Source of the DNA: Sphingobium fontiphilum
GTDB lineage: Bacteria > Pseudomonadota > Alphaproteobacteria > Sphingomonadales > Sphingomonadaceae
Assembly: GCF_014196635.1 (NCBI RefSeq)
Contig: NZ_JACIEB010000003.1
Location: 248,001-312,000 of the forward strand
Length of the DNA stretch: 64,000 nt
Reading direction: 5' to 3'
Positions 1 to 64,000 of the stretch are shown here, piece by piece. Position 1 is the first letter of the stretch. The number at the start of each line of letters is the position of its first letter. Both the position numbers and the translations under genes were made by a program. A model generated the notes under the pieces. That model worked only from the letters and a program-made list of their open reading frames with translations, had not been told where the DNA came from and ran no database searches.

Positions 1-260
1 GCGTTTGCGAAGCATGCGAGTTCGACGTCGAGGATGGCCCGATGATGGGTAGCAGCGGTGTGCGGTTCGACGCGCCTTTGAAGGTCGGCGAAAGCTACAA
101 GGTGACGGGAGAGATACTCAGCCTGGTCCGTAAGCGCAGCCGCAAGCTGGGCGTCATGGATGTGCTGACCTACCGCCTGCGCCTGCACCTGCTCGACGGA
201 ACGCAGGTGCTGGAAACCGATAATGTGTGGGTACTGCCCCGCAAGGAGTTCGCCGCATGA
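1..260 (+). CDS. Hot-dog (FAS1/MaoC-like) dehydratase-type protein, 5' end outside window
   Basis: The reading frame is already open at base 3 and runs to a TGA at 258-260, so only the C-terminal part of a longer protein is present. Internal methionines at 42 and 45 exist, but upstream codons read as ordinary protein, so they are not needed as starts. The visible part (GVRFDAPLKVGESYKVTGEI, then alternating strands) resembles the beta-sheet half of MaoC/FAS1-like hot-dog hydratases acting on acyl-CoA thioesters. Its stop overlaps the next start in an ATGA quartet, and the next gene is also a hot-dog protein, so the two may form a heterodimeric hydratase. The family call is moderate because the active-site region is missing. 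Confidence 0.6.
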   Translation, partial: VCEACEFDVEDGPMMGSSGVRFDAPLKVGESYKVTGEILSLVRKRSRKLGVMDVLTYRLRLHLLDGTQVLETDNVWVLPRKEFAA

Positions 261-646
261 GCCATGCCGTCGGAGACGCGCTGCCGCCTTTCACGATCGA
301 GAGCGTCAGCCCGGAAGCCATGAAGCAGTGGGCGGTTTTCCTGGCCGATCCCAATCCCATCCATCTCGATGTCGAGGTGGTGAAGGCCAAGGGGCTGGGC
401 GACCGGGTCATCAACCAGGGTCCGATCAACGTCGCCTATATGATGAACATGCTGATGCGTGCCTTTCCGGGCGGGCGGATCAAGACGATGGATTCGCGCT
501 TTCTGGATAATGTCTATGGCGGGGACCGGGCGGTGGTGACGGGCAGGATCGCGGCGATCGAAGGCAATGCCGTGACCTGCGAATTCTCGCTGGACGTCGA
601 TGGCCGCGGCACGGTCAATTCCGGCACGGCGACTATTGAAATCTAA
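257..646 (+). CDS. MaoC-like acyl-CoA dehydratase (hot-dog) subunit
   Basis: This 129-residue protein starts at ATG 257, inside the stop of the preceding gene (ATGA overlap), which implies translational coupling. The segment around residues 27-40 (FLADPNPIHLDVE) is the typical MaoC hydratase signature with the catalytic Asp/His pair (D-x4-H). INQGPINVAYMMNML then forms the long hot-dog helix. Such proteins hydrate enoyl-CoA thioesters. With the partial gene upstream it probably forms a two-chain dehydratase serving a ring- or side-chain-degradation route. The true substrate cannot be read from sequence. A more distal start (TTG or GTG) is unlikely given the overlap. Confidence 0.75.
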   Translation: MSHAVGDALPPFTIESVSPEAMKQWAVFLADPNPIHLDVEVVKAKGLGDRVINQGPINVAYMMNMLMRAFPGGRIKTMDSRFLDNVYGGDRAVVTGRIAAIEGNAVTCEFSLDVDGRGTVNSGTATIEI

Positions 647-666
647 GAGATCAGAGGAGAACATCA

Positions 667-1221
667 ATGCCTAGCGGACCCTTTGCCCATGTGTGCATGG
701 TCGTGCGCGATCTGGACAAGGCCATCGAGGATTGGACCAGGATTCTGCGCGTGCTCGATCCCGCATCGCTGGAAGAGCGCATCGTCAAATATGACGAATT
801 TTCGAGCGGCGACGACGCCGGCATGAAATGGGCGACCTTCGTCAACAATGGCGGCACGGAAATCCAGTTCATTCAACCGGCGCCAGGCACTCCTATGGGT
901 GATCGTCTCGAAAAGGTGGGCGAGCATGTCCATCACCTCTGCTATGCGACCGACGACGTGCCGGGCGCGATGGAAAAGCTCAAGGCCGAGGGGCTGCACC
1001 TGCCCGGCGGCGGTCAGACCTTCAACGACCCGGACATGACCTGGCAGAAGTGGAGCTGGGTCGGCCACAAGAGCACGCACGGCGCGCTGATCGAAGTCGC
1101 CTCGCCCTACGAGAGCCGCAACGATGGCAAATGGCACCATGCACCGGGTAAATTCGCCTATAAGGGTCCTGGCGAACACCCCTCTTTCGCCGAGATGGTC
1201 CCGCCGATCGCGGCTGAGTGA
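667..1221 (+). CDS. VOC-superfamily protein (glyoxalase/dioxygenase fold)
   Basis: This 184-residue protein has an AGAGGAGA ribosome binding site just upstream of ATG 667. The N-terminus (FAHVCMVVRDLDKAIEDW, residues 5-22) is the first beta-alpha-beta-beta-beta module of the vicinal oxygen chelate fold, with a candidate metal-ligand His at residue 7. The second module contains VGEHVHHLCYATDD near residues 86-99 with further His ligands. Members include glyoxalases, epimerases such as methylmalonyl-CoA epimerase and extradiol dioxygenases. The acyl-CoA-type neighbours make an epimerase or a ring-fission-related role possible. It abuts the next gene with no spacer (TGA followed directly by ATG), so it is part of the same operon. 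Confidence 0.75.
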   Translation: MPSGPFAHVCMVVRDLDKAIEDWTRILRVLDPASLEERIVKYDEFSSGDDAGMKWATFVNNGGTEIQFIQPAPGTPMGDRLEKVGEHVHHLCYATDDVPGAMEKLKAEGLHLPGGGQTFNDPDMTWQKWSWVGHKSTHGALIEVASPYESRNDGKWHHAPGKFAYKGPGEHPSFAEMVPPIAAE

Positions 1222-2076
1222 ATGCCGGCTCCCGGCATGACAATCCCTTCGCGGATAAGCGTGCCGGGCGACGGGCTGGAGATGGTCGCGGACGCTTATG
1301 GCGACCCTGCCGCCCCGCCCGTCTGCTTCTTCCACGGTGGTGGTCAAAGCCGCCGTTCCTGGGCAAAGTCCGCATTGCTGGTGGCGCAGGCCGGCTATTA
1401 CGGCCTGACGTTCGACCTGCGCGGCCATGGCGACAGCGGATGGGCGGCTGACGGCGATTATCTGCTGGAGGCCTATGGCCGCGATGTCGAATCCATCATC
1501 CAGGCCTTCGACCGGCCGATCGCTCTGGTAGGGGCCTCGCGCGGTGGCCAGTCGGCGCTGGTGGGTGGGTCTCGCCATGCCGATCTGGTGCGCCTCATTA
1601 TGCTCGCCGACGTGGCGCCCTATATGGTCGATGACGGCGTTGATGACATCCGCGACTTTTTCCGCGCCAGCGACTGCGGCTTCGCCTCGCTGGAGGATGC
1701 GGCCGACGCCCTTCATACCTATCTTGGCCAGCCCCGACTGCCTGACGTGTCCGGTCTCGCCAAATCCATGCGCGACGTCGATGGACGCCTGTTCTGGCAC
1801 TGGGATCCGCGCACGACGGCGCCGGAATTTCTGCATCCCCCGTCGGAGGGGGAAGCGCTGATCGCCGCCGCTCGCCGGGCGAAATCGCCGTTAGTGCTGG
1901 TGAAGGCGGAACTCAGCGAAATTGTATCGGATGAAAGCGTCCGGCAATTTCGGGCGCTCGCCCCGCACCTGGAGGTCGAGATCGCCCACGGCGTCGGCCA
2001 CATGTTCACGGGCGATCGGAACGACGCTTTTGCCGATCGCCTGCTTCATCACCTCGCCATTCATCTGCCGCTATGA
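1222..2076 (+). CDS. Alpha/beta hydrolase
   Basis: This 284-residue alpha/beta-hydrolase-fold protein begins immediately after the VOC stop codon. The oxyanion-hole segment CFFHGGGQSRRSW lies near residue 35. The nucleophile elbow LVGASRGGQSAL (G-x-S-x-G, Ser near residue 109) and the catalytic His in AHGVGHMFTGD near residue 259 are in order. An acidic residue around VKAELSEIVSDE fills the usual third position. Enzymes of this type cleave ester, lactone or C-C (meta-cleavage) bonds. In this cluster it could act after ring fission or on an ester intermediate. Its last four bases overlap the start of the next SDR gene, again pointing to one transcript. Confidence 0.85.
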   Translation: MPAPGMTIPSRISVPGDGLEMVADAYGDPAAPPVCFFHGGGQSRRSWAKSALLVAQAGYYGLTFDLRGHGDSGWAADGDYLLEAYGRDVESIIQAFDRPIALVGASRGGQSALVGGSRHADLVRLIMLADVAPYMVDDGVDDIRDFFRASDCGFASLEDAADALHTYLGQPRLPDVSGLAKSMRDVDGRLFWHWDPRTTAPEFLHPPSEGEALIAAARRAKSPLVLVKAELSEIVSDESVRQFRALAPHLEVEIAHGVGHMFTGDRNDAFADRLLHHLAIHLPL

Positions 2077-2828
2077 CAAGGGGCGCGGCTTTTGTTGTTG
2101 GGGCGACAGGCGGCCTTGGCGGCGCGATCTGCCGACGTCTTTCGACCGAATGGGATCAGCTCGCGATCGGCTATCGGTCGAGCCTGGAAAAGGCTTCAGC
2201 GGTCGCAGCATCCCTGCCGAACGGCGCTTGCGAGAGCCTGCCCGTTATCTGCGACCTTTCCGATCGGGCCTCGATAGAGACCGGCATCCGCGAGACGGTC
2301 GAGCAGTTCGGCGCCATCGGCACGATGATCTTCGCCAGCGGAGTCGACATAGCACAGCCCTTCGTCAGTCAGATCAGCGAAGAGCAATGGCGCGAGGTCA
2401 TTGAAATCGAGCTGGTCGGCTTGACCCGCATCGTGTCCGCCACTCTGCCCTATTTCCGCGCTCAGGGTTTCGGCAATTTCGTCACAGTCGTTTCAGTTGC
2501 AAATTACTGTTTCCCTCCCGGCGACGCCCTGTCCTCCGTGCCAAAGGCGGGGATGGAAGCGCTCGGCCGCGCCATAGCCAAGGAGGAGGGCCGCTATGGC
2601 ATCAGGGCCAATATGGTCGCACCGGGAATCATTGACGCGGGCTTGGGCGCCGAATTTCTGACGTCGCTCTATTCACCCCAAATCTGGGAAACGCAGCGCA
2701 AGCGCATCGCCCTGCAACGGTTCGGTAGCGGCGAGGACATTGCCGAAGCCGTGGCCTTCCTTGCATCAGAGAGAGCGCGATACATCACCGGCCAGACGTT
2801 GATCGTCGACGGCGGCTTCAGCCTCTGA
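2073..2828 (+). CDS. SDR-family oxidoreductase with substituted catalytic Tyr
   Basis: This 251-residue short-chain dehydrogenase/reductase starts in an ATGA overlap with the hydrolase. The Rossmann nucleotide-binding loop GATGGLGGAI sits at residues 10-19, the SDR serine region is VVSVANY, and the C-terminal strand ITGQTLIVDGGFSL is typical of FabG-like members. The usual Y-x3-K catalytic pair reads S-S-V-P-K here, so lysine is kept but tyrosine is replaced by serine. A single A-to-C change in a TAC codon would give this. The enzyme may therefore be inactive, altered, or part of the general decay seen in this cluster. Nothing downstream on the same strand follows for over 1 kb, so it ends this operon. 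Confidence 0.85.
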   Translation: MTRGAAFVVGATGGLGGAICRRLSTEWDQLAIGYRSSLEKASAVAASLPNGACESLPVICDLSDRASIETGIRETVEQFGAIGTMIFASGVDIAQPFVSQISEEQWREVIEIELVGLTRIVSATLPYFRAQGFGNFVTVVSVANYCFPPGDALSSVPKAGMEALGRAIAKEEGRYGIRANMVAPGIIDAGLGAEFLTSLYSPQIWETQRKRIALQRFGSGEDIAEAVAFLASERARYITGQTLIVDGGFSL

Positions 2829-2894
2829 AACCGGCGGCCGCCTTCAACCCGGCCGCCGCTGCGCAGCCACGCCGCCGCCCCAATTATGGATGCG

Positions 2895-3245
2895 CTAGCA
2901 GAAACGGGCGCGGGACGGCGCGAAATTATGCATATGCGCCCTGCCGGGGCATATGAAGAGCTGGATGTCTTCGGCACTTTCATAGGCACGGGGTGCGCCA
3001 ATGGAATCGGGAACGACGTCGCGTTCGCCCATGGCGATCAGCACCGGGACGCGCACTGCCACCGCTTCCAGCGCGACCGCGCCCGGCGCGACCATATATA
3101 CGCTGCAGGGCGGCGTTGTCGCCGAACGCCATTCGGGCAGCGGATCGATCAGCCCTGCCGACGCCATCATGTCGCGCGTGACGATGTCGGCGGGCTCATC
3201 ATCATGGTGGAAGGACCATTGGAAAGGACGCTTGCCTGCCCTTGC
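2895..3245 (-). pseudogene. Alpha/beta hydrolase remnant (C-terminal part only)
   Basis: On the minus strand an open frame ending at 2895 encodes the last third of an alpha/beta hydrolase. It contains VRVPVLIAMGERDVVPDS, the strand carrying the acidic catalytic residue, and later PGRAHMHNF, which carries the catalytic His. Further upstream the frame stays open (QWSFHHDDEPADIVTRDMM) to about 3245, but no nucleophile elbow or start region exists before the neighbouring terminator and gene. The N-terminal two thirds have therefore been lost. The longest ATG-initiated piece would be 91 residues (2895-3170). The exact 5' breakpoint is uncertain. It is read as a broken gene, not a short functional protein. 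Confidence 0.6.
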
Positions 3246-3274
3246 CGTTCCCTTCGGCGACGGGTCCTCTTGAA

Positions 3275-3307
3275 CCGAACCGGCGGGCCATCGCCCCGCC
3301 GGTTCGG
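3275..3307. terminator. Perfect 13-bp hairpin, probable terminator
   Basis: CCGAACCGGCGGG and CCCGCCGGTTCGG form a perfect 13-bp stem around a 7-base loop. It lies 8 bases past the stop of the minus-strand SnoaL-like gene that ends at 3316. No long T-run follows on either strand, so it could also be an extragenic palindrome or an mRNA-stabilising 3' hairpin. Confidence 0.55.
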
Positions 3308-3315
3308 CGCTTCGA

Positions 3316-3840
3316 TCACTTATAGGGATCGACGGGCTGGGGAACGTTGATGACTTCCAGATCCTTCAGCATCGTCAGCACGTCGGAGATCGAATAGATG
3401 TGATCGATCTTGTCGCCACGGAAACGCAGCCAGGAAAACCAAAGCACGTTGAGGTCGTTGCCGGTCGGCTGGACGCCCATATAGGGACCGCCGGTATGCT
3501 TGCCATGGTGATGGCACAGCACGCAGATCTCGTCCTCGCCGCGGCCCCAGGCCTTGAGCGTGCGATAGATGCTGGGCGGGAAGGTCTTGTAGAGGCCCTG
3601 CGGCGAGGTCTTCCACACATGATAGGTGCCAAGGTCGGGGCGGTTGGGATTGTCGTAGGTCATGGTGTCGGTATTGAAAAATACGTCCATTCCATCCCAA
3701 TCGCCGCGATTGATGACTTCATGCAGATCCATCCAGTGGTTGACCATGAACGCCTGCCGCTCGGTCAGCCCTTCTGTAATTTCCGCCCGCTTCTCCTTGG
3801 ACAGGACGAAATCGGCTTCCGTGAACGGGGCGAGGCCCAT
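3316..3840 (-). CDS. SnoaL-like (NTF2-fold) protein
   Basis: This 174-residue protein starts at ATG 3840, preceded by a clear AAGGAG seven bases upstream. A longer frame to 3921 exists but lacks such a site. The core WMDLHEVINRGDWDGMDVFFNTD, then YDNPNRPDLGTYHVWKTSP, is characteristic of SnoaL-like/ester-cyclase NTF2 folds, which make a cone-shaped pocket used by ketosteroid isomerases, polyketide cyclases and dehydratases. A cluster of His and Cys (CVLCHHHGKHTGG) near residue 108 is notable and could bind a metal. It is one of three NTF2-fold proteins in this cluster. It is transcribed alone, away from the operons on the plus strand. Confidence 0.75.
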   Translation of the reverse strand: MGLAPFTEADFVLSKEKRAEITEGLTERQAFMVNHWMDLHEVINRGDWDGMDVFFNTDTMTYDNPNRPDLGTYHVWKTSPQGLYKTFPPSIYRTLKAWGRGEDEICVLCHHHGKHTGGPYMGVQPTGNDLNVLWFSWLRFRGDKIDHIYSISDVLTMLKDLEVINVPQPVDPYK

Positions 3841-4005
3841 AATAGTCTCCTTGAAAAAATCGGTCCGCGGGGATGGTCCCTCAGCCTGTGATTTCTTCGC
3901 CATCGTCGCCGCGCCCGGCACCTACCTAATGGAAGGCGGCGCGCCTGCCGCACTATGTCAGCAGGGATTCTATAGAATGATGTGAGATGGCGGAGAGGAG
4001 AGGGC

Positions 4006-4461
4006 GTGACGCTGACCCTGCAGGAAATGTCGGACCGGTTCGAAATCCAGGATCTGATCGTTGGCTATTGCTATGCGGTGGACACGCGCGATTGGGATGG
4101 GCTGGACCGCTATTTCACCGAAGACGCGGTGATCGACTATTCCGAAATGGTGGGCGTGGTCGGCGGCCTCGCCGAAATCAAGGCGTTCCTCTCTGCCAGC
4201 CTGACGCCGATTCTCGCCTTCCAACATGCCGTGTCCACCACCCAATATAAGATCGCCGGCGACCGGGCGCAGACCAAGACCGCGTGCTATAATCCCATGA
4301 CGGTCAGCAATGGCGAAACGACCGATACGCTCGTCTTTGGCCTTTGGTATCATCATGACTTTGTCCGGACAGCGCAGGGGTGGAAGATCAGCCGCCTCTA
4401 CGAACAGAAATGCTATCGCATGAATGTGCCGGACTGGCTCGCGGCGCAATTGCCCGCCTGA
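4006..4461 (+). CDS. SnoaL-like (NTF2-fold) protein
   Basis: This is a nuclear-transport-factor-2-like protein of about 151 residues. I chose GTG 4006 because GGAGAGGAG lies just upstream; a second GTG at 3982 has no comparable site. The motif pattern LQEMSDRFEIQDLIVGYCYA, DTRDWDGLDRYF and EDAVIDYS is the SnoaL_4 signature (small-molecule-binding NTF2 fold with a conserved Asp pair in the D-x-R-D-W helix). Members include dehydratases, isomerases and oxygenase partner subunits. The C-terminal WKISRLYEQK strand completes the fold. It lies 40 bases before the membrane PQQ dehydrogenase and is probably co-transcribed with it. Confidence 0.8.
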   Translation: MTLTLQEMSDRFEIQDLIVGYCYAVDTRDWDGLDRYFTEDAVIDYSEMVGVVGGLAEIKAFLSASLTPILAFQHAVSTTQYKIAGDRAQTKTACYNPMTVSNGETTDTLVFGLWYHHDFVRTAQGWKISRLYEQKCYRMNVPDWLAAQLPA

Positions 4462-4501
4462 AATCCCACAACGCCTTTTTCAAGTTGCGAATGGAAGCCT
4501 G

Positions 4502-6838
4502 ATGCGCCGCTCTCTGAACATGCTTTTCGTCCTGGTGTTGTTTCTCGCGGGCCTGTCGCTGCTCTGGCTGGGCGGACAACTCGCGCTGCTCGGCGGATCG
4601 CCCTGGTATGGCGTTTCAGGCCTCGTGATGACCGCCACAGCCATTCTGGGCTGGCGCCGTTCGCCACTCTCGATCACCCTCTATTGGGCCTTTCTCGCCG
4701 CCAATCTGGTCTGGTCGCTTTGGGAAGTCGGACTGGACGGCTGGGCGCTGGCGCCCCGGTTGGCCATGCCCGTCGCCATGGGCCTCTACATGCTCACGCC
4801 CTTTTATCGGCAGCATGTCGGGCTTGGCCGTCCCTTGCCTGGCGGCCGCGTCCTTTGGCCCGCACTTCTTCTGCTCGTCACAGGCTCGGTCGGCGGCGCT
4901 TTCTGGGCAGATCTTTCGCCCTCGGCTGCCAGCGCGCTCAGGGGAGCGGGGCCTGCAAGCCCGGCCGATGGCGAATGGCTCGCCTATGGCAACGACCGGG
5001 GCGGGTCGCGCTATTCGCCATTGGCCCAGATCACGCCCGCCAACGTCGGCAATCTGGAAAGGGCATGGACCTACCACACCGGCAAACTGACCGACGGCAA
5101 ACAGGGGACCGCCTTTCAGGCCAATCCCCTCAAAGTCGGCGATCGCCTGTTCCTGTGCGCGGGCAATAATGATGTGATCGCGCTCGACCCGGAAACGGGC
5201 CGGCAATTATGGCGGCACCAGCCCAAGACGGATCTGGCCGGAGTCTATGGCCTCGTCTGTCGCGGCGTCACCTATTATCGCGTCCCGCAAGCCGATGGCC
5301 TCTGCGCCGAACGCATTTACACCGCGACGCTGGACGCCCGGCTGATCGCGCTCGACGCCGCCACCGGCCGGCCATGCCCCGGCTTTGGACGGGACGGTCA
5401 GGTGGATTTGAAGGCCGGGCTGGGCACGGTCGAGAAAGGCTATTATTTCGTCACATCGCCCCCCGCCCTGGTGCGCGGCCGCCTCGTCCTCGGCGGCTGG
5501 GTGATGGATGGTCAGAAGATCAAGGAGCCTTCCGGCGTGATCCGGGCGTTCGATGCCGTCTCGGGCGCATTTTCCTGGGCCTTCGACATCGGCCGGCCCG
5601 ACGACCACGGCCCGCCGCCGCCCGGCGGCGTCTTCACGCCGGGCACCCCCAACAGCTGGGCGCCGATGAGTTCGGACGAAGGGCTGGGCCTCGTCTATGT
5701 GCCCACAGGAAATGCGACGCCGGACTATTTCGGCGGACATCGCACCGCCAATGACGATCGCTATTCCAGCGCCGTGCTGGCGCTTGACGCGGAAAGCGGG
5801 GCGGTGCGCTGGTCCTTCCAAACGACTCACCATGACCTTTGGGACTATGACGTGCCCGCCCAGCCCACGCTGGTCGACCTGCCCGGCGGCGTGCGCGGCC
5901 TGCTCCAGCCGACCAAGCGCGGGGAGATTTTCTTCCTCGACCGGGCGACCGGCAAGCCCATTCTGCCGGTGGAGGAACGCCCCGTTCCGCAAGGCGCCGT
6001 TCCCGGCGAACGCCTTTCGAAAACCCAGCCCTATTCGGTTGGCATGCCCAGTTTCGGCGGTCCGCGCCCGACGGAAATGGGCATGTGGGGCCTGACGCCG
6101 ATCGACCAGGCCATGTGCCGCATTCGCTTCCGGCAGGCCCGCTTCGACGGGGACATGACCCCCTTGTCGACCGAGCATCCCACCCTGACCTGGCCCGGCT
6201 ATCTGGGCGGCATCGACTGGGGCGGCGTATCGGTGGACCCCAAACGCGGCCTGATGATCGTCAACAACAACCAGGTCAGCAACTATAATCGGCTTATCCC
6301 CCGCGCCGTTGCGGACCGCCAGGGCATCAGGCCGATGACCGCCGCCCATATGAGCGATGTCGGCGGCCCCGTCGCCCAGCAGGGCGTGCCCTATGCCGCG
6401 CATATCGCGCCTTTCCTTTCCCCTCTGGCCATTCCCTGCCAGCAGCCCCCCTATGGCCGCATCAACGCGGTCGACCTGAAAACCGGGAAACTGGTGTGGA
6501 GCCGCCTGTTCGGCACATCGCGCGACAGCGGTCCACTGGCCCTGCCGACCTTCGTGCCGATCCCCATGGGCGTGCCCAATATCGGTGGATCGGTCGCGAC
6601 CGCGAGCGGCCTCACCTTCATCGGCGCGACGCAGGAGCATATGTTCCGCGCTTATGAAACCACCACCGGGCGGCTGCTTTGGAAGGCGCGCTTGCCGGCG
6701 GGCGGCAACGCCTCCCCCACGACCTACTGGTCCAACGCCAGCGGGCGCCAGTTCGTGGTCATCGCGGCGGGCGGACATGGCGCCATGCTTTCGGGTTCGA
6801 GCGATGCGTTGATCGCCTATGCCCTGCCCAAACAATAG
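4502..6838 (+). CDS. Membrane-bound PQQ-dependent dehydrogenase (glucose/quinate dehydrogenase family)
   Basis: This 778-residue quinoprotein starts at ATG 4502, which places a hydrophobic region at the very N-terminus. The first ~150 residues contain about five membrane segments (LNMLFVLVLFLAGLSLLWL and onwards). From about residue 160 the beta-propeller begins with EWLAYGNDRGGSRYSPLAQI, the standard opening of GCD-type PQQ enzymes. Repeated tryptophan-docking blades such as LIALDAATGRPC and VLALDAESGAVRW follow. These enzymes oxidise sugars, cyclic acids or alcohols in the periplasm and pass electrons to ubiquinone. The substrate is not evident, and no pqq biosynthesis genes are in the window. 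It sits among SnoaL-like genes, unlike the usual sugar context, so a terpenoid or alicyclic alcohol substrate is conceivable (inference). Confidence 0.9.
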   Translation: MRRSLNMLFVLVLFLAGLSLLWLGGQLALLGGSPWYGVSGLVMTATAILGWRRSPLSITLYWAFLAANLVWSLWEVGLDGWALAPRLAMPVAMGLYMLTPFYRQHVGLGRPLPGGRVLWPALLLLVTGSVGGAFWADLSPSAASALRGAGPASPADGEWLAYGNDRGGSRYSPLAQITPANVGNLERAWTYHTGKLTDGKQGTAFQANPLKVGDRLFLCAGNNDVIALDPETGRQLWRHQPKTDLAGVYGLVCRGVTYYRVPQADGLCAERIYTATLDARLIALDAATGRPCPGFGRDGQVDLKAGLGTVEKGYYFVTSPPALVRGRLVLGGWVMDGQKIKEPSGVIRAFDAVSGAFSWAFDIGRPDDHGPPPPGGVFTPGTPNSWAPMSSDEGLGLVYVPTGNATPDYFGGHRTANDDRYSSAVLALDAESGAVRWSFQTTHHDLWDYDVPAQPTLVDLPGGVRGLLQPTKRGEIFFLDRATGKPILPVEERPVPQGAVPGERLSKTQPYSVGMPSFGGPRPTEMGMWGLTPIDQAMCRIRFRQARFDGDMTPLSTEHPTLTWPGYLGGIDWGGVSVDPKRGLMIVNNNQVSNYNRLIPRAVADRQGIRPMTAAHMSDVGGPVAQQGVPYAAHIAPFLSPLAIPCQQPPYGRINAVDLKTGKLVWSRLFGTSRDSGPLALPTFVPIPMGVPNIGGSVATASGLTFIGATQEHMFRAYETTTGRLLWKARLPAGGNASPTTYWSNASGRQFVVIAAGGHGAMLSGSSDALIAYALPKQ

Positions 6839-6980
6839 CGTGCACCGCGAAGCCGACGCATCGCGCCGGCCGGGCAAAGTCGATAAAAAACCGGATGTTG
6901 CCTGCCCGATCCTACCCTTTGGCGGGCAAGATCGGGCGACGCGACCTTATGTTTCTCCTGACAACAAGGGGAGGAAGAAC

Positions 6981-7424
6981 ATGCCAGCACATGGCAGTCT
7001 GCTGAGACGCTTGCCAGTCTGCGCCGAGGATGAACGAGCAATCAAACATGTGCTGCTGCGTTACGCCACCGGTATAGACACAAGGGACTGGCCTTTGTTT
7101 CGGACCTGCTTCGCCCAGGATTGCGAGACAGATTATGGCAGCTTCGGGCATTGGCGCGGGCCGCGCGAAATCGCCGAATATATGGCCGATGCGCACCGTC
7201 ACATGGGGCCGACGCTGCACCGCATCACCAACATCGTGATCGAGAAGCGTGACGACCAGGTGCACGCGCGCAGTTATGTCGACGCGATCCTGCCTGAAGC
7301 GGCTCAGGGCGGCATGACCCACAGAGCGACCGGCTATTATGACGATTGCCTGGTTCGCACATCGGAGGGATGGAAAATTTCCAGGCGGAAATTCACCCTG
7401 GTCAAGGCCGGGCTGGATGGCTGA
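6981..7424 (+). CDS. SnoaL-like (NTF2-fold) protein
   Basis: This 147-residue protein has GGGAGGAAG directly before ATG 6981. The helix pattern ERAIKHVLLRYATGIDTRDWPLF, the region CFAQDCETDYGSFG and the closing WKISRRKFTLVKAG strand match SnoaL_4 domain proteins of the NTF2-like fold. It is clearly related in layout to the 4006-4461 gene (shared DTRDW and the C-terminal WKISR motif), so the two may be diverged paralogues acting on related substrates. The stop codon overlaps the start of the following MDR reductase by eight bases, which suggests coupled expression. Confidence 0.8.
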   Translation: MPAHGSLLRRLPVCAEDERAIKHVLLRYATGIDTRDWPLFRTCFAQDCETDYGSFGHWRGPREIAEYMADAHRHMGPTLHRITNIVIEKRDDQVHARSYVDAILPEAAQGGMTHRATGYYDDCLVRTSEGWKISRRKFTLVKAGLDG

Positions 7425-8418
7425 CTCCAACCGTCAGGTGCTGTTGACGTCGCGTCCGGCGGGAATCGCGCAGGCGGAAAATTTCGCGATCAGACAGGCG
7501 CCGATCCAACAGCCCGCACCGGGTCAGATCCTGGTCCGCAATCATTATCTCTCTATCGAACCCGCCATGCGCGGCTGGATCGCCGATGCCGGCAATTATG
7601 CCGCGCCCGTGCCCATTGGTTCGGTGATGCGCAGCCTTGCCTCCGGCGAGGTGGTCGCCTCTGCGCATCCCGACTATGCGGTCGGCGAGCATGTGACCGG
7701 CTGGTTCGGCTGGCAGGATTATGCCTGTGTCGACGCCGATCAGGTCGTGCAACGCACCACCGCGGACGAGATGCGGGCGTCGCTCGGCATTTTGGGCATC
7801 AACGGCATGACGGCCTATCTGGCCCTCACACTGGTCGGCCAGCCCCGTGCAGGCGAGACCGTCCTGGTATCCACGGCGGCTGGCGCGGTCGGTTCGGCCG
7901 TTGGCCAGATCGCCCATATCCTTGGCTGCCGCACGATCGGGATAGCCGGCGGCCCGGCCAAGGTGCGGCGTTGCGTGGAGGAATATGGCTATGACCGCGC
8001 GCTGGATTATCGCGCCGGAAATCTGGCGGCCGCGATCAAAGGCCATGCGCCCGAGGGGATCGACATTTATTTCGACAATGTCGCTGGCGCGATAAGCGAT
8101 TCGGTTCTGCCGCATCTGGCCCCGCGCGGGCGCGTGATCGTGTGCGGGACGGCGTCGATCGACCGCTGGGATCCCTGGCCGATGGGACCGCGCGTCGAAC
8201 GCCATCTGCTCGTCAAACGCGCCCGCATGGAGGGTTTCGTCATCTTCGACCATGCCGATCGCTATGCCGAAGCGACAGCGCAATTGCGGACATGGATCGC
8301 GCAGGGCCGTCTGACATGGCGCGAGGACATATTGGACGGGATCGAATCCTGCCCCGACGCGCTGGCCGGTCTTTATCGCGGCGAAAATGACGGCAAGCGG
8401 CTCATCCGTCTCGTCTGA
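7417..8418 (+). CDS. MDR-family NADP-dependent oxidoreductase (CurA/LTB4DH-like)
   Basis: This 333-residue zinc-free medium-chain reductase starts at ATG 7417 inside the SnoaL-like gene. The domain order is canonical: an N-terminal GroES-like part with YLSIEPAMRGWI, a nucleotide-binding Rossmann loop STAAGAVGSAVGQIA near residue 150, and IDIYFDNVAGAISD and RARMEGFVIFDH further on. These features mark the CurA/leukotriene-B4 dehydrogenase group, which reduces activated double bonds of alpha,beta-unsaturated ketones using NADPH. With the SDR that follows 21 bases later it could reduce and oxidise the same cyclic ketone intermediate. No zinc-binding Cys cluster is visible. Confidence 0.85.
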   Translation: MADSNRQVLLTSRPAGIAQAENFAIRQAPIQQPAPGQILVRNHYLSIEPAMRGWIADAGNYAAPVPIGSVMRSLASGEVVASAHPDYAVGEHVTGWFGWQDYACVDADQVVQRTTADEMRASLGILGINGMTAYLALTLVGQPRAGETVLVSTAAGAVGSAVGQIAHILGCRTIGIAGGPAKVRRCVEEYGYDRALDYRAGNLAAAIKGHAPEGIDIYFDNVAGAISDSVLPHLAPRGRVIVCGTASIDRWDPWPMGPRVERHLLVKRARMEGFVIFDHADRYAEATAQLRTWIAQGRLTWREDILDGIESCPDALAGLYRGENDGKRLIRLV

Positions 8419-8439
8419 TCTGGGAAGAGGATAACAGTC

Positions 8440-9165
8440 ATGGAGAATCTGGAAGGACGGATCGCCATCGTTACCGGCGCGTCGTCGGGCATCGGCGCGG
8501 CCAGCGCCGGCGCCCTTGCCGAAGCGGGCGCGACCCTGGTGCTCGTCGCTCGCCGCGCCGACCGCCTCACGGCGCTGGCCGATGAACTGGGCCGCGACAG
8601 CACCGTCTTCGCGGCCGATATGGCGGACCCGGACGCGCCGCAAAGGCTGCATGATTTCGTCCTGGGTCGCTTCGGCCGCGCCGACATATTGGTCAACAAC
8701 GCCGGTATGCTGCATGCCGCGCCGATCGATGCGTTCGACCTTGATCAGTTGCGCCCGATGATTGCGATCAACTATGAGGCGGTGGTGCGCGCCAGCACCC
8801 TTTTTGCGCGGACGATGAAGGCGGCTGGAAGAGGGCAGATCATCAACATATCCAGCATCGGCGCGAACATCACCGCCCCTGGCGTGGGCGTCTATGGCGG
8901 GCTCAAGCGCGCGCTGGAAGCCTTCTCCGATTGCCTGCGGGTCGAACTCGCCGGATCCGGCGTCAAGGTGGGCATCGTCGCGCCGGGCACGACCAGCACC
9001 GAGATTTTCGAGGATATGAAGGCCAGGGGACAGCCGTCGTGGGACAGCTTCATCCCGCCGATGCAACCGCAGGATGTCGCCGAAGCCGTCGCCATCATCG
9101 CGCGGCAGTCCGCCCGCACCAATATCGCGCGTATCCAGGTCTATGCCGACGCCGACAGCCATTGA
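8440..9165 (+). CDS. SDR-family oxidoreductase
   Basis: This 241-residue classical short-chain dehydrogenase has every key element intact. TGASSGIGAASAGAL at residues 12-26 binds the cofactor, ILVNNAGML follows near residue 85, the serine is in IINISSIGAN, and the catalytic Tyr/Lys pair is Y-G-G-L-K. LVARRADR after strand 2 suggests NADP preference. It acts on a hydroxyl/keto group of an unknown cluster metabolite. A GGAAGAGG sequence lies upstream of ATG 8440. It is probably the last gene of the plus-strand run beginning at 6981 and faces an oppositely oriented flavoprotein gene. Confidence 0.88.
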   Translation: MENLEGRIAIVTGASSGIGAASAGALAEAGATLVLVARRADRLTALADELGRDSTVFAADMADPDAPQRLHDFVLGRFGRADILVNNAGMLHAAPIDAFDLDQLRPMIAINYEAVVRASTLFARTMKAAGRGQIINISSIGANITAPGVGVYGGLKRALEAFSDCLRVELAGSGVKVGIVAPGTTSTEIFEDMKARGQPSWDSFIPPMQPQDVAEAVAIIARQSARTNIARIQVYADADSH

Positions 9166-9196
9166 CGCCCCTGCTCGCGCCGGCGCCGTCGCGCGA

Positions 9197-10345
9197 TCAG
9201 TCGAGCGTGGCGTAGGCCTCCAGCCGGAACGGATTGACCGCGCCGCCATCGCGCATCTTCCTGACCCATTGCGCGTCCATCAGCAGGGCGCGGCCGACGG
9301 CGATCAGGTCGAATTCACCCCGCGCCATCCTGTCGGCCACCAGCGCCAGATTGTCGGTCATCACGGTTGGCTGCGCAAAGGAGGATTGCAGATCCTTGCT
9401 GAGGCCCACCCCGCCGACCGCGATGGTCGGTTTCCCGGTCAGCTTCCTGGCCCAACCCGCCAGCCCCATGTCGGAACCATCGAAGGCCGGCGCCGTGAAA
9501 ATGCGGGTGCTGGCGTCGAAAATGTCCACCCCCGCATCGACGAGCGGGGCCAGCATCGCTTCCAGTTCGGCCGGGGTTTCCGCGTTGCGCGCGTCATAAT
9601 CCTGCAGCTTCCACTGGGAAAAGCGGAAGATGACCGGAAAGTCGGGAGCGGTCGCCGCCCGGATTGCGCGCACCAGTTCGACCGCGAAGCGCGCGCGCTC
9701 GGCGATCCCGCCGCCCCAGCGGTCGTCCCGCACATTGGTATAGCGCCACAGGAAACTGTCGATCAGATAGCCATGCGCGCCATGCAGGGCCACGCCGTCG
9801 AACCCCACAGCCTTCGCATTGGCCGCGCTGCGGGCGAAGGCGGCGATCAGGTCGCCGATCTCGCTGTCGGTCAGCGGCGCGGTGGGCGCGCGCACCTGTT
9901 CCAGATAGTCGGGAGAGACCATCGCCTTGTCGGTCGGGCCCCAAATGCCCGAGGGGCGCGCCGAGGGCGCATCGGGATGATAGCCCGTGCCCGGCACGCG
10001 TATGACGCCCTGATGCCACAATTGGGGGATGATGAGGCCGCCCGCCGCATGCACGCCATCCACGATGGAGCGCCAGCGCGCCAGGGCTTCGTCGCCATGC
10101 AGGACGGGCGAAGCGCCGCCCCCCATGGTTTCACGCCCCACGGCGGCGGGATGGTCCACGCCCACGCCTTCGGTGATGATCAGTCCCACCTCGGCTTCGG
10201 CCCGTCGTCGATAATAGCCCGCCACGCCGTCCGAGGGGAGGCCGCCCGGCGAGAAATTGCGGGTCATCGGCGCCATCACGAACCGGTTGGGCAGATGCAG
10301 AGCGCCTGCCGCAAACGGCGTATACAATATCTCGACCTGCCCCAT
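9197..10345 (-). CDS. NADH:flavin oxidoreductase, Old Yellow Enzyme family
   Basis: This 382-residue TIM-barrel flavoprotein starts at ATG 10345 with GGAGAGGAC just upstream; an extended frame to 10441 has no support. LPNRFVMAPMTRNFSPGG at residues 15-32 is the FMN-binding N-terminal strand. The substrate-binding residues appear in LHGAHGYLIDSFLW near residue 185, and the phosphate-binding end is TIAVGGVGLS and LIAVGRALL. OYE proteins reduce electron-poor C=C bonds of enones. No iron-sulfur C-terminal extension is present, so it is not of the dienoyl-CoA reductase type. It shares the minus strand with the ferredoxin 108 bases upstream and may be co-transcribed with it. Confidence 0.9.
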   Translation of the reverse strand: MGQVEILYTPFAAGALHLPNRFVMAPMTRNFSPGGLPSDGVAGYYRRRAEAEVGLIITEGVGVDHPAAVGRETMGGGASPVLHGDEALARWRSIVDGVHAAGGLIIPQLWHQGVIRVPGTGYHPDAPSARPSGIWGPTDKAMVSPDYLEQVRAPTAPLTDSEIGDLIAAFARSAANAKAVGFDGVALHGAHGYLIDSFLWRYTNVRDDRWGGGIAERARFAVELVRAIRAATAPDFPVIFRFSQWKLQDYDARNAETPAELEAMLAPLVDAGVDIFDASTRIFTAPAFDGSDMGLAGWARKLTGKPTIAVGGVGLSKDLQSSFAQPTVMTDNLALVADRMARGEFDLIAVGRALLMDAQWVRKMRDGGAVNPFRLEAYATLD

Positions 10346-10453
10346 CAAAGCGGTCCTCTCCAATGCATGTCGCAGGACCGTGCAGCAGGGGATGGGCCCC
10401 AAGAACCTATCGTGTGACAGGACATCCACGCCCCGGCGCATAAGGGAAACGGC

Positions 10454-10660
10454 TCAGTCGGGCTCGATGGCAAGGGCGAATTGCGGGCAGGCGTCGGCGC
10501 CTTCCCGGGCCTGCTCCTCCAGTCCTTCAGGAACGATTTCATCGTCCACATAGACGATGCCGTTGGCGTCAAGCTTGTATACTTCGGGGCAAATTTCTGC
10601 GCAAACGCCATAGCCGCAGCACGCCGCCTTATCGACAACCACTTTCAGTTTCTGGCTCAT
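10454..10660 (-). CDS. Small ferredoxin (3Fe-4S/4Fe-4S type)
   Basis: This 68-residue protein starts at ATG 10660 with AAAGGAGAGG before it. The cysteines lie in KAACCGYGVCAEICPEVYKL (residues 9-28) and in a final ADACPQFAL, the layout of single-cluster ferredoxins that feed P450s and ring hydroxylases. The YGV spacing, with no Cys at the fourth-iron position, fits a 3Fe-4S cluster, although the doubled Cys leaves 4Fe-4S possible. The divergent neighbour is a Rieske oxygenase, so it was plausibly its electron donor. That oxygenase is now broken, so the ferredoxin may be orphaned or serve another oxygenase elsewhere. Confidence 0.88.
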   Translation of the reverse strand: MSQKLKVVVDKAACCGYGVCAEICPEVYKLDANGIVYVDDEIVPEGLEEQAREGADACPQFALAIEPD

Positions 10661-10697
10661 CCATCCTCTCCTTTCGAATGGCGCGCGCATTACAGTT

Positions 10698-10714
10698 TGA
10701 ACAGATTAAGTTCA
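10698..10714. promoter_or_regulatory. Inverted repeat TGAAC-N7-GTTCA in divergent promoter region
   Basis: TGAAC AGATTAA GTTCA is a perfect 5+5 inverted repeat in an AT-rich stretch between the divergent ferredoxin and Rieske genes, so it is placed where an operator for both would be. No regulator gene is adjacent in the window. The function is inferred from symmetry and position only. Confidence 0.4.
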
Positions 10715-10759
10715 GTATGTATAAATCGATTCAACCGGGGAAATCTCCCGGAGAGCAAG

Positions 10760-11098
10760 ATGCTGCACAAGGCCGGGCTGCCGCTGAACGACGGAATGAC
10801 GCCTGACGATCTCATCAACCGCGACATGAACGAGGCAGCGCTGCGGGTGATGAATGACAAGAAATTATATGACCGGGAGATGGAGCAGGTGTTCGCCCGC
10901 ACCTGGCTGCTCCTTTATCACGAGTCGTAAATTCCCAAGGCCGGCGACTATGTCATGCGCAACATGGCCGAAGACAATGTGATTGTCTCGCGCGACCGCA
11001 GCGGCAAAATCCACGTCATGCTGAACGTCTGCCCCCATCGCGGCATGAAGGTGTGCGCGGTCGAATCGGGCAACGCCGATGCGCATCGCTGCATCTAC
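10760..11098 (+). pseudogene. Rieske ring-hydroxylating oxygenase alpha subunit, N-terminal remnant with nonsense codon
   Basis: A good GGAGAGCAAG site precedes ATG 10760. The frame encodes the N-terminus of a Rieske non-haem iron oxygenase (MEQVFARTWLLLYHES) and then hits TAA at 10928-10930, where relatives usually carry Gln or a similar residue. Past the stop the same frame continues convincingly (IPKAGDYVMRNM, then LNVCPHRGMKVC) to about 11095. The first half of the Rieske cluster motif, C-P-H, is present. The second half should read C-x2-H but reads C-I-Y-R because a deletion joint falls exactly there. The iron-sulfur site is therefore destroyed, and about the middle half of the protein is gone. 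The gene cannot make a functional oxygenase. Confidence 0.85.
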
Positions 11099-11385
11099 CG
11101 CAGACCTTCAAGATGTTTGCCGACGCCAGCTTCGAACGAACGTCGACCGAAGAGCGGTTCCATCTGCCGCCGGCGCCGCGCATCATCAAGGAGTTGATCC
11201 CTCAGCTTCTCAAGAAGCTGTCGGAGGGCCAGGCCAAGCAATTGGCCAACATCCTGATCGCCTTCATCTTCGCCCCCCGCACGGCTGGCGGCGCCTCGGG
11301 CGCCCTCGCGCTGCGCACCTATGTGCCCAAGGGACCGGACAAGGTGGAGTTCGTGAATTTCATCTTTGCCGAAAACGCCGTCGCT
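11099..11385 (+). pseudogene. Rieske oxygenase alpha subunit, C-terminal remnant fused in frame to the following flavoprotein
   Basis: This segment is in a different frame (+1) from the N-terminal remnant. It encodes the tail of a Rieske oxygenase catalytic domain: a helix IIKELIPQLLKKLSEGQAKQL like the R-L-S-x-x-Q-A motif of these enzymes, then LALRTYVPKGPDKVEFVNF, the conserved strand pair (R-x-W/Y-x-P-x-G-P-D) near the C-terminus. The mononuclear iron ligands (2-His-1-carboxylate), which lie upstream in intact homologues, are absent. No stop separates it from the acyl-CoA dehydrogenase-like sequence, so a second deletion joint lies near 11380. Translation could initiate at ATG 11053 or 11113, giving a chimera. 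Confidence 0.75.
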
Positions 11386-11391
11386 GGTGCG

Positions 11392-12465
11392 ATGGTTGAG
11401 AAGGCGCACAGCTTCCGCGCTTTCCTGCAGGGCGAAGCGCCCGAGGGCGAAAAGCGGCGCAGCCTCACGCCCGCCGTCGACAAAATGCCGAAGGAAGAGG
11501 GCTTTCTGCGCATGCTTCTGCCGCAACGGCTGGGCGGCATGGGCCTTTCCCACACGGATTTCTGCCGGGTGCGGATGGCGATCGCCAAAGGCGATCCGGC
11601 AATCAGCTGGGTGATCCAGATCATCAGCGGCACGAGCTGGATCACCAGCATGGCGCCCGGCGGCGTGCAGGACGCCGTGTTGGGCGACGGTCCCCGGCCG
11701 GTCTGCGGCGCCTACAACCCGCCCCGCAAGGCCCGCAAGGCTGACGGCGGCTGGATCATTAGCGGCACATGGCCCGATATGTCCGGGTCGCGGCAGCCGA
11801 ACTGGGCGCAGCAGAGCGTGGTGCTGGAGGGGTATGACGGCCCCGTGGTTCCCGGCATCAGCATGTGCTATCTGCCCATGGACAACATGACCATCCAGGA
11901 TACCTGGTTCGTTTCCGGCATGCAGGGCACCGGTTCCGATACGGCTATTGCCAAGGATGTGTATATTCCTGAGTCCCAGCCGGTTGTCCGCACCACCGGT
12001 ATCGCCCAACTGATCGGCGCGGTCGAGGCCATGCTGGAGATCGTGACCGCGGAATCGCCCAAAAAGCCGGTGCTGACGACGATCATTGGCCCCCGCACCA
12101 AGTCGGGCGCCGAAATGCGCGATCTGGGCGAAGCGGCCGCGATGATCGACACCGCCAAGCTGATCCTGTTCGACCTGACCGAGAAGGCGGACCGTGTCGG
12201 CCTGGGCGAGGCGTTCACCCTTGCGGAAAAGGCCAAGCAGCGGGCGGGCGGCCCGCAGATGATCGCATTGGTCCACACCGCCAGCGAACCGCCGATGTTC
12301 CAGGCCGGCTCCTCCGGCTTTGCTTTGGACAAGCCGATCAACCGCTACTGGCGTGACATTTCGATGGCGCTGCGGCATATCGAGAATATCCAGACCATCG
12401 GCTATGAAATCTATGGCCGCAATTTTGCGGGAGCCGATCCCATTTCGCCTCCGGGCGGATATTGA
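11392..12465 (+). CDS. Acyl-CoA dehydrogenase-fold flavoprotein (HsaA/group D monooxygenase-like), 5' end affected by fusion
   Basis: From about residue M at 11392 the frame encodes roughly 357 residues of an acyl-CoA-dehydrogenase-fold protein. EEGFLRMLLPQRLGGMGL is the N-terminal helix-turn of the family. GGWIISGTWPDMSGSRQPNW and WFVSGMQGTGSDTAIAKDVYIPE are the middle beta-domain strands as in HsaA-like flavin monooxygenases, and ALRHIENIQTIGYEIYGRNF ends the C-terminal helical bundle. No Glu catalytic base typical of beta-oxidation enzymes is obvious, which favours a hydroxylase-type role with a separate flavin reductase. There is no recognisable ribosome binding site at 11392, and the open frame extends upstream into the Rieske remnant. 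The native start may have been deleted, and expression is doubtful. Confidence 0.7.
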   Translation: MVEKAHSFRAFLQGEAPEGEKRRSLTPAVDKMPKEEGFLRMLLPQRLGGMGLSHTDFCRVRMAIAKGDPAISWVIQIISGTSWITSMAPGGVQDAVLGDGPRPVCGAYNPPRKARKADGGWIISGTWPDMSGSRQPNWAQQSVVLEGYDGPVVPGISMCYLPMDNMTIQDTWFVSGMQGTGSDTAIAKDVYIPESQPVVRTTGIAQLIGAVEAMLEIVTAESPKKPVLTTIIGPRTKSGAEMRDLGEAAAMIDTAKLILFDLTEKADRVGLGEAFTLAEKAKQRAGGPQMIALVHTASEPPMFQAGSSGFALDKPINRYWRDISMALRHIENIQTIGYEIYGRNFAGADPISPPGGY

Positions 12466-12526
12466 GATCGACACGGCATAATGGAAACAGGGCTGCCCGT
12501 TGAAAAGCGAGCGGCCCTGTCCCGCC

Positions 12527-12551
12527 TGCAGCTTGGCTGCATCTGTTTTTT
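12527..12551 (+). terminator. Rho-independent terminator after the flavoprotein gene
   Basis: TGCAGC-TTG-GCTGCA forms a perfect 6-bp hairpin with a 3-base loop followed by TCTGTTTTTT. It lies 61 bases beyond the flavoprotein stop and 12 bases before the next start, so it would separate the decayed oxygenase operon from the following reductase operon. Confidence 0.7.
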
Positions 12552-12563
12552 GAGAGGTATGGC

Positions 12564-13484
12564 ATGCGCGCTGCGCTTATCGACACGACCGGCCGCTTGG
12601 CCCTGACGGAGCATCCGGAACCCACCGCCCAGCCCGGTCACCAGGTGATAGAGGTTTCCTCGGCCGGAATCGGCCCCACCGACCTGATGCGCGCCAAGGG
12701 CTTTTTTGGGCCCATCGGCGCGCCCTATGTGCCGGGCAGCGAAGGCGTCGGTCGGCTTGATAATGGCCAGCGCGTCTATTTCGGCCACAGCAAGGCTCCT
12801 TTCGGCGCCATCGCTGAAAGGACGCTGGTTGCAGAGGAGGAAATCTGGCCAGTTCCCGACGATTTGCCCGACGATCAGTTGATCGCGCTGGCCATTTCCG
12901 GCACCGGCGCTCTTATCCCGCTGGAAGAAGCAAAGATCGCCAGGGGCGAGTCTGTCCTCATCCTCGGCGCAACCGGCCCGGTCGGTCAGATCGGCGCGCA
13001 GATTGCCCGGCTGCTTGGTGCGGGCCGCGTTGTCGCGGCGGCGCGCAACCGGGAACGGCTGGAGGCGATGCAGGCCGCCGGTCACGCCGATGCCATCGCC
13101 ATATTGGGCGAAGGGGATGACGACGCGGCGCTGAAAGCGGTTGCGGATGGCGGCTTCGACGTCGTGCTCGACATCATCTACGGCCCGCCCGCCGAGGCCG
13201 CGATGCGCGCCACCCGCCCTGGCGCCCGGATGATGAGCATCGGCGTTCAGGCCGGGCCCACGGTCGCGCTGACACTGCGCGATCTCGTTTTCCGCAGCCA
13301 TGTCGGCGTCGGCACCGGGCAGCGGCCCGCCGGCGAGCGCCGCGCCGCCTATGGCCGACTGATCGACATGGCCGTGACACAGGGCCTGACGGTCGATACC
13401 CGCCGCCATGACTTTGCCGATGCGACGCAAGCATGGGCCGCGCAGGCGGGCAGCCCGCACGGCAAGATCATCATAAGCCGCTGA
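12564..13484 (+). CDS. MDR-family zinc-free quinone/enone oxidoreductase
   Basis: This 306-residue medium-chain reductase starts at ATG 12564 with GAGAGG upstream. Its N-terminal catalytic domain contains VSSAGIGPTDLMRAKG and PYVPGSEGVGRL, where the GroES-like fold binds the substrate. The Rossmann domain has SVLILGATGPVGQIGAQIA near residue 131 (the A/G-x-G-x-x-G loop). No structural or catalytic zinc cysteines are evident, so it resembles QOR-type enzymes that use NADPH on quinones or enones. It begins directly after a terminator and 4 bases before the beta-helix gene, so it probably heads a short operon with it. Confidence 0.85.
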   Translation: MRAALIDTTGRLALTEHPEPTAQPGHQVIEVSSAGIGPTDLMRAKGFFGPIGAPYVPGSEGVGRLDNGQRVYFGHSKAPFGAIAERTLVAEEEIWPVPDDLPDDQLIALAISGTGALIPLEEAKIARGESVLILGATGPVGQIGAQIARLLGAGRVVAAARNRERLEAMQAAGHADAIAILGEGDDDAALKAVADGGFDVVLDIIYGPPAEAAMRATRPGARMMSIGVQAGPTVALTLRDLVFRSHVGVGTGQRPAGERRAAYGRLIDMAVTQGLTVDTRRHDFADATQAWAAQAGSPHGKIIISR

Positions 13485-13488
13485 ACAT

Positions 13489-14076
13489 ATGGGTAGCCCG
13501 TCCTATGTCGACCCGACAGTCCGAATGTTCGGCGACGTCCGGCTGAACGACGATTGCAGCCTTTGGCCCTATGCCGTTGTGCGCAGCGAACGGGCCTATG
13601 TGTCTGTCGGGCGGTGCGCCAGCGTTCAGGATCACGCCATGGTCCATATTGGCTGGGACGATCCGACCATCATTGGTGATTATTGCACCATCGGTCACCG
13701 CGCCGTCGTCCATGGCTGCACGATGGAGCCCGCCTGCCTCATCGGCGTAGGTGCGACCATCATGGAACGCTGCGTCATCGGTCGGGGTTCTATCGTCGCC
13801 GGGCACAGCTTCCTGCCGCCGGGCGCCGTGATCCCGCCCCACTCGCTCGTCATCGGAACGCCGGGACGCGTCGTGCGCCGGATAGACAAGCTGCGAGCGA
13901 ATGTCGTCGACGCCCTTCTGTATCGCGACAATGCCCGCGCCTATGCCAAGGGTGAGCACCGCGCCTGGGAAGGGTCTGACCTTGCCGAGTTGGGGGAGGA
14001 GGCCGACACCATCCTTGCGCGCGAGGCGGCAGGCTGGAATGCCGCTGGCATAGCCGACACCTCCAATGGCGAGTGA
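13489..14076 (+). CDS. Gamma-carbonic-anhydrase/PaaY-like left-handed beta-helix protein
   Basis: This 195-residue hexapeptide-repeat protein contains the family's metal-site pattern. AMVHIGWDDPTIIGDYCTIG, GHRAVVHGCTMEP and CLIGVGATIMERCVIG supply three candidate His ligands across adjacent turns of a trimeric left-handed beta helix. LPPGAVIPPHSLVIGTPGRVVRRI closes the helix and a C-terminal alpha region (AYAKGEHRAWEG) follows. Relatives include gamma carbonic anhydrases and PaaY/CaiE thioesterase-like proteins, the latter linked to phenylacetyl- or carnitinyl-CoA catabolism, which suits this cluster better. The stop codon overlaps a GTG start of the broken nitroreductase behind it. Confidence 0.88.
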   Translation: MGSPSYVDPTVRMFGDVRLNDDCSLWPYAVVRSERAYVSVGRCASVQDHAMVHIGWDDPTIIGDYCTIGHRAVVHGCTMEPACLIGVGATIMERCVIGRGSIVAGHSFLPPGAVIPPHSLVIGTPGRVVRRIDKLRANVVDALLYRDNARAYAKGEHRAWEGSDLAELGEEADTILAREAAGWNAAGIADTSNGE

Positions 14077-14212
14077 AGCAATCATGCCCAATACCCCTGC
14101 CGGCCCGCACGCATAGTGGCTGGAGCGATCGGTCCGTGTCGGACGAGAGGATAAGGGCTGTCTATGATCTCGCGAAATGGGGGCCGACCGCCGCGAACAG
14201 TCATCCGGGCCG
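14073..14212 (+). pseudogene. RutE-like nitroreductase remnant (N-terminus only)
   Basis: A GTG at 14073 overlaps the beta-helix gene's stop (GTGA). The short frame reads THSGWSDRSVSDERIRAVYD followed by LAKWGPTAANSHPGR, which is the N-terminal FMN-binding part of RutE/HadB-type nitroreductases (W-G-P-T-x-A-N-x-x-P-x-R). A few residues usual between the start and this motif look deleted. Homology stops at about 14212, exactly where the IS5-type relic begins. It was therefore probably cut by insertion or an IS-mediated deletion, and it cannot encode an active enzyme. Confidence 0.7.
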
Positions 14213-14650
14213 TTCCACCCGACAATCACAGGCTGACAGGACGTTCGTCAGCATCGACGAGAGCGTCGAGCCCGATGATATGGCCACTCCCGGAACGTCC
14301 GATGCCATGATCAGTAGATCCCCCTTTTACCCGTCGCACCATGTTGGCGGACGCGGATGCAGGGGAAATCGATCATGACCAGTTCGCCTTCGAAGCCGGC
14401 GGAAATTGCCGTCAGCAGCCGGTCCCCCATGCCAGCCTTTCGCCAGCGGACGAACGGATTGGAGCAGGTCGTCCATGGTCCATAGCGTTCTTCAATATCT
14501 CCGCCCAGGGCGGGCCCTACCGGAAACGCCACAAGATAGCGCTGAGCACCCGTCGGTCATCGACCCGGTGCACAACCGCCGCTTTTTGGGCTGCAAGGAC
14601 TCGATGATGAGCCATTCCTTGCCAGTTCATACCGCCGCCGCGACATGCGC
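14205..14650 (-). mobile_element. IS5-family transposase relic (IS427-like), frameshifted
   Basis: Read on the minus strand, consecutive fragments in changing frames match IS5-type transposases. A piece near 14640-14600 reads KEWLIIESLQPKK. A second reads HRVDDRRVLSAILWRFR, and a third reads ERYGPWTTCSNPFVRWRKAG then AISAGFEGELVMIDFPCIRV. A last piece near 14220 reads LVDADERPVSL before a stop. The family normally has R-Y-G-P-x-x-T-C-x-N-R-F-x-R-W and M-I-D-S-S, so the second DDE-region residues are already mutated (MIDF). Several indels and stops make it dead. No inverted-repeat ends could be identified, so the boundaries are approximate. Confidence 0.75.
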
Positions 14651-14725
14651 CCGCCGTTCTTGAAAGACGTCTGAAGCACCGCCTCAGCGAAGGCTCAACT
14701 CAATTTATGAGTTCACGCCCTCAGC

Positions 14726-15796
14726 CTATTCCTCGTCTTCCGCATCCGGGCCGGTCATCATGCTTTCGGCCACTTCGTCGGTCTTGCCGCGGATCGCCCG
14801 TTCCAGCTTGTCGGCCAGTTCGGGATGTTCGCGCAAATAGGTCTTGGCGTTCTCGCGCCCCTGCCCGATCCGGACAGAATCATAGGAAAACCAGGCGCCC
14901 GACTTTTCGACCAGACCAGCCTTCACCCCCAGATCGAGCATTTCGCCGATCTTGGAAATGCCTTCCCCGAACATGATGTCGAATTCGACCTGCTTGAAGG
15001 GCGGGGCCACCTTGTTCTTCACCACCTTCACCCGGGTCGCGTTGCCGACGACATCGTCGCGATCCTTGATCTGGCTGATGCGGCGAATGTCGAGGCGGAC
15101 CGAGGCGTAGAATTTGAGCGCATTGCCGCCGGTCGTGGTTTCGGGATTGCCATACATGACGCCGATCTTCATGCGAACCTGGTTGATGAAGATCACCATG
15201 CAGCGCGAGCGCGAGATGGAACCGGTCAGCTTGCGCAGCGCCTGGCTCATCAACCGGGCCTGAAGGCCGACATGGCTGTCGCCCATTTCCCCTTCGATTT
15301 CGGCGCGCGGCACCAGCGCGGCGACCGAATCGACCACCAGCACATCGATGGCGTTGGACCGCACCAGCGTGTCGACGATTTCCAGCGCCTGTTCGCCAGT
15401 GTCGGGCTGCGACACGATCAGTTCGTCGATGTCGACGCCCAGCTTGCGGGCATAGACCGGGTCGAGCGCATGTTCCGCGTCGATGAAGGCGGCGACGCCG
15501 CCGGCCTTCTGCGCCTCGGCAATGGCATGGAGGGCGAGCGTGGTCTTGCCCGAGCTTTCCGGGCCATAGATTTCCACGATGCGGCCACGCGGCAAGCCGC
15601 CAATGCCCAGCGCGATGTCGAGTCCCAGCGATCCGGTCGAAATGGATTCGATCTCAAGCTTCTCGCGTGAACCCAGCTTCATCGCCGACCCTTTGCCAAA
15701 GGCGCGGTCAATCTGTGAAAGGGCGGCTTCAAGTGCCTTTTGTCTGTCCATGGTCCCCGTCTTCTTGGAATCTATGAGAGAGAGCATTGCGTTCAT
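14726..15796 (-). CDS. recA: Recombinase RecA
   Basis: This is a 356-residue RecA, the central strand-exchange ATPase and coprotease for LexA cleavage. The Walker [13 protein letters not shown] lies near residue 70, Walker B appears as [22 protein letters not shown] in two parts, and [22 protein letters not shown] is the L2 DNA-binding loop. [18 protein letters not shown] opens the core domain and an acidic tail (PDAEDEE) ends it. I chose ATG 15796 because AGGGGAT precedes it; an in-frame ATG at 15751 also has a G-rich upstream and remains possible. It is transcribed alone, with an SOS operator 77 bases upstream of the start, so it should be LexA-regulated. Confidence 0.98.
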
Positions 15797-15872
15797 CTGC
15801 CTATCCCCTGTCAAGCGGATCGCGCCGGCCTATCCCGGAGCCATGACGCCTTGTATCTGATTTGTTCCAGTC

Positions 15873-15887
15873 GAACAAGAAGAGAAC
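15873..15887 (-). promoter_or_regulatory. LexA (SOS) box upstream of recA
   Basis: On the recA strand the sequence is GTTC-TCTTCTT-GTTC, an exact match to the alphaproteobacterial LexA consensus GTTC-N7-GTTC. It lies about 77-91 bases before the chosen recA start, a normal promoter-proximal position. LexA binding here is established for relatives and inferred for this gene. Confidence 0.88.
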
Positions 15888-15927
15888 AAAAGAGGCGGAG
15901 AGAGCAATAACCATATGATTTTTCGCG

Positions 15928-16542
15928 CTATGGCAGGACATGCGCGGAGCGGATGACAACCGGATCTTCCAACATCTGCCCCTTCATCGCGCCCTCTCCG
16001 CGAGTCGCGGAACGCGGCGCCGCGACAATGGCGCGCACGACGTCCATCCCCTCCGTCACATGGGCGAACACAGCAAAGCCCGCATTGTCGCCCGGCGCTT
16101 CGGGCTGGGCATCCATGGCCATCATCCGGCCCATGACGATGAAAAAATCGCCGGTCGCCGTGCCCGGCGCCCACCGCGCCATCGACAAGGCGCCGTCATC
16201 ATGGACAAGGCCGGTCTGCGTCGTCGGTTCATGCGCGATCGGCGGCAGGATGCGGGTTGGTTCATTGCTGGGGCCGCCCTGGATGAAACCATAGTCGGCC
16301 GCGCCATAAGCGCGGTAGATGGTCGCGCCGTCAAACCGCTTCTCTTTGGCATAGCGCAGGAAATTGGCGGCGGTGATCGGGGCCTTGGTCAGATGGACCG
16401 TAATGGTAACCGGCCCGGCGCTGGTGTCGAGCCGCACGCGCGGATCGGGCGCGGCGGGCGTCTGCGCCAGCGCCGGCGTGATGGCGAGAAGAGCCAGAAG
16501 AAGGGTCAGGAGTCGAGCGATCATGGCGTGGATTCTAGCCAT
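15928..16542 (-). CDS. Periplasmic cyclophilin-type peptidyl-prolyl cis-trans isomerase
   Basis: This 204-residue protein opens with a signal peptide (MIARLLTLLLALLAITPALA) ending at about residue 26, so it should act in the periplasm. The cyclophilin core follows: RLDTSAGPVTITVHLTKAPIT, FLRYAKEKRFDGATIYRA (F-D-G-x-x-x-Y-R region), GFIQGGPSN and SMARWAPGTATGDFFIVMG. It catalyses proline isomerisation during envelope protein folding. The substrate loop FAVFAHVTEGMDVV is intact. Two closely spaced starts (16542 and 16524) are possible and give almost the same signal peptide. It lies between recA and dnaA on the same strand with 32 bases to dnaA's stop, so it may be read from the dnaA transcript. 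Confidence 0.88.
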   Translation of the reverse strand: MARIHAMIARLLTLLLALLAITPALAQTPAAPDPRVRLDTSAGPVTITVHLTKAPITAANFLRYAKEKRFDGATIYRAYGAADYGFIQGGPSNEPTRILPPIAHEPTTQTGLVHDDGALSMARWAPGTATGDFFIVMGRMMAMDAQPEAPGDNAGFAVFAHVTEGMDVVRAIVAAPRSATRGEGAMKGQMLEDPVVIRSAHVLP

Positions 16543-16574
16543 GGCGACACGCCCCTGTCACCCCCTGGATAAGA

Positions 16575-17987
16575 TCAGCCCTCGAGCTGACGACGCAGCG
16601 CGCGAATGTCGGCGTCGATTTCCGGGTGGCTCTGACGCAGCGCCTCGATGGTGCGGACGGCATGGATGACGGTGCTGTGATCGCGCCCGCCGAAGATGCG
16701 GCCGATTTCGGGCAGCGAACGCGGCGTCAGCTGCTTCGCCAGATACATGGCGACCTGGCGTGGGCGGGCAACCGCACGGGCGCGGCGCTTGGACCGCATT
16801 TCGGCCGCGTCGATGCGGTAATGGGCGGCGCAGACCTTCTGAATCTCGTCCACCGTGATGCGCCGGGCATTGGCGCGCACCGCGTCGGCCAGCATCGACT
16901 GGGCGAAATCGAGATCGATGGCGCGGCCGGTCAACTGGCCATAGGCGATCAGCTTGTTGAACGCCCCCTCCAGTTCGCGAACATTGGAGCGGATGGCGCT
17001 CGCCAGAAAATCGATCACCGGCTGCGGAACCGGCGGATCACCAGCGACCGCGCGCTTCGCCTCCAATATGGCGAGGCGCAGCGGCAGCGCGGCGGGCTGA
17101 ATATCCGCAACGAGCCCACCGGCCAGACGCGAGAGGATGCGCTGGTCGATCGCGTCAAGCATTTGCGGCGCGCGATCAGCGGTCACGACGATGCGCGCGC
17201 CGCTGTCGATCAGCTCGTTGACGGTGTGGAGAAATTCCTCCTGCGTCGACCCCTTGCCCGCAATGAACTGGATGTCGTCGATAAGCAGCAGTCGGGCCGC
17301 CCGCAACCGCGCCTTGAACGCCATGGTGTCGTTGGCGCGCATGGCGTTCACGAATTCCATCATGAACCGTTCGGCCGACATGTAGAGCACCGGATCCTGG
17401 GGCGAATGGGCGGAAAATTCCGCCGCAATGGCATGAAGCAGATGGGTCTTGCCCTGGCCGGTGCCGCCATGGATGAACAACGGGCAGTAACGCGGCTTGT
17501 CACGCCCCGCGACGCCCTGGGCCGCTGAAAAGGCCAGGCGATTGGTGTCGCCGACCACAAAGTCCGCGAAGCGGTGACGGGGATCGAAGTTGCAATGGGT
17601 GGCCGCGGGTTCGGAGGCACTTCCCGTGGCGGGCGCGGCGGCGTCGACCGCCACAGGCAATAATCGCGGCCCGACGGCCTGACGCGCGCGGACCATGCGG
17701 ACTTCGCGGACTTCGACATTGGCCGAGCGCCAAGCGAGCCGCAGCCGGTCGCCAAACTGGGCGGACACGAAATTGGCGGCGAAATCGGAAGGCAAGGCGA
17801 TGTCGAGCGTCTGCGATTCGGGGCAATAGTCGCCCAGTTCGGCGGGCTTGAGCCATTGATCGAACAGGCGGGCGCCCAGGTCGCGACGCAGGCCGACGCG
17901 GATCGCGGCCCAGACGGATTCCAGCCGGGCCATATCCGTCGCCAGACTATCCTCGCCATTCCACATCATGCCCGAACCGTTCGTCAT
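16575..17987 (-). CDS. dnaA: Chromosomal replication initiator DnaA
   Basis: This 470-residue AAA+ initiator binds DnaA boxes and opens oriC. Walker [19 protein letters not shown] lies in the middle, Walker B is [14 protein letters not shown], and the C-terminal helix-turn-helix carries the diagnostic [18 protein letters not shown]. The N-terminal domain ([20 protein letters not shown]) is the DnaB-interaction region. I start at ATG 17987; the open frame extends to 18074, but that part translates to unlikely sequence, and ATG 17934 is a shorter option. It is not next to dnaN but next to rpsT, as in Caulobacter-type chromosomes. The upstream 420 bases contain GANTC sites and a DnaA-box-like site that could autoregulate it. 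Confidence 0.97.
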
Positions 17988-18117
17988 CTGTCGCGTCGAC
18001 CCCAAAAACCACCCCCCGGGGAAATCCCGGCACAACGAACCCATTGCGAAAAGGCCCCCTCGCCATTCGCGCAACGTGCATTGCCAAAGCTGTCAAGACG
18101 GCCGCCTTAGGACTTGT

Positions 18118-18318
18118 GATTCGATCAGCGGCCGGAGGAACAAAATAGACAGGCGCTCCGGGCCGGATCAAGGGCAGGCGGGTTCAAAAAAGTGAAATAA
18201 AAGGATTGACTCGATAAGGCGCGGAAAATCCGGGGAAATGATATTTAATAGTAAAATCAAGGGTATATTTTGCTCGATATCGCAACAAAATGCGCGAATC
18301 GTGGATAAAGCTGGATTC
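18118..18318. promoter_or_regulatory. dnaA upstream region with four GANTC sites and one near-consensus DnaA box
   Basis: The 420 bases between dnaA and rpsT hold four GANTC sites: GATTC 18118, GACTC 18208, GAATC 18296 and GATTC 18314. They also hold a DnaA-box-like CGTGGATAA at 18300-18308, one mismatch from TGTGGATAA. The stretch 18185-18300 is AT-rich compared with its surroundings, as expected for a promoter. In Caulobacter, GANTC methylation by CcrM controls dnaA transcription, so the same may hold here (inference). There are too few boxes for an origin. Confidence 0.5.
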
Positions 18319-18352
18319 AGCTTTCAAGACAGCATGATGACCAAATGAGGAA

Positions 18353-18382
18353 AGGCCCGCCGGGCTGACGCCCGGCAGGCCT
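18353..18382 (-). terminator. Rho-independent terminator of rpsT
   Basis: Read on the minus strand, AGGCC-T-GCCGGGC, a GTCA loop and GCCCGGC-G-GGCCT form a 12-bp stem with one mismatch, followed by TTCCTCATTT. It lies 27 bases after the rpsT stop and before dnaA, so rpsT is probably a monocistronic transcript. Confidence 0.8.
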
Positions 18383-18408
18383 ATCGCAATTCACGGTTCG
18401 GCGAAGAT

Positions 18409-18672
18409 TTAGGCGAGCGCGCCCACACGCTTCGTCAGGCGGCCGAACTTGCGGGCCGCAGTATTCTTGTGCAGCACACCGCGGGCGACGCCACGGGCCA
18501 GTTCGGGCTGAACGCTCTGGAGGGCGACGGAAGCCGCTTCCTTGTCGCCGGCGGCAAGAGCGGTTTCGACCTTCTTCACCAGGGTGCGGATCCGGCTGAT
18601 GCGGGCGCCATTGATTTCGGCGCGACGTTCATTGCGGCGGATGCGCTTCTTGGCTTGCGGCGTGTTGGCCAT
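18409..18672 (-). CDS. rpsT: 30S ribosomal protein S20
   Basis: This 87-residue, strongly basic protein starts [19 protein letters not shown], the invariant opening of bacterial S20, and ends [16 protein letters not shown]. The helical hairpin between ([20 protein letters not shown]) binds 16S rRNA near the base of the small subunit during early assembly. Length and composition are normal. The AGGAAC upstream of ATG 18672 gives a modest ribosome binding site, and a strong terminator follows. The position next to dnaA is conserved in alphaproteobacteria such as Caulobacter. Confidence 0.98.
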
Positions 18673-18793
18673 TTATGTTCCTCGGTTTCGTCTCGTAAAT
18701 GTCGGGCAGGGCAACCGGGGCTGACCCAGCCGCGCCGTGAAGCCGCGCCCTTTACAGAGTTATGGGTGAAGCGTCAACCGCTGCAAAGCCGCT

Positions 18794-19606
18794 TCAATGC
18801 TGGCATTTCCGGCAAAAAAAGGTCGACCGGCCCGAATCCACGCGGCGCAGCACCGGTGCGCCGCAATCGCAGGATTCGCCTTCCCGTCCATAGACGCGCC
18901 ATTGTTTGGAAAAATAGCCCAGTTCGCCATCGGGCCGGGCATAATCGCGCAGGGTGGAGCCGCCCGCGGCGATGGCGGCGGCCAGCACCTCGCGAATCGA
19001 GTCGACCAGCCGATTGATCCGCGCCCGGCCGATCCGCCCGGCCTCGCGCGTGGGGGCGATGCCGCACATATGCAGCGCCTCGCACACATAGATATTGCCC
19101 AGCCCCGCGACGATGCGCTGATCCAGCAGCGCCGCCTTGATCGGCGCCGCCTTCCCCGCCAGCGCATCGGCCAGATAGGCGACGGTGAAAGCCGGCCCCA
19201 AAGGCTCCGGCCCCATTCGGGTGAAGGGCGGATAGGCGGGCAGCGCCGCGCTGGCGGCAAGATCGATAGACCCGAAGCGGCGCGGATCGTTGAGCGCCAG
19301 CACCCGCCCCGCCCCAGTCTTCAGCAACAGATGATCGTGGCGACCGATTTCCACCGGGTCGATGCGCCAGCGGCCCGACATGCCCAGGTGAAAGATCAGC
19401 GTGTCGCCCCTGTCCGTGTCGATCAGCCCATATTTGGCGCGGCGCGACAGGCCGGTGACGGTGGCGCCGGTCAGACGCTGGCGCAGATCGGCGGGAATGG
19501 GAAAGCGCAGGTCCGCCCGGCGCGGCTCGACAGAGGCCAGGCTCTGTCCTTCCAACACCGCGCGCAGGCCCGCGACCGTGGTTTCGACTTCGGGTAATTC
19601 AGGCAT
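18794..19606 (-). CDS. mutM: Formamidopyrimidine-DNA glycosylase (Fpg)
   Basis: This is a 270-residue bifunctional glycosylase/AP lyase that removes 8-oxoguanine and formamidopyrimidines. The mature N-terminus P-E-L-P-E-V-E-T supplies the catalytic proline and Glu, and LIFHLGMSGRW is the DNA-backbone-binding segment. YVCEALHMCGIAP and AAIAAGGSTLRDYARPDG form the helix-two-turn-helix region. The C-terminal zinc finger is CDCGAPVLRRVDSGRSTFFC with R-K-C-Q, giving four cysteines and the DNA-intercalating Arg. All catalytic features are intact. It is divergent from ubiE, with only 82 bases between the two starts, so their promoters must overlap. Confidence 0.97.
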   Translation of the reverse strand: MPELPEVETTVAGLRAVLEGQSLASVEPRRADLRFPIPADLRQRLTGATVTGLSRRAKYGLIDTDRGDTLIFHLGMSGRWRIDPVEIGRHDHLLLKTGAGRVLALNDPRRFGSIDLAASAALPAYPPFTRMGPEPLGPAFTVAYLADALAGKAAPIKAALLDQRIVAGLGNIYVCEALHMCGIAPTREAGRIGRARINRLVDSIREVLAAAIAAGGSTLRDYARPDGELGYFSKQWRVYGREGESCDCGAPVLRRVDSGRSTFFCRKCQH

Positions 19607-19688
19607 GGCGATTATCTAGGGATGTTTGCGCCCCCTGCCCAGCATCTTGGCTGGAGTTGCGCGAAAACAGAGACTAGAGGATCAGGCC

Positions 19689-20420
19689 ATGAGCGAAACA
19701 GCATCCTTCGGCTATCGCGACGTCGATGCCAGCGAAAAGGCGGGCATGGTCCGCGAAGTCTTTTCCAACGTCGCGGCCAAATATGACCTGATGAACGACG
19801 CCATGTCGGGCGGCGCGCACCGGTTGTGGAAGGATCAGTTCGTCCGCCGGGTGAAACCGCGCGCGGGCGAGCGCATCCTCGACATGGCGGGCGGCACCGG
19901 CGACATCGCCTTCCGCATGCACCGCCATGGCGCGCAAGTGACGGTGTCGGACATCAATCCGCAGATGCTGGCCGTGGGCATGGAGCGGGCGGAAAAAAAG
20001 AATCTGGAAGGGCTGATCTGGTCGGAACAGAATGCCGAGGAGCTGACCTTCGATGATCGGGCGTTCGACGTCTATACGATCGCCTTCGGCATCCGCAACG
20101 TCACCCATATCGACCGGGCGCTGCGCGAGGCGCACCGGGTGCTGAAATTTGGCGGGCGGTTTTTCTGCCTGGAGTTCTCCACCACCACATGGGCCGGGTT
20201 TTCCGATGTCTATGACGTCTATTCGCACAAGCTGGTGCCGCAGCTTGGCAAGCTCTTCGCCAATGACGCGGACAGCTATCGCTACCTCATCGAATCGATC
20301 CGCCGCTTTCCGCCCATGCCCAAATTCGAGGGGATGATCCGCGAGGCCGGCTTCGTGCATACGAAGGTCGAGCCGATATTGGGCGGGCTGGTCGCCATTC
20401 ATTCTGGCTGGAAGATCTGA
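19689..20420 (+). CDS. ubiE: Ubiquinone/menaquinone biosynthesis C-methyltransferase
   Basis: This 243-residue SAM-dependent methyltransferase adds the C-methyl group of the quinone ring in ubiquinone synthesis. VFSNVAAKYDLMNDAMSGGA near residues 21-40 is the UbiE signature 1, ILDMAGGTGDIAFRM is the SAM-binding loop, and TIAFGIRNVTHIDRALREAH is signature 2. The start ATG 19689 is taken because it begins the family-typical MSETASFGYR; the frame is open further upstream without homology. The next gene, ubiB, starts 8 bases after its stop, so the two ubiquinone genes form an operon. Confidence 0.96.
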   Translation: MSETASFGYRDVDASEKAGMVREVFSNVAAKYDLMNDAMSGGAHRLWKDQFVRRVKPRAGERILDMAGGTGDIAFRMHRHGAQVTVSDINPQMLAVGMERAEKKNLEGLIWSEQNAEELTFDDRAFDVYTIAFGIRNVTHIDRALREAHRVLKFGGRFFCLEFSTTTWAGFSDVYDVYSHKLVPQLGKLFANDADSYRYLIESIRRFPPMPKFEGMIREAGFVHTKVEPILGGLVAIHSGWKI

Positions 20421-20427
20421 CCGCATC

Positions 20428-21966
20428 GTGGCTTCGCATCTGACGCATATCGCCCGGCTGTTGAAATGGGGCCGGACCCTGGCGCGCCACGGCGCGTTGC
20501 GCGGTATCGAGCGCGACCCGCTGACCCCCGCGCCCGTGCGGCGGCTGGTGCGGCTGGCCCGCTTCGGCGCGCGCGTGCCCGCGCAGCCGCACTATGCCGA
20601 CGCCTTCCAGTCGATCGGCCCGGCGGCGATCAAGCTGGGCCAGACGCTCGCCACCCGTCCCGATCTGGTGGGAGAGGATGCGGCCAACGACCTGCTACGG
20701 TTGCAGGACGCATTGCCCCCCGTGCCGTTCGAAACGATCCGCGCACAGATCGAACAGAGTTTCGGGCGGCCGCTGGAACAGGTCTATAGCCGCTTTGACG
20801 AAGCGCCGGTGGGTGCCGCCTCCATCGCGCAGGTGCATCGCGCGGTGACGACCGATGGGCGCGACGTGGCGGTGAAGATCATCCGCCCCGGCGTGATCGA
20901 CCAGTTCAACCGCGACATTCAGACCTATGAATGGGCCGCCGCCCATATGGAGCAACTGGGCGGCGAAGTGGCGCGGCTGCGCCCCCGCCTGGTCATCGCC
21001 AACCTCAAACGCTGGACCGCGCGCGAGCTGGACCTGCGGCGCGAGGCGGCGTCCGCCTCCGAACTCGCCGAAGCGATGCAGGCCATGCCGGGATACCGCA
21101 TTCCCGCCATCGACTGGGACCGCACGAGCGGCCGGGTTATGACGATGGAATGGATCGACGGGATCAAGATTTCCGACCGCGACGCGCTGATCGCGGCGGG
21201 CCATGATGTGAAGGCGATCGCCGCGCGGCTGGTCAACACCTTCCTGCGCCAGGCGATCGCTGAGGGTTTCTTCCACGCCGACATGCATCAGGGCAATTTG
21301 TTCGTGACGGCGGATGGCGACATCGCCGCCATCGACTTCGGCATCATGGGGCGGATCGACCGGCGCGCGCGCATGTGGCTGGCCGAGATTCTCTACGGCC
21401 TCATCACCGGCAATTATCGCCGCGTCGCGGAGATTCATTTCGAGGCGCAATATGTGCCCGCCCATCACAATGTCGCCGAATTCGCCACCGCCCTGCGCGC
21501 CGTGGGCGAACCGATGCGCGGCAAGCCGGTCAGCGAATTGTCGGTCGGCGGGATGCTGGACGGGCTGTTCGCCATTACCCGCGATTTCGACATGCAGACC
21601 CAGCCCCATCTGCTGCTGCTGCAAAAGACGATGGTGATGGTGGAGGGCGTGGCGACCGCGCTCCACCCAGACATCAACATGTGGGAGACGAGCGGCCCCT
21701 ATGTGAAAAGCTGGCTGCGCGACGAACTGGGGCCGGAGGCGAAGGCGGCCGACGCGCTCATTGAAAACTGGCGCATCCTGCAAAGGCTGCCCGGCCTGGT
21801 GAAGCGGATCGAGGACGCCTTCCCCGAAAAGGGCGGCGCCCCGCCCCCGCCGCCGCTGGTCGAGGTGAAACTGATGCGGATCGGCGGCGGCTGGCGCTAT
21901 GCGCTGGTCGCGGCTCTGGCGGCAGCGGCGGGGGCTGGCGCTGTGGCTGCACTTCTCCTATTCTGA
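20428..21966 (+). CDS. ubiB: Ubiquinone biosynthesis kinase-like protein UbiB
   Basis: This 512-residue atypical protein-kinase-like ATPase starts at GTG 20428. The diagnostic K-x-G-Q motif is in AAIKLGQTLATRPDLVGE near residue 72. ASIAQVHRAVTTDGRDVAVK is the nucleotide-binding part, and HADMHQGNLFV with AAIDFGIMGRID carries the catalytic and Mg-binding Asp residues. Two C-terminal hydrophobic segments (YALVAALAAAAGAGAVAALL) anchor it in the inner membrane. UbiB is needed for ubiquinone formation, probably by extracting lipid intermediates. It sits between ubiE and an inserted membrane-protein gene that breaks the usual ubiB-coaBC adjacency. Confidence 0.95.
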   Translation: MASHLTHIARLLKWGRTLARHGALRGIERDPLTPAPVRRLVRLARFGARVPAQPHYADAFQSIGPAAIKLGQTLATRPDLVGEDAANDLLRLQDALPPVPFETIRAQIEQSFGRPLEQVYSRFDEAPVGAASIAQVHRAVTTDGRDVAVKIIRPGVIDQFNRDIQTYEWAAAHMEQLGGEVARLRPRLVIANLKRWTARELDLRREAASASELAEAMQAMPGYRIPAIDWDRTSGRVMTMEWIDGIKISDRDALIAAGHDVKAIAARLVNTFLRQAIAEGFFHADMHQGNLFVTADGDIAAIDFGIMGRIDRRARMWLAEILYGLITGNYRRVAEIHFEAQYVPAHHNVAEFATALRAVGEPMRGKPVSELSVGGMLDGLFAITRDFDMQTQPHLLLLQKTMVMVEGVATALHPDINMWETSGPYVKSWLRDELGPEAKAADALIENWRILQRLPGLVKRIEDAFPEKGGAPPPPPLVEVKLMRIGGGWRYALVAALAAAAGAGAVAALLLF

Positions 21967-21971
21967 GCGGC

Positions 21972-22472
21972 ATGACGCGCCATTTTTTCCAGACTTGGAT
22001 GATATGCGCGCTAGTCAGTGGCTTTTGTTCAGCGATGTCGCTGCCCATTTTTATGTTGGCGCACGAGGTCGCAGTGAGTCCTTATCCATTCGAACTACAA
22101 TGGTTCGAATGGCTGATAATGCCCGTATTTATCGTTGTAGGATTAGCGTTCTTCGGTCTGGTCGCTGCCATTGCCGGGATAATCTTCACGTTTCCCTTCG
22201 CATTGCTGGGTGTTGGCATCATGGTGGCCGCAGAAAATTGCGCAGGTCGTTTGGGGCACTGGGCATTTTGGTGCCTGACCGCCATCGCTCTCGGCCTGAT
22301 CGCCGAATGGATGATCCCGCTGCCCGAGATTTTATCCTTTGCCATCGACCGCTTCGAAATCATTGGTGCTGCTTTAACCGGCGCTCTGGTGGGATATGCA
22401 AGTTGGCGCCGCATCGCGCTCTTCACGACAGTTCACGAGCACCATCCAACATCTGCACTGAGCGCACCATGA
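21972..22472 (+). CDS. Hypothetical multi-pass membrane protein
   Basis: This 166-residue protein has no family that I recognise. It has an N-terminal hydrophobic helix (WMICALVSGFCSAMSLPIFML), a long hydrophobic stretch at about residues 48-85 (IMPVFIVVGLAFFGLVAAIA and beyond), and two further helices near residues 95-115 and 125-145, so four or five membrane passes are likely. The tail is soluble. Base composition and codon choice (many TTT, ATA, TTG-type codons) are less GC-rich than both neighbours, suggesting acquisition. Its start is 5 bases after the ubiB stop, and its stop overlaps the coaBC start in an ATGA quartet, so it is now embedded in the operon. Confidence 0.7.
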   Translation: MTRHFFQTWMICALVSGFCSAMSLPIFMLAHEVAVSPYPFELQWFEWLIMPVFIVVGLAFFGLVAAIAGIIFTFPFALLGVGIMVAAENCAGRLGHWAFWCLTAIALGLIAEWMIPLPEILSFAIDRFEIIGAALTGALVGYASWRRIALFTTVHEHHPTSALSAP

Positions 22473-23713
22473 CCCAGCGCATTCTCCTCATCATTTCGGG
22501 CGGCATCGCGGCCTACAAATCGCTGGAGCTGGTGCGGCTGCTGAGGAAGCGGGGCATGGCGGTGCGCGCGGTGTTGACGGAGAGCGCGGCGCAGTTCGTG
22601 ACACCGCTCAGCCTGGGCGTGCTGACCGAGGACAATGTCTTCACCCAATTGTTCGACCTGAAGGACGAGCGCGAGATCGGGCATATCCAGTTGTCGCGCC
22701 AGGCCGATCTGGTCGTGGTCGCGCCCGCGACCGCGAACATCCTCGCCAAGATGGCGAACGGCATCGCCGACGACCTCGCCACCACATTGCTGCTCGCCAC
22801 CGACAAGCCGGTGCTGGCCGCGCCCGCCATGAATGTGCGCATGTGGCGTCATCCCGCGACCCGGCGCAACATCGCGCAGTTGCAGGCCGATGGCGTCCAC
22901 GTCATGGCCCCCGACAGCGGCGAGATGGCGTGCGGCGAATATGGCCCCGGCCGCCTGCCCGAACCCGAAGCCATTCTGGCGGAGATCGAACGATTGCTGG
23001 CGACCCGGCGCGGGAGCGACATGCTGGCGGATCAGCCCGATTTTGCGCCCGCCGACCTGCCGCTGGCGGGCAGGCACATCCTCATCACCGCCGGGCCGAC
23101 GCATGAGCCGATAGACCCCGTGCGCTTCATCGCCAACCGGTCGTCGGGGAAACAGGGTTTCGCCATCGCCGCCGCCGCCGCGCGCGCGGGCGCGCGGGTG
23201 TCGCTGGTCGCCGGGCCGGTGCATCTGCCGACGCCCGCGGGGGTCGACCGCATCGACGTGGAGACCGCGCGCGAAATGCTGGCGGCGGTCGAGGCCGCCC
23301 TGCCCGCCGACGCGGCGATCATGGTCGCCGCCGTCGCCGACTGGCGCACCGCCGACGCCGCCGGACAGAAGCTGAAGAAGGACGGTTCCGGCCAGCCCGC
23401 GCCGCTGGTGCTGACCGAGAACCCCGACATATTGGCGACCCTGGGCCATCATGTTCAGCGCCCCGCCCTGCTGGTCGGCTTTGCAGCCGAGACGGAGAAG
23501 GTCGCCGACCATGCCCGCGCCAAGCTGGCCCGCAAGGGCGCGGACTGGATCGTCGCCAATGATGTTTCCGGCGATGTGATGGGCGGCGACGCCAACGCCG
23601 TCCACATCGTCACCGCCGACGGCATCGACACATGGCCGTCCATGGCCAAGGCCGATGTGGCCGACAGACTGATCGAAAAGGTTGCCCATGCCCTCGCCTC
23701 TCGCTCCCATTGA
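22469..23713 (+). CDS. coaBC: Bifunctional phosphopantothenoylcysteine decarboxylase/phosphopantothenate-cysteine ligase
   Basis: This 414-residue fusion makes 4'-phosphopantetheine for coenzyme A. The N-terminal FMN-dependent CoaC half has [19 protein letters not shown] at residues 4-22, [20 protein letters not shown] and the substrate-recognition segment [17 protein letters not shown]. The CTP-dependent CoaB half begins near residue 195 with [20 protein letters not shown], followed by [18 protein letters not shown] and a lysine-rich AGQKLKKDG clamp. The start ATG 22469 overlaps the preceding stop. Its 3' end overlaps the dut start by about 26 bases, so coaBC and dut are coupled. All expected motifs are present. 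Confidence 0.96.
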
Positions 23714-24152
23714 AATTCGCCTGAAGCGGCTGCCCCATGGCGAGGGATTGCCCACGCCCGCCTATGCCACCGCCCATGCGGCAGGTATGGACGTCGTGTC
23801 GGCCGAGGATGTGACGCTGAACCCCGGCGACCGTCACCCGGTCGCCACCGGATTCGCCATGGCCATTCCCGAAGGCTATGAAGTCCAGGTGCGGCCGCGA
23901 TCCGGCCTGGCGTTGAAGCATGGCGTCACCGTGCCCAACACGCCCGGCACGATCGACGCCGATTATCGGGGGGAGCTGAAGGTGCTGCTCATCAACCATG
24001 GGGCCGACCCTTTCCCCATCCGGCGCGGCGACCGCGTCGCCCAACTGGTGGTGGCGCCGGTGCAACCCGCCCGTTTCGCCGAAGTCGCCGAACTGGATGC
24101 AACCGACCGGGGCGAGGGGGGCTTCGGGTCCACCGGGATCGGCTCGGCATGA
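23688..24152 (+). CDS. dut: Deoxyuridine 5'-triphosphate nucleotidohydrolase
   Basis: This 154-residue trimeric dUTPase hydrolyses dUTP to dUMP and pyrophosphate. All five motifs are visible in order: [11 protein letters not shown] (1), [13 protein letters not shown] (2), [20 protein letters not shown] (3), [13 protein letters not shown] (4) and the C-terminal [10 protein letters not shown] phosphate-binding arm (5). I use ATG 23688; a TTG two codons earlier is open but unnecessary. The start lies inside coaBC, and its stop overlaps the next gene start (ATGA), so the run coaBC-dut-moeB-like is tightly coupled. Confidence 0.97.
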
Positions 24153-24916
24153 GTCTGACCGACGAACAGCTTGAGCGCTACGCGCGCCACATCGTCCTGA
24201 AGGAAATTGGCGGCGCGGGGCAGGCGCGGCTGTTGTCGGCGGACGTGGCGGTGATCGGCGCGGGCGGCATCGGCAGCCCGGCGATCCTCTATCTGGCGGC
24301 GGCGGGCGTGGGCAGCATCCGGGTGATTGACGACGATGCCGTCGCCCTGTCCAACCTGCAAAGGCAGGTGCTGTTCGGCACCGACGATGTCGGTCAGCCC
24401 AAGCCCGAAGCGGCGATGGCGGCGGTCGCGCGGCTGAACCCCGACGTCAAGCTGATCCCCATCAACCAGCGGATCACGACCGATAATGCTGCGCTCATGC
24501 TGCGCGAAGCCGATGTCGTTGTGGACGGCAGCGACAGCTTCGCGACGCGGCTGACCGTGGCCGACGCCGCCCATTGGCTGCGCATTCCTCTGGTGTCGGC
24601 GGCGGTCGGTCCGCTGGAGGGGCAGATCGCCACCTATCGCGGATGGGAAGGCGACAAACCCTGTTACCGCTGCCTCGTCGGCGATCCGCAGGACGCGCCC
24701 GACCGCAATTGCGCCGAGGCCGGGGTGATCGGCGCGTTGACCGGCATGATTGGCAGCATGGCCGCGCTGGAAGCGATTCGCGCGCTGGTCCCCTTCGGCG
24801 CGGACATGGCGGGCCGTTTGCTGCTGTGCGACATCATGGCCATGCGTTTTCGCACCATCGCCCTGCCCAAGGATCCGGCCTGTTCCCATTGTGCGGCGCA
24901 GTTGTGCGCGGGCTGA
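24149..24916 (+). CDS. MoeB/ThiF-family adenylyltransferase
   Basis: This 255-residue E1-like enzyme adenylates the C-terminus of a ubiquitin-like sulfur carrier (MoaD or ThiS). The N-terminal [20 protein letters not shown] is the family opening, [19 protein letters not shown] binds ATP, and [22 protein letters not shown] holds the Arg and Asp catalytic residues. Two zinc-binding Cys pairs are present (PCYRC and CSHC). There is no C-terminal rhodanese domain. Whether it serves molybdopterin or thiamine synthesis cannot be told here, because no moaD or thiS is nearby. It follows dut in an overlapping operon. Confidence 0.92.
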
Positions 24917-25269
24917 ATATCGTGCTGACCGTTCCCGATGCGGAGCGGCTGCGCGGCGCATTGGTGCTGGCGTCGGCGCAGGCGGCGCTGGGCGGGGCCG
25001 CTTCCCTGTTCCTGCAACTCGACGCCGTCGCCCTGTTGCGAGCGCCCTTGTCCGCGCCGCGCGACGACGCGCACCAGGCGGCGGGGCTGCCGCGACTCGC
25101 CGCGCTGGTGGACGATGCGATGGCGCTGGGCGTCGCCATCATCGCCTGCCAAAGCGGGCTGGCATTGGCTGGCATGACCGCCGCCGACCTGCCCAAGGGG
25201 GTCGAATGCGGCGGACCGGTCGGCTTTTTGAGCAATTGCGGCGAAGAGGCCCGACTGCTGATCGGCTGA
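24904..25269 (+). CDS. DsrE-like sulfur-relay family protein
   Basis: This small protein of about 121 residues overlaps the 3' end of the MoeB-like gene. I chose GTG 24904 because it lets the first beta strand ([20 protein letters not shown]) start at the position usual for DsrE proteins; GTG 24922 is an alternative. AQAALGGAASLFLQLDAVALL and AMALGVAIIACQSGLALAG are the second strand-helix and the loop where active DsrE/TusD proteins carry the sulfur-accepting Cys. A Cys is indeed present there (IIACQSG), with others near the C-terminus. Coupling to a sulfur-carrier-activating enzyme suggests a sulfur transfer role. Confidence 0.7.
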   Translation: MRGLNIVLTVPDAERLRGALVLASAQAALGGAASLFLQLDAVALLRAPLSAPRDDAHQAAGLPRLAALVDDAMALGVAIIACQSGLALAGMTAADLPKGVECGGPVGFLSNCGEEARLLIG

Positions 25270-25289
25270 CCCGTTTTTTATGACACATC

Positions 25290-25305
25290 CGTCACGAATG
25301 TGACG
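25290..25305. promoter_or_regulatory. Perfect palindrome CGTCAC-GAAT-GTGACG upstream of TonB receptor gene
   Basis: A perfect 6+6 inverted repeat lies 87 bases before the TonB-receptor start and 21 bases after the DsrE-like stop. A third CGTCA occurs at 25311-25315. There is no T-run after it, so an operator is likelier than a terminator. The binding protein is unknown. Confidence 0.35.
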
Positions 25306-25391
25306 CGCTTTCGTCAATCAACCCACATTGCAGCGCAACATAGCGGGTCTATCGGCAGCCCCACTTCAATTTCGAAGGGGGACTTTTCACC

Positions 25392-27662
25392 ATGCGTTTC
25401 TTCACCCATTTGCTGCTGGCGTCGACGGCGCTGGCCGCCGCGCCCGCTTTTGCGCAGGACACCGCACCTGTCGCCGATGCCGCCGCTGAAGGCGCCGACA
25501 TCATCGTCCTTGGCCGCGGCGAAACGCGCCAGGTCCAGGAAATCACCGCGCGGGATATCGTCGCGCTGACGCCCGGCTCCAGCCCGATCAAGGCCATCGA
25601 AAAGCTGCCCAGCGTCAATGTCCAGGCGTCGGACCCATTCGGCAACTATGAATGGTCGACCCGCGTCACCATCCGCAGCTTCAGCCAGGCCCAGCTCGGC
25701 TTCAATTTCGACGGCATCCCGCTCGGCGACATGAGCTATGGCAACCATAACGGCCTGCACATCAGCCGCGCCATCAGTTCGGAGAATATCGGCACGGTCC
25801 GCGTCAGCCAGGGCGCCGGCGCGATCGACACCCAGTCGACCAACAATCTGGGCGGCACGGTCGAATATTTCTCGATGGACCCGCTCGATCATTTCGCCGT
25901 TCAGGCGAACGGCACCTATGGCAGCGATGAGACGTGGCGCGGTTTCGTCCGTGTCAATGTCGGCAGCCCGGACGGCTTCAAGGGCTATATCTCCTACGGC
26001 TATGGCGCGACCGACAAGTGGAAGGGCGAAGGCACGCAGGATCAGCACATCGTCAACGCCAAGGGCGTGATACCGGTGGGCGAAGGCCAGATCGACGCCT
26101 GGTTCAGCTATTCCGACCGGCGCGAGCAGGATTATCAGGACATGTCGCTCGATATGCTTGATCGGCTCGGCTACCGCTTCGACAATACGTTTGGCGACTA
26201 TGCGCTGGCGATCCTGCTGGCCGATATCGGCAATAATCGCGGGGAAACCGGCGCTCCTGTGTCCAACGCCGCAGCCGGCACCGTCTATCCGGGCAATATC
26301 CAGACCGTCGACGACGCTTATTATGACGCGTCGGGCCTGCGCAAGGACACGCTGGCGTCCATCGGCTACAAGACGCCGATCGGCGAGAATGCCCATGCCG
26401 CGATCAAGGGATATTATCACCATAATGAAGGCATGGGCCTGTGGGGCACGCCCTATACGCCCAGCCCGAACGGCGTGCCGATGTCGGTGCGCACGACCGA
26501 ATATGACATCAACCGCTATGGCGTCTTTGGATCGGCCGACTTCACCGTCGCCTTCAACAAGATCACCGTGACCGGCTGGTATGAGCATAACAAGTTCAAC
26601 CAGGCCCGCCGCTTCTATGCCTATGCCAGCCGCACGGAGCCGGGCCTGAGCTTCCGCGACTATCCCAAGAACCCCTTCTTCACCCAGTGGGAGTTCGACT
26701 ATTTCACCGACACGGTGGAATATTCGGTGCAGGACGACATCGACCTGGGTCAGGTGAAGCTGAACATCGGCTGGAAGGGCTATCAGGTCAAGAACCGGGC
26801 CGAGGCGATTATCAAGGCCAACTTCCCCGACGGCAAGTTCAAGACCGAGGACTGGTTCCAGCCCGCCGTCGGCGCGGTCTTCACTGTCAGCGACCAGGTG
26901 GAACTGTTCGCCAGCTTCAGCCAGGCGACCCGCGCCTTCCCGACCGTCAACGGCAGCATCTGGGGCACGACTCAGGCCGGGTTCGACGCGATCAAGGACA
27001 CGATCAAGCCGGAAACGTCGGATACCTATGAACTGGGCGCCCGTTACAACTCTTCCAGCTTCAGCGGCGTCGTTGGCGTCTATCTCGTCAACTTCCGCGA
27101 CCGCCTGCTCGGCATCGCGTCCGGCCCGGACATCATCGGCAGCCCGTCGGTGCTGGCGAATGTCGGCGGAGTCCGCTCGATCGGCTTTGAATCCCTAGGC
27201 AGCTGGCGGATCACCAATGCGCTCAGCCTGACCGCATCCTACACCTATACCGACGCGACCTATCGCGACGATGTGGTCGATGGCGCGGGCAATGTGACGG
27301 CGCTCGATGGCAAGACCGTGGTCGACGCGCCCAAGCACATGGCCAAGGGCGAGTTGAACTATGACGACGGCAGCTTCTTTGGCCGGGTCGGGGCCAATTA
27401 TATGTCGAAGCGCTATTTCAACTATCTCAACGACCGGTCGGTGCCCGGCCGTGTGATCGTCGACGCGGCGATCGGCTATCGCTTCGGGCTGAGCGACGCG
27501 CAGGACAAGCAGTTCGAGATTCAGCTCAACGCATCCAACCTGTTCGACAAGGACTATATCGGCACGATCAATTCGGCGGGCACCGGCAACAGCGGCGATC
27601 GCCAGACGCTGCTGGTCGGCGCGCCGCAGCAATTTTTCGTAACCCTCAAGGCGGGGTTCTGA
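25392..27662 (+). CDS. TonB-dependent outer-membrane receptor
   Basis: This 756-residue beta-barrel transporter has a clear signal peptide (LLLASTALAAAPAFAQ, cleaved after about residue 21). A TonB-box-like GADIIVLGR and the plug domain (IKAIEKLPSVNVQ, then VTIRSFSQAQLGFNFDGIPL and TQSTNNLGGTVEYF) follow. The rest alternates amphipathic barrel strands and ends in LKAGF, the C-terminal aromatic needed for outer-membrane assembly. It should import a large substrate using TonB energy. The next gene, starting 2 bases after its stop, is a secreted phosphodiesterase, which suggests that phosphorylated or nucleotide-like compounds are the cargo (inference). Confidence 0.93.
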   Translation: MRFFTHLLLASTALAAAPAFAQDTAPVADAAAEGADIIVLGRGETRQVQEITARDIVALTPGSSPIKAIEKLPSVNVQASDPFGNYEWSTRVTIRSFSQAQLGFNFDGIPLGDMSYGNHNGLHISRAISSENIGTVRVSQGAGAIDTQSTNNLGGTVEYFSMDPLDHFAVQANGTYGSDETWRGFVRVNVGSPDGFKGYISYGYGATDKWKGEGTQDQHIVNAKGVIPVGEGQIDAWFSYSDRREQDYQDMSLDMLDRLGYRFDNTFGDYALAILLADIGNNRGETGAPVSNAAAGTVYPGNIQTVDDAYYDASGLRKDTLASIGYKTPIGENAHAAIKGYYHHNEGMGLWGTPYTPSPNGVPMSVRTTEYDINRYGVFGSADFTVAFNKITVTGWYEHNKFNQARRFYAYASRTEPGLSFRDYPKNPFFTQWEFDYFTDTVEYSVQDDIDLGQVKLNIGWKGYQVKNRAEAIIKANFPDGKFKTEDWFQPAVGAVFTVSDQVELFASFSQATRAFPTVNGSIWGTTQAGFDAIKDTIKPETSDTYELGARYNSSSFSGVVGVYLVNFRDRLLGIASGPDIIGSPSVLANVGGVRSIGFESLGSWRITNALSLTASYTYTDATYRDDVVDGAGNVTALDGKTVVDAPKHMAKGELNYDDGSFFGRVGANYMSKRYFNYLNDRSVPGRVIVDAAIGYRFGLSDAQDKQFEIQLNASNLFDKDYIGTINSAGTGNSGDRQTLLVGAPQQFFVTLKAGF

Positions 27663-27664
27663 CC

Positions 27665-29011
27665 ATGACGAAGGCCGCGCTGCTCGCCTCGCTCGCCCTT
27701 GCCGCTGTTCTGCCCGCGCCTGCGCTGGCCGAACCGGTGCTGCTCATCTCGATCGACGGGCTGCGCCCCGGCGACGTGATCGAGGCGGAAAAGCGCGGCC
27801 TTCGCCTGCCCCATCTCAGCCGTTTCGTGACGCAGGGGGCCTATGCCTCCGGCGTCACGGGCGTGCTGCCGACGCTGACCTATCCCAGCCACACGACGCT
27901 GATCACCGGCGTGGCCCCGGCCCGCCACGGCATATTGGGCAACAACAGTTTCGATCCGATGCAGATCAACCAGGGCGGCTGGTATTGGTATGCCTCGGAC
28001 ATCAAGGTTCCGACCCTTTGGCAGGCCGCCGCGAAGGCCGGCCTGTCCACCGGCAACGTCCACTGGCCGGTCAGCGTCGCGGCGAAGGACGTGACCTGGA
28101 ACCTGCCGCAAATCTGGCGCACAGGCCATGGCGACGACGCCAAGCTGATAGACGCGCTGGCGACGCCGGGTCTGAGGGCGCAGCTCGAAAAGGCGACCGG
28201 CGCACCCTATGCCAAGGGCATCGATGAAGACCTGCCCGCCGACCAGAACCGCGCCCGCTTCGCCACCGCGATGATCGCCGCGCACAAACCGCAATTCCTG
28301 ACCGTCTATTTCGCCGCGCTCGACCATGAAGAACATGCCAGCGGCCCCGACAGCGCCGAGTCCAGGGCGACGCTGGAAAAGATCGACGCGCTGGTCGGCG
28401 ATCTGGTCGCGGCCGAAATGGCGGCGCACCCCGACGCGGTGATCGCGCTGGCCAGCGACCATGGCTTCGAAGCGACCGACCGCTTCGTCAATCTCTATCG
28501 CGCCTTCATCGACGCCGGGCTGATCGGCGTCGGGCCGGACGGCAAGATCGCGAAGTGGGAGGCCACGCCCTGGCTATCGGGCGGGTCGGCCGCCATCATG
28601 CTGGCGCGGCCCGACGACGCGGCGCTGGTCGCGAAGGTCAGGGGCGTGCTCGACGGCCTGGCCGCCGATCCGGCGAACGGCATCGACCATGTCGCCGACC
28701 GCGCCGAAATCGCGCGCCTGGGCGGCAATCCCGACGCCAGCTTCTATGTCAACCTGAAGGCTGGGACGGTGACCGACATTTATCGCGGCGCGGGCGCGGC
28801 GCTCAACGGTCCCGCGCCGGTCAAGGGGATGCACGGCTATTTCCCCGGCCCCGCCAATCTGCGCGCCACCTTCATGCTGATGGGCAAGGGCGTTCCGGCC
28901 GGCAAGGATCTGGGCGTCATCGACATGCGCGCCATCGCGCCGACGCTGGCCAAGATCATGGGCGCCGCCCTGCCCGACGCGGAAGTCGCGCCGCTCTCGC
29001 TGAAGCCCTAA
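27665..29011 (+). CDS. Secreted ectonucleotide pyrophosphatase/phosphodiesterase family protein
   Basis: This 448-residue alkaline-phosphatase-superfamily enzyme has a signal peptide (ALLASLALAAVLPAPALA). VLLISIDGLRPGD carries the first metal-binding Asp. LPTLTYPSHTTLITGVAPARHG contains the nucleophilic Thr region and the P-x-H motif, YFAALDHEEHASGP gives the next ligands, and IALASDHGFEATDR supplies the final Asp-His pair. NPP enzymes hydrolyse phosphodiester and pyrophosphate bonds of nucleotides or lipid headgroups outside the cell. It is co-transcribed with the TonB receptor (2-base spacing). Its last four bases overlap those of the convergent aminotransferase gene. Confidence 0.92.
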   Translation: MTKAALLASLALAAVLPAPALAEPVLLISIDGLRPGDVIEAEKRGLRLPHLSRFVTQGAYASGVTGVLPTLTYPSHTTLITGVAPARHGILGNNSFDPMQINQGGWYWYASDIKVPTLWQAAAKAGLSTGNVHWPVSVAAKDVTWNLPQIWRTGHGDDAKLIDALATPGLRAQLEKATGAPYAKGIDEDLPADQNRARFATAMIAAHKPQFLTVYFAALDHEEHASGPDSAESRATLEKIDALVGDLVAAEMAAHPDAVIALASDHGFEATDRFVNLYRAFIDAGLIGVGPDGKIAKWEATPWLSGGSAAIMLARPDDAALVAKVRGVLDGLAADPANGIDHVADRAEIARLGGNPDASFYVNLKAGTVTDIYRGAGAALNGPAPVKGMHGYFPGPANLRATFMLMGKGVPAGKDLGVIDMRAIAPTLAKIMGAALPDAEVAPLSLKP

Positions 29012-29859
29012 ACCGCGGTGCGGCGCGCGAAGTCGATATAGAGTTCGCGCAGCCGCATCGCGACCGGGCCGGGGCGGCCGTCGCCGATCTTCTGGCCGTC
29101 TATCCGCACCACCGACTGGCACAGGGTCGACGCGCTGGCGATGAAGGCTTCGTGCGCGGCCAGCGCCTCCGCCACGGTGAAAGGACGACGAACGATGGCG
29201 ATGCCGCTTTCCTGCGCCAGCGCGGTCAAGGCGAGGCCGGTGCACCCGGCCAGCACCTGTCGGCTATAGGGGCGCGTCACGACCCCTTCGTCGGTCAGGA
29301 TGAAGGCGGTGGAGGAGGCCCCCTCGGTCACGAAACCGTCCTCGACCATCCAGGCTTCCTGCGCCCCCGCTGCGCTGGCGGCGCGCTTCGCCATCACCTG
29401 CGCCAGAAGGCCGGTCGACTTGATGTCGCGCCGCGCCCAGCGCTGGTCGGCCATGGTGGCGACCGCAATCCCGTCGCGCGCGCCCGGCGCGTTCAGGAAA
29501 TCCTTGTCCTGCACGAACATGAACAAGGTCGGCTCCAGCCCTTCGGGCGGCAGGAAATCGCGGGTGATGTCCGCGCCGCGCGTCACCTGAAGATAGACGA
29601 GGCCCTGGGTCACGCCATTGCGGCGCACCAGTTCCTTCTGCGCCGCCTCGATCTGTGCCGGGGGCAGCGGCAGGGGCAGATCGATGGCGGCGACCGAGCG
29701 TTCCAGCCGCGCCAGATGCGACGCGCTGTCGATCAGCCGCCCGTCGATCACCGCCGCGACCTCATAGATCGCCTCGGCGAACAGGAAACCGCGATCCAGA
29801 ACGGAAATGCGGGCGTCGGCGAGCGGCAGGAAAGCGCCGTTCAGATAGGCAATGTTCAT
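29008..29859 (-). CDS. D-amino-acid transaminase (fold-type IV PLP enzyme)
   Basis: This 283-residue class IV aminotransferase opens AYLNGAFLPLADARISVLDRGF, the hallmark start of D-alanine transaminases. The PLP-binding lysine is in RDIKSTGLLAQVMAKRAA near residue 145. EDGFVTEGASSTAFIL contains the E-G-x-S-x-N/T-like pyridine-nitrogen and phosphate site, and EAFIASASTLCQSVVRIDG closes the active site. It probably interconverts D-Ala and D-Glu for peptidoglycan or catabolism. Branched-chain aminotransferase or aminodeoxychorismate lyase are less likely from the N-terminus. It is convergent with the phosphodiesterase gene, sharing four bases. Confidence 0.88.
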   Translation of the reverse strand: MNIAYLNGAFLPLADARISVLDRGFLFAEAIYEVAAVIDGRLIDSASHLARLERSVAAIDLPLPLPPAQIEAAQKELVRRNGVTQGLVYLQVTRGADITRDFLPPEGLEPTLFMFVQDKDFLNAPGARDGIAVATMADQRWARRDIKSTGLLAQVMAKRAASAAGAQEAWMVEDGFVTEGASSTAFILTDEGVVTRPYSRQVLAGCTGLALTALAQESGIAIVRRPFTVAEALAAHEAFIASASTLCQSVVRIDGQKIGDGRPGPVAMRLRELYIDFARRTAV

Positions 29860-29908
29860 AGACCCGCGACTTTGCCCGGCCGACGGGCGCGGTCAAGCGG
29901 AATGCTGC

Positions 29909-31318
29909 CTAAACCCGCCGGAATGGCCAGGGCGTGGCTGATCGTTCATAGCTGTGCAGGTCGATCGAGCGGGTGACGGGCGGCAAGGCGCGGTCGGGGC
30001 AGGCGCGCCGTTCGCACAGGGCGCAGGTGGGGCCGACCGTCACTGCGTCGCCGCGTTCCGGGTCCAGCCCGTCGGCATGGACGAGGCGCGAGGCATGTTT
30101 GGCTTCGCAGCCCAGCGCGATGACGGCGCGGCCGCGCGCCTGCGATGCGGCGTCGGGCGGCAGGGCGATGGCCAGCGTCACGAAACGGCGGTCGTCGGGC
30201 GTCTCGATCAGGTGCGCCTGCACCGCGCCGGGCGTGGCGAAAGCGGCATGGGCGTCCCAGCGGGGGCAGGTGCCGCCGAAACGGGCGAAGGGATAGGCCT
30301 CCCCGTCGAACCGCTTGGCGATGATCCCCGCCCGGTCGATCCGCACCATGAAGAAGGGCACGCCGCGCGCACCGGTGCGGTTGAGGCTGGTCAGGCGATG
30401 GGCCAGTTGCTCGGCCGACACGCCAAAGCGCGCCATGAGCAGCGGCAGATCGTAACGCGTCTGTTCGGCCGCCTGCCTGATCCGGTCATAGGGCATGATG
30501 AGCGCGGCGGCGGCGTGGTTGGTCAGCGCGATGGCGGCGAGGCGCCGGCTGTCCTCGTCCGGCGGCGCGGCGCGGGCGACGGCGCCCGCAATGCTGTCCG
30601 CCAGTTCCTGCGCGCACAAGTGATAGGCGATGGCGAACAGGCGGCCCGATGACGGCAGCCGTTCGTGCAGCAACAGCCGTCGGCGGTGCATGTCATAATG
30701 GCGCAGGCTGTCCGCCAGCAGCTTTTCGGGCGCGACCTGCACGCTCATGCCATGGCGGTCCTTGAGCCGCTGGCGCAGGGCGGCGGCCAGCAGGGCGGGG
30801 TCTTCGGGCAATTCCTGCGCTATGGCTTCGGCGGCGGCGTCGATTTCGGCGAAATGATTGCCGCGCTCGGCGATCATCGCGCGCAGCCAGTCGAGCGGCT
30901 CGGGAACGTCGCGGCCGACCGATTGCAGCCGGTCGGGCATGCGCCGCAAATCGGTGAGGGCGCGATAGAACCGGCCGATGGCCTCGGTCACGCCGGGATA
31001 ATTTTCCGCCACCTCCAGCATTTCGTCGCGGGCAATGCCGATGTCGCGGACCAGCGCGTCGGACAGGATCTCGATCAGTTCGCTCGCCGCCCCCTGCCCG
31101 CCGCCGGCCACGAAATCGCGAATGTCGATGTCATAGGTGTTGGCGAGGCGCAGCAGCATTTGCGCGGTCAGCGGGCGCTGGTTGCGCTCGAGATGGTTGA
31201 GATAGCTGGGCGACACCCCCAGTTCTTCGGCCATGCGCGTCTGGTTGATGCCCAGTTCCCGGCGCAGCACGCGCAGGCGCGGGCCGAGATAGAGTTTGCG
31301 GTCGGTCGGATCTGCCAT
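29909..31318 (-). CDS. XRE-type short-chain fatty acid regulator (ScfR/RamB-like)
   Basis: This 469-residue regulator has an N-terminal helix-turn-helix of the XRE type (LGINQTRMAEELGVSPSYLN, residues 22-41). A central IrrE/ImmA-like region follows in which the zinc-protease H-E-x-x-H is not conserved (FAIAYHLCAQELAD instead). The C-terminal DUF2083 domain contains a Cys-rich motif (TCALCERRACPDRALP). RamB and ScfR relatives sense acetyl- or propionyl-CoA status and control glyoxylate or methylcitrate cycle genes, often aceA. No such target gene is adjacent here. It may autoregulate or control the divergent 57-residue gene. Confidence 0.85.
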   Translation of the reverse strand: MADPTDRKLYLGPRLRVLRRELGINQTRMAEELGVSPSYLNHLERNQRPLTAQMLLRLANTYDIDIRDFVAGGGQGAASELIEILSDALVRDIGIARDEMLEVAENYPGVTEAIGRFYRALTDLRRMPDRLQSVGRDVPEPLDWLRAMIAERGNHFAEIDAAAEAIAQELPEDPALLAAALRQRLKDRHGMSVQVAPEKLLADSLRHYDMHRRRLLLHERLPSSGRLFAIAYHLCAQELADSIAGAVARAAPPDEDSRRLAAIALTNHAAAALIMPYDRIRQAAEQTRYDLPLLMARFGVSAEQLAHRLTSLNRTGARGVPFFMVRIDRAGIIAKRFDGEAYPFARFGGTCPRWDAHAAFATPGAVQAHLIETPDDRRFVTLAIALPPDAASQARGRAVIALGCEAKHASRLVHADGLDPERGDAVTVGPTCALCERRACPDRALPPVTRSIDLHSYERSATPWPFRRV

Positions 31319-31445
31319 ATGGTCATAATGTCATAAAATGACAGTCTGAACAATTTCAAACATGACTTGCGGCCACTCATCGCCCTTCCGCGCACCGGCG
31401 GCAAAGGCCATAGGGGGTGCATCAACGAATTGGAGGATGCCCCCG

Positions 31446-31619
31446 ATGACCGACACCGGAACCATGACGCCCCAGCCCGCGCGGTCGCGCGCGGTCTTTT
31501 CCCAGGAGGATTTCAGCCTGATCCGCACCGCCATCGCCCATTATCTGCGCGAGGTGCAGGACAAGCCGGAATCGGTCAAATACGCCAATCTCTTTCACCG
31601 GCTCGGCCGCGTCGCCTGA
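31446..31619 (+). CDS. Small hypothetical protein (57 residues)
   Basis: A small open frame starts at ATG 31446 with GAGGATG-type purine-rich sequence before it, and a good terminator follows the stop. The C-terminal half (FSQEDFSLIRTAIAHYLREV and KYANLFHRLGRVA) looks like two amphipathic helices with regular charge spacing, and the coding base composition matches its neighbours. I do not recognise a family. It is divergent from the ScfR-like regulator and is therefore a candidate target of it. The short length lowers certainty, but the start, codon use and terminator agree. Confidence 0.6.
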   Translation: MTDTGTMTPQPARSRAVFSQEDFSLIRTAIAHYLREVQDKPESVKYANLFHRLGRVA

Positions 31620-31644
31620 ACCGGCGAACAGGACGACAATGAAA

Positions 31645-31674
31645 GGGCGCTCCCCAACAAGGGGCGCCCTATTT
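31645..31674. terminator. Rho-independent terminator between convergent small gene and pit
   Basis: GGGCGC-T-CCCC, an AACAA loop and GGGGCGCCC form a 9-bp stem with one bulged T, followed by TATTTT on the plus strand. On the minus strand the trailing bases include CTTTC. It lies 25 bases after the 57-residue gene and 5 bases past the pit stop, so it can serve both. Confidence 0.8.
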
Positions 31675-31678
31675 TGCG

Positions 31679-32677
31679 TCAGAACAGGCGGGTGAGGCCA
31701 TAGAAGAGCGCGCCGATGGCGGCGGCGGCGGGCAATGTCACCACCCAGGCGACGACGATGCTCGACGCGACGTTCCAGCGCACGGCCGACAGGCGGCGCG
31801 ACGCGCCCACGCCGACGATAGCGCCGGTGATCGTATGGGTCGTAGACACCGGCACGCCCAGATGCGTCGCCAGGAACAGCGTGATCGCGCCCCCGGTTTC
31901 CGCGCAGAAACCCTGCGCCGGGGTCAGCCGGGTGATCTTTGACCCCATGGTGTGCACGATTTTCCACCCGCCCAATAAGGTGCCGATGCCCATCGCCGCC
32001 TGACAGGAAATGACGACCCAGAAGGGGACATGAAATGACCCGCCCAGCATCCTTTGCGAAAAGAGCAGCACGGCGATGATGCCCATGGTCTTTTGCGCGT
32101 CATTGCCGCCGTGGCCGAGCGAATAGAGCGAGGCTGAAACCAGTTGGAGCCGCCGGAAAATGCGGTCGGCCGACTGGGGCGTCGACCGGGCGAAAGCCCA
32201 GGAGACGACCAGCACCAGGAACAGCGCCAGCACCAGCCCGATGGCGGGCGACAATATGATGGCGGCGCTGGTCTTGAACACGCCGCTCCACACCACGGCC
32301 GACAGTCCCGCCTTGGCCGTGCCCGCGCCCAGCAGGCCGCCGATCAGCGCATGGCTGCTGGACGAGGGAATGCCCAGCGCCCAGGTGATGAGATTCCAAC
32401 TGATCGCCCCCATCAGCGCGCCGAAAATCACCGCCGGGTCGATGATGTTGGCGTCGACAATCCCCTTCCCCACCGTTTCCGCGACGTGCAGCCCGAAGAA
32501 GAGAAAGGCGATGAAATTGAAGAAGGCGGCCCATGCCACCGCATATTGGGGCTTGAGCACGCGGGTTGACACGATGGTCGCGATGGAATTGGCGGCGTCG
32601 TGCAGGCCGTTGAGAAAATCAAAGGCCAGCGCGACCGCGATCAATGCGATCAGCAGCGGAAAGGCGATGGGTTCCAT
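31679..32677 (-). CDS. Low-affinity inorganic phosphate transporter (Pit family)
   Basis: This 332-residue permease has about ten membrane segments. The two inverted PiT repeats are seen as FDFLNGLHDAANSIATIVST near residue 20 and ALYSLGHGGNDAQKTMG near residue 190, each with the G-x-x-D-A/N-x-x-N-phosphate site. Other family segments are SWNLITWALGIPSSSSHALIGG and TTHTITGAIVGVGASRR. It imports metal-phosphate with protons. It follows its DUF47-type partner by 3 bases, the standard arrangement in which the PhoU-like DUF47 protein controls the transporter. Confidence 0.95.
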   Translation of the reverse strand: MEPIAFPLLIALIAVALAFDFLNGLHDAANSIATIVSTRVLKPQYAVAWAAFFNFIAFLFFGLHVAETVGKGIVDANIIDPAVIFGALMGAISWNLITWALGIPSSSSHALIGGLLGAGTAKAGLSAVVWSGVFKTSAAIILSPAIGLVLALFLVLVVSWAFARSTPQSADRIFRRLQLVSASLYSLGHGGNDAQKTMGIIAVLLFSQRMLGGSFHVPFWVVISCQAAMGIGTLLGGWKIVHTMGSKITRLTPAQGFCAETGGAITLFLATHLGVPVSTTHTITGAIVGVGASRRLSAVRWNVASSIVVAWVVTLPAAAAIGALFYGLTRLF

Positions 32678-32680
32678 GGG

Positions 32681-33796
32681 TCAGGCGTGATCGATGACGA
32701 GGCCCGAAATCTCGTTCGCGACATCCTCGAACCGGTCGGTCACCTTTTCCAGATGCCCGTAAATGGCGTTGCCGACGACGAAATCCATGGGATTGCCCTG
32801 GCGCGCGCGCTGATAGAGCGCCTTGAGGCCCGCTTCGTGCAATATGTCGGCATGGCCCTCCAGCTTCACCAGACGTTCGGTCAGGTCATGGAGCCGCGCA
32901 CCGTTGAGGCTGAGCGAGCGCAGCAGGGGCATCGCCTCCGCCGTGATCCGCGCGCATTCGACGATCAGCGCGCTCATATCCTGCATCTGGCTGTCGAACT
33001 GCGTGACTTCGAAAAGCTGGATCGCCTTGGCGGTCTGATTCATCTGGTCGATGGCGTCGTCCATCGCGCCAATCAGGCCGGTGATGGCGCTGCGGTCAAA
33101 GGGGGTGATGAAGATGCGGCGAACGTCGAGCAGCACGTCGCGGATGATGTCGTCCGCCTCATGTTCGCGGTCCGAAATCTCCCTGATGTCGGCGGCCATG
33201 TCCGGCCCGCCCTTCAGCAGCCGGGCCAGCGCGTTGGCGCCCGCGACCAGATTGTCGGCATGGTCCTCAAACTGTTCGAAGAAACGCCCCTGCTTGGGCA
33301 TCAGCGCGTGAAACCAGCGCAATGGCGCAATCCTTTCGCTTCTTTTATCCTGTAACCACAGCAATATCCGGCCGAAATGCCCCGGATCGCGGGGCGGACG
33401 GCGGAAACCCGCGATCAGCCCGCGCAGGTCCGGCTCGTCGACTGCGCCAGCCGCCTCGTCGATCGAAAACCAGCGCAGTTCGCGCTGCCCCTGTTCTGGC
33501 CATTGCGCCAGTTGACCGGTTACGGCGAGCGGGAACACGTCAACCGTCGCCTCGCGCGCGCCGCCTTTCCGCCGCCTTTTGTCATAGCGATAATGGCCGA
33601 GCGGCGCGGGACAGGCGATGCCGTGAATGCCCGCCTCCTCGAACGCTTCGAGTTCAGCGGCGCGATGGCCCGACAGCCCCTTGATCCGGTTGCCCTTGGG
33701 AATGACCCAGCGCCGGGTATCGCGCGAGGTGATCAGCAGCACGCGCATCGCCCCGTCGGCATCGGTCATATAGGGAAGGGCGGCGATCTGACGCAT
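32681..33796 (-). CDS. Nudix hydrolase-DUF47 (PhoU-like) fusion protein
   Basis: This 371-residue frame joins two domains. Residues about 1-145 are a Nudix hydrolase of the diphosphoinositol/diadenosine-polyphosphate type: RRWVIPKGNRIKGLSGHRAA precedes ELEAFEEAGI, and the metal-binding E-x2-E-E core of the Nudix box is kept, although the flanking Glu and Arg are Leu. Residues about 160-371 are DUF47 (LRWFHALMPKQGRFFEQFED, then REHEADDIIRDVLLDVRR and AMDDAIDQMNQ), the PhoU-like partner of Pit. An in-frame TTG at 33322 has AAAGGA 8 bases upstream and would start a normal stand-alone DUF47 protein. Both a fusion and a separate internal product are therefore possible. Pit follows by 3 bases. Confidence 0.85.
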   Translation of the reverse strand: MRQIAALPYMTDADGAMRVLLITSRDTRRWVIPKGNRIKGLSGHRAAELEAFEEAGIHGIACPAPLGHYRYDKRRRKGGAREATVDVFPLAVTGQLAQWPEQGQRELRWFSIDEAAGAVDEPDLRGLIAGFRRPPRDPGHFGRILLWLQDKRSERIAPLRWFHALMPKQGRFFEQFEDHADNLVAGANALARLLKGGPDMAADIREISDREHEADDIIRDVLLDVRRIFITPFDRSAITGLIGAMDDAIDQMNQTAKAIQLFEVTQFDSQMQDMSALIVECARITAEAMPLLRSLSLNGARLHDLTERLVKLEGHADILHEAGLKALYQRARQGNPMDFVVGNAIYGHLEKVTDRFEDVANEISGLVIDHA

Positions 33797-33847
33797 GGCG
33801 CGCTTGTAACAAAAACGTCACAAAGCGCAATCGGCGCAGCGAGCGCC

Positions 33848-34663
33848 CTATTTGACGAAGGTCAGCGACAGATTTTCGGCATTTTTCGGAATGTCGATGC
33901 GGCTTTCGTTGATGCTGGCTTCCTCGCCGGGCTTGAGACGCGCCTTGTCCGCCTTCGTGGTCCAACTGAACACCAGCCGGTTCTGCCTGTCGCGCAACTG
34001 AACCAGCACCGGCGGCACCGGCAATGTCTGCTGCCCGCTGTTCATGATGCGCGCGCCGAAGGCGAAATATTCCTCGCCGGTGGGCAATTTCCGCCGCTCG
34101 GCCGGCTTGGAGAGATAGAAAAGCAGGTCCGGATCGCCTTCATCGGGCACCAGCCCCATGCTGACCGCCCAGGCCGGCGGCCCGAAATAATAGAGCGCCC
34201 CAGCCGCAGCGCCGACGACGAGGCAAAAGATGATCGCGGCATAGGTCCACAGCCGCGCCGGGTTGCGCCGTATCTTTTCGGGCGGCGCATAGGGATCGGC
34301 CAGCGCCTCCTCCCCCGGCCCGACATAGCCGGTGTCGTCCGACGCCAGATCGCTGAAATAGGCCGCGGCAGGCGCAGGCGCTTCGACCTGCGGCTCCGCC
34401 GGCTGCGCGGGAACCGCGACGGGCGCGGGCGTGGCGGTTGGCCCGGCCGGTTCCATCCGTTCAACATGCGGGGGGACCACCGGCGCCGGGTGTGGGGCGG
34501 CCTCTGGCGCAGCGACCGGCTCCGGGGCATGGGCAGCGACCATCGCCGCCTCCTGAAACCAGCTATGCTTGCAGGCGGCGCACCGCACCTGCCTGCCGGT
34601 CGGCCCCACGGCCGTATCGGGAACGATGTAGCGCGTCGCGCAATTGGGGCACACCAGGATCAT
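33848..34663 (-). CDS. Zinc-ribbon (MJ0042) and DUF3426-type membrane protein
   Basis: This 271-residue protein begins with a zinc ribbon ([18 protein letters not shown], then [11 protein letters not shown]; four cysteines in C-x2-C pairs). A Pro/Ala-rich linker at about residues 45-115 follows, then a single membrane helix ([21 protein letters not shown]) and a C-terminal beta-sandwich-like domain of the DUF3426 type. The topology puts the ribbon in the cytoplasm and the sandwich in the periplasm. The role is unknown. It is often found divergent from ftsE in alphaproteobacteria, as here, which hints at an envelope or division-related function. Confidence 0.85.
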
Positions 34664-34782
34664 GTCGCATCCTTGTCACGCCATGGACTCAAGGGCAAGA
34701 GAGCGCGCGGGCTTTACGCCTGCCCGCCCGCTGTGCCATGGCCTTGCGCAGCTTATTTCCAAGGAGCGCCGACGCCCCCGCC

Positions 34783-35493
34783 ATGGCCACCATCGTCCAG
34801 TTCGAGAATGTCGGTCTGCGATATGGGCTGGACAGCGAAACGCTGTCCGACGTCAGCTTTTCCCTGCATGGCGGCGGCTTTTATTTCCTGACCGGCGCGT
34901 CGGGCGCGGGCAAGACGTCGCTGCTGAAATTGCTGTATCTGGCGCAGCGGCCCAGCCGGGGCGTCATCCGCCTGTTCGGCGAGGATGTGGTGACGCTTCC
35001 ACGAAAGAGATTGCCCGGCTTTCGCCGCCGCATCGGCGTGGTCTTTCAGGATTTCCGGCTGGTCCCGCATCTGTCCGCCTATGACAATATCGCCCTGCCG
35101 CTGCGCCTGTCGGGCATGGCGGAGGCCGATGTCGACGCGCCGGTCAGCGAAATGCTGAACTGGGTGGGGCTGGCCGACCGGGCGCAGGCGCGGCCCGCCA
35201 CCTTGTCGGGCGGGGAGCAGCAGCGCGTCGCCATCGCCCGCGCCGTGATCGCGCGGCCCGAAATACTGGTCGCCGACGAGCCCACCGGCAACGTCGACGC
35301 TGATATGGCGCAGCGGCTGATGACCCTGTTCGAGGCGCTCAATCGGCTGGGCACGACCATCGTCGTCGCCACCCACGACCTGCCGTTGATCAGCCAGGTG
35401 GCGGGCGCGCAGATGATGCGGCTGGACAAGGGACGGCTGGCCGACCCGACCGGATCGCTGCGCTATCCGCCCCGTTCGCAGGATATGGGTTGA
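34783..35493 (+). CDS. ftsE: Cell division ATP-binding protein FtsE
   Basis: This 236-residue ABC ATPase pairs with FtsX to control septal peptidoglycan hydrolases. The domain order is intact: Walker A FLTGASGAGKTSLLKLLYLA near residue 38, Q-loop VVFQDFRLVPHLSAYDN, signature ATLSGGEQQRVAIARAVI, Walker B ILVADEPTGNVD and switch H in VVATHDLPL. LYLAQRPSRGVIRLFGEDV is FtsE-typical. The ATG at 34783 begins the family-typical sequence; the AAGGAG at 34761 is rather far away, so translation may be modest. The stop overlaps the ftsX start. Confidence 0.95.
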   Translation: MATIVQFENVGLRYGLDSETLSDVSFSLHGGGFYFLTGASGAGKTSLLKLLYLAQRPSRGVIRLFGEDVVTLPRKRLPGFRRRIGVVFQDFRLVPHLSAYDNIALPLRLSGMAEADVDAPVSEMLNWVGLADRAQARPATLSGGEQQRVAIARAVIARPEILVADEPTGNVDADMAQRLMTLFEALNRLGTTIVVATHDLPLISQVAGAQMMRLDKGRLADPTGSLRYPPRSQDMG

Positions 35494-36395
35494 TGGCCGG
35501 GGCGGATCGCCGGGCCGCGCGGGAAGCGCGCCAGCGGTTGTTGCCGCAGGGGCGGCTGGCGGGGCCGATGCCCTGGGTCATCGCCATCATGATGTTCCTG
35601 ACCGTGCTCACCGCCGCTGCGGGCCTCGCGCTCGGCGCGGCGGTGCGGTCGATGGGCGCGGACCTGGCCGGGCGGGCGACGGTGCAGATTGTCGAGGCCG
35701 ACGCGGAAAAGCGCGCGGCGCTGACGCAGAAGATCGCCGCCAGCCTGCGCGCCAGTTCCGATGTGATCGCGGTGCGCCCCGTCGCTGCGGAAAAGCTGGC
35801 GGAGCAGCTTGCGCCATGGCTGGGCGCGGACGCCGCCGACGCCGACCTGCCCATCCCGGCCCTGATCGACGTGGATGTCGCGCCGGGCGATCAGGCCGCG
35901 CGGATCGCGCGCATCCGGCAGAGCCTGACCGCGCTGGACAAGGCTATACGGGTCGATGGCCATGCCGCCTATCTGGAGCCGCTGACGGCGCTGCTGGCGG
36001 GGTTGGGCTGGCTGGCGGCGGGGCTGGTCGCCTTGATGGCCATTGCGACAGCGGCGATTGTCGTGCTGGCGGCGCGCGGCGCGCATGACAGCCATCGCCC
36101 GACCATAGAGGTGCTGCACCTGATGGGCGCGACCGATGTGCAGATCGCCCGCCTGTTCCAGCGGCGCATCGCTCTCGACGCGGCCTTTGGCGGGGCGCTG
36201 GGCTTTGCTGGCGCAGCCGCCGTGCTGGCGGCGCTGGGCGGGCGGCTGATGGCGACCGGCAGCGATCTTCTGACCGCCATCGGCCTGCCCTGGGCGGCAT
36301 GGCTGGCGCTGTTGGCGCTGCCGGTCGGCGGTGTCTTGCTGGCCACGCTGGCGGCGCGCTGGACAGTGCTGCGGGCACTGGGCCGGGCGTTATGA
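35493..36395 (+). CDS. ftsX: Cell division protein FtsX
   Basis: This is a 300-residue FtsX permease. A short cytoplasmic N-terminus precedes helix 1 (PMPWVIAIMMFLTVLTAAAG). A periplasmic loop of about 120 residues follows, in which AATVQIVEADAEKRA-like extracellular-domain sequence is seen. Three C-terminal helices follow, including GLGWLAAGLVALMAIATAAI and the FtsX motif EVLHLMGATDVQIARLFQRR. It converts FtsE ATP hydrolysis into activation of periplasmic amidase regulators. Start ATG 35493 shares its A with the last base of the ftsE stop (TGATG), indicating coupling. Primary sequence is divergent, as is normal for FtsX. Confidence 0.9.
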   Translation: MAGADRRAAREARQRLLPQGRLAGPMPWVIAIMMFLTVLTAAAGLALGAAVRSMGADLAGRATVQIVEADAEKRAALTQKIAASLRASSDVIAVRPVAAEKLAEQLAPWLGADAADADLPIPALIDVDVAPGDQAARIARIRQSLTALDKAIRVDGHAAYLEPLTALLAGLGWLAAGLVALMAIATAAIVVLAARGAHDSHRPTIEVLHLMGATDVQIARLFQRRIALDAAFGGALGFAGAAAVLAALGGRLMATGSDLLTAIGLPWAAWLALLALPVGGVLLATLAARWTVLRALGRAL

Positions 36396-36922
36396 TCGTC
36401 CGCGCCCTCGCCCTTTTGCTGCTCGGCTGGATGCTGGGCTTCGCCTGGTTCGCCATATTGCTGCCGCAGCCGCTGGACGGGCGGCAGACCGACGCCATCG
36501 TCGTGCTGACCGGCGGGGCGGGCCGGATCGACCGGGGGCTGGCGTTGCTGAAGGACGGCGCGGCGTGGCGGATGCTGATTTCCGGGGTCGACCGGTCGGT
36601 GCGCCCGGCCGAACTGGCGGCCGAATATGGCGCCGACATGAAGCTCTTCACCTGCTGCATCACGCTGGGTCGCGAAGCGATCGACACCAGGTCCAACGCC
36701 ATCGAAACCGCGCGCTGGCTGGAAAAGCGCCACTATGCGACGGTGCGCCTGATCACCACCGATTGGCACATGCGCCGCGCCGCGCTGGAATTGCGGCAGG
36801 CCTTGCCTTCATCGACGGTCATCATCTACGACGCGGTGGCGAGCCGCCCCAGCCTGTCGGTGCTGGTGCGCGAATATAATAAATATCTGCTGCGGCGTGT
36901 CGCCGCCCTCATCGGCATCTGA
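36392..36922 (+). CDS. YdcF/ElyC family (DUF218) envelope protein
   Basis: This 176-residue protein starts in an overlap with the ftsX stop. One N-terminal membrane helix (ALALLLLGWMLGFAWFAILL) is followed by a DUF218 Rossmann-like domain. Its landmarks are AIVVLTGGAGRIDRGLALLK, MLISGVDRS, SNAIETARWLEKRHYATVRL and the ITTDWHMRRAALELRQ motif with H and R typical of the family. ElyC is implicated in undecaprenyl-phosphate and envelope metabolism. It probably faces the periplasm. Its position between ftsX and plsC matches other alphaproteobacteria. Confidence 0.88.
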   Translation: MIVRALALLLLGWMLGFAWFAILLPQPLDGRQTDAIVVLTGGAGRIDRGLALLKDGAAWRMLISGVDRSVRPAELAAEYGADMKLFTCCITLGREAIDTRSNAIETARWLEKRHYATVRLITTDWHMRRAALELRQALPSSTVIIYDAVASRPSLSVLVREYNKYLLRRVAALIGI

Positions 36923-36925
36923 TCC

Positions 36926-37615
36926 ATGATCACCTTCCTGCGCTCCCTGCTCTTCGCCATTTTCTTCTATGGACTGACGGTGCCCCTGCTTGCCTTCGGC
37001 CTGGTCGCCAGTGTTATCGGCTGGCCCCCGGTGACCAGCATTGCGGCGGCGTGGTCGCGGCTGCACCGGCTGTGCGCGCGCTGGCTGCTGGGTCAGAAAA
37101 TCCGGATCGAAGGGACGTTGCCCGACGGCCCCTATCTCTACATCTTCAAGCATGAATCGATGTTCGAGACGATCGACCTGCCCACCTTGCTCAGTTCCCC
37201 CGCCATCTTCGCCAAGCGCGAACTGCTGGACATTCCGGTCTGGGGCCGACTGGGGCGGCGCTATGGCATATTGCCGGTGGAGCGCACCGCCGGGGCCAGC
37301 GCCATGCGGGCGATGCGCAGAGCCGGGCGCGAAATGGCCGCCAAGGGGCGCGGCATATGCCTGTTCGCCGAAGGGACGCGCGTGCCCCATGGATCGCGCC
37401 CGCCCTTGCAGGCGGGCTTTGCCGGGCTCTATTCGCTGCTGGGCCTGCCGGTGGTGCCGGTCGCGGTGAACAGCGGGCTTTTTTCGCCGCGCGCCAGCTT
37501 CATCAAGCGGGCGGGCACCATCACCTATCGTGTGGGCGAAACGATCCCGCCGGGGCTGGACCGCAAGGAGGCCGAGGCCCGCGTCCACGCCGCGATCAAC
37601 GCGCTCAATAGCTGA
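36926..37615 (+). CDS. 1-acyl-sn-glycerol-3-phosphate acyltransferase (PlsC-like)
   Basis: This 229-residue membrane-associated acyltransferase converts lysophosphatidic to phosphatidic acid. The catalytic motif is KHESMFETID (H-x4-E in place of H-x4-D, as in several alphaproteobacterial PlsC). Motif III is CLFAEGTRVPHG with the substrate-phosphate-binding E-G-T-R, and LGLPVVPVAVNSG is motif IV. An N-terminal hydrophobic segment (SLLFAIFFYGLTVPLLAFGLV) anchors it. It lies 3 bases after the YdcF-like gene at the end of the ftsEX operon, linking lipid synthesis to division genes. Confidence 0.92.
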   Translation: MITFLRSLLFAIFFYGLTVPLLAFGLVASVIGWPPVTSIAAAWSRLHRLCARWLLGQKIRIEGTLPDGPYLYIFKHESMFETIDLPTLLSSPAIFAKRELLDIPVWGRLGRRYGILPVERTAGASAMRAMRRAGREMAAKGRGICLFAEGTRVPHGSRPPLQAGFAGLYSLLGLPVVPVAVNSGLFSPRASFIKRAGTITYRVGETIPPGLDRKEAEARVHAAINALNS

Positions 37616-37627
37616 GCCGCCTGAGCG

Positions 37628-38536
37628 TCAGTCGTGGCGGCGGCCGAAGTCCGGCGCCGGATCATCCTGCCCCTGTTCGACGATCGACCGGCGGATGGCG
37701 CGGGTGCGGGTGAAGAGGTTGAACAAGGCGTCGCCATCATTCCAGCGGATCGCCCGTTGCAGGGCGGACAAGTCCTCCGAAAAGCGTTGCAGCATTTCGA
37801 GCACGGCGTCTTTGTTCGCCAGGAACACGTCGCGCCACATGGTCGGGTCCGACGCGGCGATGCGGGTAAAGTCGCGAAAGCCGCCGGCCGAATATTTGAT
37901 GACTTCCGACCGGGTGACGCCTTCCAGATCGCTGGCCGTGCCGACGATGGTGTAGGCGATGAGGTGCGGCAGGTGGCTGGTGACGGCCAGCACCAGATCA
38001 TGGTGCTGCGGGTCCATCATCTCGACGTCGGCGCCCACGCGCCGCCACAGTTCCGCCACACGCTCCACCGCCGCCGGATCCGCGCCCGCTGGCGGGGTGA
38101 CGATGCACCAGCGTCGGCGGAAAAGCCTGGCGAAGCCCGCTTCCGGCCCGCTATTTTCGGTGCCCGCGACCGGATGCGCCGGAATGATGCGATGGTCGGG
38201 CAGCACGGCGGTGAGCTGCGCCAGGACATCGGCCTTGCACGACCCCACATCGCTGATGACCGCCTCGTCGGGCAGGTCGACCGCGATTTCGGCGGCGGCC
38301 GCGCCCATCGCCCGCACCGGAACGCACAGCACGACCAGTTCCGCATCGGTGACGCAAGCGCCGGCCGTATCGGTCACATCGTCGCACAGGTCGATGGCGC
38401 GGGCGACGGCGCGCACGTCCGGGTCGGCGTCATAGCCGGTGACGCGCACCGTGGGCATGGCTTCGCGGATGGCGCGGGCCAGCGAGGAGCCAATGAGGCC
38501 AAGGCCGATGATGGCGACGCGCGCGAAAGGCAGCAT
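37628..38536 (-). CDS. tyrA: Prephenate/arogenate dehydrogenase
   Basis: This 302-residue NAD(P)-dependent dehydrogenase of tyrosine synthesis opens RVAIIGLGLIGSSLARAI, the Rossmann loop. LVVLCVPVRAMG and VISDVGSCKADV follow. The catalytic His is in RIIPAHPVAGTENSGP near residue 115, and the substrate-binding part is TSHLPHLIAYTIVG. There is no ACT or chorismate-mutase domain, so it is a cyclohexadienyl-type monofunctional enzyme. The start ATG 38536 lies 5 bases after the hisC stop, so hisC and tyrA form one minus-strand operon. HisC-type aminotransferases can also act on prephenate, which fits this pairing. Confidence 0.94.
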   Translation of the reverse strand: MLPFARVAIIGLGLIGSSLARAIREAMPTVRVTGYDADPDVRAVARAIDLCDDVTDTAGACVTDAELVVLCVPVRAMGAAAAEIAVDLPDEAVISDVGSCKADVLAQLTAVLPDHRIIPAHPVAGTENSGPEAGFARLFRRRWCIVTPPAGADPAAVERVAELWRRVGADVEMMDPQHHDLVLAVTSHLPHLIAYTIVGTASDLEGVTRSEVIKYSAGGFRDFTRIAASDPTMWRDVFLANKDAVLEMLQRFSEDLSALQRAIRWNDGDALFNLFTRTRAIRRSIVEQGQDDPAPDFGRRHD

Positions 38537-38541
38537 GGCGT

Positions 38542-39639
38542 TCAGGCGGCTTCCGCCATGGCGCGCAGTTTCGCGGCGACGGCGCGCATCTGCGCCTCCG
38601 TCCCGATGGTGATGCGCAGGCCGTTGGGCAGCCCCTGCCCCGGCAGCCAGCGGGTGGCGAAGCCTTCGTCCCACAGGCCCTTCATCGCCGCCTCGGCGGT
38701 CAGAGCGCCGTCGAACAGAACCAGCAGGAAATTGGCCTTGCTCGGCACCGCGCGCAGGCCGTGGTTGGCAAGCGCGGCGATTTCACTCGCCAGCCATTCG
38801 CGCCACTGGCGATTATGGACGCGGCTCTGTTCCACCCATTCGCTGTCGGCCGTGGCGGCGATGGCCGCCGCCTGGCCCACGGTGGTGACGTTGAACGGCG
38901 CGCGGATGCGGTGCAGCGCGTCGATCACCTCGGCGCTGGCATAGCCCCAACCGATGCGTTCGGCGGCAAGGCCGAAAATCTTGGAGAAAGTGCGGGTCAC
39001 GAGCACATTGGGCGCGCTGCGGGCAAGCTCCAGCCCGCCATCATCCTCGCCCGCATCCAGATATTCGGCATAAGCCTGATCCAGCACGAACAAAATGTCG
39101 GGGCGCAGGCCCGCATGGAGCCGGGCGATATCTTCCCGCGACGTCATCGTGCCGGTGGGATTATTGGGATTGGCGAGGAAGACGACCTTCGTCCGCTCGG
39201 TCACGCAGGCGAGCAGCGCGTCCACATCGGTCGCAAAATCGGCGTCGGGCGCGATCACCGGGGTGGCCCCCACGCGTCGCGCGGCGATGTCGTAGACGGC
39301 AAAGCCATAACGGACATAGAGAATCTCGTCCCCCGGCCCGGCATAGGCGCTCGCCGCAATGTGCAGCAATTCGTCCGACCCGGTGCCATAGATGACGCGC
39401 GCGGGATCGAGATCATGCGCGGCCGCGATCGCTTTGCGCAGGGCGGTGGCCGACGGGTCGGGATAGGTGGCGAGGTCGGCGGCCGCCGCCACGAAGGCCG
39501 CGCGCGCCAGCGGGCTGGAGCCCAGCGGATTTTCATTGGCGGACAGCTTGACGAGCGGGCGGCCGTCATCGGCGGCGGACTTGCCGGGGACATAGGGCGA
39601 AATGCCCAATATCCAATCCTTGGGAACGGGTCTGGTCAT
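38542..39639 (-). CDS. hisC: Histidinol-phosphate aminotransferase (HisC type)
   Basis: This 365-residue fold-type I PLP enzyme contains the class II aminotransferase landmarks. [18 protein letters not shown] lies near residue 28, [16 protein letters not shown] binds the phosphate, and [14 protein letters not shown] and [12 protein letters not shown] follow. The PLP lysine is in [18 protein letters not shown], and [17 protein letters not shown] contains the carboxylate-binding Arg. It transfers amino groups in histidine synthesis and often also on aromatic precursors, consistent with tyrA directly downstream. The promoter region is shared with divergent metX (about 100 bases). Confidence 0.94.
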
Positions 39640-39743
39640 CCCCGCGCTTTAGCGGCCTCCCGCGCCGAAGGCAAAGGGCATGGCGGCGATTGACAGGGAT
39701 AATACAGGAGCCTAGCGCCGCCAGCATCATGGCGAGCGTTCCG

Positions 39744-40865
39744 ATGAGCGATGACAGCCGTTTCGGCCTCCGCCGACAGGTCCGCCTGTCCGGCCCGCTG
39801 GCGCTGGATGGCGGCGCGGCGCTGGGGCCGGTCGACATCGCCTATGAAACCTATGGCGCGATGAACGCCGACGGCTCCAACGTCATCCTGATCTGCCATG
39901 CGCTGACCGGCGACCAATATGTCGCGTCGGACCATCCGTCGACCGGCAAGCCCGGCTGGTGGTGGCGCATGGTGGGACCAGGCAAGCCGGTCGACCCGGC
40001 CGACTATTTCATCATCTGTTCCAATGTCATCGGCAGTTGCATGGGATCGAGCGGCCCGGCCAGCGTCGATCCGGCGACGGGCGAGCCCCATGCCATGCGC
40101 TTTCCGGTCATCACCATCGCCGACATGGTGCGGGCGCAGGCGTTGCTGCTCGACCATCTGGGCGTCGATCGTCTGTGCGCGGTGATCGGCGGGTCGATGG
40201 GGGGTATGCAGGCGCTGACCTGGCCCACATTGTTCCCCGACCGGGTCGAAAACTGCATCGTCATCGCGTCGACCGCGCGGCACAGCGCGCAGAACATCGC
40301 CTTTCACGAAGTCGGGCGGCAGGCGATCATGGCCGACCCGAACTGGCGCGGCGGCGATTATTATGCCGACGGGCGGGTCCCGAGCGCGGGGCTTTCCGTG
40401 GCGCGCATGGCGGCGCACATCACTTACCTGTCCGAAGCCGGGCTGACCGAGAAATTCGGCCGCCGTTTGCAGGCGCGCGCGACCAAAACCTTTGGCTTCG
40501 ACGCCGATTTCCAGGTGGAAAGCTATTTGCGGCATCAGGGGCTGAGCTTTGTCGAGCGGTTCGACGCCAACTCCTATCTCTTCATCACCCGCGCCATGGA
40601 CTATTACGACATCGCCGAGGATCATGGCGGATCGCTGGCCCGCGCCTTCACCGCCACGAAAGCGCGCTTCTGCCTCGTCAGCTTCGACACCGACTGGCTT
40701 TATCCCACGACCGAGTCCCGCATCATCGTCCACGCGCTGCACGCGGCGGGCGCGCCGGCGAGCTTCGTCGAACTCTCCAGCCCGTTCGGCCATGACGCCT
40801 TCCTGCTGGAATGCCCGGAGTTGAACCGCGTGGTCGACGGGTTCCTGAAGGGCGGACGGGCGTGA
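39744..40865 (+). CDS. metX: Homoserine O-acetyltransferase
   Basis: This alpha/beta-hydrolase-fold transferase of about 373 residues activates homoserine for methionine synthesis. The nucleophile serine is in [16 protein letters not shown], the acidic residue in [12 protein letters not shown] and the His in [12 protein letters not shown], a complete triad. [16 protein letters not shown] near residue 50 gives the oxyanion hole. I use ATG 39744 because of the nearby GGCGAG; ATG 39729 is five codons upstream and also possible. Selectivity between acetyl- and succinyl-CoA cannot be fixed by eye. It is coupled to metW by a GTGA overlap, the usual MetXW pair. Confidence 0.95.
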
Positions 40866-41455
40866 GCGACCTGTTGCGGCCCGACCTGGCGCTGATCGCG
40901 CGGACGGTGACGCCAGGCGCGCGGGTGCTGGACGTGGGTTGCGGCGACGGCGCGCTGATGGCGGCGCTGCGCGACGACAAGGGCGTCGACGCGCGCGGGC
41001 TGGAACTGGACGGCGCCAATGTCGCGGGCGCGGTGGGGCGTGGGCTCTCCGTGGTGCAGGGCGACGCCGACACCGACCTTGCCTATTATCCCGACGCCAG
41101 TTTCGATTATGCGATATTGAGCCAGACGTTGCAGACGACCCGGCGGCCGGACAAGGTGGTCGAGGAATTGCTGCGCATCGGCGCGCAGGCCTTCGTCAGC
41201 TTCCCCAATTTCGCCCATTGGCGCGGCCGCCTGTCGCTATTGTGGGGCGGGCGGATGCCGGTGACGCGGCTGTTGCCCGATACATGGTATGACACGCTCA
41301 ACATCCACCACCTGACCATCGACGATTTCCGCGCGCTGGTGAAGGAGCGGGGCTGGCATATCGATGGCCAGTGGTTCCTGAAAGGGGACAGGGAAACTAC
41401 CCATGCGAACGCCAATCTGTTCGCCGAACATGCGGTGTTTTTGTTGAGGAAATAG
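40862..41455 (+). CDS. metW: Methionine biosynthesis protein MetW
   Basis: This 197-residue methyltransferase-fold protein starts at GTG 40862, overlapping the metX stop. The SAM-binding-like loop is [17 protein letters not shown] near residue 20. Family-specific stretches include [40 protein letters not shown] and [19 protein letters not shown]. MetW forms a complex with MetX and is required for, or stimulates, its acyltransferase activity in many proteobacteria. Length and motifs are complete. Confidence 0.95.
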
Positions 41456-41466
41456 GGTGGGCGCGC

Positions 41467-42003
41467 TTATCTGAGCTGCCGCTTTTCCAGTTTCCGGGCC
41501 AATGTGCGACGGTGCATCCCCAGACGGCGGGCGGCTTCCGAAATGTTGAAATCGCATTCGGCGAGCGTTGAATGGATATATTCCCATTCCACCGTCTTGA
41601 TCGAGCTTTTGCGGCTGTCGAGCGGCACATTGGGGTCGCCCCGGTCGCGGCCGAAGGCTTCCTCGATGTCGTCGCTATTGGCGGGCTTGGCGAGATAATG
41701 GGCGGCGCCCAGCTTGATCGCCTCGACCGCCGTCGCGATACTGGCGAAGCCGGTGAGCACCACGATCTTCATCGCCGGATCATGGGCATGGAGCATCTGG
41801 ACGCAGGTGAGGCCCGACGCCTTGCCCAGTTTCAGGTCGACGACCGCATAATCGAAGCCCGTCTGCTGCAACAGCATCGCCAGTTCTTCGGGGCTGGCGG
41901 CATGGCGCACGGCATAGTCGCGTCGCTCGAACGACCGCTGGAGCGTGCGGGCGAAGGCGGGATCATCCTCGACAATGACGAGGGTGGGACGGGCTTCATT
42001 CAT
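41467..42003 (-). CDS. regA: Redox response regulator RegA/PrrA/ActR family
   Basis: This 178-residue response regulator has a receiver domain with acidic pocket VIVEDDPAF (residues 9-17), the phosphoacceptor Asp in YAVVDLKLGKASG near residue 56, and the switch lysine in AAHYLAKPAN. The C-terminal Fis-like helix-turn-helix NISEAARRLGMHRRTLARKL is nearly invariant in RegA/PrrA. RegA controls energy genes (oxidases, photosynthesis, carbon fixation) according to redox state. Its start overlaps the regB stop (ATGA), and both lie at the end of the cyo operon, so the oxidase and its likely regulator are expressed together. Confidence 0.93.
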   Translation of the reverse strand: MNEARPTLVIVEDDPAFARTLQRSFERRDYAVRHAASPEELAMLLQQTGFDYAVVDLKLGKASGLTCVQMLHAHDPAMKIVVLTGFASIATAVEAIKLGAAHYLAKPANSDDIEEAFGRDRGDPNVPLDSRKSSIKTVEWEYIHSTLAECDFNISEAARRLGMHRRTLARKLEKRQLR

Positions 42004-43295
42004 CGGCGTCGCTTTCCATCATAGGCGAGCGCGCGCATGGGGATGACCAGGCGAACGAGCGCCCCGCCCTCCAGCGGATTGCCCACCTCCACCCGGCCAC
42101 CCAGTTTGCGCACGACATTGACCACCAGGAAGAGGCCCAGGCCACCGCCCGCCCGGCCCTTAGTGGAATGATAGGGGCGGCCGAAGGTTTCGAGCATGTC
42201 GGGCGAAAAGCCGGGGCCGCGATCGGTAAAGTCGAGGATGAGGTCGCCCTCCGCCACCCGCGCCACCATGCCGACGAAGCCGGGCGACACTTCCAGCCCG
42301 TTGTCGATGATGTTGCCGATCACCTGGCGCAGGGCGGGGTCGGACACGATGGGCCGGTCCTGTTCGATGAGGTTGGTCATATAGACCGCGCCGCCGCTGC
42401 GGTCGGACCATTCGCCCGCGATTGCGCCCAGAAAGCTGTTGAGATTGGTGACGGATGGATTTTCGCCCCGCGCCTCCCCCGCCGACAGCAATATGCCCGA
42501 CAGGATGGCCTTGCACCGTTGCAATTCGGTCTGCATTTCATCGAGTTCGCCCGACAGGTCGCGATTGCCCGCAATGGCCGGGTGCGACCGCCAGTCGCCC
42601 AGGATGACCGACATCGTGGCCATGGGCGTGCCCAGTTCATGCGCGGCGCCCGACGCCAGCAGGCCCATGCGCACGATATGATGTTCCTCCGCCGCCTGTT
42701 GCCGCAGGGCGGCGAGCGCGGCGTCGCTGCTGCGCCGGTTGCGGTCGATGCGGATGACGAAGAAGACCAGCAGCGCCGCGATCAGCAGGAAACAGATGAG
42801 GCTGCCCCACAGATAGATGCGCATCGGCTGGCCCGCATGGTGCGGCGGCAGGCCGAGCGGTTCATAGGCGAAGGAGAGAAAGGCGACGGCCAGCGCGGCG
42901 ACGGCGGCGACGATCCAGCTCCAGCTGGGCGGCAGCAGGACGGCGCCGATCACGATCTGAAGCAGGAACAGAAAGGTGAAGGGATTGGTCGTGCCGCCGC
43001 TGAAATAAAGCTGCCAGCCGAGCGCCAGCACGTCGAGCATCAGCGCGCCGAGCAATTCCATATAGGAATAGCCCTCCCGCTCGCGCCCCATGACCATGGT
43101 CGACAGGTTGATGAAGGCGAGCAGCACGGGCGCCGCGACCAGTTGCGGCAGGGGCAGCTCGACGCCCAGCCAGTGGTCCGCGATCCAGATGGTCAGCAAC
43201 TGGCCGATCACCGCCGTCCAGCGCAATTGCACCAGCAACGCCATGTTGCGGGCGCTGGCGAGCGGATAGGACATCTGGGCGAGGGACGCTCTCAT
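42000..43295 (-). CDS. regB: Redox sensor histidine kinase RegB/PrrB family
   Basis: This 431-residue membrane kinase starts at ATG 43295, which overlaps the surf1 stop; an ATG at 43310 is less likely. About six membrane helices precede residue 180, with the quinone-sensing motif FSGGTTNPFTFLFLLQIVIG (G-G-T-x-N-P-F) between helices 3 and 4, as in RegB. The H-box is ASGAAHELGTPMATMSVILG, the N-box IIDNGLEVSPG, and the G-boxes DFTDRGPGFS and GRAGGGLGLFL. It should phosphorylate RegA in response to the quinone pool. I do not see the redox-active Cys reported near the H-box of Rhodobacter RegB. Confidence 0.92.
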   Translation of the reverse strand: MRASLAQMSYPLASARNMALLVQLRWTAVIGQLLTIWIADHWLGVELPLPQLVAAPVLLAFINLSTMVMGREREGYSYMELLGALMLDVLALGWQLYFSGGTTNPFTFLFLLQIVIGAVLLPPSWSWIVAAVAALAVAFLSFAYEPLGLPPHHAGQPMRIYLWGSLICFLLIAALLVFFVIRIDRNRRSSDAALAALRQQAAEEHHIVRMGLLASGAAHELGTPMATMSVILGDWRSHPAIAGNRDLSGELDEMQTELQRCKAILSGILLSAGEARGENPSVTNLNSFLGAIAGEWSDRSGGAVYMTNLIEQDRPIVSDPALRQVIGNIIDNGLEVSPGFVGMVARVAEGDLILDFTDRGPGFSPDMLETFGRPYHSTKGRAGGGLGLFLVVNVVRKLGGRVEVGNPLEGGALVRLVIPMRALAYDGKRRR

Positions 43296-44002
43296 GGTCC
43301 CTTGCGCCATAGCACAACCATGGCCCCGACCGACAGCAGAGCAAGGGCAAACCAGGTCAGCGCATAGACGAGGTGGTTATTGGCGAAACGGATGACGGTG
43401 AGGCCGGGGACGGGGGCGTTCGCGCTGCGGGGGCTTTCTTCGCGGGCGTCGACGAAGAAGCCGTGCTGCGCCCTGACGCGGCCCTGCGCGGCGATGGCGG
43501 CGATGTCGCGGGAATACCAGCGCCCCTCCGCAGGCCGATTGGCGCGCAGCCATGCGCCGCCCGGTTCGGACAGGCGCAGCAGGCCGGTGACGCTGACCGG
43601 TCCGGTGGGCAGGGCGCGGCGCGCTTCATCCGCCTTCGATCCCACCGGCAGGAAGCCGCGATTGACATAGACGAGGCGACCGTCCGCCAGCCGCAGGGGG
43701 GCGAGCACCCAGTAACCGCTGCCCAGATCGGACGCGCCGGCGACCAGAGCGAGCCCGGCGGGATCGTAGACGCCCCGCAGTTGGACGGCGCGATATTCCA
43801 ACGCCCTTGCGCTGGCCGGCGGAATGGCGGCGGCGTCGACCGGCGGCGCCTTCGTCCCCGCGTCGACCCGCGCGATCAGCGCCTCTTTCCAGGCCAGGCG
43901 GCGCACCTGCCACACGCCCAGCGCGACGAAGCCCAGAGCCAGCGCGAACAGCAGGATGATCGGCCCGAACCGACGCCCCCCGGCCGGAGGGGCGGGGGTC
44001 AA
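43292..44002 (-). CDS. SURF1-family oxidase assembly protein (cyo-associated)
   Basis: This SURF1 protein has about 236 residues. The two membrane helices are near the ends (PIILLFALALGFVALGVWQVRRL and YALTWFALALLSVGAMVVLW), with a periplasmic domain between them. GVWQ-x-R, VYVNRGFLP (here GRLVYVNRGFLPVG) and the C-terminal RFANNHLVYALTW (N-x-H-x-x-Y) are the SURF1 signatures. The start is uncertain. TTG 44002 overlaps the cyoD stop (TTGA) and fits the coupling of the whole operon, while a GTG at 44065 would run inside cyoD. A second SURF1 accompanies the cytochrome c oxidase operon later in the window. Confidence 0.88.
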   Translation of the reverse strand: MTPAPPAGGRRFGPIILLFALALGFVALGVWQVRRLAWKEALIARVDAGTKAPPVDAAAIPPASARALEYRAVQLRGVYDPAGLALVAGASDLGSGYWVLAPLRLADGRLVYVNRGFLPVGSKADEARRALPTGPVSVTGLLRLSEPGGAWLRANRPAEGRWYSRDIAAIAAQGRVRAQHGFFVDAREESPRSANAPVPGLTVIRFANNHLVYALTWFALALLSVGAMVVLWRKGP

Positions 44003-44370
44003 GGAACGGCGTCCATCTGATGCGATGTCGGCATCATATTGTGGTTGAGGTGGTACATGACCCACAGCGATCCCGTCAGCACGATCACCACCAGAATGAT
44101 GGTGAACATCAGCGCCAGCAGGTTCCAGCCGCCCTCCGATTTCGCGTTCATGTGCAGGAAGAAGATCATGTGCACCACGATCTGCACCGCCGCGAACCCG
44201 GCGATGACCAGCGCGGTGACGTTCTTGTCGGCGATCGGCCCGGCCATCACCAGCCAGAAGGGGATGGCCGTCAGGACGACCGACAGGATGAAGCCCAGAA
44301 CATAGTCGCGCATCGACCCATGGGCTTCATCATGGACGTCGTGGCCATGGCTTTCGTGCGCGGCGCTCAT
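43999..44370 (-). CDS. cyoD: Cytochrome bo3 ubiquinol oxidase subunit IV
   Basis: This 123-residue protein has three membrane helices: [40 protein letters not shown] and [20 protein letters not shown]. The [18 protein letters not shown] block is diagnostic of CyoD. The N-terminus is His-rich ([14 protein letters not shown]). The subunit supports assembly of the CuB site in subunit I. Start ATG 44370 overlaps the cyoC stop, and its stop overlaps the likely surf1 start. The C-terminus is extended slightly ([13 protein letters not shown]). Confidence 0.95.
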
Positions 44371-44993
44371 CGCAGCATCCCCATCAGATAGACAAAGGTG
44401 AAGACGCCGATCCACACGACGTCGAGGAAGTGCCAGAACAGGCTGAGGCACATCAGCCGGCGGCGATTGGCGGGAATAAGGCCCCGCTGCCCCACCTGCA
44501 CCACCAGCACGAACAGCCAGACGAGGCCGAAAGTGACGTGCAGGCCGTGGGTGCCGACCAGGGTGAAGAAGGCCGACAGGAAGGCGCTGCGCTGGGGCGT
44601 GGCGCCTTCGTGGATCATGTGGGCGAACTCATAGAGCTCGATCGACAGGAAGGCCGCGCCGAACAGCGCCGTCACCAGCAGCCAGCCCTGAACCTGCGCC
44701 TTCGCGCCGCGCTGCATCGCCAGCATGGCGAAGCCATAGGTGATGGAGGAGAAGAGCAGCATCGAGGTGTTGAGCGCCACCAGCGGCAGGTCGAACAGAT
44801 CCTTCGGTCCCGGCCCCGCCGCCAGATTGCCGCCCAGAACGCCAAAGGCGGCGAACAGCATGGCGAAGATCAGGCAATCGCTCATCAGGTAGATCCAGAA
44901 GCCCAGCATGGTGCTGCCGCCTTCGGGATGGTCATGTTCGTGAAGGTCGTAGAAGCGCCCGGTCAGGGTCGCCGCGCTGTTGGCCTCGCTCAT
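44367..44993 (-). CDS. cyoC: Cytochrome bo3 ubiquinol oxidase subunit III
   Basis: This 208-residue haem-copper oxidase subunit III has five membrane helices. [20 protein letters not shown] is helix 1 and [20 protein letters not shown] helix 2. [20 protein letters not shown] holds the G-T-H-G-x-H motif, and [20 protein letters not shown] is the last. It has the short bo3-type form lacking the first two helices of mitochondrial-like subunit III. The start ATG 44993 overlaps the cyoB stop (ATGA). It is part of the cyoABCD-surf1-regBA unit. Confidence 0.96.
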
Positions 44994-47005
44994 GCGGCGG
45001 CTCCCTGAAGGCTGGCAAGCTGGCGCGTGCGCGCCGATTCGGTTTCCTCGACGGTTTCGACCGGGATGTGGAAATCGCGGCGGTAGTTGAACGTGTGGGC
45101 GATGGCGGCGACGAGCAGCGCGGCGAAGCTGGCCAGGGCGAGCCACCATATGTGCCAGATCAGCGCGAAGCCGCAGACCGTGGCGATGCCCGCCAGGATG
45201 ATCCCCGCGCCGGTGTTGCGCGGCATGTGGATCGGGCAGAAGCCGTCGACCGGCCGGGGGACGCCCATCCGCTTCATGTCGGCCCAGGCGTCGAGATCGT
45301 GGACGACCGGCGTGAAGGCGAAATTATAGGCGGGCGGCGGCGAGCTGGTCGACCATTCGAGGGTGCGGCCATTCCAGGGATCGCCGCTTTCGTCGCGCAA
45401 CTTGTCGCGGTTGATGATCGACACCGCATATTGGATCAGCATGGCGGCGATGCCGATGGCGATCAGGCCCGCGCCGATGGCGGCGATGACGAACCAGATT
45501 TGCAGGGACGGATCGTCGAACACGCGCATCCGGCGGGTGACGCCCATCAGGCCCATGACATAGAGCGGGGTGAAGGCCAGCCAGAAGCCGACGACCCAGC
45601 ACCAGAAGCTGACCTTGCCCCAGAACGGCTCCAGACGGAAACCGAAGGCCTTGGGCCACCAGTAGTTGATCGCCGCGAACACGCCGAACACCACGCCGCC
45701 GATGATGACGTTATGGAAATGGGCGATCAGGAACAGCGAATTGTGCAGCACGAAATCGGCCGGGGGCACCGCCAGCAGCACGCCGGTCATGCCGCCGATG
45801 ACGAAGGTCAGCATGAAGGCGACCGTCCACATCATCGGCAGGTCGAACCGGATGCGCGCCCGGTACATGGTGAACAGCCAGTTGAAAAGCTTGGCCCCCG
45901 TCGGGATCGAAATCACCATGGTGGTGATGCCGAAAAAGCTGTTGACGCTGGCGCCCGACCCCATGGTGAAGAAATGGTGCAGCCACACGACATAGGACAG
46001 GATGGTGATGACCACCGTCGCATAGACCATCGACGTATAGCCAAAGAGCCGCTTGCCGCAGAAGGTGGAGGTGACTTCGGAAAAGACGCCGAACACCGGC
46101 AGCACCAGGATGTAGACTTCCGGATGGCCCCAGATCCAGATCAGGTTCACATACATCATCGGCGAACCGCCGAAGTCGTTGGTGAAGAAATTGGTGCCGA
46201 TATAGCGGTCGGCAGTCAGCAGCGCGAGCACGGCGGTCAGCACCGGAAAGGAGGCGACGATCAGCACGTTGGTGCACAGCGACGTCCAGGTGAAGACCGG
46301 CATCTTCATCAGGTTCATGCCCGGCGCGCGCATCTTCACGATGGTCGCGATCAGGTTGATGCCCGATAATGTCGTGCCCACGCCCGCTATCTGGAGCGCC
46401 CAGATATAGTAATCGACGCCGACGCTGGGGCTGTAGGCGATGCCCGACAGCGGCGGATAGGCGAGCCAGCCGGTCTGGGCGAATTCGCCGATGAACAGCG
46501 ACGCCATGACCAGCGCGGCGCCCGACGCCGTCATCCAGAAGCTGAAATTGTTGAGGAAGGGAAAGCTGACGTCGCGCGCGCCGATCTGAAGCGGGACGAC
46601 ATAGTTCATCAGGCCGGTGACGAAGGGCATCGCCACGAAGAAGATCATGATCACGCCATGGGCGGTGAAAATCTGGTCATAATGGTGGGCGTTGAGATAG
46701 CCTTCCGACCCGTTGAACGCCATCGCCTGTTGCAGGCGCATCATTACCGCATCGGCAAAGCCGCGCAGGAACATGATGAGGCCGAGCACCATGTACATGA
46801 TGCCGATCTTCTTGTGGTCCACGCTGGTGAACCATTCCTTCCACAAATAGCCCCAGAGCCTGAAATAAGTGAGCGCGCCGACCAGCGCGACGCCGCCCAG
46901 CATCACCGCGACAAAGGTCGCGACGACAATGGGTTCATGCAGCGGCAGCGAATCGAGCGTCAGGCGGCCGAACAGGAACGACCAGCTTTGGTCAGGGGAG
47001 GTCAT
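44990..47005 (-). CDS. cyoB: Cytochrome bo3 ubiquinol oxidase subunit I
   Basis: This 671-residue catalytic subunit has about 15 membrane helices. Low-spin haem ligands lie in [16 protein letters not shown] and in the [17 protein letters not shown] region. [21 protein letters not shown] contains the CuB His and the cross-linked Tyr, and [18 protein letters not shown] the other CuB His pair. [17 protein letters not shown] contains the K-channel region. It reduces oxygen to water using ubiquinol and pumps protons. Length exceeds aa3-type subunit I because of the extra N- and C-terminal helices typical of bo3. It lies 18 bases after cyoA. Confidence 0.97.
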
Positions 47006-47023
47006 GGGGCTATCGTCCGCAAA

Positions 47024-48241
47024 TCAGGAGAGGGGAGACTTCGCCGCGCGGTCAAGGGCCGCAGGAGCGAGGCTGAGAGTATCGGTGGGGCGCGACTGGG
47101 CGGGCCGGGCGATGCCCGCGCCGCGCAGCGGCGACACGCTGGCGGGGGCCCGCCATTCCTGCGACAGGGCGGCGGTGGGGCTGTTGTCGGCGCACATCGC
47201 CTTCACCCATTTTTCGGCGGCCAGCAATGCGCCCGGCGCGACATTGGCCACATGTTCGCGGCCGAACTTGTCATAGGTGAGCGCGGCGGTGTTGAACCCG
47301 CCCGCCTTGCCCGTGCCGCCGCGCGCGTCGAGCGCCATCATCTGGCTCATGCACATCTTGCCGGGGCGCACGCACAGGTTGACGACCGCGTCGAACAGGT
47401 CGGGGGCGACGGCGGCATAATGGCGCACGGCTTCCTGCTCGCTGGGCTTTTCAAGCTCCAGATAGGCGGCGCGATCGAGCAGGCCGCTTTCAGCCCTGAC
47501 GCCGGCGGCCCACTGGTCGAAACCCTGCGCCGACAAGCCCCTCATCGCGAAGCGCATGTGCGAGAAGCCGGCGCCGCTATAATTGGCGGAGAAGCCCGCA
47601 TAGAGGCCTTCGCGGTTGAGGACGGCGTGCAGCTTCGTTTCCATGCCCGGCATGGCGTAGATCTGTCCCGCGAGCGCGGGCGCGTAAAAGCTGTTCATCA
47701 CCGAGGAGGAGGTGATGCGGAACTTGATCGGCCGGTCGGTCGGCAGCACCAGTTCGTTGACGGTCGCGATCTTCTGCTCCGGATAGATGAACAGCCATTT
47801 CCAGTCGAGCGCGACGACATTCACCTCCAGCGGCTTTACCGTCGCCGACACAGCCTTGCCCGCGTCGATGCGGCCGATGGTGCGATAGGGATCGAGCAAA
47901 TGGGTGCCCGCCCAGGTGACCGCGCCCAGCGCGATGATGATGAGCAGCGGGGCCGACCAGATCACCAGTTCCAACTGGGTCGAATGGTGCCAGTCGGGTT
48001 CGTAGCGCGCGTCCTGATTGGCGGCGCGATAATGCCAGGCGAACCAGATGGTCAGCGCCATGACGGGCACGATGATGAGCAGCATCAGCACTGTGGCGAC
48101 GATCACCAGATCGGCCTGTTGCCGGGCGACATCGCCGGCCGGGTTCATCACCACCCAGTCGCAGCCGCCCAGCAGCGCCAGCGGGGAAAGGGCCAGGGCA
48201 GAGCGCAGCGCGCGCGCCGGATTCGAAAGGATCGCTACCAT
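47024..48241 (-). CDS. cyoA: Cytochrome bo3 ubiquinol oxidase subunit II
   Basis: This 405-residue lipoprotein-type subunit II has a signal ending in the lipobox ALLGGCDW (Cys at about 27). Two membrane helices follow (VIVATVLMLLIIVPVMALTIWF and LELVIWSAPLLIIIALGAVTW), then a periplasmic cupredoxin domain. The CuA ligands of cytochrome c oxidases are missing, as expected for a quinol oxidase. The family block SSVMNSFYAPALAGQIYAMPGM and NYSGAGFSHMRFAMRG are present. The C-terminus is about 90 residues longer than E. coli CyoA and Ala/Pro-rich. It heads the operon, and an FNR-type palindrome lies 58 bases upstream of its start. Confidence 0.96.
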   Translation of the reverse strand: MVAILSNPARALRSALALSPLALLGGCDWVVMNPAGDVARQQADLVIVATVLMLLIIVPVMALTIWFAWHYRAANQDARYEPDWHHSTQLELVIWSAPLLIIIALGAVTWAGTHLLDPYRTIGRIDAGKAVSATVKPLEVNVVALDWKWLFIYPEQKIATVNELVLPTDRPIKFRITSSSVMNSFYAPALAGQIYAMPGMETKLHAVLNREGLYAGFSANYSGAGFSHMRFAMRGLSAQGFDQWAAGVRAESGLLDRAAYLELEKPSEQEAVRHYAAVAPDLFDAVVNLCVRPGKMCMSQMMALDARGGTGKAGGFNTAALTYDKFGREHVANVAPGALLAAEKWVKAMCADNSPTAALSQEWRAPASVSPLRGAGIARPAQSRPTDTLSLAPAALDRAAKSPLS

Positions 48242-48278
48242 GCGTGCCGGTTAGAAGCGGCCGTTCGCAGTTGCGATA

Positions 48279-48291
48279 GGACATTTTGTCC
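48279..48291. promoter_or_regulatory. Perfect palindrome GGACA-TTT-TGTCC in cyoA upstream region
   Basis: This 13-base perfect inverted repeat lies 38 bases before the cyoA start and 8 bases from the FNR-type site. Its half-site GGACA recurs at 48313-48317. The regulator is unknown; position suggests a second operator for cyoA or for the divergent transporter. Confidence 0.4.
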
Positions 48292-48298
48292 AATCCCT

Positions 48299-48312
48299 TT
48301 GATCTACATCAA
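48299..48312. promoter_or_regulatory. FNR/Anr-type box in the cyoA-MFS divergent promoter region
   Basis: TTGAT-CTAC-ATCAA matches the FNR consensus TTGAT-N4-ATCAA exactly, as a perfect palindrome. It is 58 bases upstream of the cyoA start and 84 bases upstream of the MFS start. Repression of the aerobic bo3 oxidase under oxygen limitation is the expected use (inference from known FNR/FixK targets). No FNR gene is in the window. Confidence 0.8.
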
Positions 48313-48396
48313 GGACAATAGGGCGATGCGTTGAACGTCCCCACAGCGGGGGCGACCCATATTGATTCCCGCGCAGGGACCGGAGAAGCACAACCC

Positions 48397-49698
48397 ATGT
48401 CCGCCGCCGCCATCGACGCCCCCGAACTGGCTCATGACCATGGCCCGGTTTCGCCCGGCGAAATCGCCATCGGCGTCATCATTGGCCGCACGTCGGAATT
48501 TTTCGACTTCTTCGTCTATGCCATCGCGTCTGTGCTGGTCTTCCCCGGTTTCTTCTTTCCCTTTGTCGATCCGCTGACGGGCACGCTCTGGTCCTTCGCC
48601 ATTTTCGCGCTGGCCTTCATCGCGCGGCCGGTCGGCTCCATCCTGTTCATGGCGATCGACCGCGCCTATGGCCGGGGCTTCAAGCTGACCGCCGCTCTGT
48701 TCCTGCTGGGCGGATCGACCGCCGCCATCGCCTTCCTGCCCGGTTACGAGACGCTGGGCATGGGCGCGATCTGGCTTCTGGCGCTGTTCCGCATGGGCCA
48801 GGGCGTCGCGCTGGGCGGCACATGGGATGGGCTTGCATCGCTGCTGGCGCTGAACGCCCCGCCCGAAAAGCGCGGCTGGTATGCGATGATCCCGCAACTG
48901 GGCGCGCCGCTCGGCCTGATCGTGGCGAGCCTGCTCTTCGCCTATTTCACCGCCATCCTGCCGGGCGCGGACTTTCTGGAATGGGGCTGGCGCTTTCCCT
49001 TCTTCGTCGCCTTCGCGATCAACGTCGTCGCGCTGTTCGCGCGGCTGCGCATCGTGGTGACGCCGGAGTTCCAGCATCTGTTCGAAACCCGCGACCTTCA
49101 GCCCGAACGCGCGCTGGTGACGCTGAGCACCGAATGGCGGACCATCGTCATCGGCGCCTTTGCCCCGCTGGCGAGCTTTGCCCTGTTTCACATGGTGACG
49201 GTGTTCCCATTGTCCTGGGTGTTCCTGTTCACCACCGAGGCGCCGACCACTTTCCTGCTGATCGAGGCGGCGGCCGCAGCGTTGGGCGTCATCGCCATCG
49301 TGGTTTCGGGCAAGCTCGCCGACCGGATCGGGCGGCGGCGCCTGCTCGGCTATACCGCCGCCGCCATCGCCGCGTTCAGCGGTTTCGCGCCGCAGCTCCT
49401 CGACCTGGGCGAAGGCGGCGAAATCGCCTTCATGGGTCTGGGCTTCATCCTGCTGGGCCTCGCCTTCGGCCAGTCGTCGGGCGCGGTGTCGGCCAATTTC
49501 GCCACCCGCCACCGCTATACCGGATCGGCGTTGACCAGCGATCTCGCCTGGCTGTTCGGCGCGGGCTTCGCGCCGCTGGTCGCGCTGTGGCTATCGGCCC
49601 ATTATGGCCTGCTGGCGTCGGGCGCTTACCTGTTGTCGGGCGCGGTGGCGACGCTGGTGGCGCTGTGGCTGAACAGCGAACTGGGCAAGGCGCGCTGA
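48397..49698 (+). CDS. MFS transporter (metabolite:H+ symporter-like)
   Basis: This 433-residue major facilitator protein has 12 predicted membrane helices. After helix 1 comes SEFFDFFVYAIASVLVFPGFF, which resembles the metabolite:H+ symporter group (ProP/ShiA/KgtP-like, E-x-F-D-F-x-x-Y). ALFRMGQGVALGGTWDGLASL corresponds to the helix 4 region, and SGKLADRIGRRRLLGYTAAA is the second MFS signature (G-x-x-x-D-R-x-G-R-R). Substrates are usually carboxylates or osmolytes; the actual one is unknown. It is divergent from cyoA and could share control by the intervening palindromes. Confidence 0.9.
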   Translation: MSAAAIDAPELAHDHGPVSPGEIAIGVIIGRTSEFFDFFVYAIASVLVFPGFFFPFVDPLTGTLWSFAIFALAFIARPVGSILFMAIDRAYGRGFKLTAALFLLGGSTAAIAFLPGYETLGMGAIWLLALFRMGQGVALGGTWDGLASLLALNAPPEKRGWYAMIPQLGAPLGLIVASLLFAYFTAILPGADFLEWGWRFPFFVAFAINVVALFARLRIVVTPEFQHLFETRDLQPERALVTLSTEWRTIVIGAFAPLASFALFHMVTVFPLSWVFLFTTEAPTTFLLIEAAAAALGVIAIVVSGKLADRIGRRRLLGYTAAAIAAFSGFAPQLLDLGEGGEIAFMGLGFILLGLAFGQSSGAVSANFATRHRYTGSALTSDLAWLFGAGFAPLVALWLSAHYGLLASGAYLLSGAVATLVALWLNSELGKAR

Positions 49699-49705
49699 AC
49701 GGGCG

Positions 49706-50575
49706 TCAGCGCCGCCAGCGCGCCCAGATGGCGGTGGGCAGCAACAGGCCGCGCGATTCCTCCCGCACGACGAGCTCGCCCGCCTCGACCGTGCCGGGCA
49801 GGTCGGCGAACGCCTGTTTCAGCAATTCGCCGATGGCCAGCGCCGACATGCGCACGGCATAGACGGTCAGGAACAGGAAACGGCTGTCGGCGTCGAGCAA
49901 CTGGCGGCAGTTGGCGATGAGGCCGGGCAGATCCTCCTCCAGCCGCCAGACCTCGCCATCGGGGCCACGGCCATATTTGGGCGGATCGAGCAAGATGCCG
50001 TCATAACGGCGGCCGCGCCGCACTTCACGCGCGACGAATTTGGCGGCGTCGTCGACGATCCAGCGGACGGGGCGGTCGTCCAGTCCGGATAGGGTCGCGT
50101 TGGCGCGGGCCTGCGCCACCGATTTCTTCGACGCGTCGACATGGACCATGCGCGCGCCGCCGGCCGCCATGGCGAGCGTGCCGACGCCGGTGTAGCCGAA
50201 GAGGTTCATCACGTCGGCTTCCGCCTTGTCGGCGGTGCGTTCGCGCATCCACTCCCACACCGGCACCATGTCGGGGAAGAAGCCGAGATGGCGAAAGGGG
50301 GTGCAGCTCGACTGGAAGGTCACCTCGTTCCAGGAAAGCGGCCAGCCTTCGGCCGGAACGGGACGCTCATAATACCAGCGGCCGCCGCCATCCTCATCCG
50401 ATCCGGGGATGAATTCGCCGTCGGCGCGCCAGTCGCCGGTCGCAGGCGCCCACATCGCCTGCGGTTCGGGACGGATGAAGCGGAAGCGGCCATAGCGTTC
50501 GAGCTTGCGGCCATGGCCCGAATCGATGAGGCCATAATCGGCCCAGGGTTCGCCGATGAGGGTCTTGAGTTCCAC
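49706..50575 (-). CDS. Class I SAM-dependent rRNA-type methyltransferase
   Basis: This 289-residue methyltransferase belongs to the RlmI/RlmK-like group by its C-terminal half. DVMNLFGYTGVGTLAMAAGGARMVHVD binds SAM, KKSVAQARANATLSGL gives the second motif and YDGILLDPPKYGRGPDGE holds the motif IV D-P-P-K. RFLFLTVYAVRMSALAIGEL follows. The N-terminal part has no PUA domain and instead a specific region (WADYGLIDSGHGRKLERYGRF). It probably methylates a cytosine or guanine in rRNA; the position cannot be assigned. It is convergent with the MFS gene (7 bases between stops). The stretch upstream is a REP-like repeat. Confidence 0.85.
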   Translation of the reverse strand: MELKTLIGEPWADYGLIDSGHGRKLERYGRFRFIRPEPQAMWAPATGDWRADGEFIPGSDEDGGGRWYYERPVPAEGWPLSWNEVTFQSSCTPFRHLGFFPDMVPVWEWMRERTADKAEADVMNLFGYTGVGTLAMAAGGARMVHVDASKKSVAQARANATLSGLDDRPVRWIVDDAAKFVAREVRRGRRYDGILLDPPKYGRGPDGEVWRLEEDLPGLIANCRQLLDADSRFLFLTVYAVRMSALAIGELLKQAFADLPGTVEAGELVVREESRGLLLPTAIWARWRR

Positions 50576-50588
50576 TTTTCAACAACCT

Positions 50589-50704
50589 CCGTTCGCCCTG
50601 AGTAGCCGCTGAGCGAAGTCGAAGCGGCATATCGAAGGGTGAGTAGCGCGCTTATGCTTCGATACGGGCCTTCGACAAGCTCAGTCCCTACTCAGCACGA
50701 ACGG
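50589..50704. repeat. Sphingomonad-type extragenic palindromic (REP-like) repeat pair
   Basis: CCGTTCGCCCTGAGTAGCCG at the left end is repeated in inverted form at the right end, which on the opposite strand reads CCGTTCGTGCTGAGTAGGGA. Both arms continue into a CTGAGC-x2-x-GTCGAAG block. The arms form an imperfect inverted repeat about 36 bases long around an internal hairpin. Such CTTCGACAAGCTCAG...GAACGG elements are widespread between sphingomonad genes. It fills the gap between the methyltransferase and thrC genes. Confidence 0.85.
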
Positions 50705-50719
50705 TAAAATATATGCCGA

Positions 50720-52120
50720 TCAGCTGCGCGGGGTCGCGCGTTCGGCGACATAGGCGGTCACCGCCTCGAACGTCGCGGGCAGCTTCGCAAAGGATTCCTC
50801 CCGCGCGAACAGGTCGCCCACGCGCGCGGGCAGCGGCGGGCGGGTGCCGGTGGCGCGTTCCACCGCGTCGCGGAACTTGGCGGCATGGGCGGTGGCGAGG
50901 GTAACCACCGGAATGGCGGGGTCCAGCGCCAGATCGCGCGCGGCGGCGAGGCCGATGGCGCTGTGCGGGTCAATCACCTGCCCGGCGGCGTCATAAGCCC
51001 AGCGCATCGCCATGGTCATGCTGTCAGGGTCGATCCGGGCGGAGGTGAAGATGTGCGCCGCGCCTTCGCGCTGGGCGTTGGTCAGGCGCATCGCCTTGCT
51101 CGCCTCGAAACCGCGCATCTGTTCCGCCAGCGCCAGTCCGTCGCGGCCGCCCGCGTCGAACAGCAGCCGTTCGAAATTGGAGCTGACCTGAATGTCCATG
51201 CTGGGCGTCGCGGTCGGCACCACCTGCCCCTGGCTGTAATCGCCCTGGGAAAGGGCGCGGTGGAGGATATCGTTGACATTGGTCGCGACCACCAGCTTCG
51301 CCACCGGCAGACCCATTTGCGCGGCGACATAGCCCGCGAACACGTCGCCGAAATTGCCGGTCGGGACCGAGAAGGCGACCGGCCGTTCGGGCGCGCCCAG
51401 ACGCACGGCGGCGTAGAAATAATAGACGACCTGCGCCATCAGCCGCGCCCAGTTGATGCTGTTGACCGCCGACAGGTTGAAGCGGGCGGAAAAATCCGGG
51501 TCGTTGAACATGCGCTTCACCAGCGCCTGCGCATCGTCGAAGCTGCCGTCGATGGCGATGTTGTAGACATTGGGCGCCAGCACCGTCGTCATCTGCCGCC
51601 GCTGCACATCGGACACGCGGCCATCGGGGTGGAGCATGAAAATGTCGATCTTCTCCCGCCCCGCGACCGCGTCGATCGCCGCCGATCCGGTGTCGCCCGA
51701 CGTCGCGCCGACGATGGTGAGATGATCGTCGCGGCGCGACAGGAAGCGTTCGAACAACTGCCCCAGCAATTGCAGGGCGACATCCTTGAACGCCAGCGTC
51801 GGGCCGTGGAACAGCTCCAGCAGCCAGTGGCGATGGTCGAGCTGCACCAGCGGGGTCACCGCATCATGGCTGAACCGGCCATAGGCGGCGGCGCACAGGT
51901 CGCGCAGTTCGTCTTCGCTGAGCGACCCGGCGACGAAGGGCGCCATGACGCGCACCGCCGTTTCGACATAGGACAGGCCAGCCAGAGCGCGGATCATGTC
52001 GGGCGAAAATTGCGGCCATTGGCTGGGCAGATAAAGGCCGCCGTCCGACGCCAGCCCCGCCAGCGTGACATCTTCGAAACCGAGCGCGGGCGCGCTGCCC
52101 CTGGTGCTGATATAGTCCAT
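50720..52120 (-). CDS. thrC: Threonine synthase
   Basis: This 466-residue PLP enzyme makes threonine from O-phosphohomoserine. MDYISTRGSAPALGFEDVTL is the usual N-terminus and fixes the start at ATG 52120. GGLYLPSQWPQFSPDMI follows. The PLP lysine is in FHGPTLAFKDVALQLLGQLF near residue 113, the phosphate-binding loop is VGATSGDTGSAAIDAV, and FSVPTGNFGDVFAGY is the second conserved block. This is the long (class 2-type) form without a SAM-binding extension. It is on the same strand as the second surf1, 55 bases downstream, ending the cox-DUF983-surf1-thrC series. Confidence 0.96.
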   Translation of the reverse strand: MDYISTRGSAPALGFEDVTLAGLASDGGLYLPSQWPQFSPDMIRALAGLSYVETAVRVMAPFVAGSLSEDELRDLCAAAYGRFSHDAVTPLVQLDHRHWLLELFHGPTLAFKDVALQLLGQLFERFLSRRDDHLTIVGATSGDTGSAAIDAVAGREKIDIFMLHPDGRVSDVQRRQMTTVLAPNVYNIAIDGSFDDAQALVKRMFNDPDFSARFNLSAVNSINWARLMAQVVYYFYAAVRLGAPERPVAFSVPTGNFGDVFAGYVAAQMGLPVAKLVVATNVNDILHRALSQGDYSQGQVVPTATPSMDIQVSSNFERLLFDAGGRDGLALAEQMRGFEASKAMRLTNAQREGAAHIFTSARIDPDSMTMAMRWAYDAAGQVIDPHSAIGLAAARDLALDPAIPVVTLATAHAAKFRDAVERATGTRPPLPARVGDLFAREESFAKLPATFEAVTAYVAERATPRS

Positions 52121-52175
52121 AGTGGGAAAGCGCGGTAACGCCGCAACGGCGCGGGAGCAAGCCAATACGCGCGGT

Positions 52176-52796
52176 TCAGCCTCGCGCGCGGCGGCGAAGC
52201 GCCAGAATATAGATGGTGGCGGCGATCCCGGCGAACAGGAACCATTGGACCGCATAGGCCAGGTGGTTGTTGGGCACGTCGGCCGCGCCGGGCGGGGCGA
52301 CGGGTTTGAGGCCCGCGGGCGCGGCGCGCGCGACCAGCATGGGGCGCAGCGGCGGGGCCTTACCAAAGAGGCGGGTGATGAGCGCGCGATGATCGGGCTC
52401 TTCCGACAGCCATCCTTCGACGCGGCCTCCCGCCCAGTTCACGCGCTCATCGGGGCGCTGGCCGACGCCCAGCGCAATGAGCGCGCCCGGCCCCTCCGCC
52501 CCGGTCGCGCATTGGGCGATATGGCGGTAACCGACAGCGCCGTCAGCCGCGCGGCCCGCCACCACCTGCCACCCGACCACGCGCAGGCAGACGACCGAGG
52601 ACGGGCGGAACAATATTTCGGGCGGCACCGGCGGCCATTTGGGGAAGGCGACGGGCGGTCGGCCGGGGTTGGCGGCGGCCATGGCGATGGCGGCGTTCTT
52701 CTCGGCGCGCCGGTCAAGCTGCCAGAAGCCGAGGCCGATCATCACCGCCATCAGCGCGGCGACGATGAGCGTGGGAATGACGGGCAGTCGCGGCAT
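52176..52796 (-). CDS. SURF1-family protein (cytochrome c oxidase-associated)
   Basis: This 206-residue SURF1 begins at ATG 52796 with helix 1 LIVAALMAVMIGLGFWQLDRRAEK (G-x-W-Q-x-x-R motif). GYRHIAQCATG, LGVGQRPDER and the C-terminal NNHLAYAVQWFLFAGIAATIY (N-x-H-x-x-Y-A-x-Q-W) complete the signature. SURF1 inserts haem a into subunit I of aa3 oxidases, consistent with the upstream ctaCDBGE operon. It differs clearly from the cyo-linked SURF1 in sequence and length. DUF983 ends 2 bases before its start. Confidence 0.92.
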   Translation of the reverse strand: MPRLPVIPTLIVAALMAVMIGLGFWQLDRRAEKNAAIAMAAANPGRPPVAFPKWPPVPPEILFRPSSVVCLRVVGWQVVAGRAADGAVGYRHIAQCATGAEGPGALIALGVGQRPDERVNWAGGRVEGWLSEEPDHRALITRLFGKAPPLRPMLVARAAPAGLKPVAPPGAADVPNNHLAYAVQWFLFAGIAATIYILALRRRARG

Positions 52797-52798
52797 AT

Positions 52799-53194
52799 TC
52801 AATCGCGGGGTTCGGCGATGCGGCCTTCGCGCGCCTTGTTGCGATATTCGAGGATCAGGAGCGCGCCCTTGGCGACGCGCAGGCTGCCGACGACGGCGGC
52901 GACGGTCACCGGGGTCCAGATCAGCATGTGCAGCCAGAGCGGCGGATGCGCCCTGAACTCCAGCACCAGCGCGAGGATGACGATGATCGTGCCGACGATC
53001 AGCGTCAGAAAGGCGGCCGGGCCATCCCCGACGTTGAACTGGCTGTAATCGAGGCCGCAGGCCCGGCAGCGCGCGGCGAAGCGCACCGGGCCGTCGAACA
53101 GGGTGGGCGCGCTGCAAGCGGGGCACTGGCCGCGCGCCGACGCGGCGAGCAGGGCGCCAAGCGGCGGGCGGGCGGAAGGTGACGGCTGATCCAT
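52799..53194 (-). CDS. DUF983 membrane protein
   Basis: This protein of about 131 residues starts at ATG 53194; an ATG at 53206 is possible. The N-terminal zinc-ribbon-like part is GQCPACSAPTLFDGPVRFAARC then RACGLDYSQFN (two C-x2-C pairs). Two membrane helices follow (FLTLIVGTIIVILALVLEF and HMLIWTPVTVAAVVGSLRVA). The family is consistently found next to cytochrome c oxidase genes in alphaproteobacteria and is presumed to aid their assembly, but its biochemical role is not established. It lies between ctaE and surf1. Confidence 0.9.
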   Translation of the reverse strand: MDQPSPSARPPLGALLAASARGQCPACSAPTLFDGPVRFAARCRACGLDYSQFNVGDGPAAFLTLIVGTIIVILALVLEFRAHPPLWLHMLIWTPVTVAAVVGSLRVAKGALLILEYRNKAREGRIAEPRD

Positions 53195-53224
53195 GCCCTC
53201 CCCCATAGCCCGCGCCCGACCAAA

Positions 53225-53256
53225 AGAAAACGGCCGGAGCATCGCTGCCCCGGCCG
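53225..53256 (-). terminator. Rho-independent terminator after ctaE
   Basis: On the minus strand CGGCCGG, a 12-base loop and CCGGCCG form a 7-bp GC stem followed by TTTTCTTTT. It lies 22 bases after the ctaE stop and ends the main cytochrome c oxidase operon. DUF983, surf1 and thrC beyond it would need read-through or their own promoter. Confidence 0.75.
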
Positions 53257-53278
53257 CTTTGTCGGAATGGAGGGAGGA

Positions 53279-54109
53279 TCAGCCGCCGTGAACCGGTGCG
53301 CCCCAGCCGCCCCAGACATAGATGGCGACGAACAGGAACAGCCAGACGACGTCAACGAAATGCCAGTACCAGGCCGCCGCTTCGAAACCGAAATGCTGGC
53401 GGGGGGTGAAGTGCCCCTTATAGGCGCGGACGAGATTGACGATCAGGAAGATCGTGCCGACCAGAACGTGGAAGCCGTGGAAGCCGGTCGCCATGTAGAA
53501 AGCCGAGCTGTAGGGCGATCCGCCGAAGGGAAACGGCGCATGGGCATATTCATAGGCCTGGATGCAGGAGAAGATCGCGCCCAGGATGATGGTGCACCAC
53601 AGGCCCTTGATGAGGCCGTCGCGGTCGCCGTGGATCAGCGCGTGGTGCGCCCAGGTGACGGTGGTGCCCGAGCAGAGCAGGATCAGCGTGTTGAGCAGCG
53701 GCAGTTCGAACGCGCTCATCACCTCGATCCCCTTGGACGGGAACAGGCCGTCGATCGGCGGCAGAGCCGAGGGGAAGAGCGAGAAGTCGAAAAAGGCCCA
53801 GAACCAGCCGACGAAGAACATCACTTCGGACGCGATGAACAGGATCATGCCGTAGCGCAGGTGAAGCTGAACCACCGGCGTATGGTCGCCGGCATGGGCT
53901 TCCGATATGACATTGCCCCACCAGCTATACATGGTGAAGAGAACGCCCGCGAGGCCGATCAGAAACACCCAGCCGCCGGCCGGGCCGAACGCGTCAGGAT
54001 GCATCCACATCACGCCGCCAAAGGCCATGACGAGCGCCGACATCGCGCCGAAGAGCGGCCAGATGCTGGGCGGAAGAATATGATAATCGTGGTTCTTGGC
54101 GCCGGCCAT
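53279..54109 (-). CDS. ctaE: Cytochrome c oxidase subunit III
   Basis: This 276-residue subunit has seven membrane helices. The N-terminus [20 protein letters not shown] is the classical opening and fixes the start at ATG 54109. [26 protein letters not shown] carries the conserved Glu and the R-x-G-M motif. [20 protein letters not shown] is the G-F-H-G-x-H block, and [20 protein letters not shown] ends it. It stabilises the proton-pumping core of the aa3 oxidase. It is last in the ctaC-D-B-(peptide)-G-E order and is followed by a terminator. Confidence 0.96.
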
Positions 54110-54152
54110 GGTGGTTTTCCCTGTCCCTCGGTTCGGTTTTTCGACTTTTGCC

Positions 54153-54731
54153 TTAGCTCGCCTTCCCATCCTGCTCAACAGGATAGAAGGTGTAGCTGAG
54201 CGTAATTTGCTGCGTATCCTTGTTATCGGGATCGTCGATGATTTTCGGATCGACATAATAGAGGACGGGCATCCGCACCTCCTGCCCCGGCTGCAAGGTC
54301 TGCTGGGTGAAGCAGAAACACTGAATCTTGGTGAAATAGGCGCCCGCCTGGGTCGGCGTGACGTTGAAGCTGGCCGTGCCCGACACCGGCTTGTCCGACA
54401 TGTTCTTCGCGATGAAGATCGCCATCGACCTGGCGCCGACGGTCACCGTCTGGGTCGGCTGTTCCGGGTGGAATTGCCAGGGCATACCCGGCTGCACGTT
54501 GGAATCGAAACGGATCGACATGCTGTGGCCGGTCGCTTCGCGCACCTGGACGTCGGCGGCGGCGCGCTGGGTGGTGCCGCCGAAACCGGTCTGTTCGCAG
54601 AAGATGCGGTAGAGCGGCACCGACGCGAAGCCGAGCGCGAGCATGGCGAGGCCGACGACGAACATCGCCGCCATCGTCCGGCGGTTGCGGCGATCCCGGT
54701 CGAAGGGCGAAGGGGGCAAAGTCGCCATCAT
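54153..54731 (-). CDS. ctaG: Cytochrome c oxidase assembly protein CtaG (Cox11)
   Basis: This 192-residue copper chaperone is anchored by one N-terminal helix ([21 protein letters not shown]). The periplasmic domain contains [21 protein letters not shown] and the copper-binding motif [21 protein letters not shown] (C-F-C-F), followed by VLYYVDPKI. Cox11 delivers copper to CuB of subunit I. Two ATG codons in tandem start the frame, and the first overlaps the stop of the upstream 45-residue membrane peptide. All functional cysteines are present. Confidence 0.95.
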
Positions 54732-54865
54732 ATCGCGTGGCTCGCGCCGATCTTCGCCAGGGTGATGGCGAAGAACAGGATCACCAGCGCGCCCAGCAGC
54801 AGGCCGGTGACGATGGAGCGCGATTTCTGGCGCGCGCGGATCTGTTCCAGTTCCTCCGGCGTCAT
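54728..54865 (-). CDS. 45-residue single-pass membrane protein in the cox operon (CoxF-like)
   Basis: A short frame runs from ATG 54865 to TGA 54728. It reads [20 protein letters not shown] at the N-terminus and then one hydrophobic helix ([20 protein letters not shown]) with a short tail. Its start overlaps the ctaB stop (ATGA), and its stop overlaps the ctaG start, so it is fully embedded in the operon, which strongly supports translation. Comparable small proteins (CoxF or cytochrome oxidase assembly-factor-like peptides) sit between ctaB and ctaG in other alphaproteobacteria. The function is not established. A basic N-terminus suggests N-in topology. Confidence 0.82.
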
Positions 54866-55770
54866 GCGAACACCCAGCGGTCGACGACGACCGCGCCGAA
54901 GAGAAGGAAGAGATAGAGAATGGAATATTTGAACAGCCGCCTTTCGGGCTGCATCAGCGCGGGATCGCTTTCGCGCCGACGATAGACCTGAAAGGCGAAG
55001 ACGGCGAACAACGCAGTGCCCAGCAGCGCCGCCGTGCCATAGATCGGCCCGGTCAGGCGCAGCAGCACCGGCGCCATCGCCGCGACCGCCATGATCGCGG
55101 TGTAGAACCAGATCTGGCGGCGGGTGGCGACTTCGCCCGACACGACCGGCAGCATGGGGATGCCCGCAGCGGCGTAATCGGTCTTCACGAACAGGGCGAG
55201 CGCCCAGAAATGCGGCGGCGTCCAGAAGAAGATGAGGCAGAAGAGCGCGATGGGCAGCGCGGTTATGTCGCCCGTCACCGCCGCCCAGCCGATGACCGGG
55301 GGGAAGGCCCCCGCCGCGCCGCCGATGACGATATTCTGCGCCGTCCGGGGCTTCAGCCAGATGGTGTAGACGATGACATAGAACAGGATCGAGACGGCCA
55401 GCACGGCGGCGGCGACCCAGTTGGTCGCCATGCCCATCAGGATGACCGAAAAAACGCCGAGGCCAACGCCGAAATGCAGCGCCGACTGGCGATCCATGCG
55501 CTTGTCGGGCAAGGGTCGCCGGGCGGTGCGCTTCATCAGCGCGTCGATGTCGGCTTCATACCATTGGTTGAGCGCGGCCGCAGCGCCCGCGCCCACGGCG
55601 ATGCACAGGATCGCGGTGAAGGCCAGCACCGGGTGAATATGGCCCGGCGCCGCCAGCAGGCCGCACAGGCCGGTGAACACGACCAGCGACATCACGCGCG
55701 GCTTCGTCAGCGCGACGAAATCCCGCCAGTGGGCGGGCATGGTGGCGTGGTTCATGGTCACGGTCGTCAT
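54862..55770 (-). CDS. ctaB: Protohaem IX farnesyltransferase
   Basis: This 302-residue UbiA-superfamily prenyltransferase makes haem O from haem [22 protein letters not shown] is the N-terminal helix, and the first Asp-rich motif is [21 protein letters not shown] (N-x3-D-x2-D-x3-R-T). A second polar motif is seen in the [20 protein letters not shown] region. About eight to nine membrane helices are predicted. The start ATG 55770 is followed by another in-frame ATG 5 codons later, and either is possible. It lies between ctaD and the small membrane peptide, supplying haem for the oxidase. Confidence 0.95.
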
Positions 55771-55840
55771 ATCATTCCATCCGAAAGACAGGCGGGGGCG
55801 AGCCGACAGCCCGCCCCCGATCATCGTTCGTCAGCGCGGA

Positions 55841-57550
<1,710 letters not shown>

Positions 57551-58612
57551 TCAAAGCTTGGCGGAGGCGGCGCCCTGCGGCGCGGCCTGGGCGGTCTTGG
57601 CGGGCGCCTTGGCGGCATCGGCCGTGGCGGCGGGCGCCGCAGTTGCGGCTGGCGCCGCTCCGGGCAGCTTGCCGCCCTGCGAAAGCACCCACTGGTCGAA
57701 CTGGGCCGGGGGCAGCGCCTCGATCGCGATCGGCATGAAGCCGTGGCGCGCGCCGCACAGTTCCGAACACTGGCCGTAATAGACGCCCGGCTTCTCGATG
57801 GTGAAGCTCTTTTCATTCAGGCGGCCCGGCACGGCGTCCATCTTCACCCACAGCGAGGGGATGGCGAAGCTGTGGATCACGTCGGCGCCGGTGATGATCA
57901 GCTTGATCGGGCGACCGGCGGGCAGGACGAGGCGGTTGTCGACGGCCAGAAGGTTCGGCTCGCCATTTTCCAGCGCCTTTTCGGGGGGCAGCAGGTTCGA
58001 GACGAATTCGGGAATGCCCGCGTCCGGATATTCATAGCCCCAATACCATTGGTAACCCGTGACCTTGACGGTCAGCGCATCCTTGGGCGCGGGCTTGTAC
58101 TGATCGGCGAGCAGGCCGATGGAGGGCACCGCGATCACCAGCAGGATCAGCACCGGAACGACGGTCCAGAGCACTTCGATCAGCGTGTTGTGCGCGGTCT
58201 TCGAAGGATTGGGGTTGGCGGCCCGGCGGAAGCGGATCATCACGAAGATCATCAGCAGCAGCACGAAGATCGAGATGATGGTGATGATCGGCAGCAGCAG
58301 CACGTCGTGCAGCCAGCGGGCGGTGTGGCCGGTGGGGCTGAACTGTTCCTGCAGCGTGATTTCGCCCGGGCTGGGCATGCCGACGCCTTCGGTCGGCTTC
58401 ATGCGCGGCGGGGCGGCGACGGTCGCGGCCTTTGCATCCGGCGCGGCTTCTGCGGCATTGGCCGCTTCTTCGGCGGCGGGGGCCGCGGCGTTGGCCGATT
58501 CGACCGGCGCGGCGGCGGCGGCGTTATCCTGCGCCAGCGCCATGTTGTTCATCGCCATGGCTGGCGCGAAGGCCAGCAACCCGGCGAGAACGAGCGATTT
58601 CACCTTCATCAT
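57551..58612 (-). CDS. ctaC: Cytochrome c oxidase subunit II
   Basis: This 353-residue subunit has a signal peptide (SLVLAGLLAFAPAMA) and two membrane helices (LLPIITIISIFVLLLMIFVMI and VLWTVVPVLILLVIAVPSIGLL). The CuA domain with GVYYGQCSELCGARHGFMPI supplies the Cys-x3-Cys, His and Met ligands; YQWYWGYEYPDAGIP is the electron-entry tryptophan strip. Low-complexity Ala/Pro-rich stretches occur both after the signal peptide (about residues 30-75) and at the C-terminus (last 35 residues). No haem c motif is fused. It heads the operon and is divergent from pyrE. Confidence 0.96.
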   Translation of the reverse strand: MMKVKSLVLAGLLAFAPAMAMNNMALAQDNAAAAAPVESANAAAPAAEEAANAAEAAPDAKAATVAAPPRMKPTEGVGMPSPGEITLQEQFSPTGHTARWLHDVLLLPIITIISIFVLLLMIFVMIRFRRAANPNPSKTAHNTLIEVLWTVVPVLILLVIAVPSIGLLADQYKPAPKDALTVKVTGYQWYWGYEYPDAGIPEFVSNLLPPEKALENGEPNLLAVDNRLVLPAGRPIKLIITGADVIHSFAIPSLWVKMDAVPGRLNEKSFTIEKPGVYYGQCSELCGARHGFMPIAIEALPPAQFDQWVLSQGGKLPGAAPAATAAPAATADAAKAPAKTAQAAPQGAASAKL

Positions 58613-58827
58613 AAGCGTCTCGATACCCCGTATCCCCTAGGCGCCTCCTCGGGCGAAAGGGCGCGCTTCATGCGTCATTTCCCCCACCCGGTCGGACTGC
58701 CGCGGCTTATAGGCACAGATTTTGACAGGCCTCAAGCCATTGTGGAGCAGATTTTCTTCCCGGTTGCAACGATCCGCGCCCCCGCCTATTCCGCTGCCCG
58801 CGCACGGATGCGCCACAACAGGAAGCA

Positions 58828-59415
58828 ATGGGCATGACCGACGAGGAAGTATTGGCGGAATTCAGGGCGGCCGGCGCGCTGCTGGAGGGGCATTTCATCC
58901 TTTCTTCCGGCCGGCGGAGCGCCAATTATCTGCAATGCGCGCGCGTGCTGATGAATCCGGAGCGCGCGGCGCGGCTGGCGCTGGCGACGGTGCAGAAAAT
59001 GCCCCGCGAACTGCGGCAGGAGATTGACGTCGTCGTTTCGCCCGCCATGGGCGGCATCATCATCGGCCATGAAATCGGCCGCGCGCTGGGCAAGGACGCG
59101 CTGTTCCTGGAGCGGCCGGAGGGCGTTTTCGAACTGCGCCGGGGCTTTGCATTGCAGCCGGGGCAGAAGGTGCTGATGGTCGAGGACGTGGTGACGACCG
59201 GCCTGTCGTCGCGCCAGGCGATCGAAGCGGTGGCGGCGGCGGGCGGCGAAGTGATCGCGGAGGCCGCGCTGGTCGACCGGTCGGCGGGCGAAGTCGAGCT
59301 GGGCGTGCCCTTCTATCCGCTCGTCAGCATCAATTTCCCCGTCTATGATGCCGACAACCTGCCCCCCGCCCTGGCCGCCCTGGAACCGGAAAAGCCGGGT
59401 AGTCGTAAAAATTGA
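58828..59415 (+). CDS. pyrE: Orotate phosphoribosyltransferase
   Basis: This 195-residue enzyme of UMP synthesis contains the type I PRT core. HFILSSGRRSANYLQCARVL begins the hood region. DVVVSPAMGGIIIGHEIGRAL and LERPEGVFELRRGFAL follow, and VLMVEDVVTTGLSSRQAIE is the PRPP-binding motif. Two starts are possible: ATG 58828 with AGGAAGC close by, or ATG 58834. It forms orotidine 5'-phosphate from orotate and PRPP. It precedes pdxJ by 21 bases in a probable pyrE-pdxJ-acpS-lepB operon. Confidence 0.95.
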   Translation: MGMTDEEVLAEFRAAGALLEGHFILSSGRRSANYLQCARVLMNPERAARLALATVQKMPRELRQEIDVVVSPAMGGIIIGHEIGRALGKDALFLERPEGVFELRRGFALQPGQKVLMVEDVVTTGLSSRQAIEAVAAAGGEVIAEAALVDRSAGEVELGVPFYPLVSINFPVYDADNLPPALAALEPEKPGSRKN

Positions 59416-59436
59416 AGCAATGCAAGAATTGAGGCC

Positions 59437-60171
59437 ATGATGCCGCCGATCCCGCTGCGCCTGGGCGTGAATATCGACCATGTGGCGACCATCCGCAACG
59501 CGCGCGGGGGCGCCCATCCCGATCCCGTCAAGGCCGCGTTGCTGGCGGTGAAGGCGGGCGCGGACGGCATCACCGCCCATCTGCGCGAGGATCGCCGGCA
59601 TATTCGCGACGAGGATATCGCGACGCTGATGGCGGCGCTCAATGTGCCGCTCAACCTGGAGATGGCGGCGACCGGCGAGATGCTGGAGATCGCGCTGCGC
59701 CACCGGCCCCATGCCGCCTGCATCGTGCCCGAACGGCGCGAGGAGCGCACGACCGAAGGGGGCCTCGACGCCGCCGGGCAGATCGAGGCGCTCGGCCCCA
59801 TCGTCGCGGCGCTGAACGAAAGCGGCGTTCGCGTCAGCCTGTTCATCGAGCCCGATCCGGCGCAGATCGAGGCGGCGATCCGCCTGAAAGCGCCCGTGGT
59901 CGAGTTCCACACCGGCCGTTACGCCCATGTGAGCGGCGCGGCGCGGGCGGAGGAGTTGCGCCGCATCGCCGACGCCGCCGCGCTGGCGGCCAAGAACGGG
60001 ATCGAGCCCCATGCGGGCCATGGCCTGACCTATGACAATGTCGGGCCGGTCGCGGCGATTCCGCAGGTCGCCGAGCTGAACATCGGCCATTTCCTGATCG
60101 GCGAGGCGATTTTCGACGGGCTGGAGGGCGCGGTCCGCGAAATGCGGCGGCAGATGGACCTGGCGCGGTGA
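59437..60171 (+). CDS. pdxJ: Pyridoxine 5'-phosphate synthase
   Basis: This 244-residue TIM-barrel enzyme condenses 1-deoxyxylulose 5-phosphate with 3-amino-2-oxopropyl phosphate. The N-terminal [20 protein letters not shown] is diagnostic. [55 protein letters not shown] and the C-terminal [21 protein letters not shown] complete the active-site loops. The catalytic residues (Glu and two His) fall within these blocks. A GAGGCC-type site precedes ATG 59437. A palindromic repeat element separates it from acpS. Confidence 0.97.
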
Positions 60172-60183
60172 GCTTTGCTGAAC

Positions 60184-60307
60184 ATCCTCCCCTGCAAGGG
60201 GAGGGGGACCGCCAGCGAGGCTGGCGGTGGTGGGGTATCCCGCTATCGGGAGGGCGACACCCCTCCGTCGCCCCTTCGGGCCGCCACCTCCCCTTTCAGG
60301 GGAGGAT
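60184..60307. repeat. Extragenic palindromic repeat between pdxJ and acpS
   Basis: The left end ATCCTCCCCTGCAAGGGGAG and the right end CTCCCCTTTCAGGGGAGGAT are near-perfect inverted copies. Internal arms (GCCAGCGAGGCTGGC, CCCCTTCGGG) form extra hairpins. Elements of this ATCCTCCCC...GGGGAGGAT type recur between genes in sphingomonads. The right end supplies GGGGAGGA, 7 bases before the acpS TTG start. Confidence 0.85.
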
Positions 60308-60313
60308 GGTCCT

Positions 60314-60730
60314 TTGATCATCGGCCTGGGGTCCGACCTGTGCAATATCGAGCGGATCCAGCATTCGCTCGACCGGTTCGGGGATCGTTTCGTGCAGCGC
60401 GTGTTTACCGAGGTCGAGCAGGCCAAGGCGGCGCGGCGGCCGCTGACCCGCGCGGGGACGCTGGCGAAAAGATTTGCGGCCAAGGAGGCCTTTTCCAAGG
60501 CGGTGGGCACGGGGTTCAGGGCCGGGGTGTTCATGCGCGACATCGGCGTCGTCAACGCGCCGTCGGGCGCGCCGACGCTGGCGCTCACCGGCGGGGCGAA
60601 GGCGCGGCTGGACGCGATGACGCCGGCGGGCCATGAAGCCGTCATTCACCTGACCCTGACCGACGATCATCCCTGGGCGCAGGCCTTTGTCGTGATCGAA
60701 GCCGTCATCATCGAAGCGCGACCTTTATGA
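60314..60730 (+). CDS. acpS: Holo-[acyl-carrier-protein] synthase
   Basis: This 138-residue phosphopantetheinyl transferase moves 4'-phosphopantetheine from CoA to [21 protein letters not shown] holds the metal-binding Asp, and [18 protein letters not shown] the second motif with the catalytic Glu and Lys. AFVVIEAVI is the last strand. The start is taken as TTG 60314, because it places I-I-G-L-G-S-D directly after the initiator as in the family and because GGGGAGGA lies 7 bases upstream within a repeat element. No ATG or GTG fits. The stop overlaps the lepB start. Confidence 0.93.
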
Positions 60731-61599
60731 CAGCAGACCATCCCGACGACGCCGCACCCGACAGCGTTGACAGCCCGGCCGAAAAGGCCCCGGCCGTCAA
60801 CTGGTGGCATGAGGCGAAAAGCATCGCGCTGCTGATCCTGGCGGTGCTGGCCTTCCACAGCTTTGTCGCCAAGCCTTTCTACATCCCGTCGGAATCGATG
60901 ATGCCGGTGCTGCTGAAGGGCGACCGGCTGGTGGTGAGCAAATTCCCCTATGGCTGGTCCTATGTCTCGCCCAGTTTCCATCCCCTGCCCTTCATCAAGG
61001 GGCGGGTTTTCGGGCGGTTGCCGCAGCGGGGCGACATCGTCATCGCGTCGCCCGCCAACCGGCGCGAGGATTATATCAAGCGCGTCATCGGCCTGCCCGG
61101 CGACATTATCGAGGTGCGCGGGGGGCAGGTGGTGCTGAACGGCGAGCCGATCCGGCAGAAGGCTTTGAAGCCCCTGCGCATCCCGGTCGACGCCAACAGC
61201 TCCTGCCCGCCGGAGCAGTTCCCCGGCGCGCTGGTGACCGACCGCAGCGGGCGGGAGTGGTGCGAACTGCCGGTGCGGCGGGAGATTTTGCCCAATGGCA
61301 AAACCTATCTGACCATCGACGTGGGGCCGAGCGCGTTCGACTGGTATGGGCCGGTGCGGGTGCCCGCGAACCATGTGTTCCTGATGGGCGACAATCGCGA
61401 CAACAGCGCCGACAGCCGCGCGCCGCTGGACGAAGGCGGGCTGGGCGGGCCGGTGCCGTGGGAGGCGATTGGCGGGCGGGCGGAGTTCCTGACCTTCTCG
61501 CTCGACGGGACGACGGGGTGGAACCCGGTGAGCTGGTGGCGCTCGCTGCGCGGCGGCCGCGCGGGCGACAGCCTGCGCCCGGCGAGTTACGAGGAATGA
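60727..61599 (+). CDS. lepB: Signal peptidase I
   Basis: This 290-residue type I signal peptidase has one N-terminal membrane helix ([20 protein letters not shown]). The catalytic serine is in [20 protein letters not shown] and the general-base lysine in [20 protein letters not shown]. Box E is [21 protein letters not shown] longer periplasmic insertion (about residues 150-205) is present. The start ATG 60727 overlaps the acpS stop (ATGA). In many alphaproteobacteria rnc and era follow lepB, but here the chromosome changes character directly downstream. Confidence 0.96.
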
Positions 61600-62146
61600 G
61601 GGCGCGTTTCGCGCTCTGAAAAAGGCACGGAAAAAGGCCGCCCGGACGGTCCGGGCGGCGCGGTAACCGGCGACCCGCCCCGCGGTGTCGGTGATCCGGC
61701 TTCAGTCTGTTCTCAGCCATCCAGCCAGGCTGGGATGATGTTTTACAGTCAGTGCATGACGGAACCGGCCCGCTGTCCCACGAGGGGGACGGGAACCAGG
61801 CTCCGGCCCGGCCAGATGGCCCTTATGGGTCCGTTGTCGCCATGCCCCCGGCATCGGCGCTCCCCCGTCACGGGAAGGCGGACAAGACAAAGTGTCGCGA
61901 CGCGCAGCCCCGTGCGGCGATCAACCCGTGGAGCGTGGCGAAGGGGTTACACCGGGGGCGGGGGTGTAGGACAGGGAATTTTTTTTGGGGGGTGCGCAAA
62001 TGGCCATTTTGCGCCAGTTCCGGTCATGGGAGGAGATACCTCGATTATTTAAAAGCGGACATCGGTTGGGCACCATCTGTACCGACCTCCAGCGCACTCC
62101 AAGAAGATTACAAGCAAGTCAACTTGAGTGATCAAAAATACATTTC
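61600..62146. other. Unassigned hairpin-rich intergenic region between lepB and the AIPR gene
   Basis: I find no convincing gene here. A 23-base GC hairpin (61637-61659) reads as a terminator on the minus strand. Between 61740 and 61970 several short stems occur: GTCCC/GGGAC near 61780, ATGCC/GGCAT near 61845, CCCG/CGGG near 61866 and TACACC/GGTGTA at 61948-61968, with eight T at 61979-61986. Near-palindrome GCGCAAA-TGGCCA-TTTTGCGC lies at 61994-62014. A 62-codon minus-strand frame (61702-61890) has no recognisable family. The base composition drops from about 62035 onwards. Confidence 0.5.
61637..61659 (-). terminator. GC hairpin with T-run on the minus strand
   Basis: GCCGCCCGGAC and GTCCGGGCGGC are complementary over up to 11 bases around a single base, so a practical stem of 9 bp remains. 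On the minus strand it is followed by CCTTTTT, giving an intrinsic terminator for a transcript arriving from the 62-kb side. On the plus strand after lepB no T-run follows. Confidence 0.6.
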
Positions 62147-63910
62147 TCAAGATTTCACTTCCGCTGCAAATTTGTCAAAATTCTCTTTCTGTAAATTGGC
62201 AATGGAAGCAATAATTCCGACAAATCCAGGTACAGTTTTTTCTACAGTTTCATTGGATATGCGGTTGCGAGAAAAAGCATTCTCCAAGTGGCTGCTCAAA
62301 GGTAATATTACATCTACGATCGGATACCAAAGTTCCTCCGCCTTATCAGGGCTAATATTTTTTGAAAAGTGAAGATCCGACTTATTGGCGATAGAGCGAC
62401 CCAGTACCGTTTCCATGCACTGGGCTATTACGTGAACTAGTAAAAATGATGCGCCTTTTTTTGATAAGAATTCTAAAGCAGATTTCTCGACATTTGTCAT
62501 AGATTCTAAATCTGATTTTTGCTTCTGAACAAGTTCAATTTTTCTTTTGTTGATTGCATCTAGTAGAGAATAGCAAAAAACAATATGCCGAGCAGTCGTT
62601 CTATCTGTAAATATCCTGCGGTAATTTTTTTCGTTGGTCCATAGTTCAGATTTCTTGTCATACGCTGTGACTGGATCACCGTGAAATGCTGCTAAAGATT
62701 GACCAACAGTGTAAGAAGGCAATGTAAATTTACTTCTCTTAATCGCATCGCTTGCGCCTCCGCGACGGCCCCCTTCATAATCTGCATCCGGGATCGAATC
62801 AAATTCGGTCCGCAGCCTATCTTGAATTGCATCAGTGCTTCTAAAATCAGCCGCTTGCAATTTGTTTTGCGAATTGTTGTATCTAACAACATTTTCAACC
62901 AGAACTTCTTTGGACGCTTTAACGAAGCGCATCGCCACTTGGAGCGATGGGTCCATGGTTTGAGAAATGCTTGAAAGTGAGCCGGTCGTCTGAGCACCAT
63001 TGACAATTGATAAGCCTGTAATAGTCAATTTTTGTCCATTTCGCCCACGCTTGCCTATTTTGTAGTCAAGAACAAGGGCGGTGATTCCATTGTTATACAC
63101 GTAAAAGTTACCGGGCTCTGCAAGAGCAGTGGTTTTAATCCCATTATTTATGTTGCTGTCGCTATCTCGCGATCCAAGGTATCCTCGGAGATTTGCAGAA
63201 AACAAGTCCGTCTTATATTTGTGATATAGTTGATTAAGCCATTCACCTTTTACCGTAGTCATTATTGATGACCACTCTGATCCCGCCACTTCAACCGCAG
63301 CCGGAATCATTGTTTCGATGACATCAGTAACAATTACGGTACGTTCAGCTTGATTGTACAGCCTCTCGAGCTCAATCCGACAAACTTCCTGAGCAAAAAT
63401 GGCAATATCAGAACCATAATTATAAGTGTTAAGAGCAGAACGAGCAGACTGTTCGACAGCCTGCAACTCCTTAATGACATTTTCTGAACCAGGAAGGTTA
63501 TGTACGTACCAAATGTAAAACTGTTTAACTTCACCAGCACTAATTGCGGAACGAAGTTCGTCGGCACGCCCCTTTAAACCGTCAGGAAGGATATCTAGTG
63601 GTTGCGTCAATAACCATGCTATAGCCGTATTTAAATCTGAAGCTTTATTTGAAGGAGCAGAATCCTTGTATGTTCTCGCTAGGTAACATTGCGCTAAAAC
63701 GGCAATCTCGCGCTCTTTGTCGACATAAATGACATCGCATTTCTTATCGTCTCCGCCCCCGGTAATTGCCTCACTTACGATTGCCCGGATATCATCCAGA
63801 CCAAACCGCAAGTTTAGTGCAAAAACGCCAATACTATCGTCCGAAAGTGCATAATTTGAGCGCATTACTTCGAATGCTGCTTCCCAACCTGCTGATGCGG
63901 CGCTGGTCAT
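62147..63910 (-). CDS. AIPR-family (abortive phage infection type) protein
   Basis: This 587-residue protein starts at ATG 63910 with GAGGGGGA six bases upstream. The AIPR core is clear: LYHKYKTDLFSANLRGYLG near residues 228-246, FYVYNNGITALVLDYK near 268-283 and LSIVNGAQTTGSLSSI near 300-315, then NVVRYNNSQNKLQAADFRS. The N-terminal part has GGGDDKKCDVIYVDKE and IAVLAQCYLA, which resembles a PD-(D/E)xK-like layout but lacks the expected Lys. AIPR proteins are linked to phage resistance by abortive infection; the mechanism is not settled. The gene is far more AT-rich than everything before it, indicating acquisition. The partner genes, if any, lie beyond the window. Confidence 0.88.
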   Translation of the reverse strand: MTSAASAGWEAAFEVMRSNYALSDDSIGVFALNLRFGLDDIRAIVSEAITGGGDDKKCDVIYVDKEREIAVLAQCYLARTYKDSAPSNKASDLNTAIAWLLTQPLDILPDGLKGRADELRSAISAGEVKQFYIWYVHNLPGSENVIKELQAVEQSARSALNTYNYGSDIAIFAQEVCRIELERLYNQAERTVIVTDVIETMIPAAVEVAGSEWSSIMTTVKGEWLNQLYHKYKTDLFSANLRGYLGSRDSDSNINNGIKTTALAEPGNFYVYNNGITALVLDYKIGKRGRNGQKLTITGLSIVNGAQTTGSLSSISQTMDPSLQVAMRFVKASKEVLVENVVRYNNSQNKLQAADFRSTDAIQDRLRTEFDSIPDADYEGGRRGGASDAIKRSKFTLPSYTVGQSLAAFHGDPVTAYDKKSELWTNEKNYRRIFTDRTTARHIVFCYSLLDAINKRKIELVQKQKSDLESMTNVEKSALEFLSKKGASFLLVHVIAQCMETVLGRSIANKSDLHFSKNISPDKAEELWYPIVDVILPLSSHLENAFSRNRISNETVEKTVPGFVGIIASIANLQKENFDKFAAEVKS

Positions 63911-64000
63911 GTATCCCCCTCGTTTCCAGTTTGGGGGTGTTAAAGCCGAATTACGCACTAGGCGCAACACGAAGGGGAGGCGCGGAGACGTAGGCTTTTT
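63911..64000. other. Upstream region of the AIPR gene (window end)
   Basis: The last 90 bases hold the AIPR ribosome binding site (GAGGGGGA on the minus strand, bases about 63916-63923). Beyond it no open frame of note is visible. The composition becomes GC-richer again at 63960-63985. A promoter could lie here, but no consensus -35/-10 pair is convincing. Confidence 0.4.

Follow-up and report, generated by a model that had tools for sequence, protein, structure and literature searches.

A decayed ring-hydroxylating-dioxygenase core in Sphingobium fontiphilum, probably made redundant by an intact Novosphingobium-type module elsewhere in the genome

Analysis of a 64,000-nucleotide stretch of contig 3 of the Sphingobium fontiphilum genome (the window) revealed a locus that, on comparative sequence evidence, is what remains after decay of the core of a Sphingobium-type ring-hydroxylating-dioxygenase cluster. 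We propose, with good confidence, that an intact module of foreign type was gained elsewhere in the genome, that this gain made the older copy in the window redundant, and that the older copy then decayed. In this model, a second, Novosphingobium-type core on contig 5 would have made the window copy dispensable. The nonsense mutation and the deletions now seen in the window copy, two of the latter flanked by 9-11-bp direct repeats, would have followed. Catabolic genes next to it in the cluster stayed under purifying selection. We infer both redundancy as the cause and the order of these events. A previous sequence-only reading of this DNA had described a Rieske oxygenase gene decayed by a nonsense codon, a deletion and a fusion, a description now borne out by the lesions relative to intact clusters and by relaxed constraint.

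The host genome is a 3.41-Mb, Sphingobium-type draft in 19 contigs, and most well-assembled congeners have larger genomes. Window positions 199-14088 are syntenic with S. abikonense NBRC 16140 (G001, locus L053; L053 and L035 are one contig of this strain), with ~89% identity over most of the length, and with at least nine further congeners at lower identity; upstream of the window, synteny with relatives continues for at least 12 kb. Intact syntenic clusters, which the sequence-only reading had recommended looking for in relatives, were found in at least ten Sphingobium genomes. The gene order in L053 is ferredoxin (opposite strand), Rieske alpha subunit (461 aa), beta subunit, ferredoxin reductase, SDR, TetR regulator, HsaA-like flavoprotein (414 aa), Zn-ADH, hexapeptide protein and nitroreductase. 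Among 94 congeneric genomes, the module was present in 13 genomes other than the host, with one open copy each, and only the host genome combined a broken copy with a second copy. Values of dS between the window and S. abikonense were 0.25-0.34 for the OYE and PQQ genes and 0.55 for recA, which weakens the case for strictly vertical descent of the window copy and hints that this older, resident-type copy may itself have moved between species.

Alignment to L053 resolved the alpha gene into two remnants. The 5' remnant (10760..11099, + strand) covers residues 1-113 of 461, shares 83% amino acid identity with the same residues of the L053 alpha subunit and retains a partial match to the Pfam Rieske model (1-63/88). 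The frame opening at ATG 10760 is interrupted by TAA at 10928-10930, after which Rieske protein sequence resumes up to CIYR at ~11098; the interruption of an otherwise continuous frame at 10928 was thus correctly called, and both intact copies inspected carry glutamate at this site (HESEIPKAGDY in L053 and HDTEIPNAGDF on contig 5). A deletion joint at 11099..11101 (+ strand), previously placed near 11095, removed a net 454 bp relative to L053, including the last part of the Rieske motif as well as the region of the catalytic iron site, and shifted the frame. As a result, the second half of the motif C-x-H-x(n)-C-x2-H, intact in L053 and in the contig-5 copy, reads CIYR instead of CIYH before the frameshift, and the 2-His-1-carboxylate iron site is absent, HTLTLH (L053 residues 218-223) lying inside the deletion. 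The catalytic domain remnant (11101..11375, + strand; about residues 266 to 367) has itself lost 33 bp at 11255, between copies of CCAACATYC. It ends at a joint on the 11-bp direct repeat TTYGCSGAAAA (11365..11375, + strand), where comparison with L053 revealed a deletion of ~3566 bp that took the alpha C-terminus, the beta subunit, ferredoxin reductase, SDR and TetR regulator genes and the 5' end of the flavoprotein gene. The L053 beta subunit (by tblastn), ferredoxin reductase, SDR and TetR regulator had no match within the window. Because the 33-bp and ~3.57-kb deletions each lie between short (9-11-bp) repeat copies, replication slippage or microhomology-mediated deletion is the most likely mechanism for both.

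The second joint, put near 11380 by the sequence-only reading, does fuse the oxygenase in frame to an acyl-CoA-dehydrogenase-type protein. The fused partner is the remnant of an HsaA-like flavin monooxygenase of acyl-CoA-dehydrogenase fold (11365..12465, + strand), lacking its first ~20 codons and a further 84 bp (28 codons) deleted at 11979/11980, and the resulting ORF 11053-12465 (470 codons) consists of a piece of the oxygenase catalytic domain followed by this protein. Damage also extends to an alpha/beta-hydrolase-like gene (356 aa in L053; intact also on contig 5), of which a ~690-bp deletion at 3247/3264 left a remnant at 2859..3362 (- strand). This truncation, the 33-bp and 84-bp deletions and the loss of whole genes at the second joint add to the damage previously noted.

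Most other genes of the block were retained. These include the single-cluster (Fer4_15/Fer4_13) ferredoxin (10463..10660, - strand), which shows no significant nonsynonymous excess, and, by comparison with relatives, the FMN oxidoreductase of the OYE family (9200..10348, - strand), the membrane-bound PQQ-dependent dehydrogenase (4502..6838, + strand), the zinc-type alcohol dehydrogenase/quinone reductase (12564..13484, + strand) and a hexapeptide-repeat, gamma-carbonic-anhydrase-like protein (13489..14076, + strand). The other genes between 199 and 14070 had no disrupting indels or stops relative to L053; a stop in SDR2 was rejected as a lesion, as it precedes the real start codon of that gene. 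The sequence-only reading that the ferredoxin and downstream enzymes remain therefore holds for the ferredoxin, Zn-ADH and hexapeptide protein, but not for the beta subunit, reductase, SDR and TetR regulator, which are gone, or for the flavoprotein, which is broken.

At the right edge of the syntenic block, a nitroreductase-like gene (14103..14213, + strand) is cut after ~49 codons. Remnants at 14214-14721, between this gene and recA, match two segments (G006:C3:464468-464819 and 466154-466302) of a region that contains several transposase-like genes, and are probably degenerate insertion sequences. Across 14213-18074 the catabolic block adjoins recA, dnaA and a gene resembling peptidyl-prolyl isomerases. 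In six congeners the block is distant from both recA and dnaA (in several, these are on a different replicon or contig), and the two genes are themselves widely separated, suggesting that this junction marks a rearrangement in the host genome or, less likely, a misjoin.

Selection on the broken and neighbouring genes was compared using private changes, defined as codons at which one lineage departs from a state shared by three relatives. In the window lineage, the ratio of nonsynonymous to synonymous private changes was 65:48 for the alpha, flavoprotein and hydrolase genes, compared to 48:235 for 11 neighbouring genes (Fisher p=5e-15), a contrast absent from the control lineages L053, L054 and L057 (p=0.70, 1.0 and 0.60, respectively). 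For alpha, dN was 0.078 between the window and L053 but 0.009 between L053 and L057, although dS was lower in the former comparison (0.27 vs 0.36). Estimated by simple subtraction, dN/dS on the window branch was ~0.5 for alpha and ~0.2 for the flavoprotein, above the 0.02-0.06 observed between relatives, indicating that constraint was gone for a sizeable part of the branch. The earlier suggestions of recent loss and of an error-prone assembly both fit poorly with the finding that private nonsynonymous changes, dozens in all, are confined to the broken genes, a pattern that points to decay over a substantial part of the lineage's history. In a flavoprotein tree, the window remnant grouped within Sphingobium, its end branch measuring 0.15, compared to 0.003-0.011 in its nearest sisters. 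Combining disrupting lesions with constraint relaxed on their own branch only, the broken genes are, by these sequence measures, pseudogenes. The neighbouring catabolic genes, being under purifying selection, probably still work, and probably act either alone or with the contig-5 enzymes.

Contig 5 of the same genome carries a complete, collinear module of 78% nucleotide identity (G000:C5:257126-262975), comprising alpha (84% amino acid identity), beta, reductase, SDR, TetR and flavoprotein genes, with Zn-ADH and ferredoxin on its flanks. The hydrolase that is truncated in the window is also present on this contig, intact and further along. The Pfam domains and the Rieske and His motifs of this copy are complete, and its dN/dS of 0.03-0.13 relative to the nearest relative indicates purifying selection. 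The contig-5 alpha, flavoprotein, reductase and SDR group in trees with those of Novosphingobium lentum and kin, and the nucleotide match to N. lentum is 85% over 9.8 kb, spanning 13 kb with gaps. Related modules are also carried by large plasmids of Novosphingobium and Croceicoccus, making mobility of the module plausible. Given this intact module, the earlier claim that the ring-hydroxylation step was lost is unsupported, as far as the sequence shows. Given the 84% amino acid identity and identical gene order, the contig-5 enzyme likely runs the reaction of the resident copy; should the two oxygenases differ in specificity, as they may, some function would have been lost.

Additional relatives of these genes were observed in the host genome. 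A window region with two retained SnoaL-like genes matches C5:233542-234624 at 76%. More distantly related is a third module, at G000:C6:254559-257131, which contains alpha (58% identity) and flavoprotein (~39% identity) homologues, both open, and another HsaA-like gene fragment, at G000:C11:171-593, contains three stops, the same number as an HsaA-like fragment in a congener (G082, C30:1118-1447).

The genes broken in the window are only roughly, and not exactly, those duplicated on contig 5: the ferredoxin and Zn-ADH are duplicated there yet kept in the window, and the two retained SnoaL-like genes likewise have a contig-5 match, so that redundancy appears permissive rather than a full rule. 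Our case for redundancy comes from a single genome, in which cause and coincidence are statistically inseparable. The same lesions would also be left if a catabolic trait had simply ceased to be useful and been lost, with no role for the contig-5 copy; a genome that is small for the genus would fit such general gene shedding, as would the cut in the adjacent nitroreductase. We nevertheless consider plain trait loss unlikely: contig 5 carries this gene set in intact and constrained form, and most other cluster genes have been retained with normal constraint, contrary to the expectation for a lost trait.

Assembly or sequencing error is very unlikely, because it would not give a nonsynonymous excess limited to the broken genes. 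Although the genome is a draft and two module copies at 78% identity could in principle mislead an assembler, the remnants share 89-90% identity with Sphingobium and form no mosaic with the contig-5 copy, their private nonsynonymous changes are scattered, and two deletion joints fall on short repeats. It is similarly hard to credit that the fused 470-codon ORF encodes a new functional protein, even though the 33- and 84-bp deletions left its frame open and Pfam models still match its flavoprotein part. The ORF has no recognisable start region, with a nonsense codon and a frameshift upstream, 28 internal flavoprotein residues are gone, and the private nonsynonymous to synonymous ratio of the flavoprotein (27:28 in the window vs 1:15, 3:16 and 8:20 in three relatives) shows a nonsynonymous excess. 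Conservation of the fused arrangement in other strains, which the sequence-only reading had said would overturn decay, was also not observed, the alpha-flavoprotein fusion being absent from every other genome searched.

Decay of a redundant resident copy after gain of a foreign one is a well-known kind of event, and the window provides a readable record of a redundant operon decaying, partly via short-repeat deletions, with its neighbours still constrained. A catabolic trait is not necessarily lost when a key gene of one cluster is broken, as the module can be intact elsewhere in the genome, a caution against predicting phenotype from one cluster. More tentatively, and with the balance leaning slightly against it, the surviving window genes (PQQ dehydrogenase, OYE-family reductase, SnoaL-like proteins, SDRs and ferredoxin) might serve the foreign core on contig 5; one catabolic pathway would then be built from two clusters of different origin. 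Among the papers searched, none combined Sphingobium with Rieske/pseudogene/HGT, or HsaA with a ring-hydroxylating dioxygenase.

Comparison with known systems places the intact homologues with the three-component ring-hydroxylating dioxygenases of the naphthalene/biphenyl/3-phenylpropionate group, with which they share Rieske and catalytic domains, a beta subunit and an FAD reductase. The best solved relative is a naphthalene dioxygenase large subunit (2b1x), and the best NCBIfam match is HcaE/HcaF, below equivalog cut-offs; no NCBIfam equivalog scored above cut-off for either the alpha subunit or the flavoprotein. The window copy differs from these dioxygenases in that its Rieske motif is cut short at the end and both the iron site and the beta subunit are missing, and the ferredoxin of the cluster is of the Fer4-type, single-cluster kind rather than a Rieske ferredoxin. 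The L053 flavoprotein matches the flavin-dependent monooxygenases HsaA (166 bits; cut-off 450) and XiaF (structure 5lvu), in contrast to which the window flavoprotein has no start and lacks 28 internal residues. Finally, a foreign-type intact copy and a decayed resident-type copy in one genome are likewise found in xenologous gene displacement, a term in use for replacement of a resident gene by a foreign homologue, for example in PMC1274311, PMC2651853 and PMC4166000. Consistent with such displacement, the closest kin of the intact contig-5 copy belong to another genus, Novosphingobium, in four gene trees. The case described here departs from it in three ways: the sequence of the decayed copy can still be read, the effect is confined to the core module, and the resident-type copy may also have been transferred between species.
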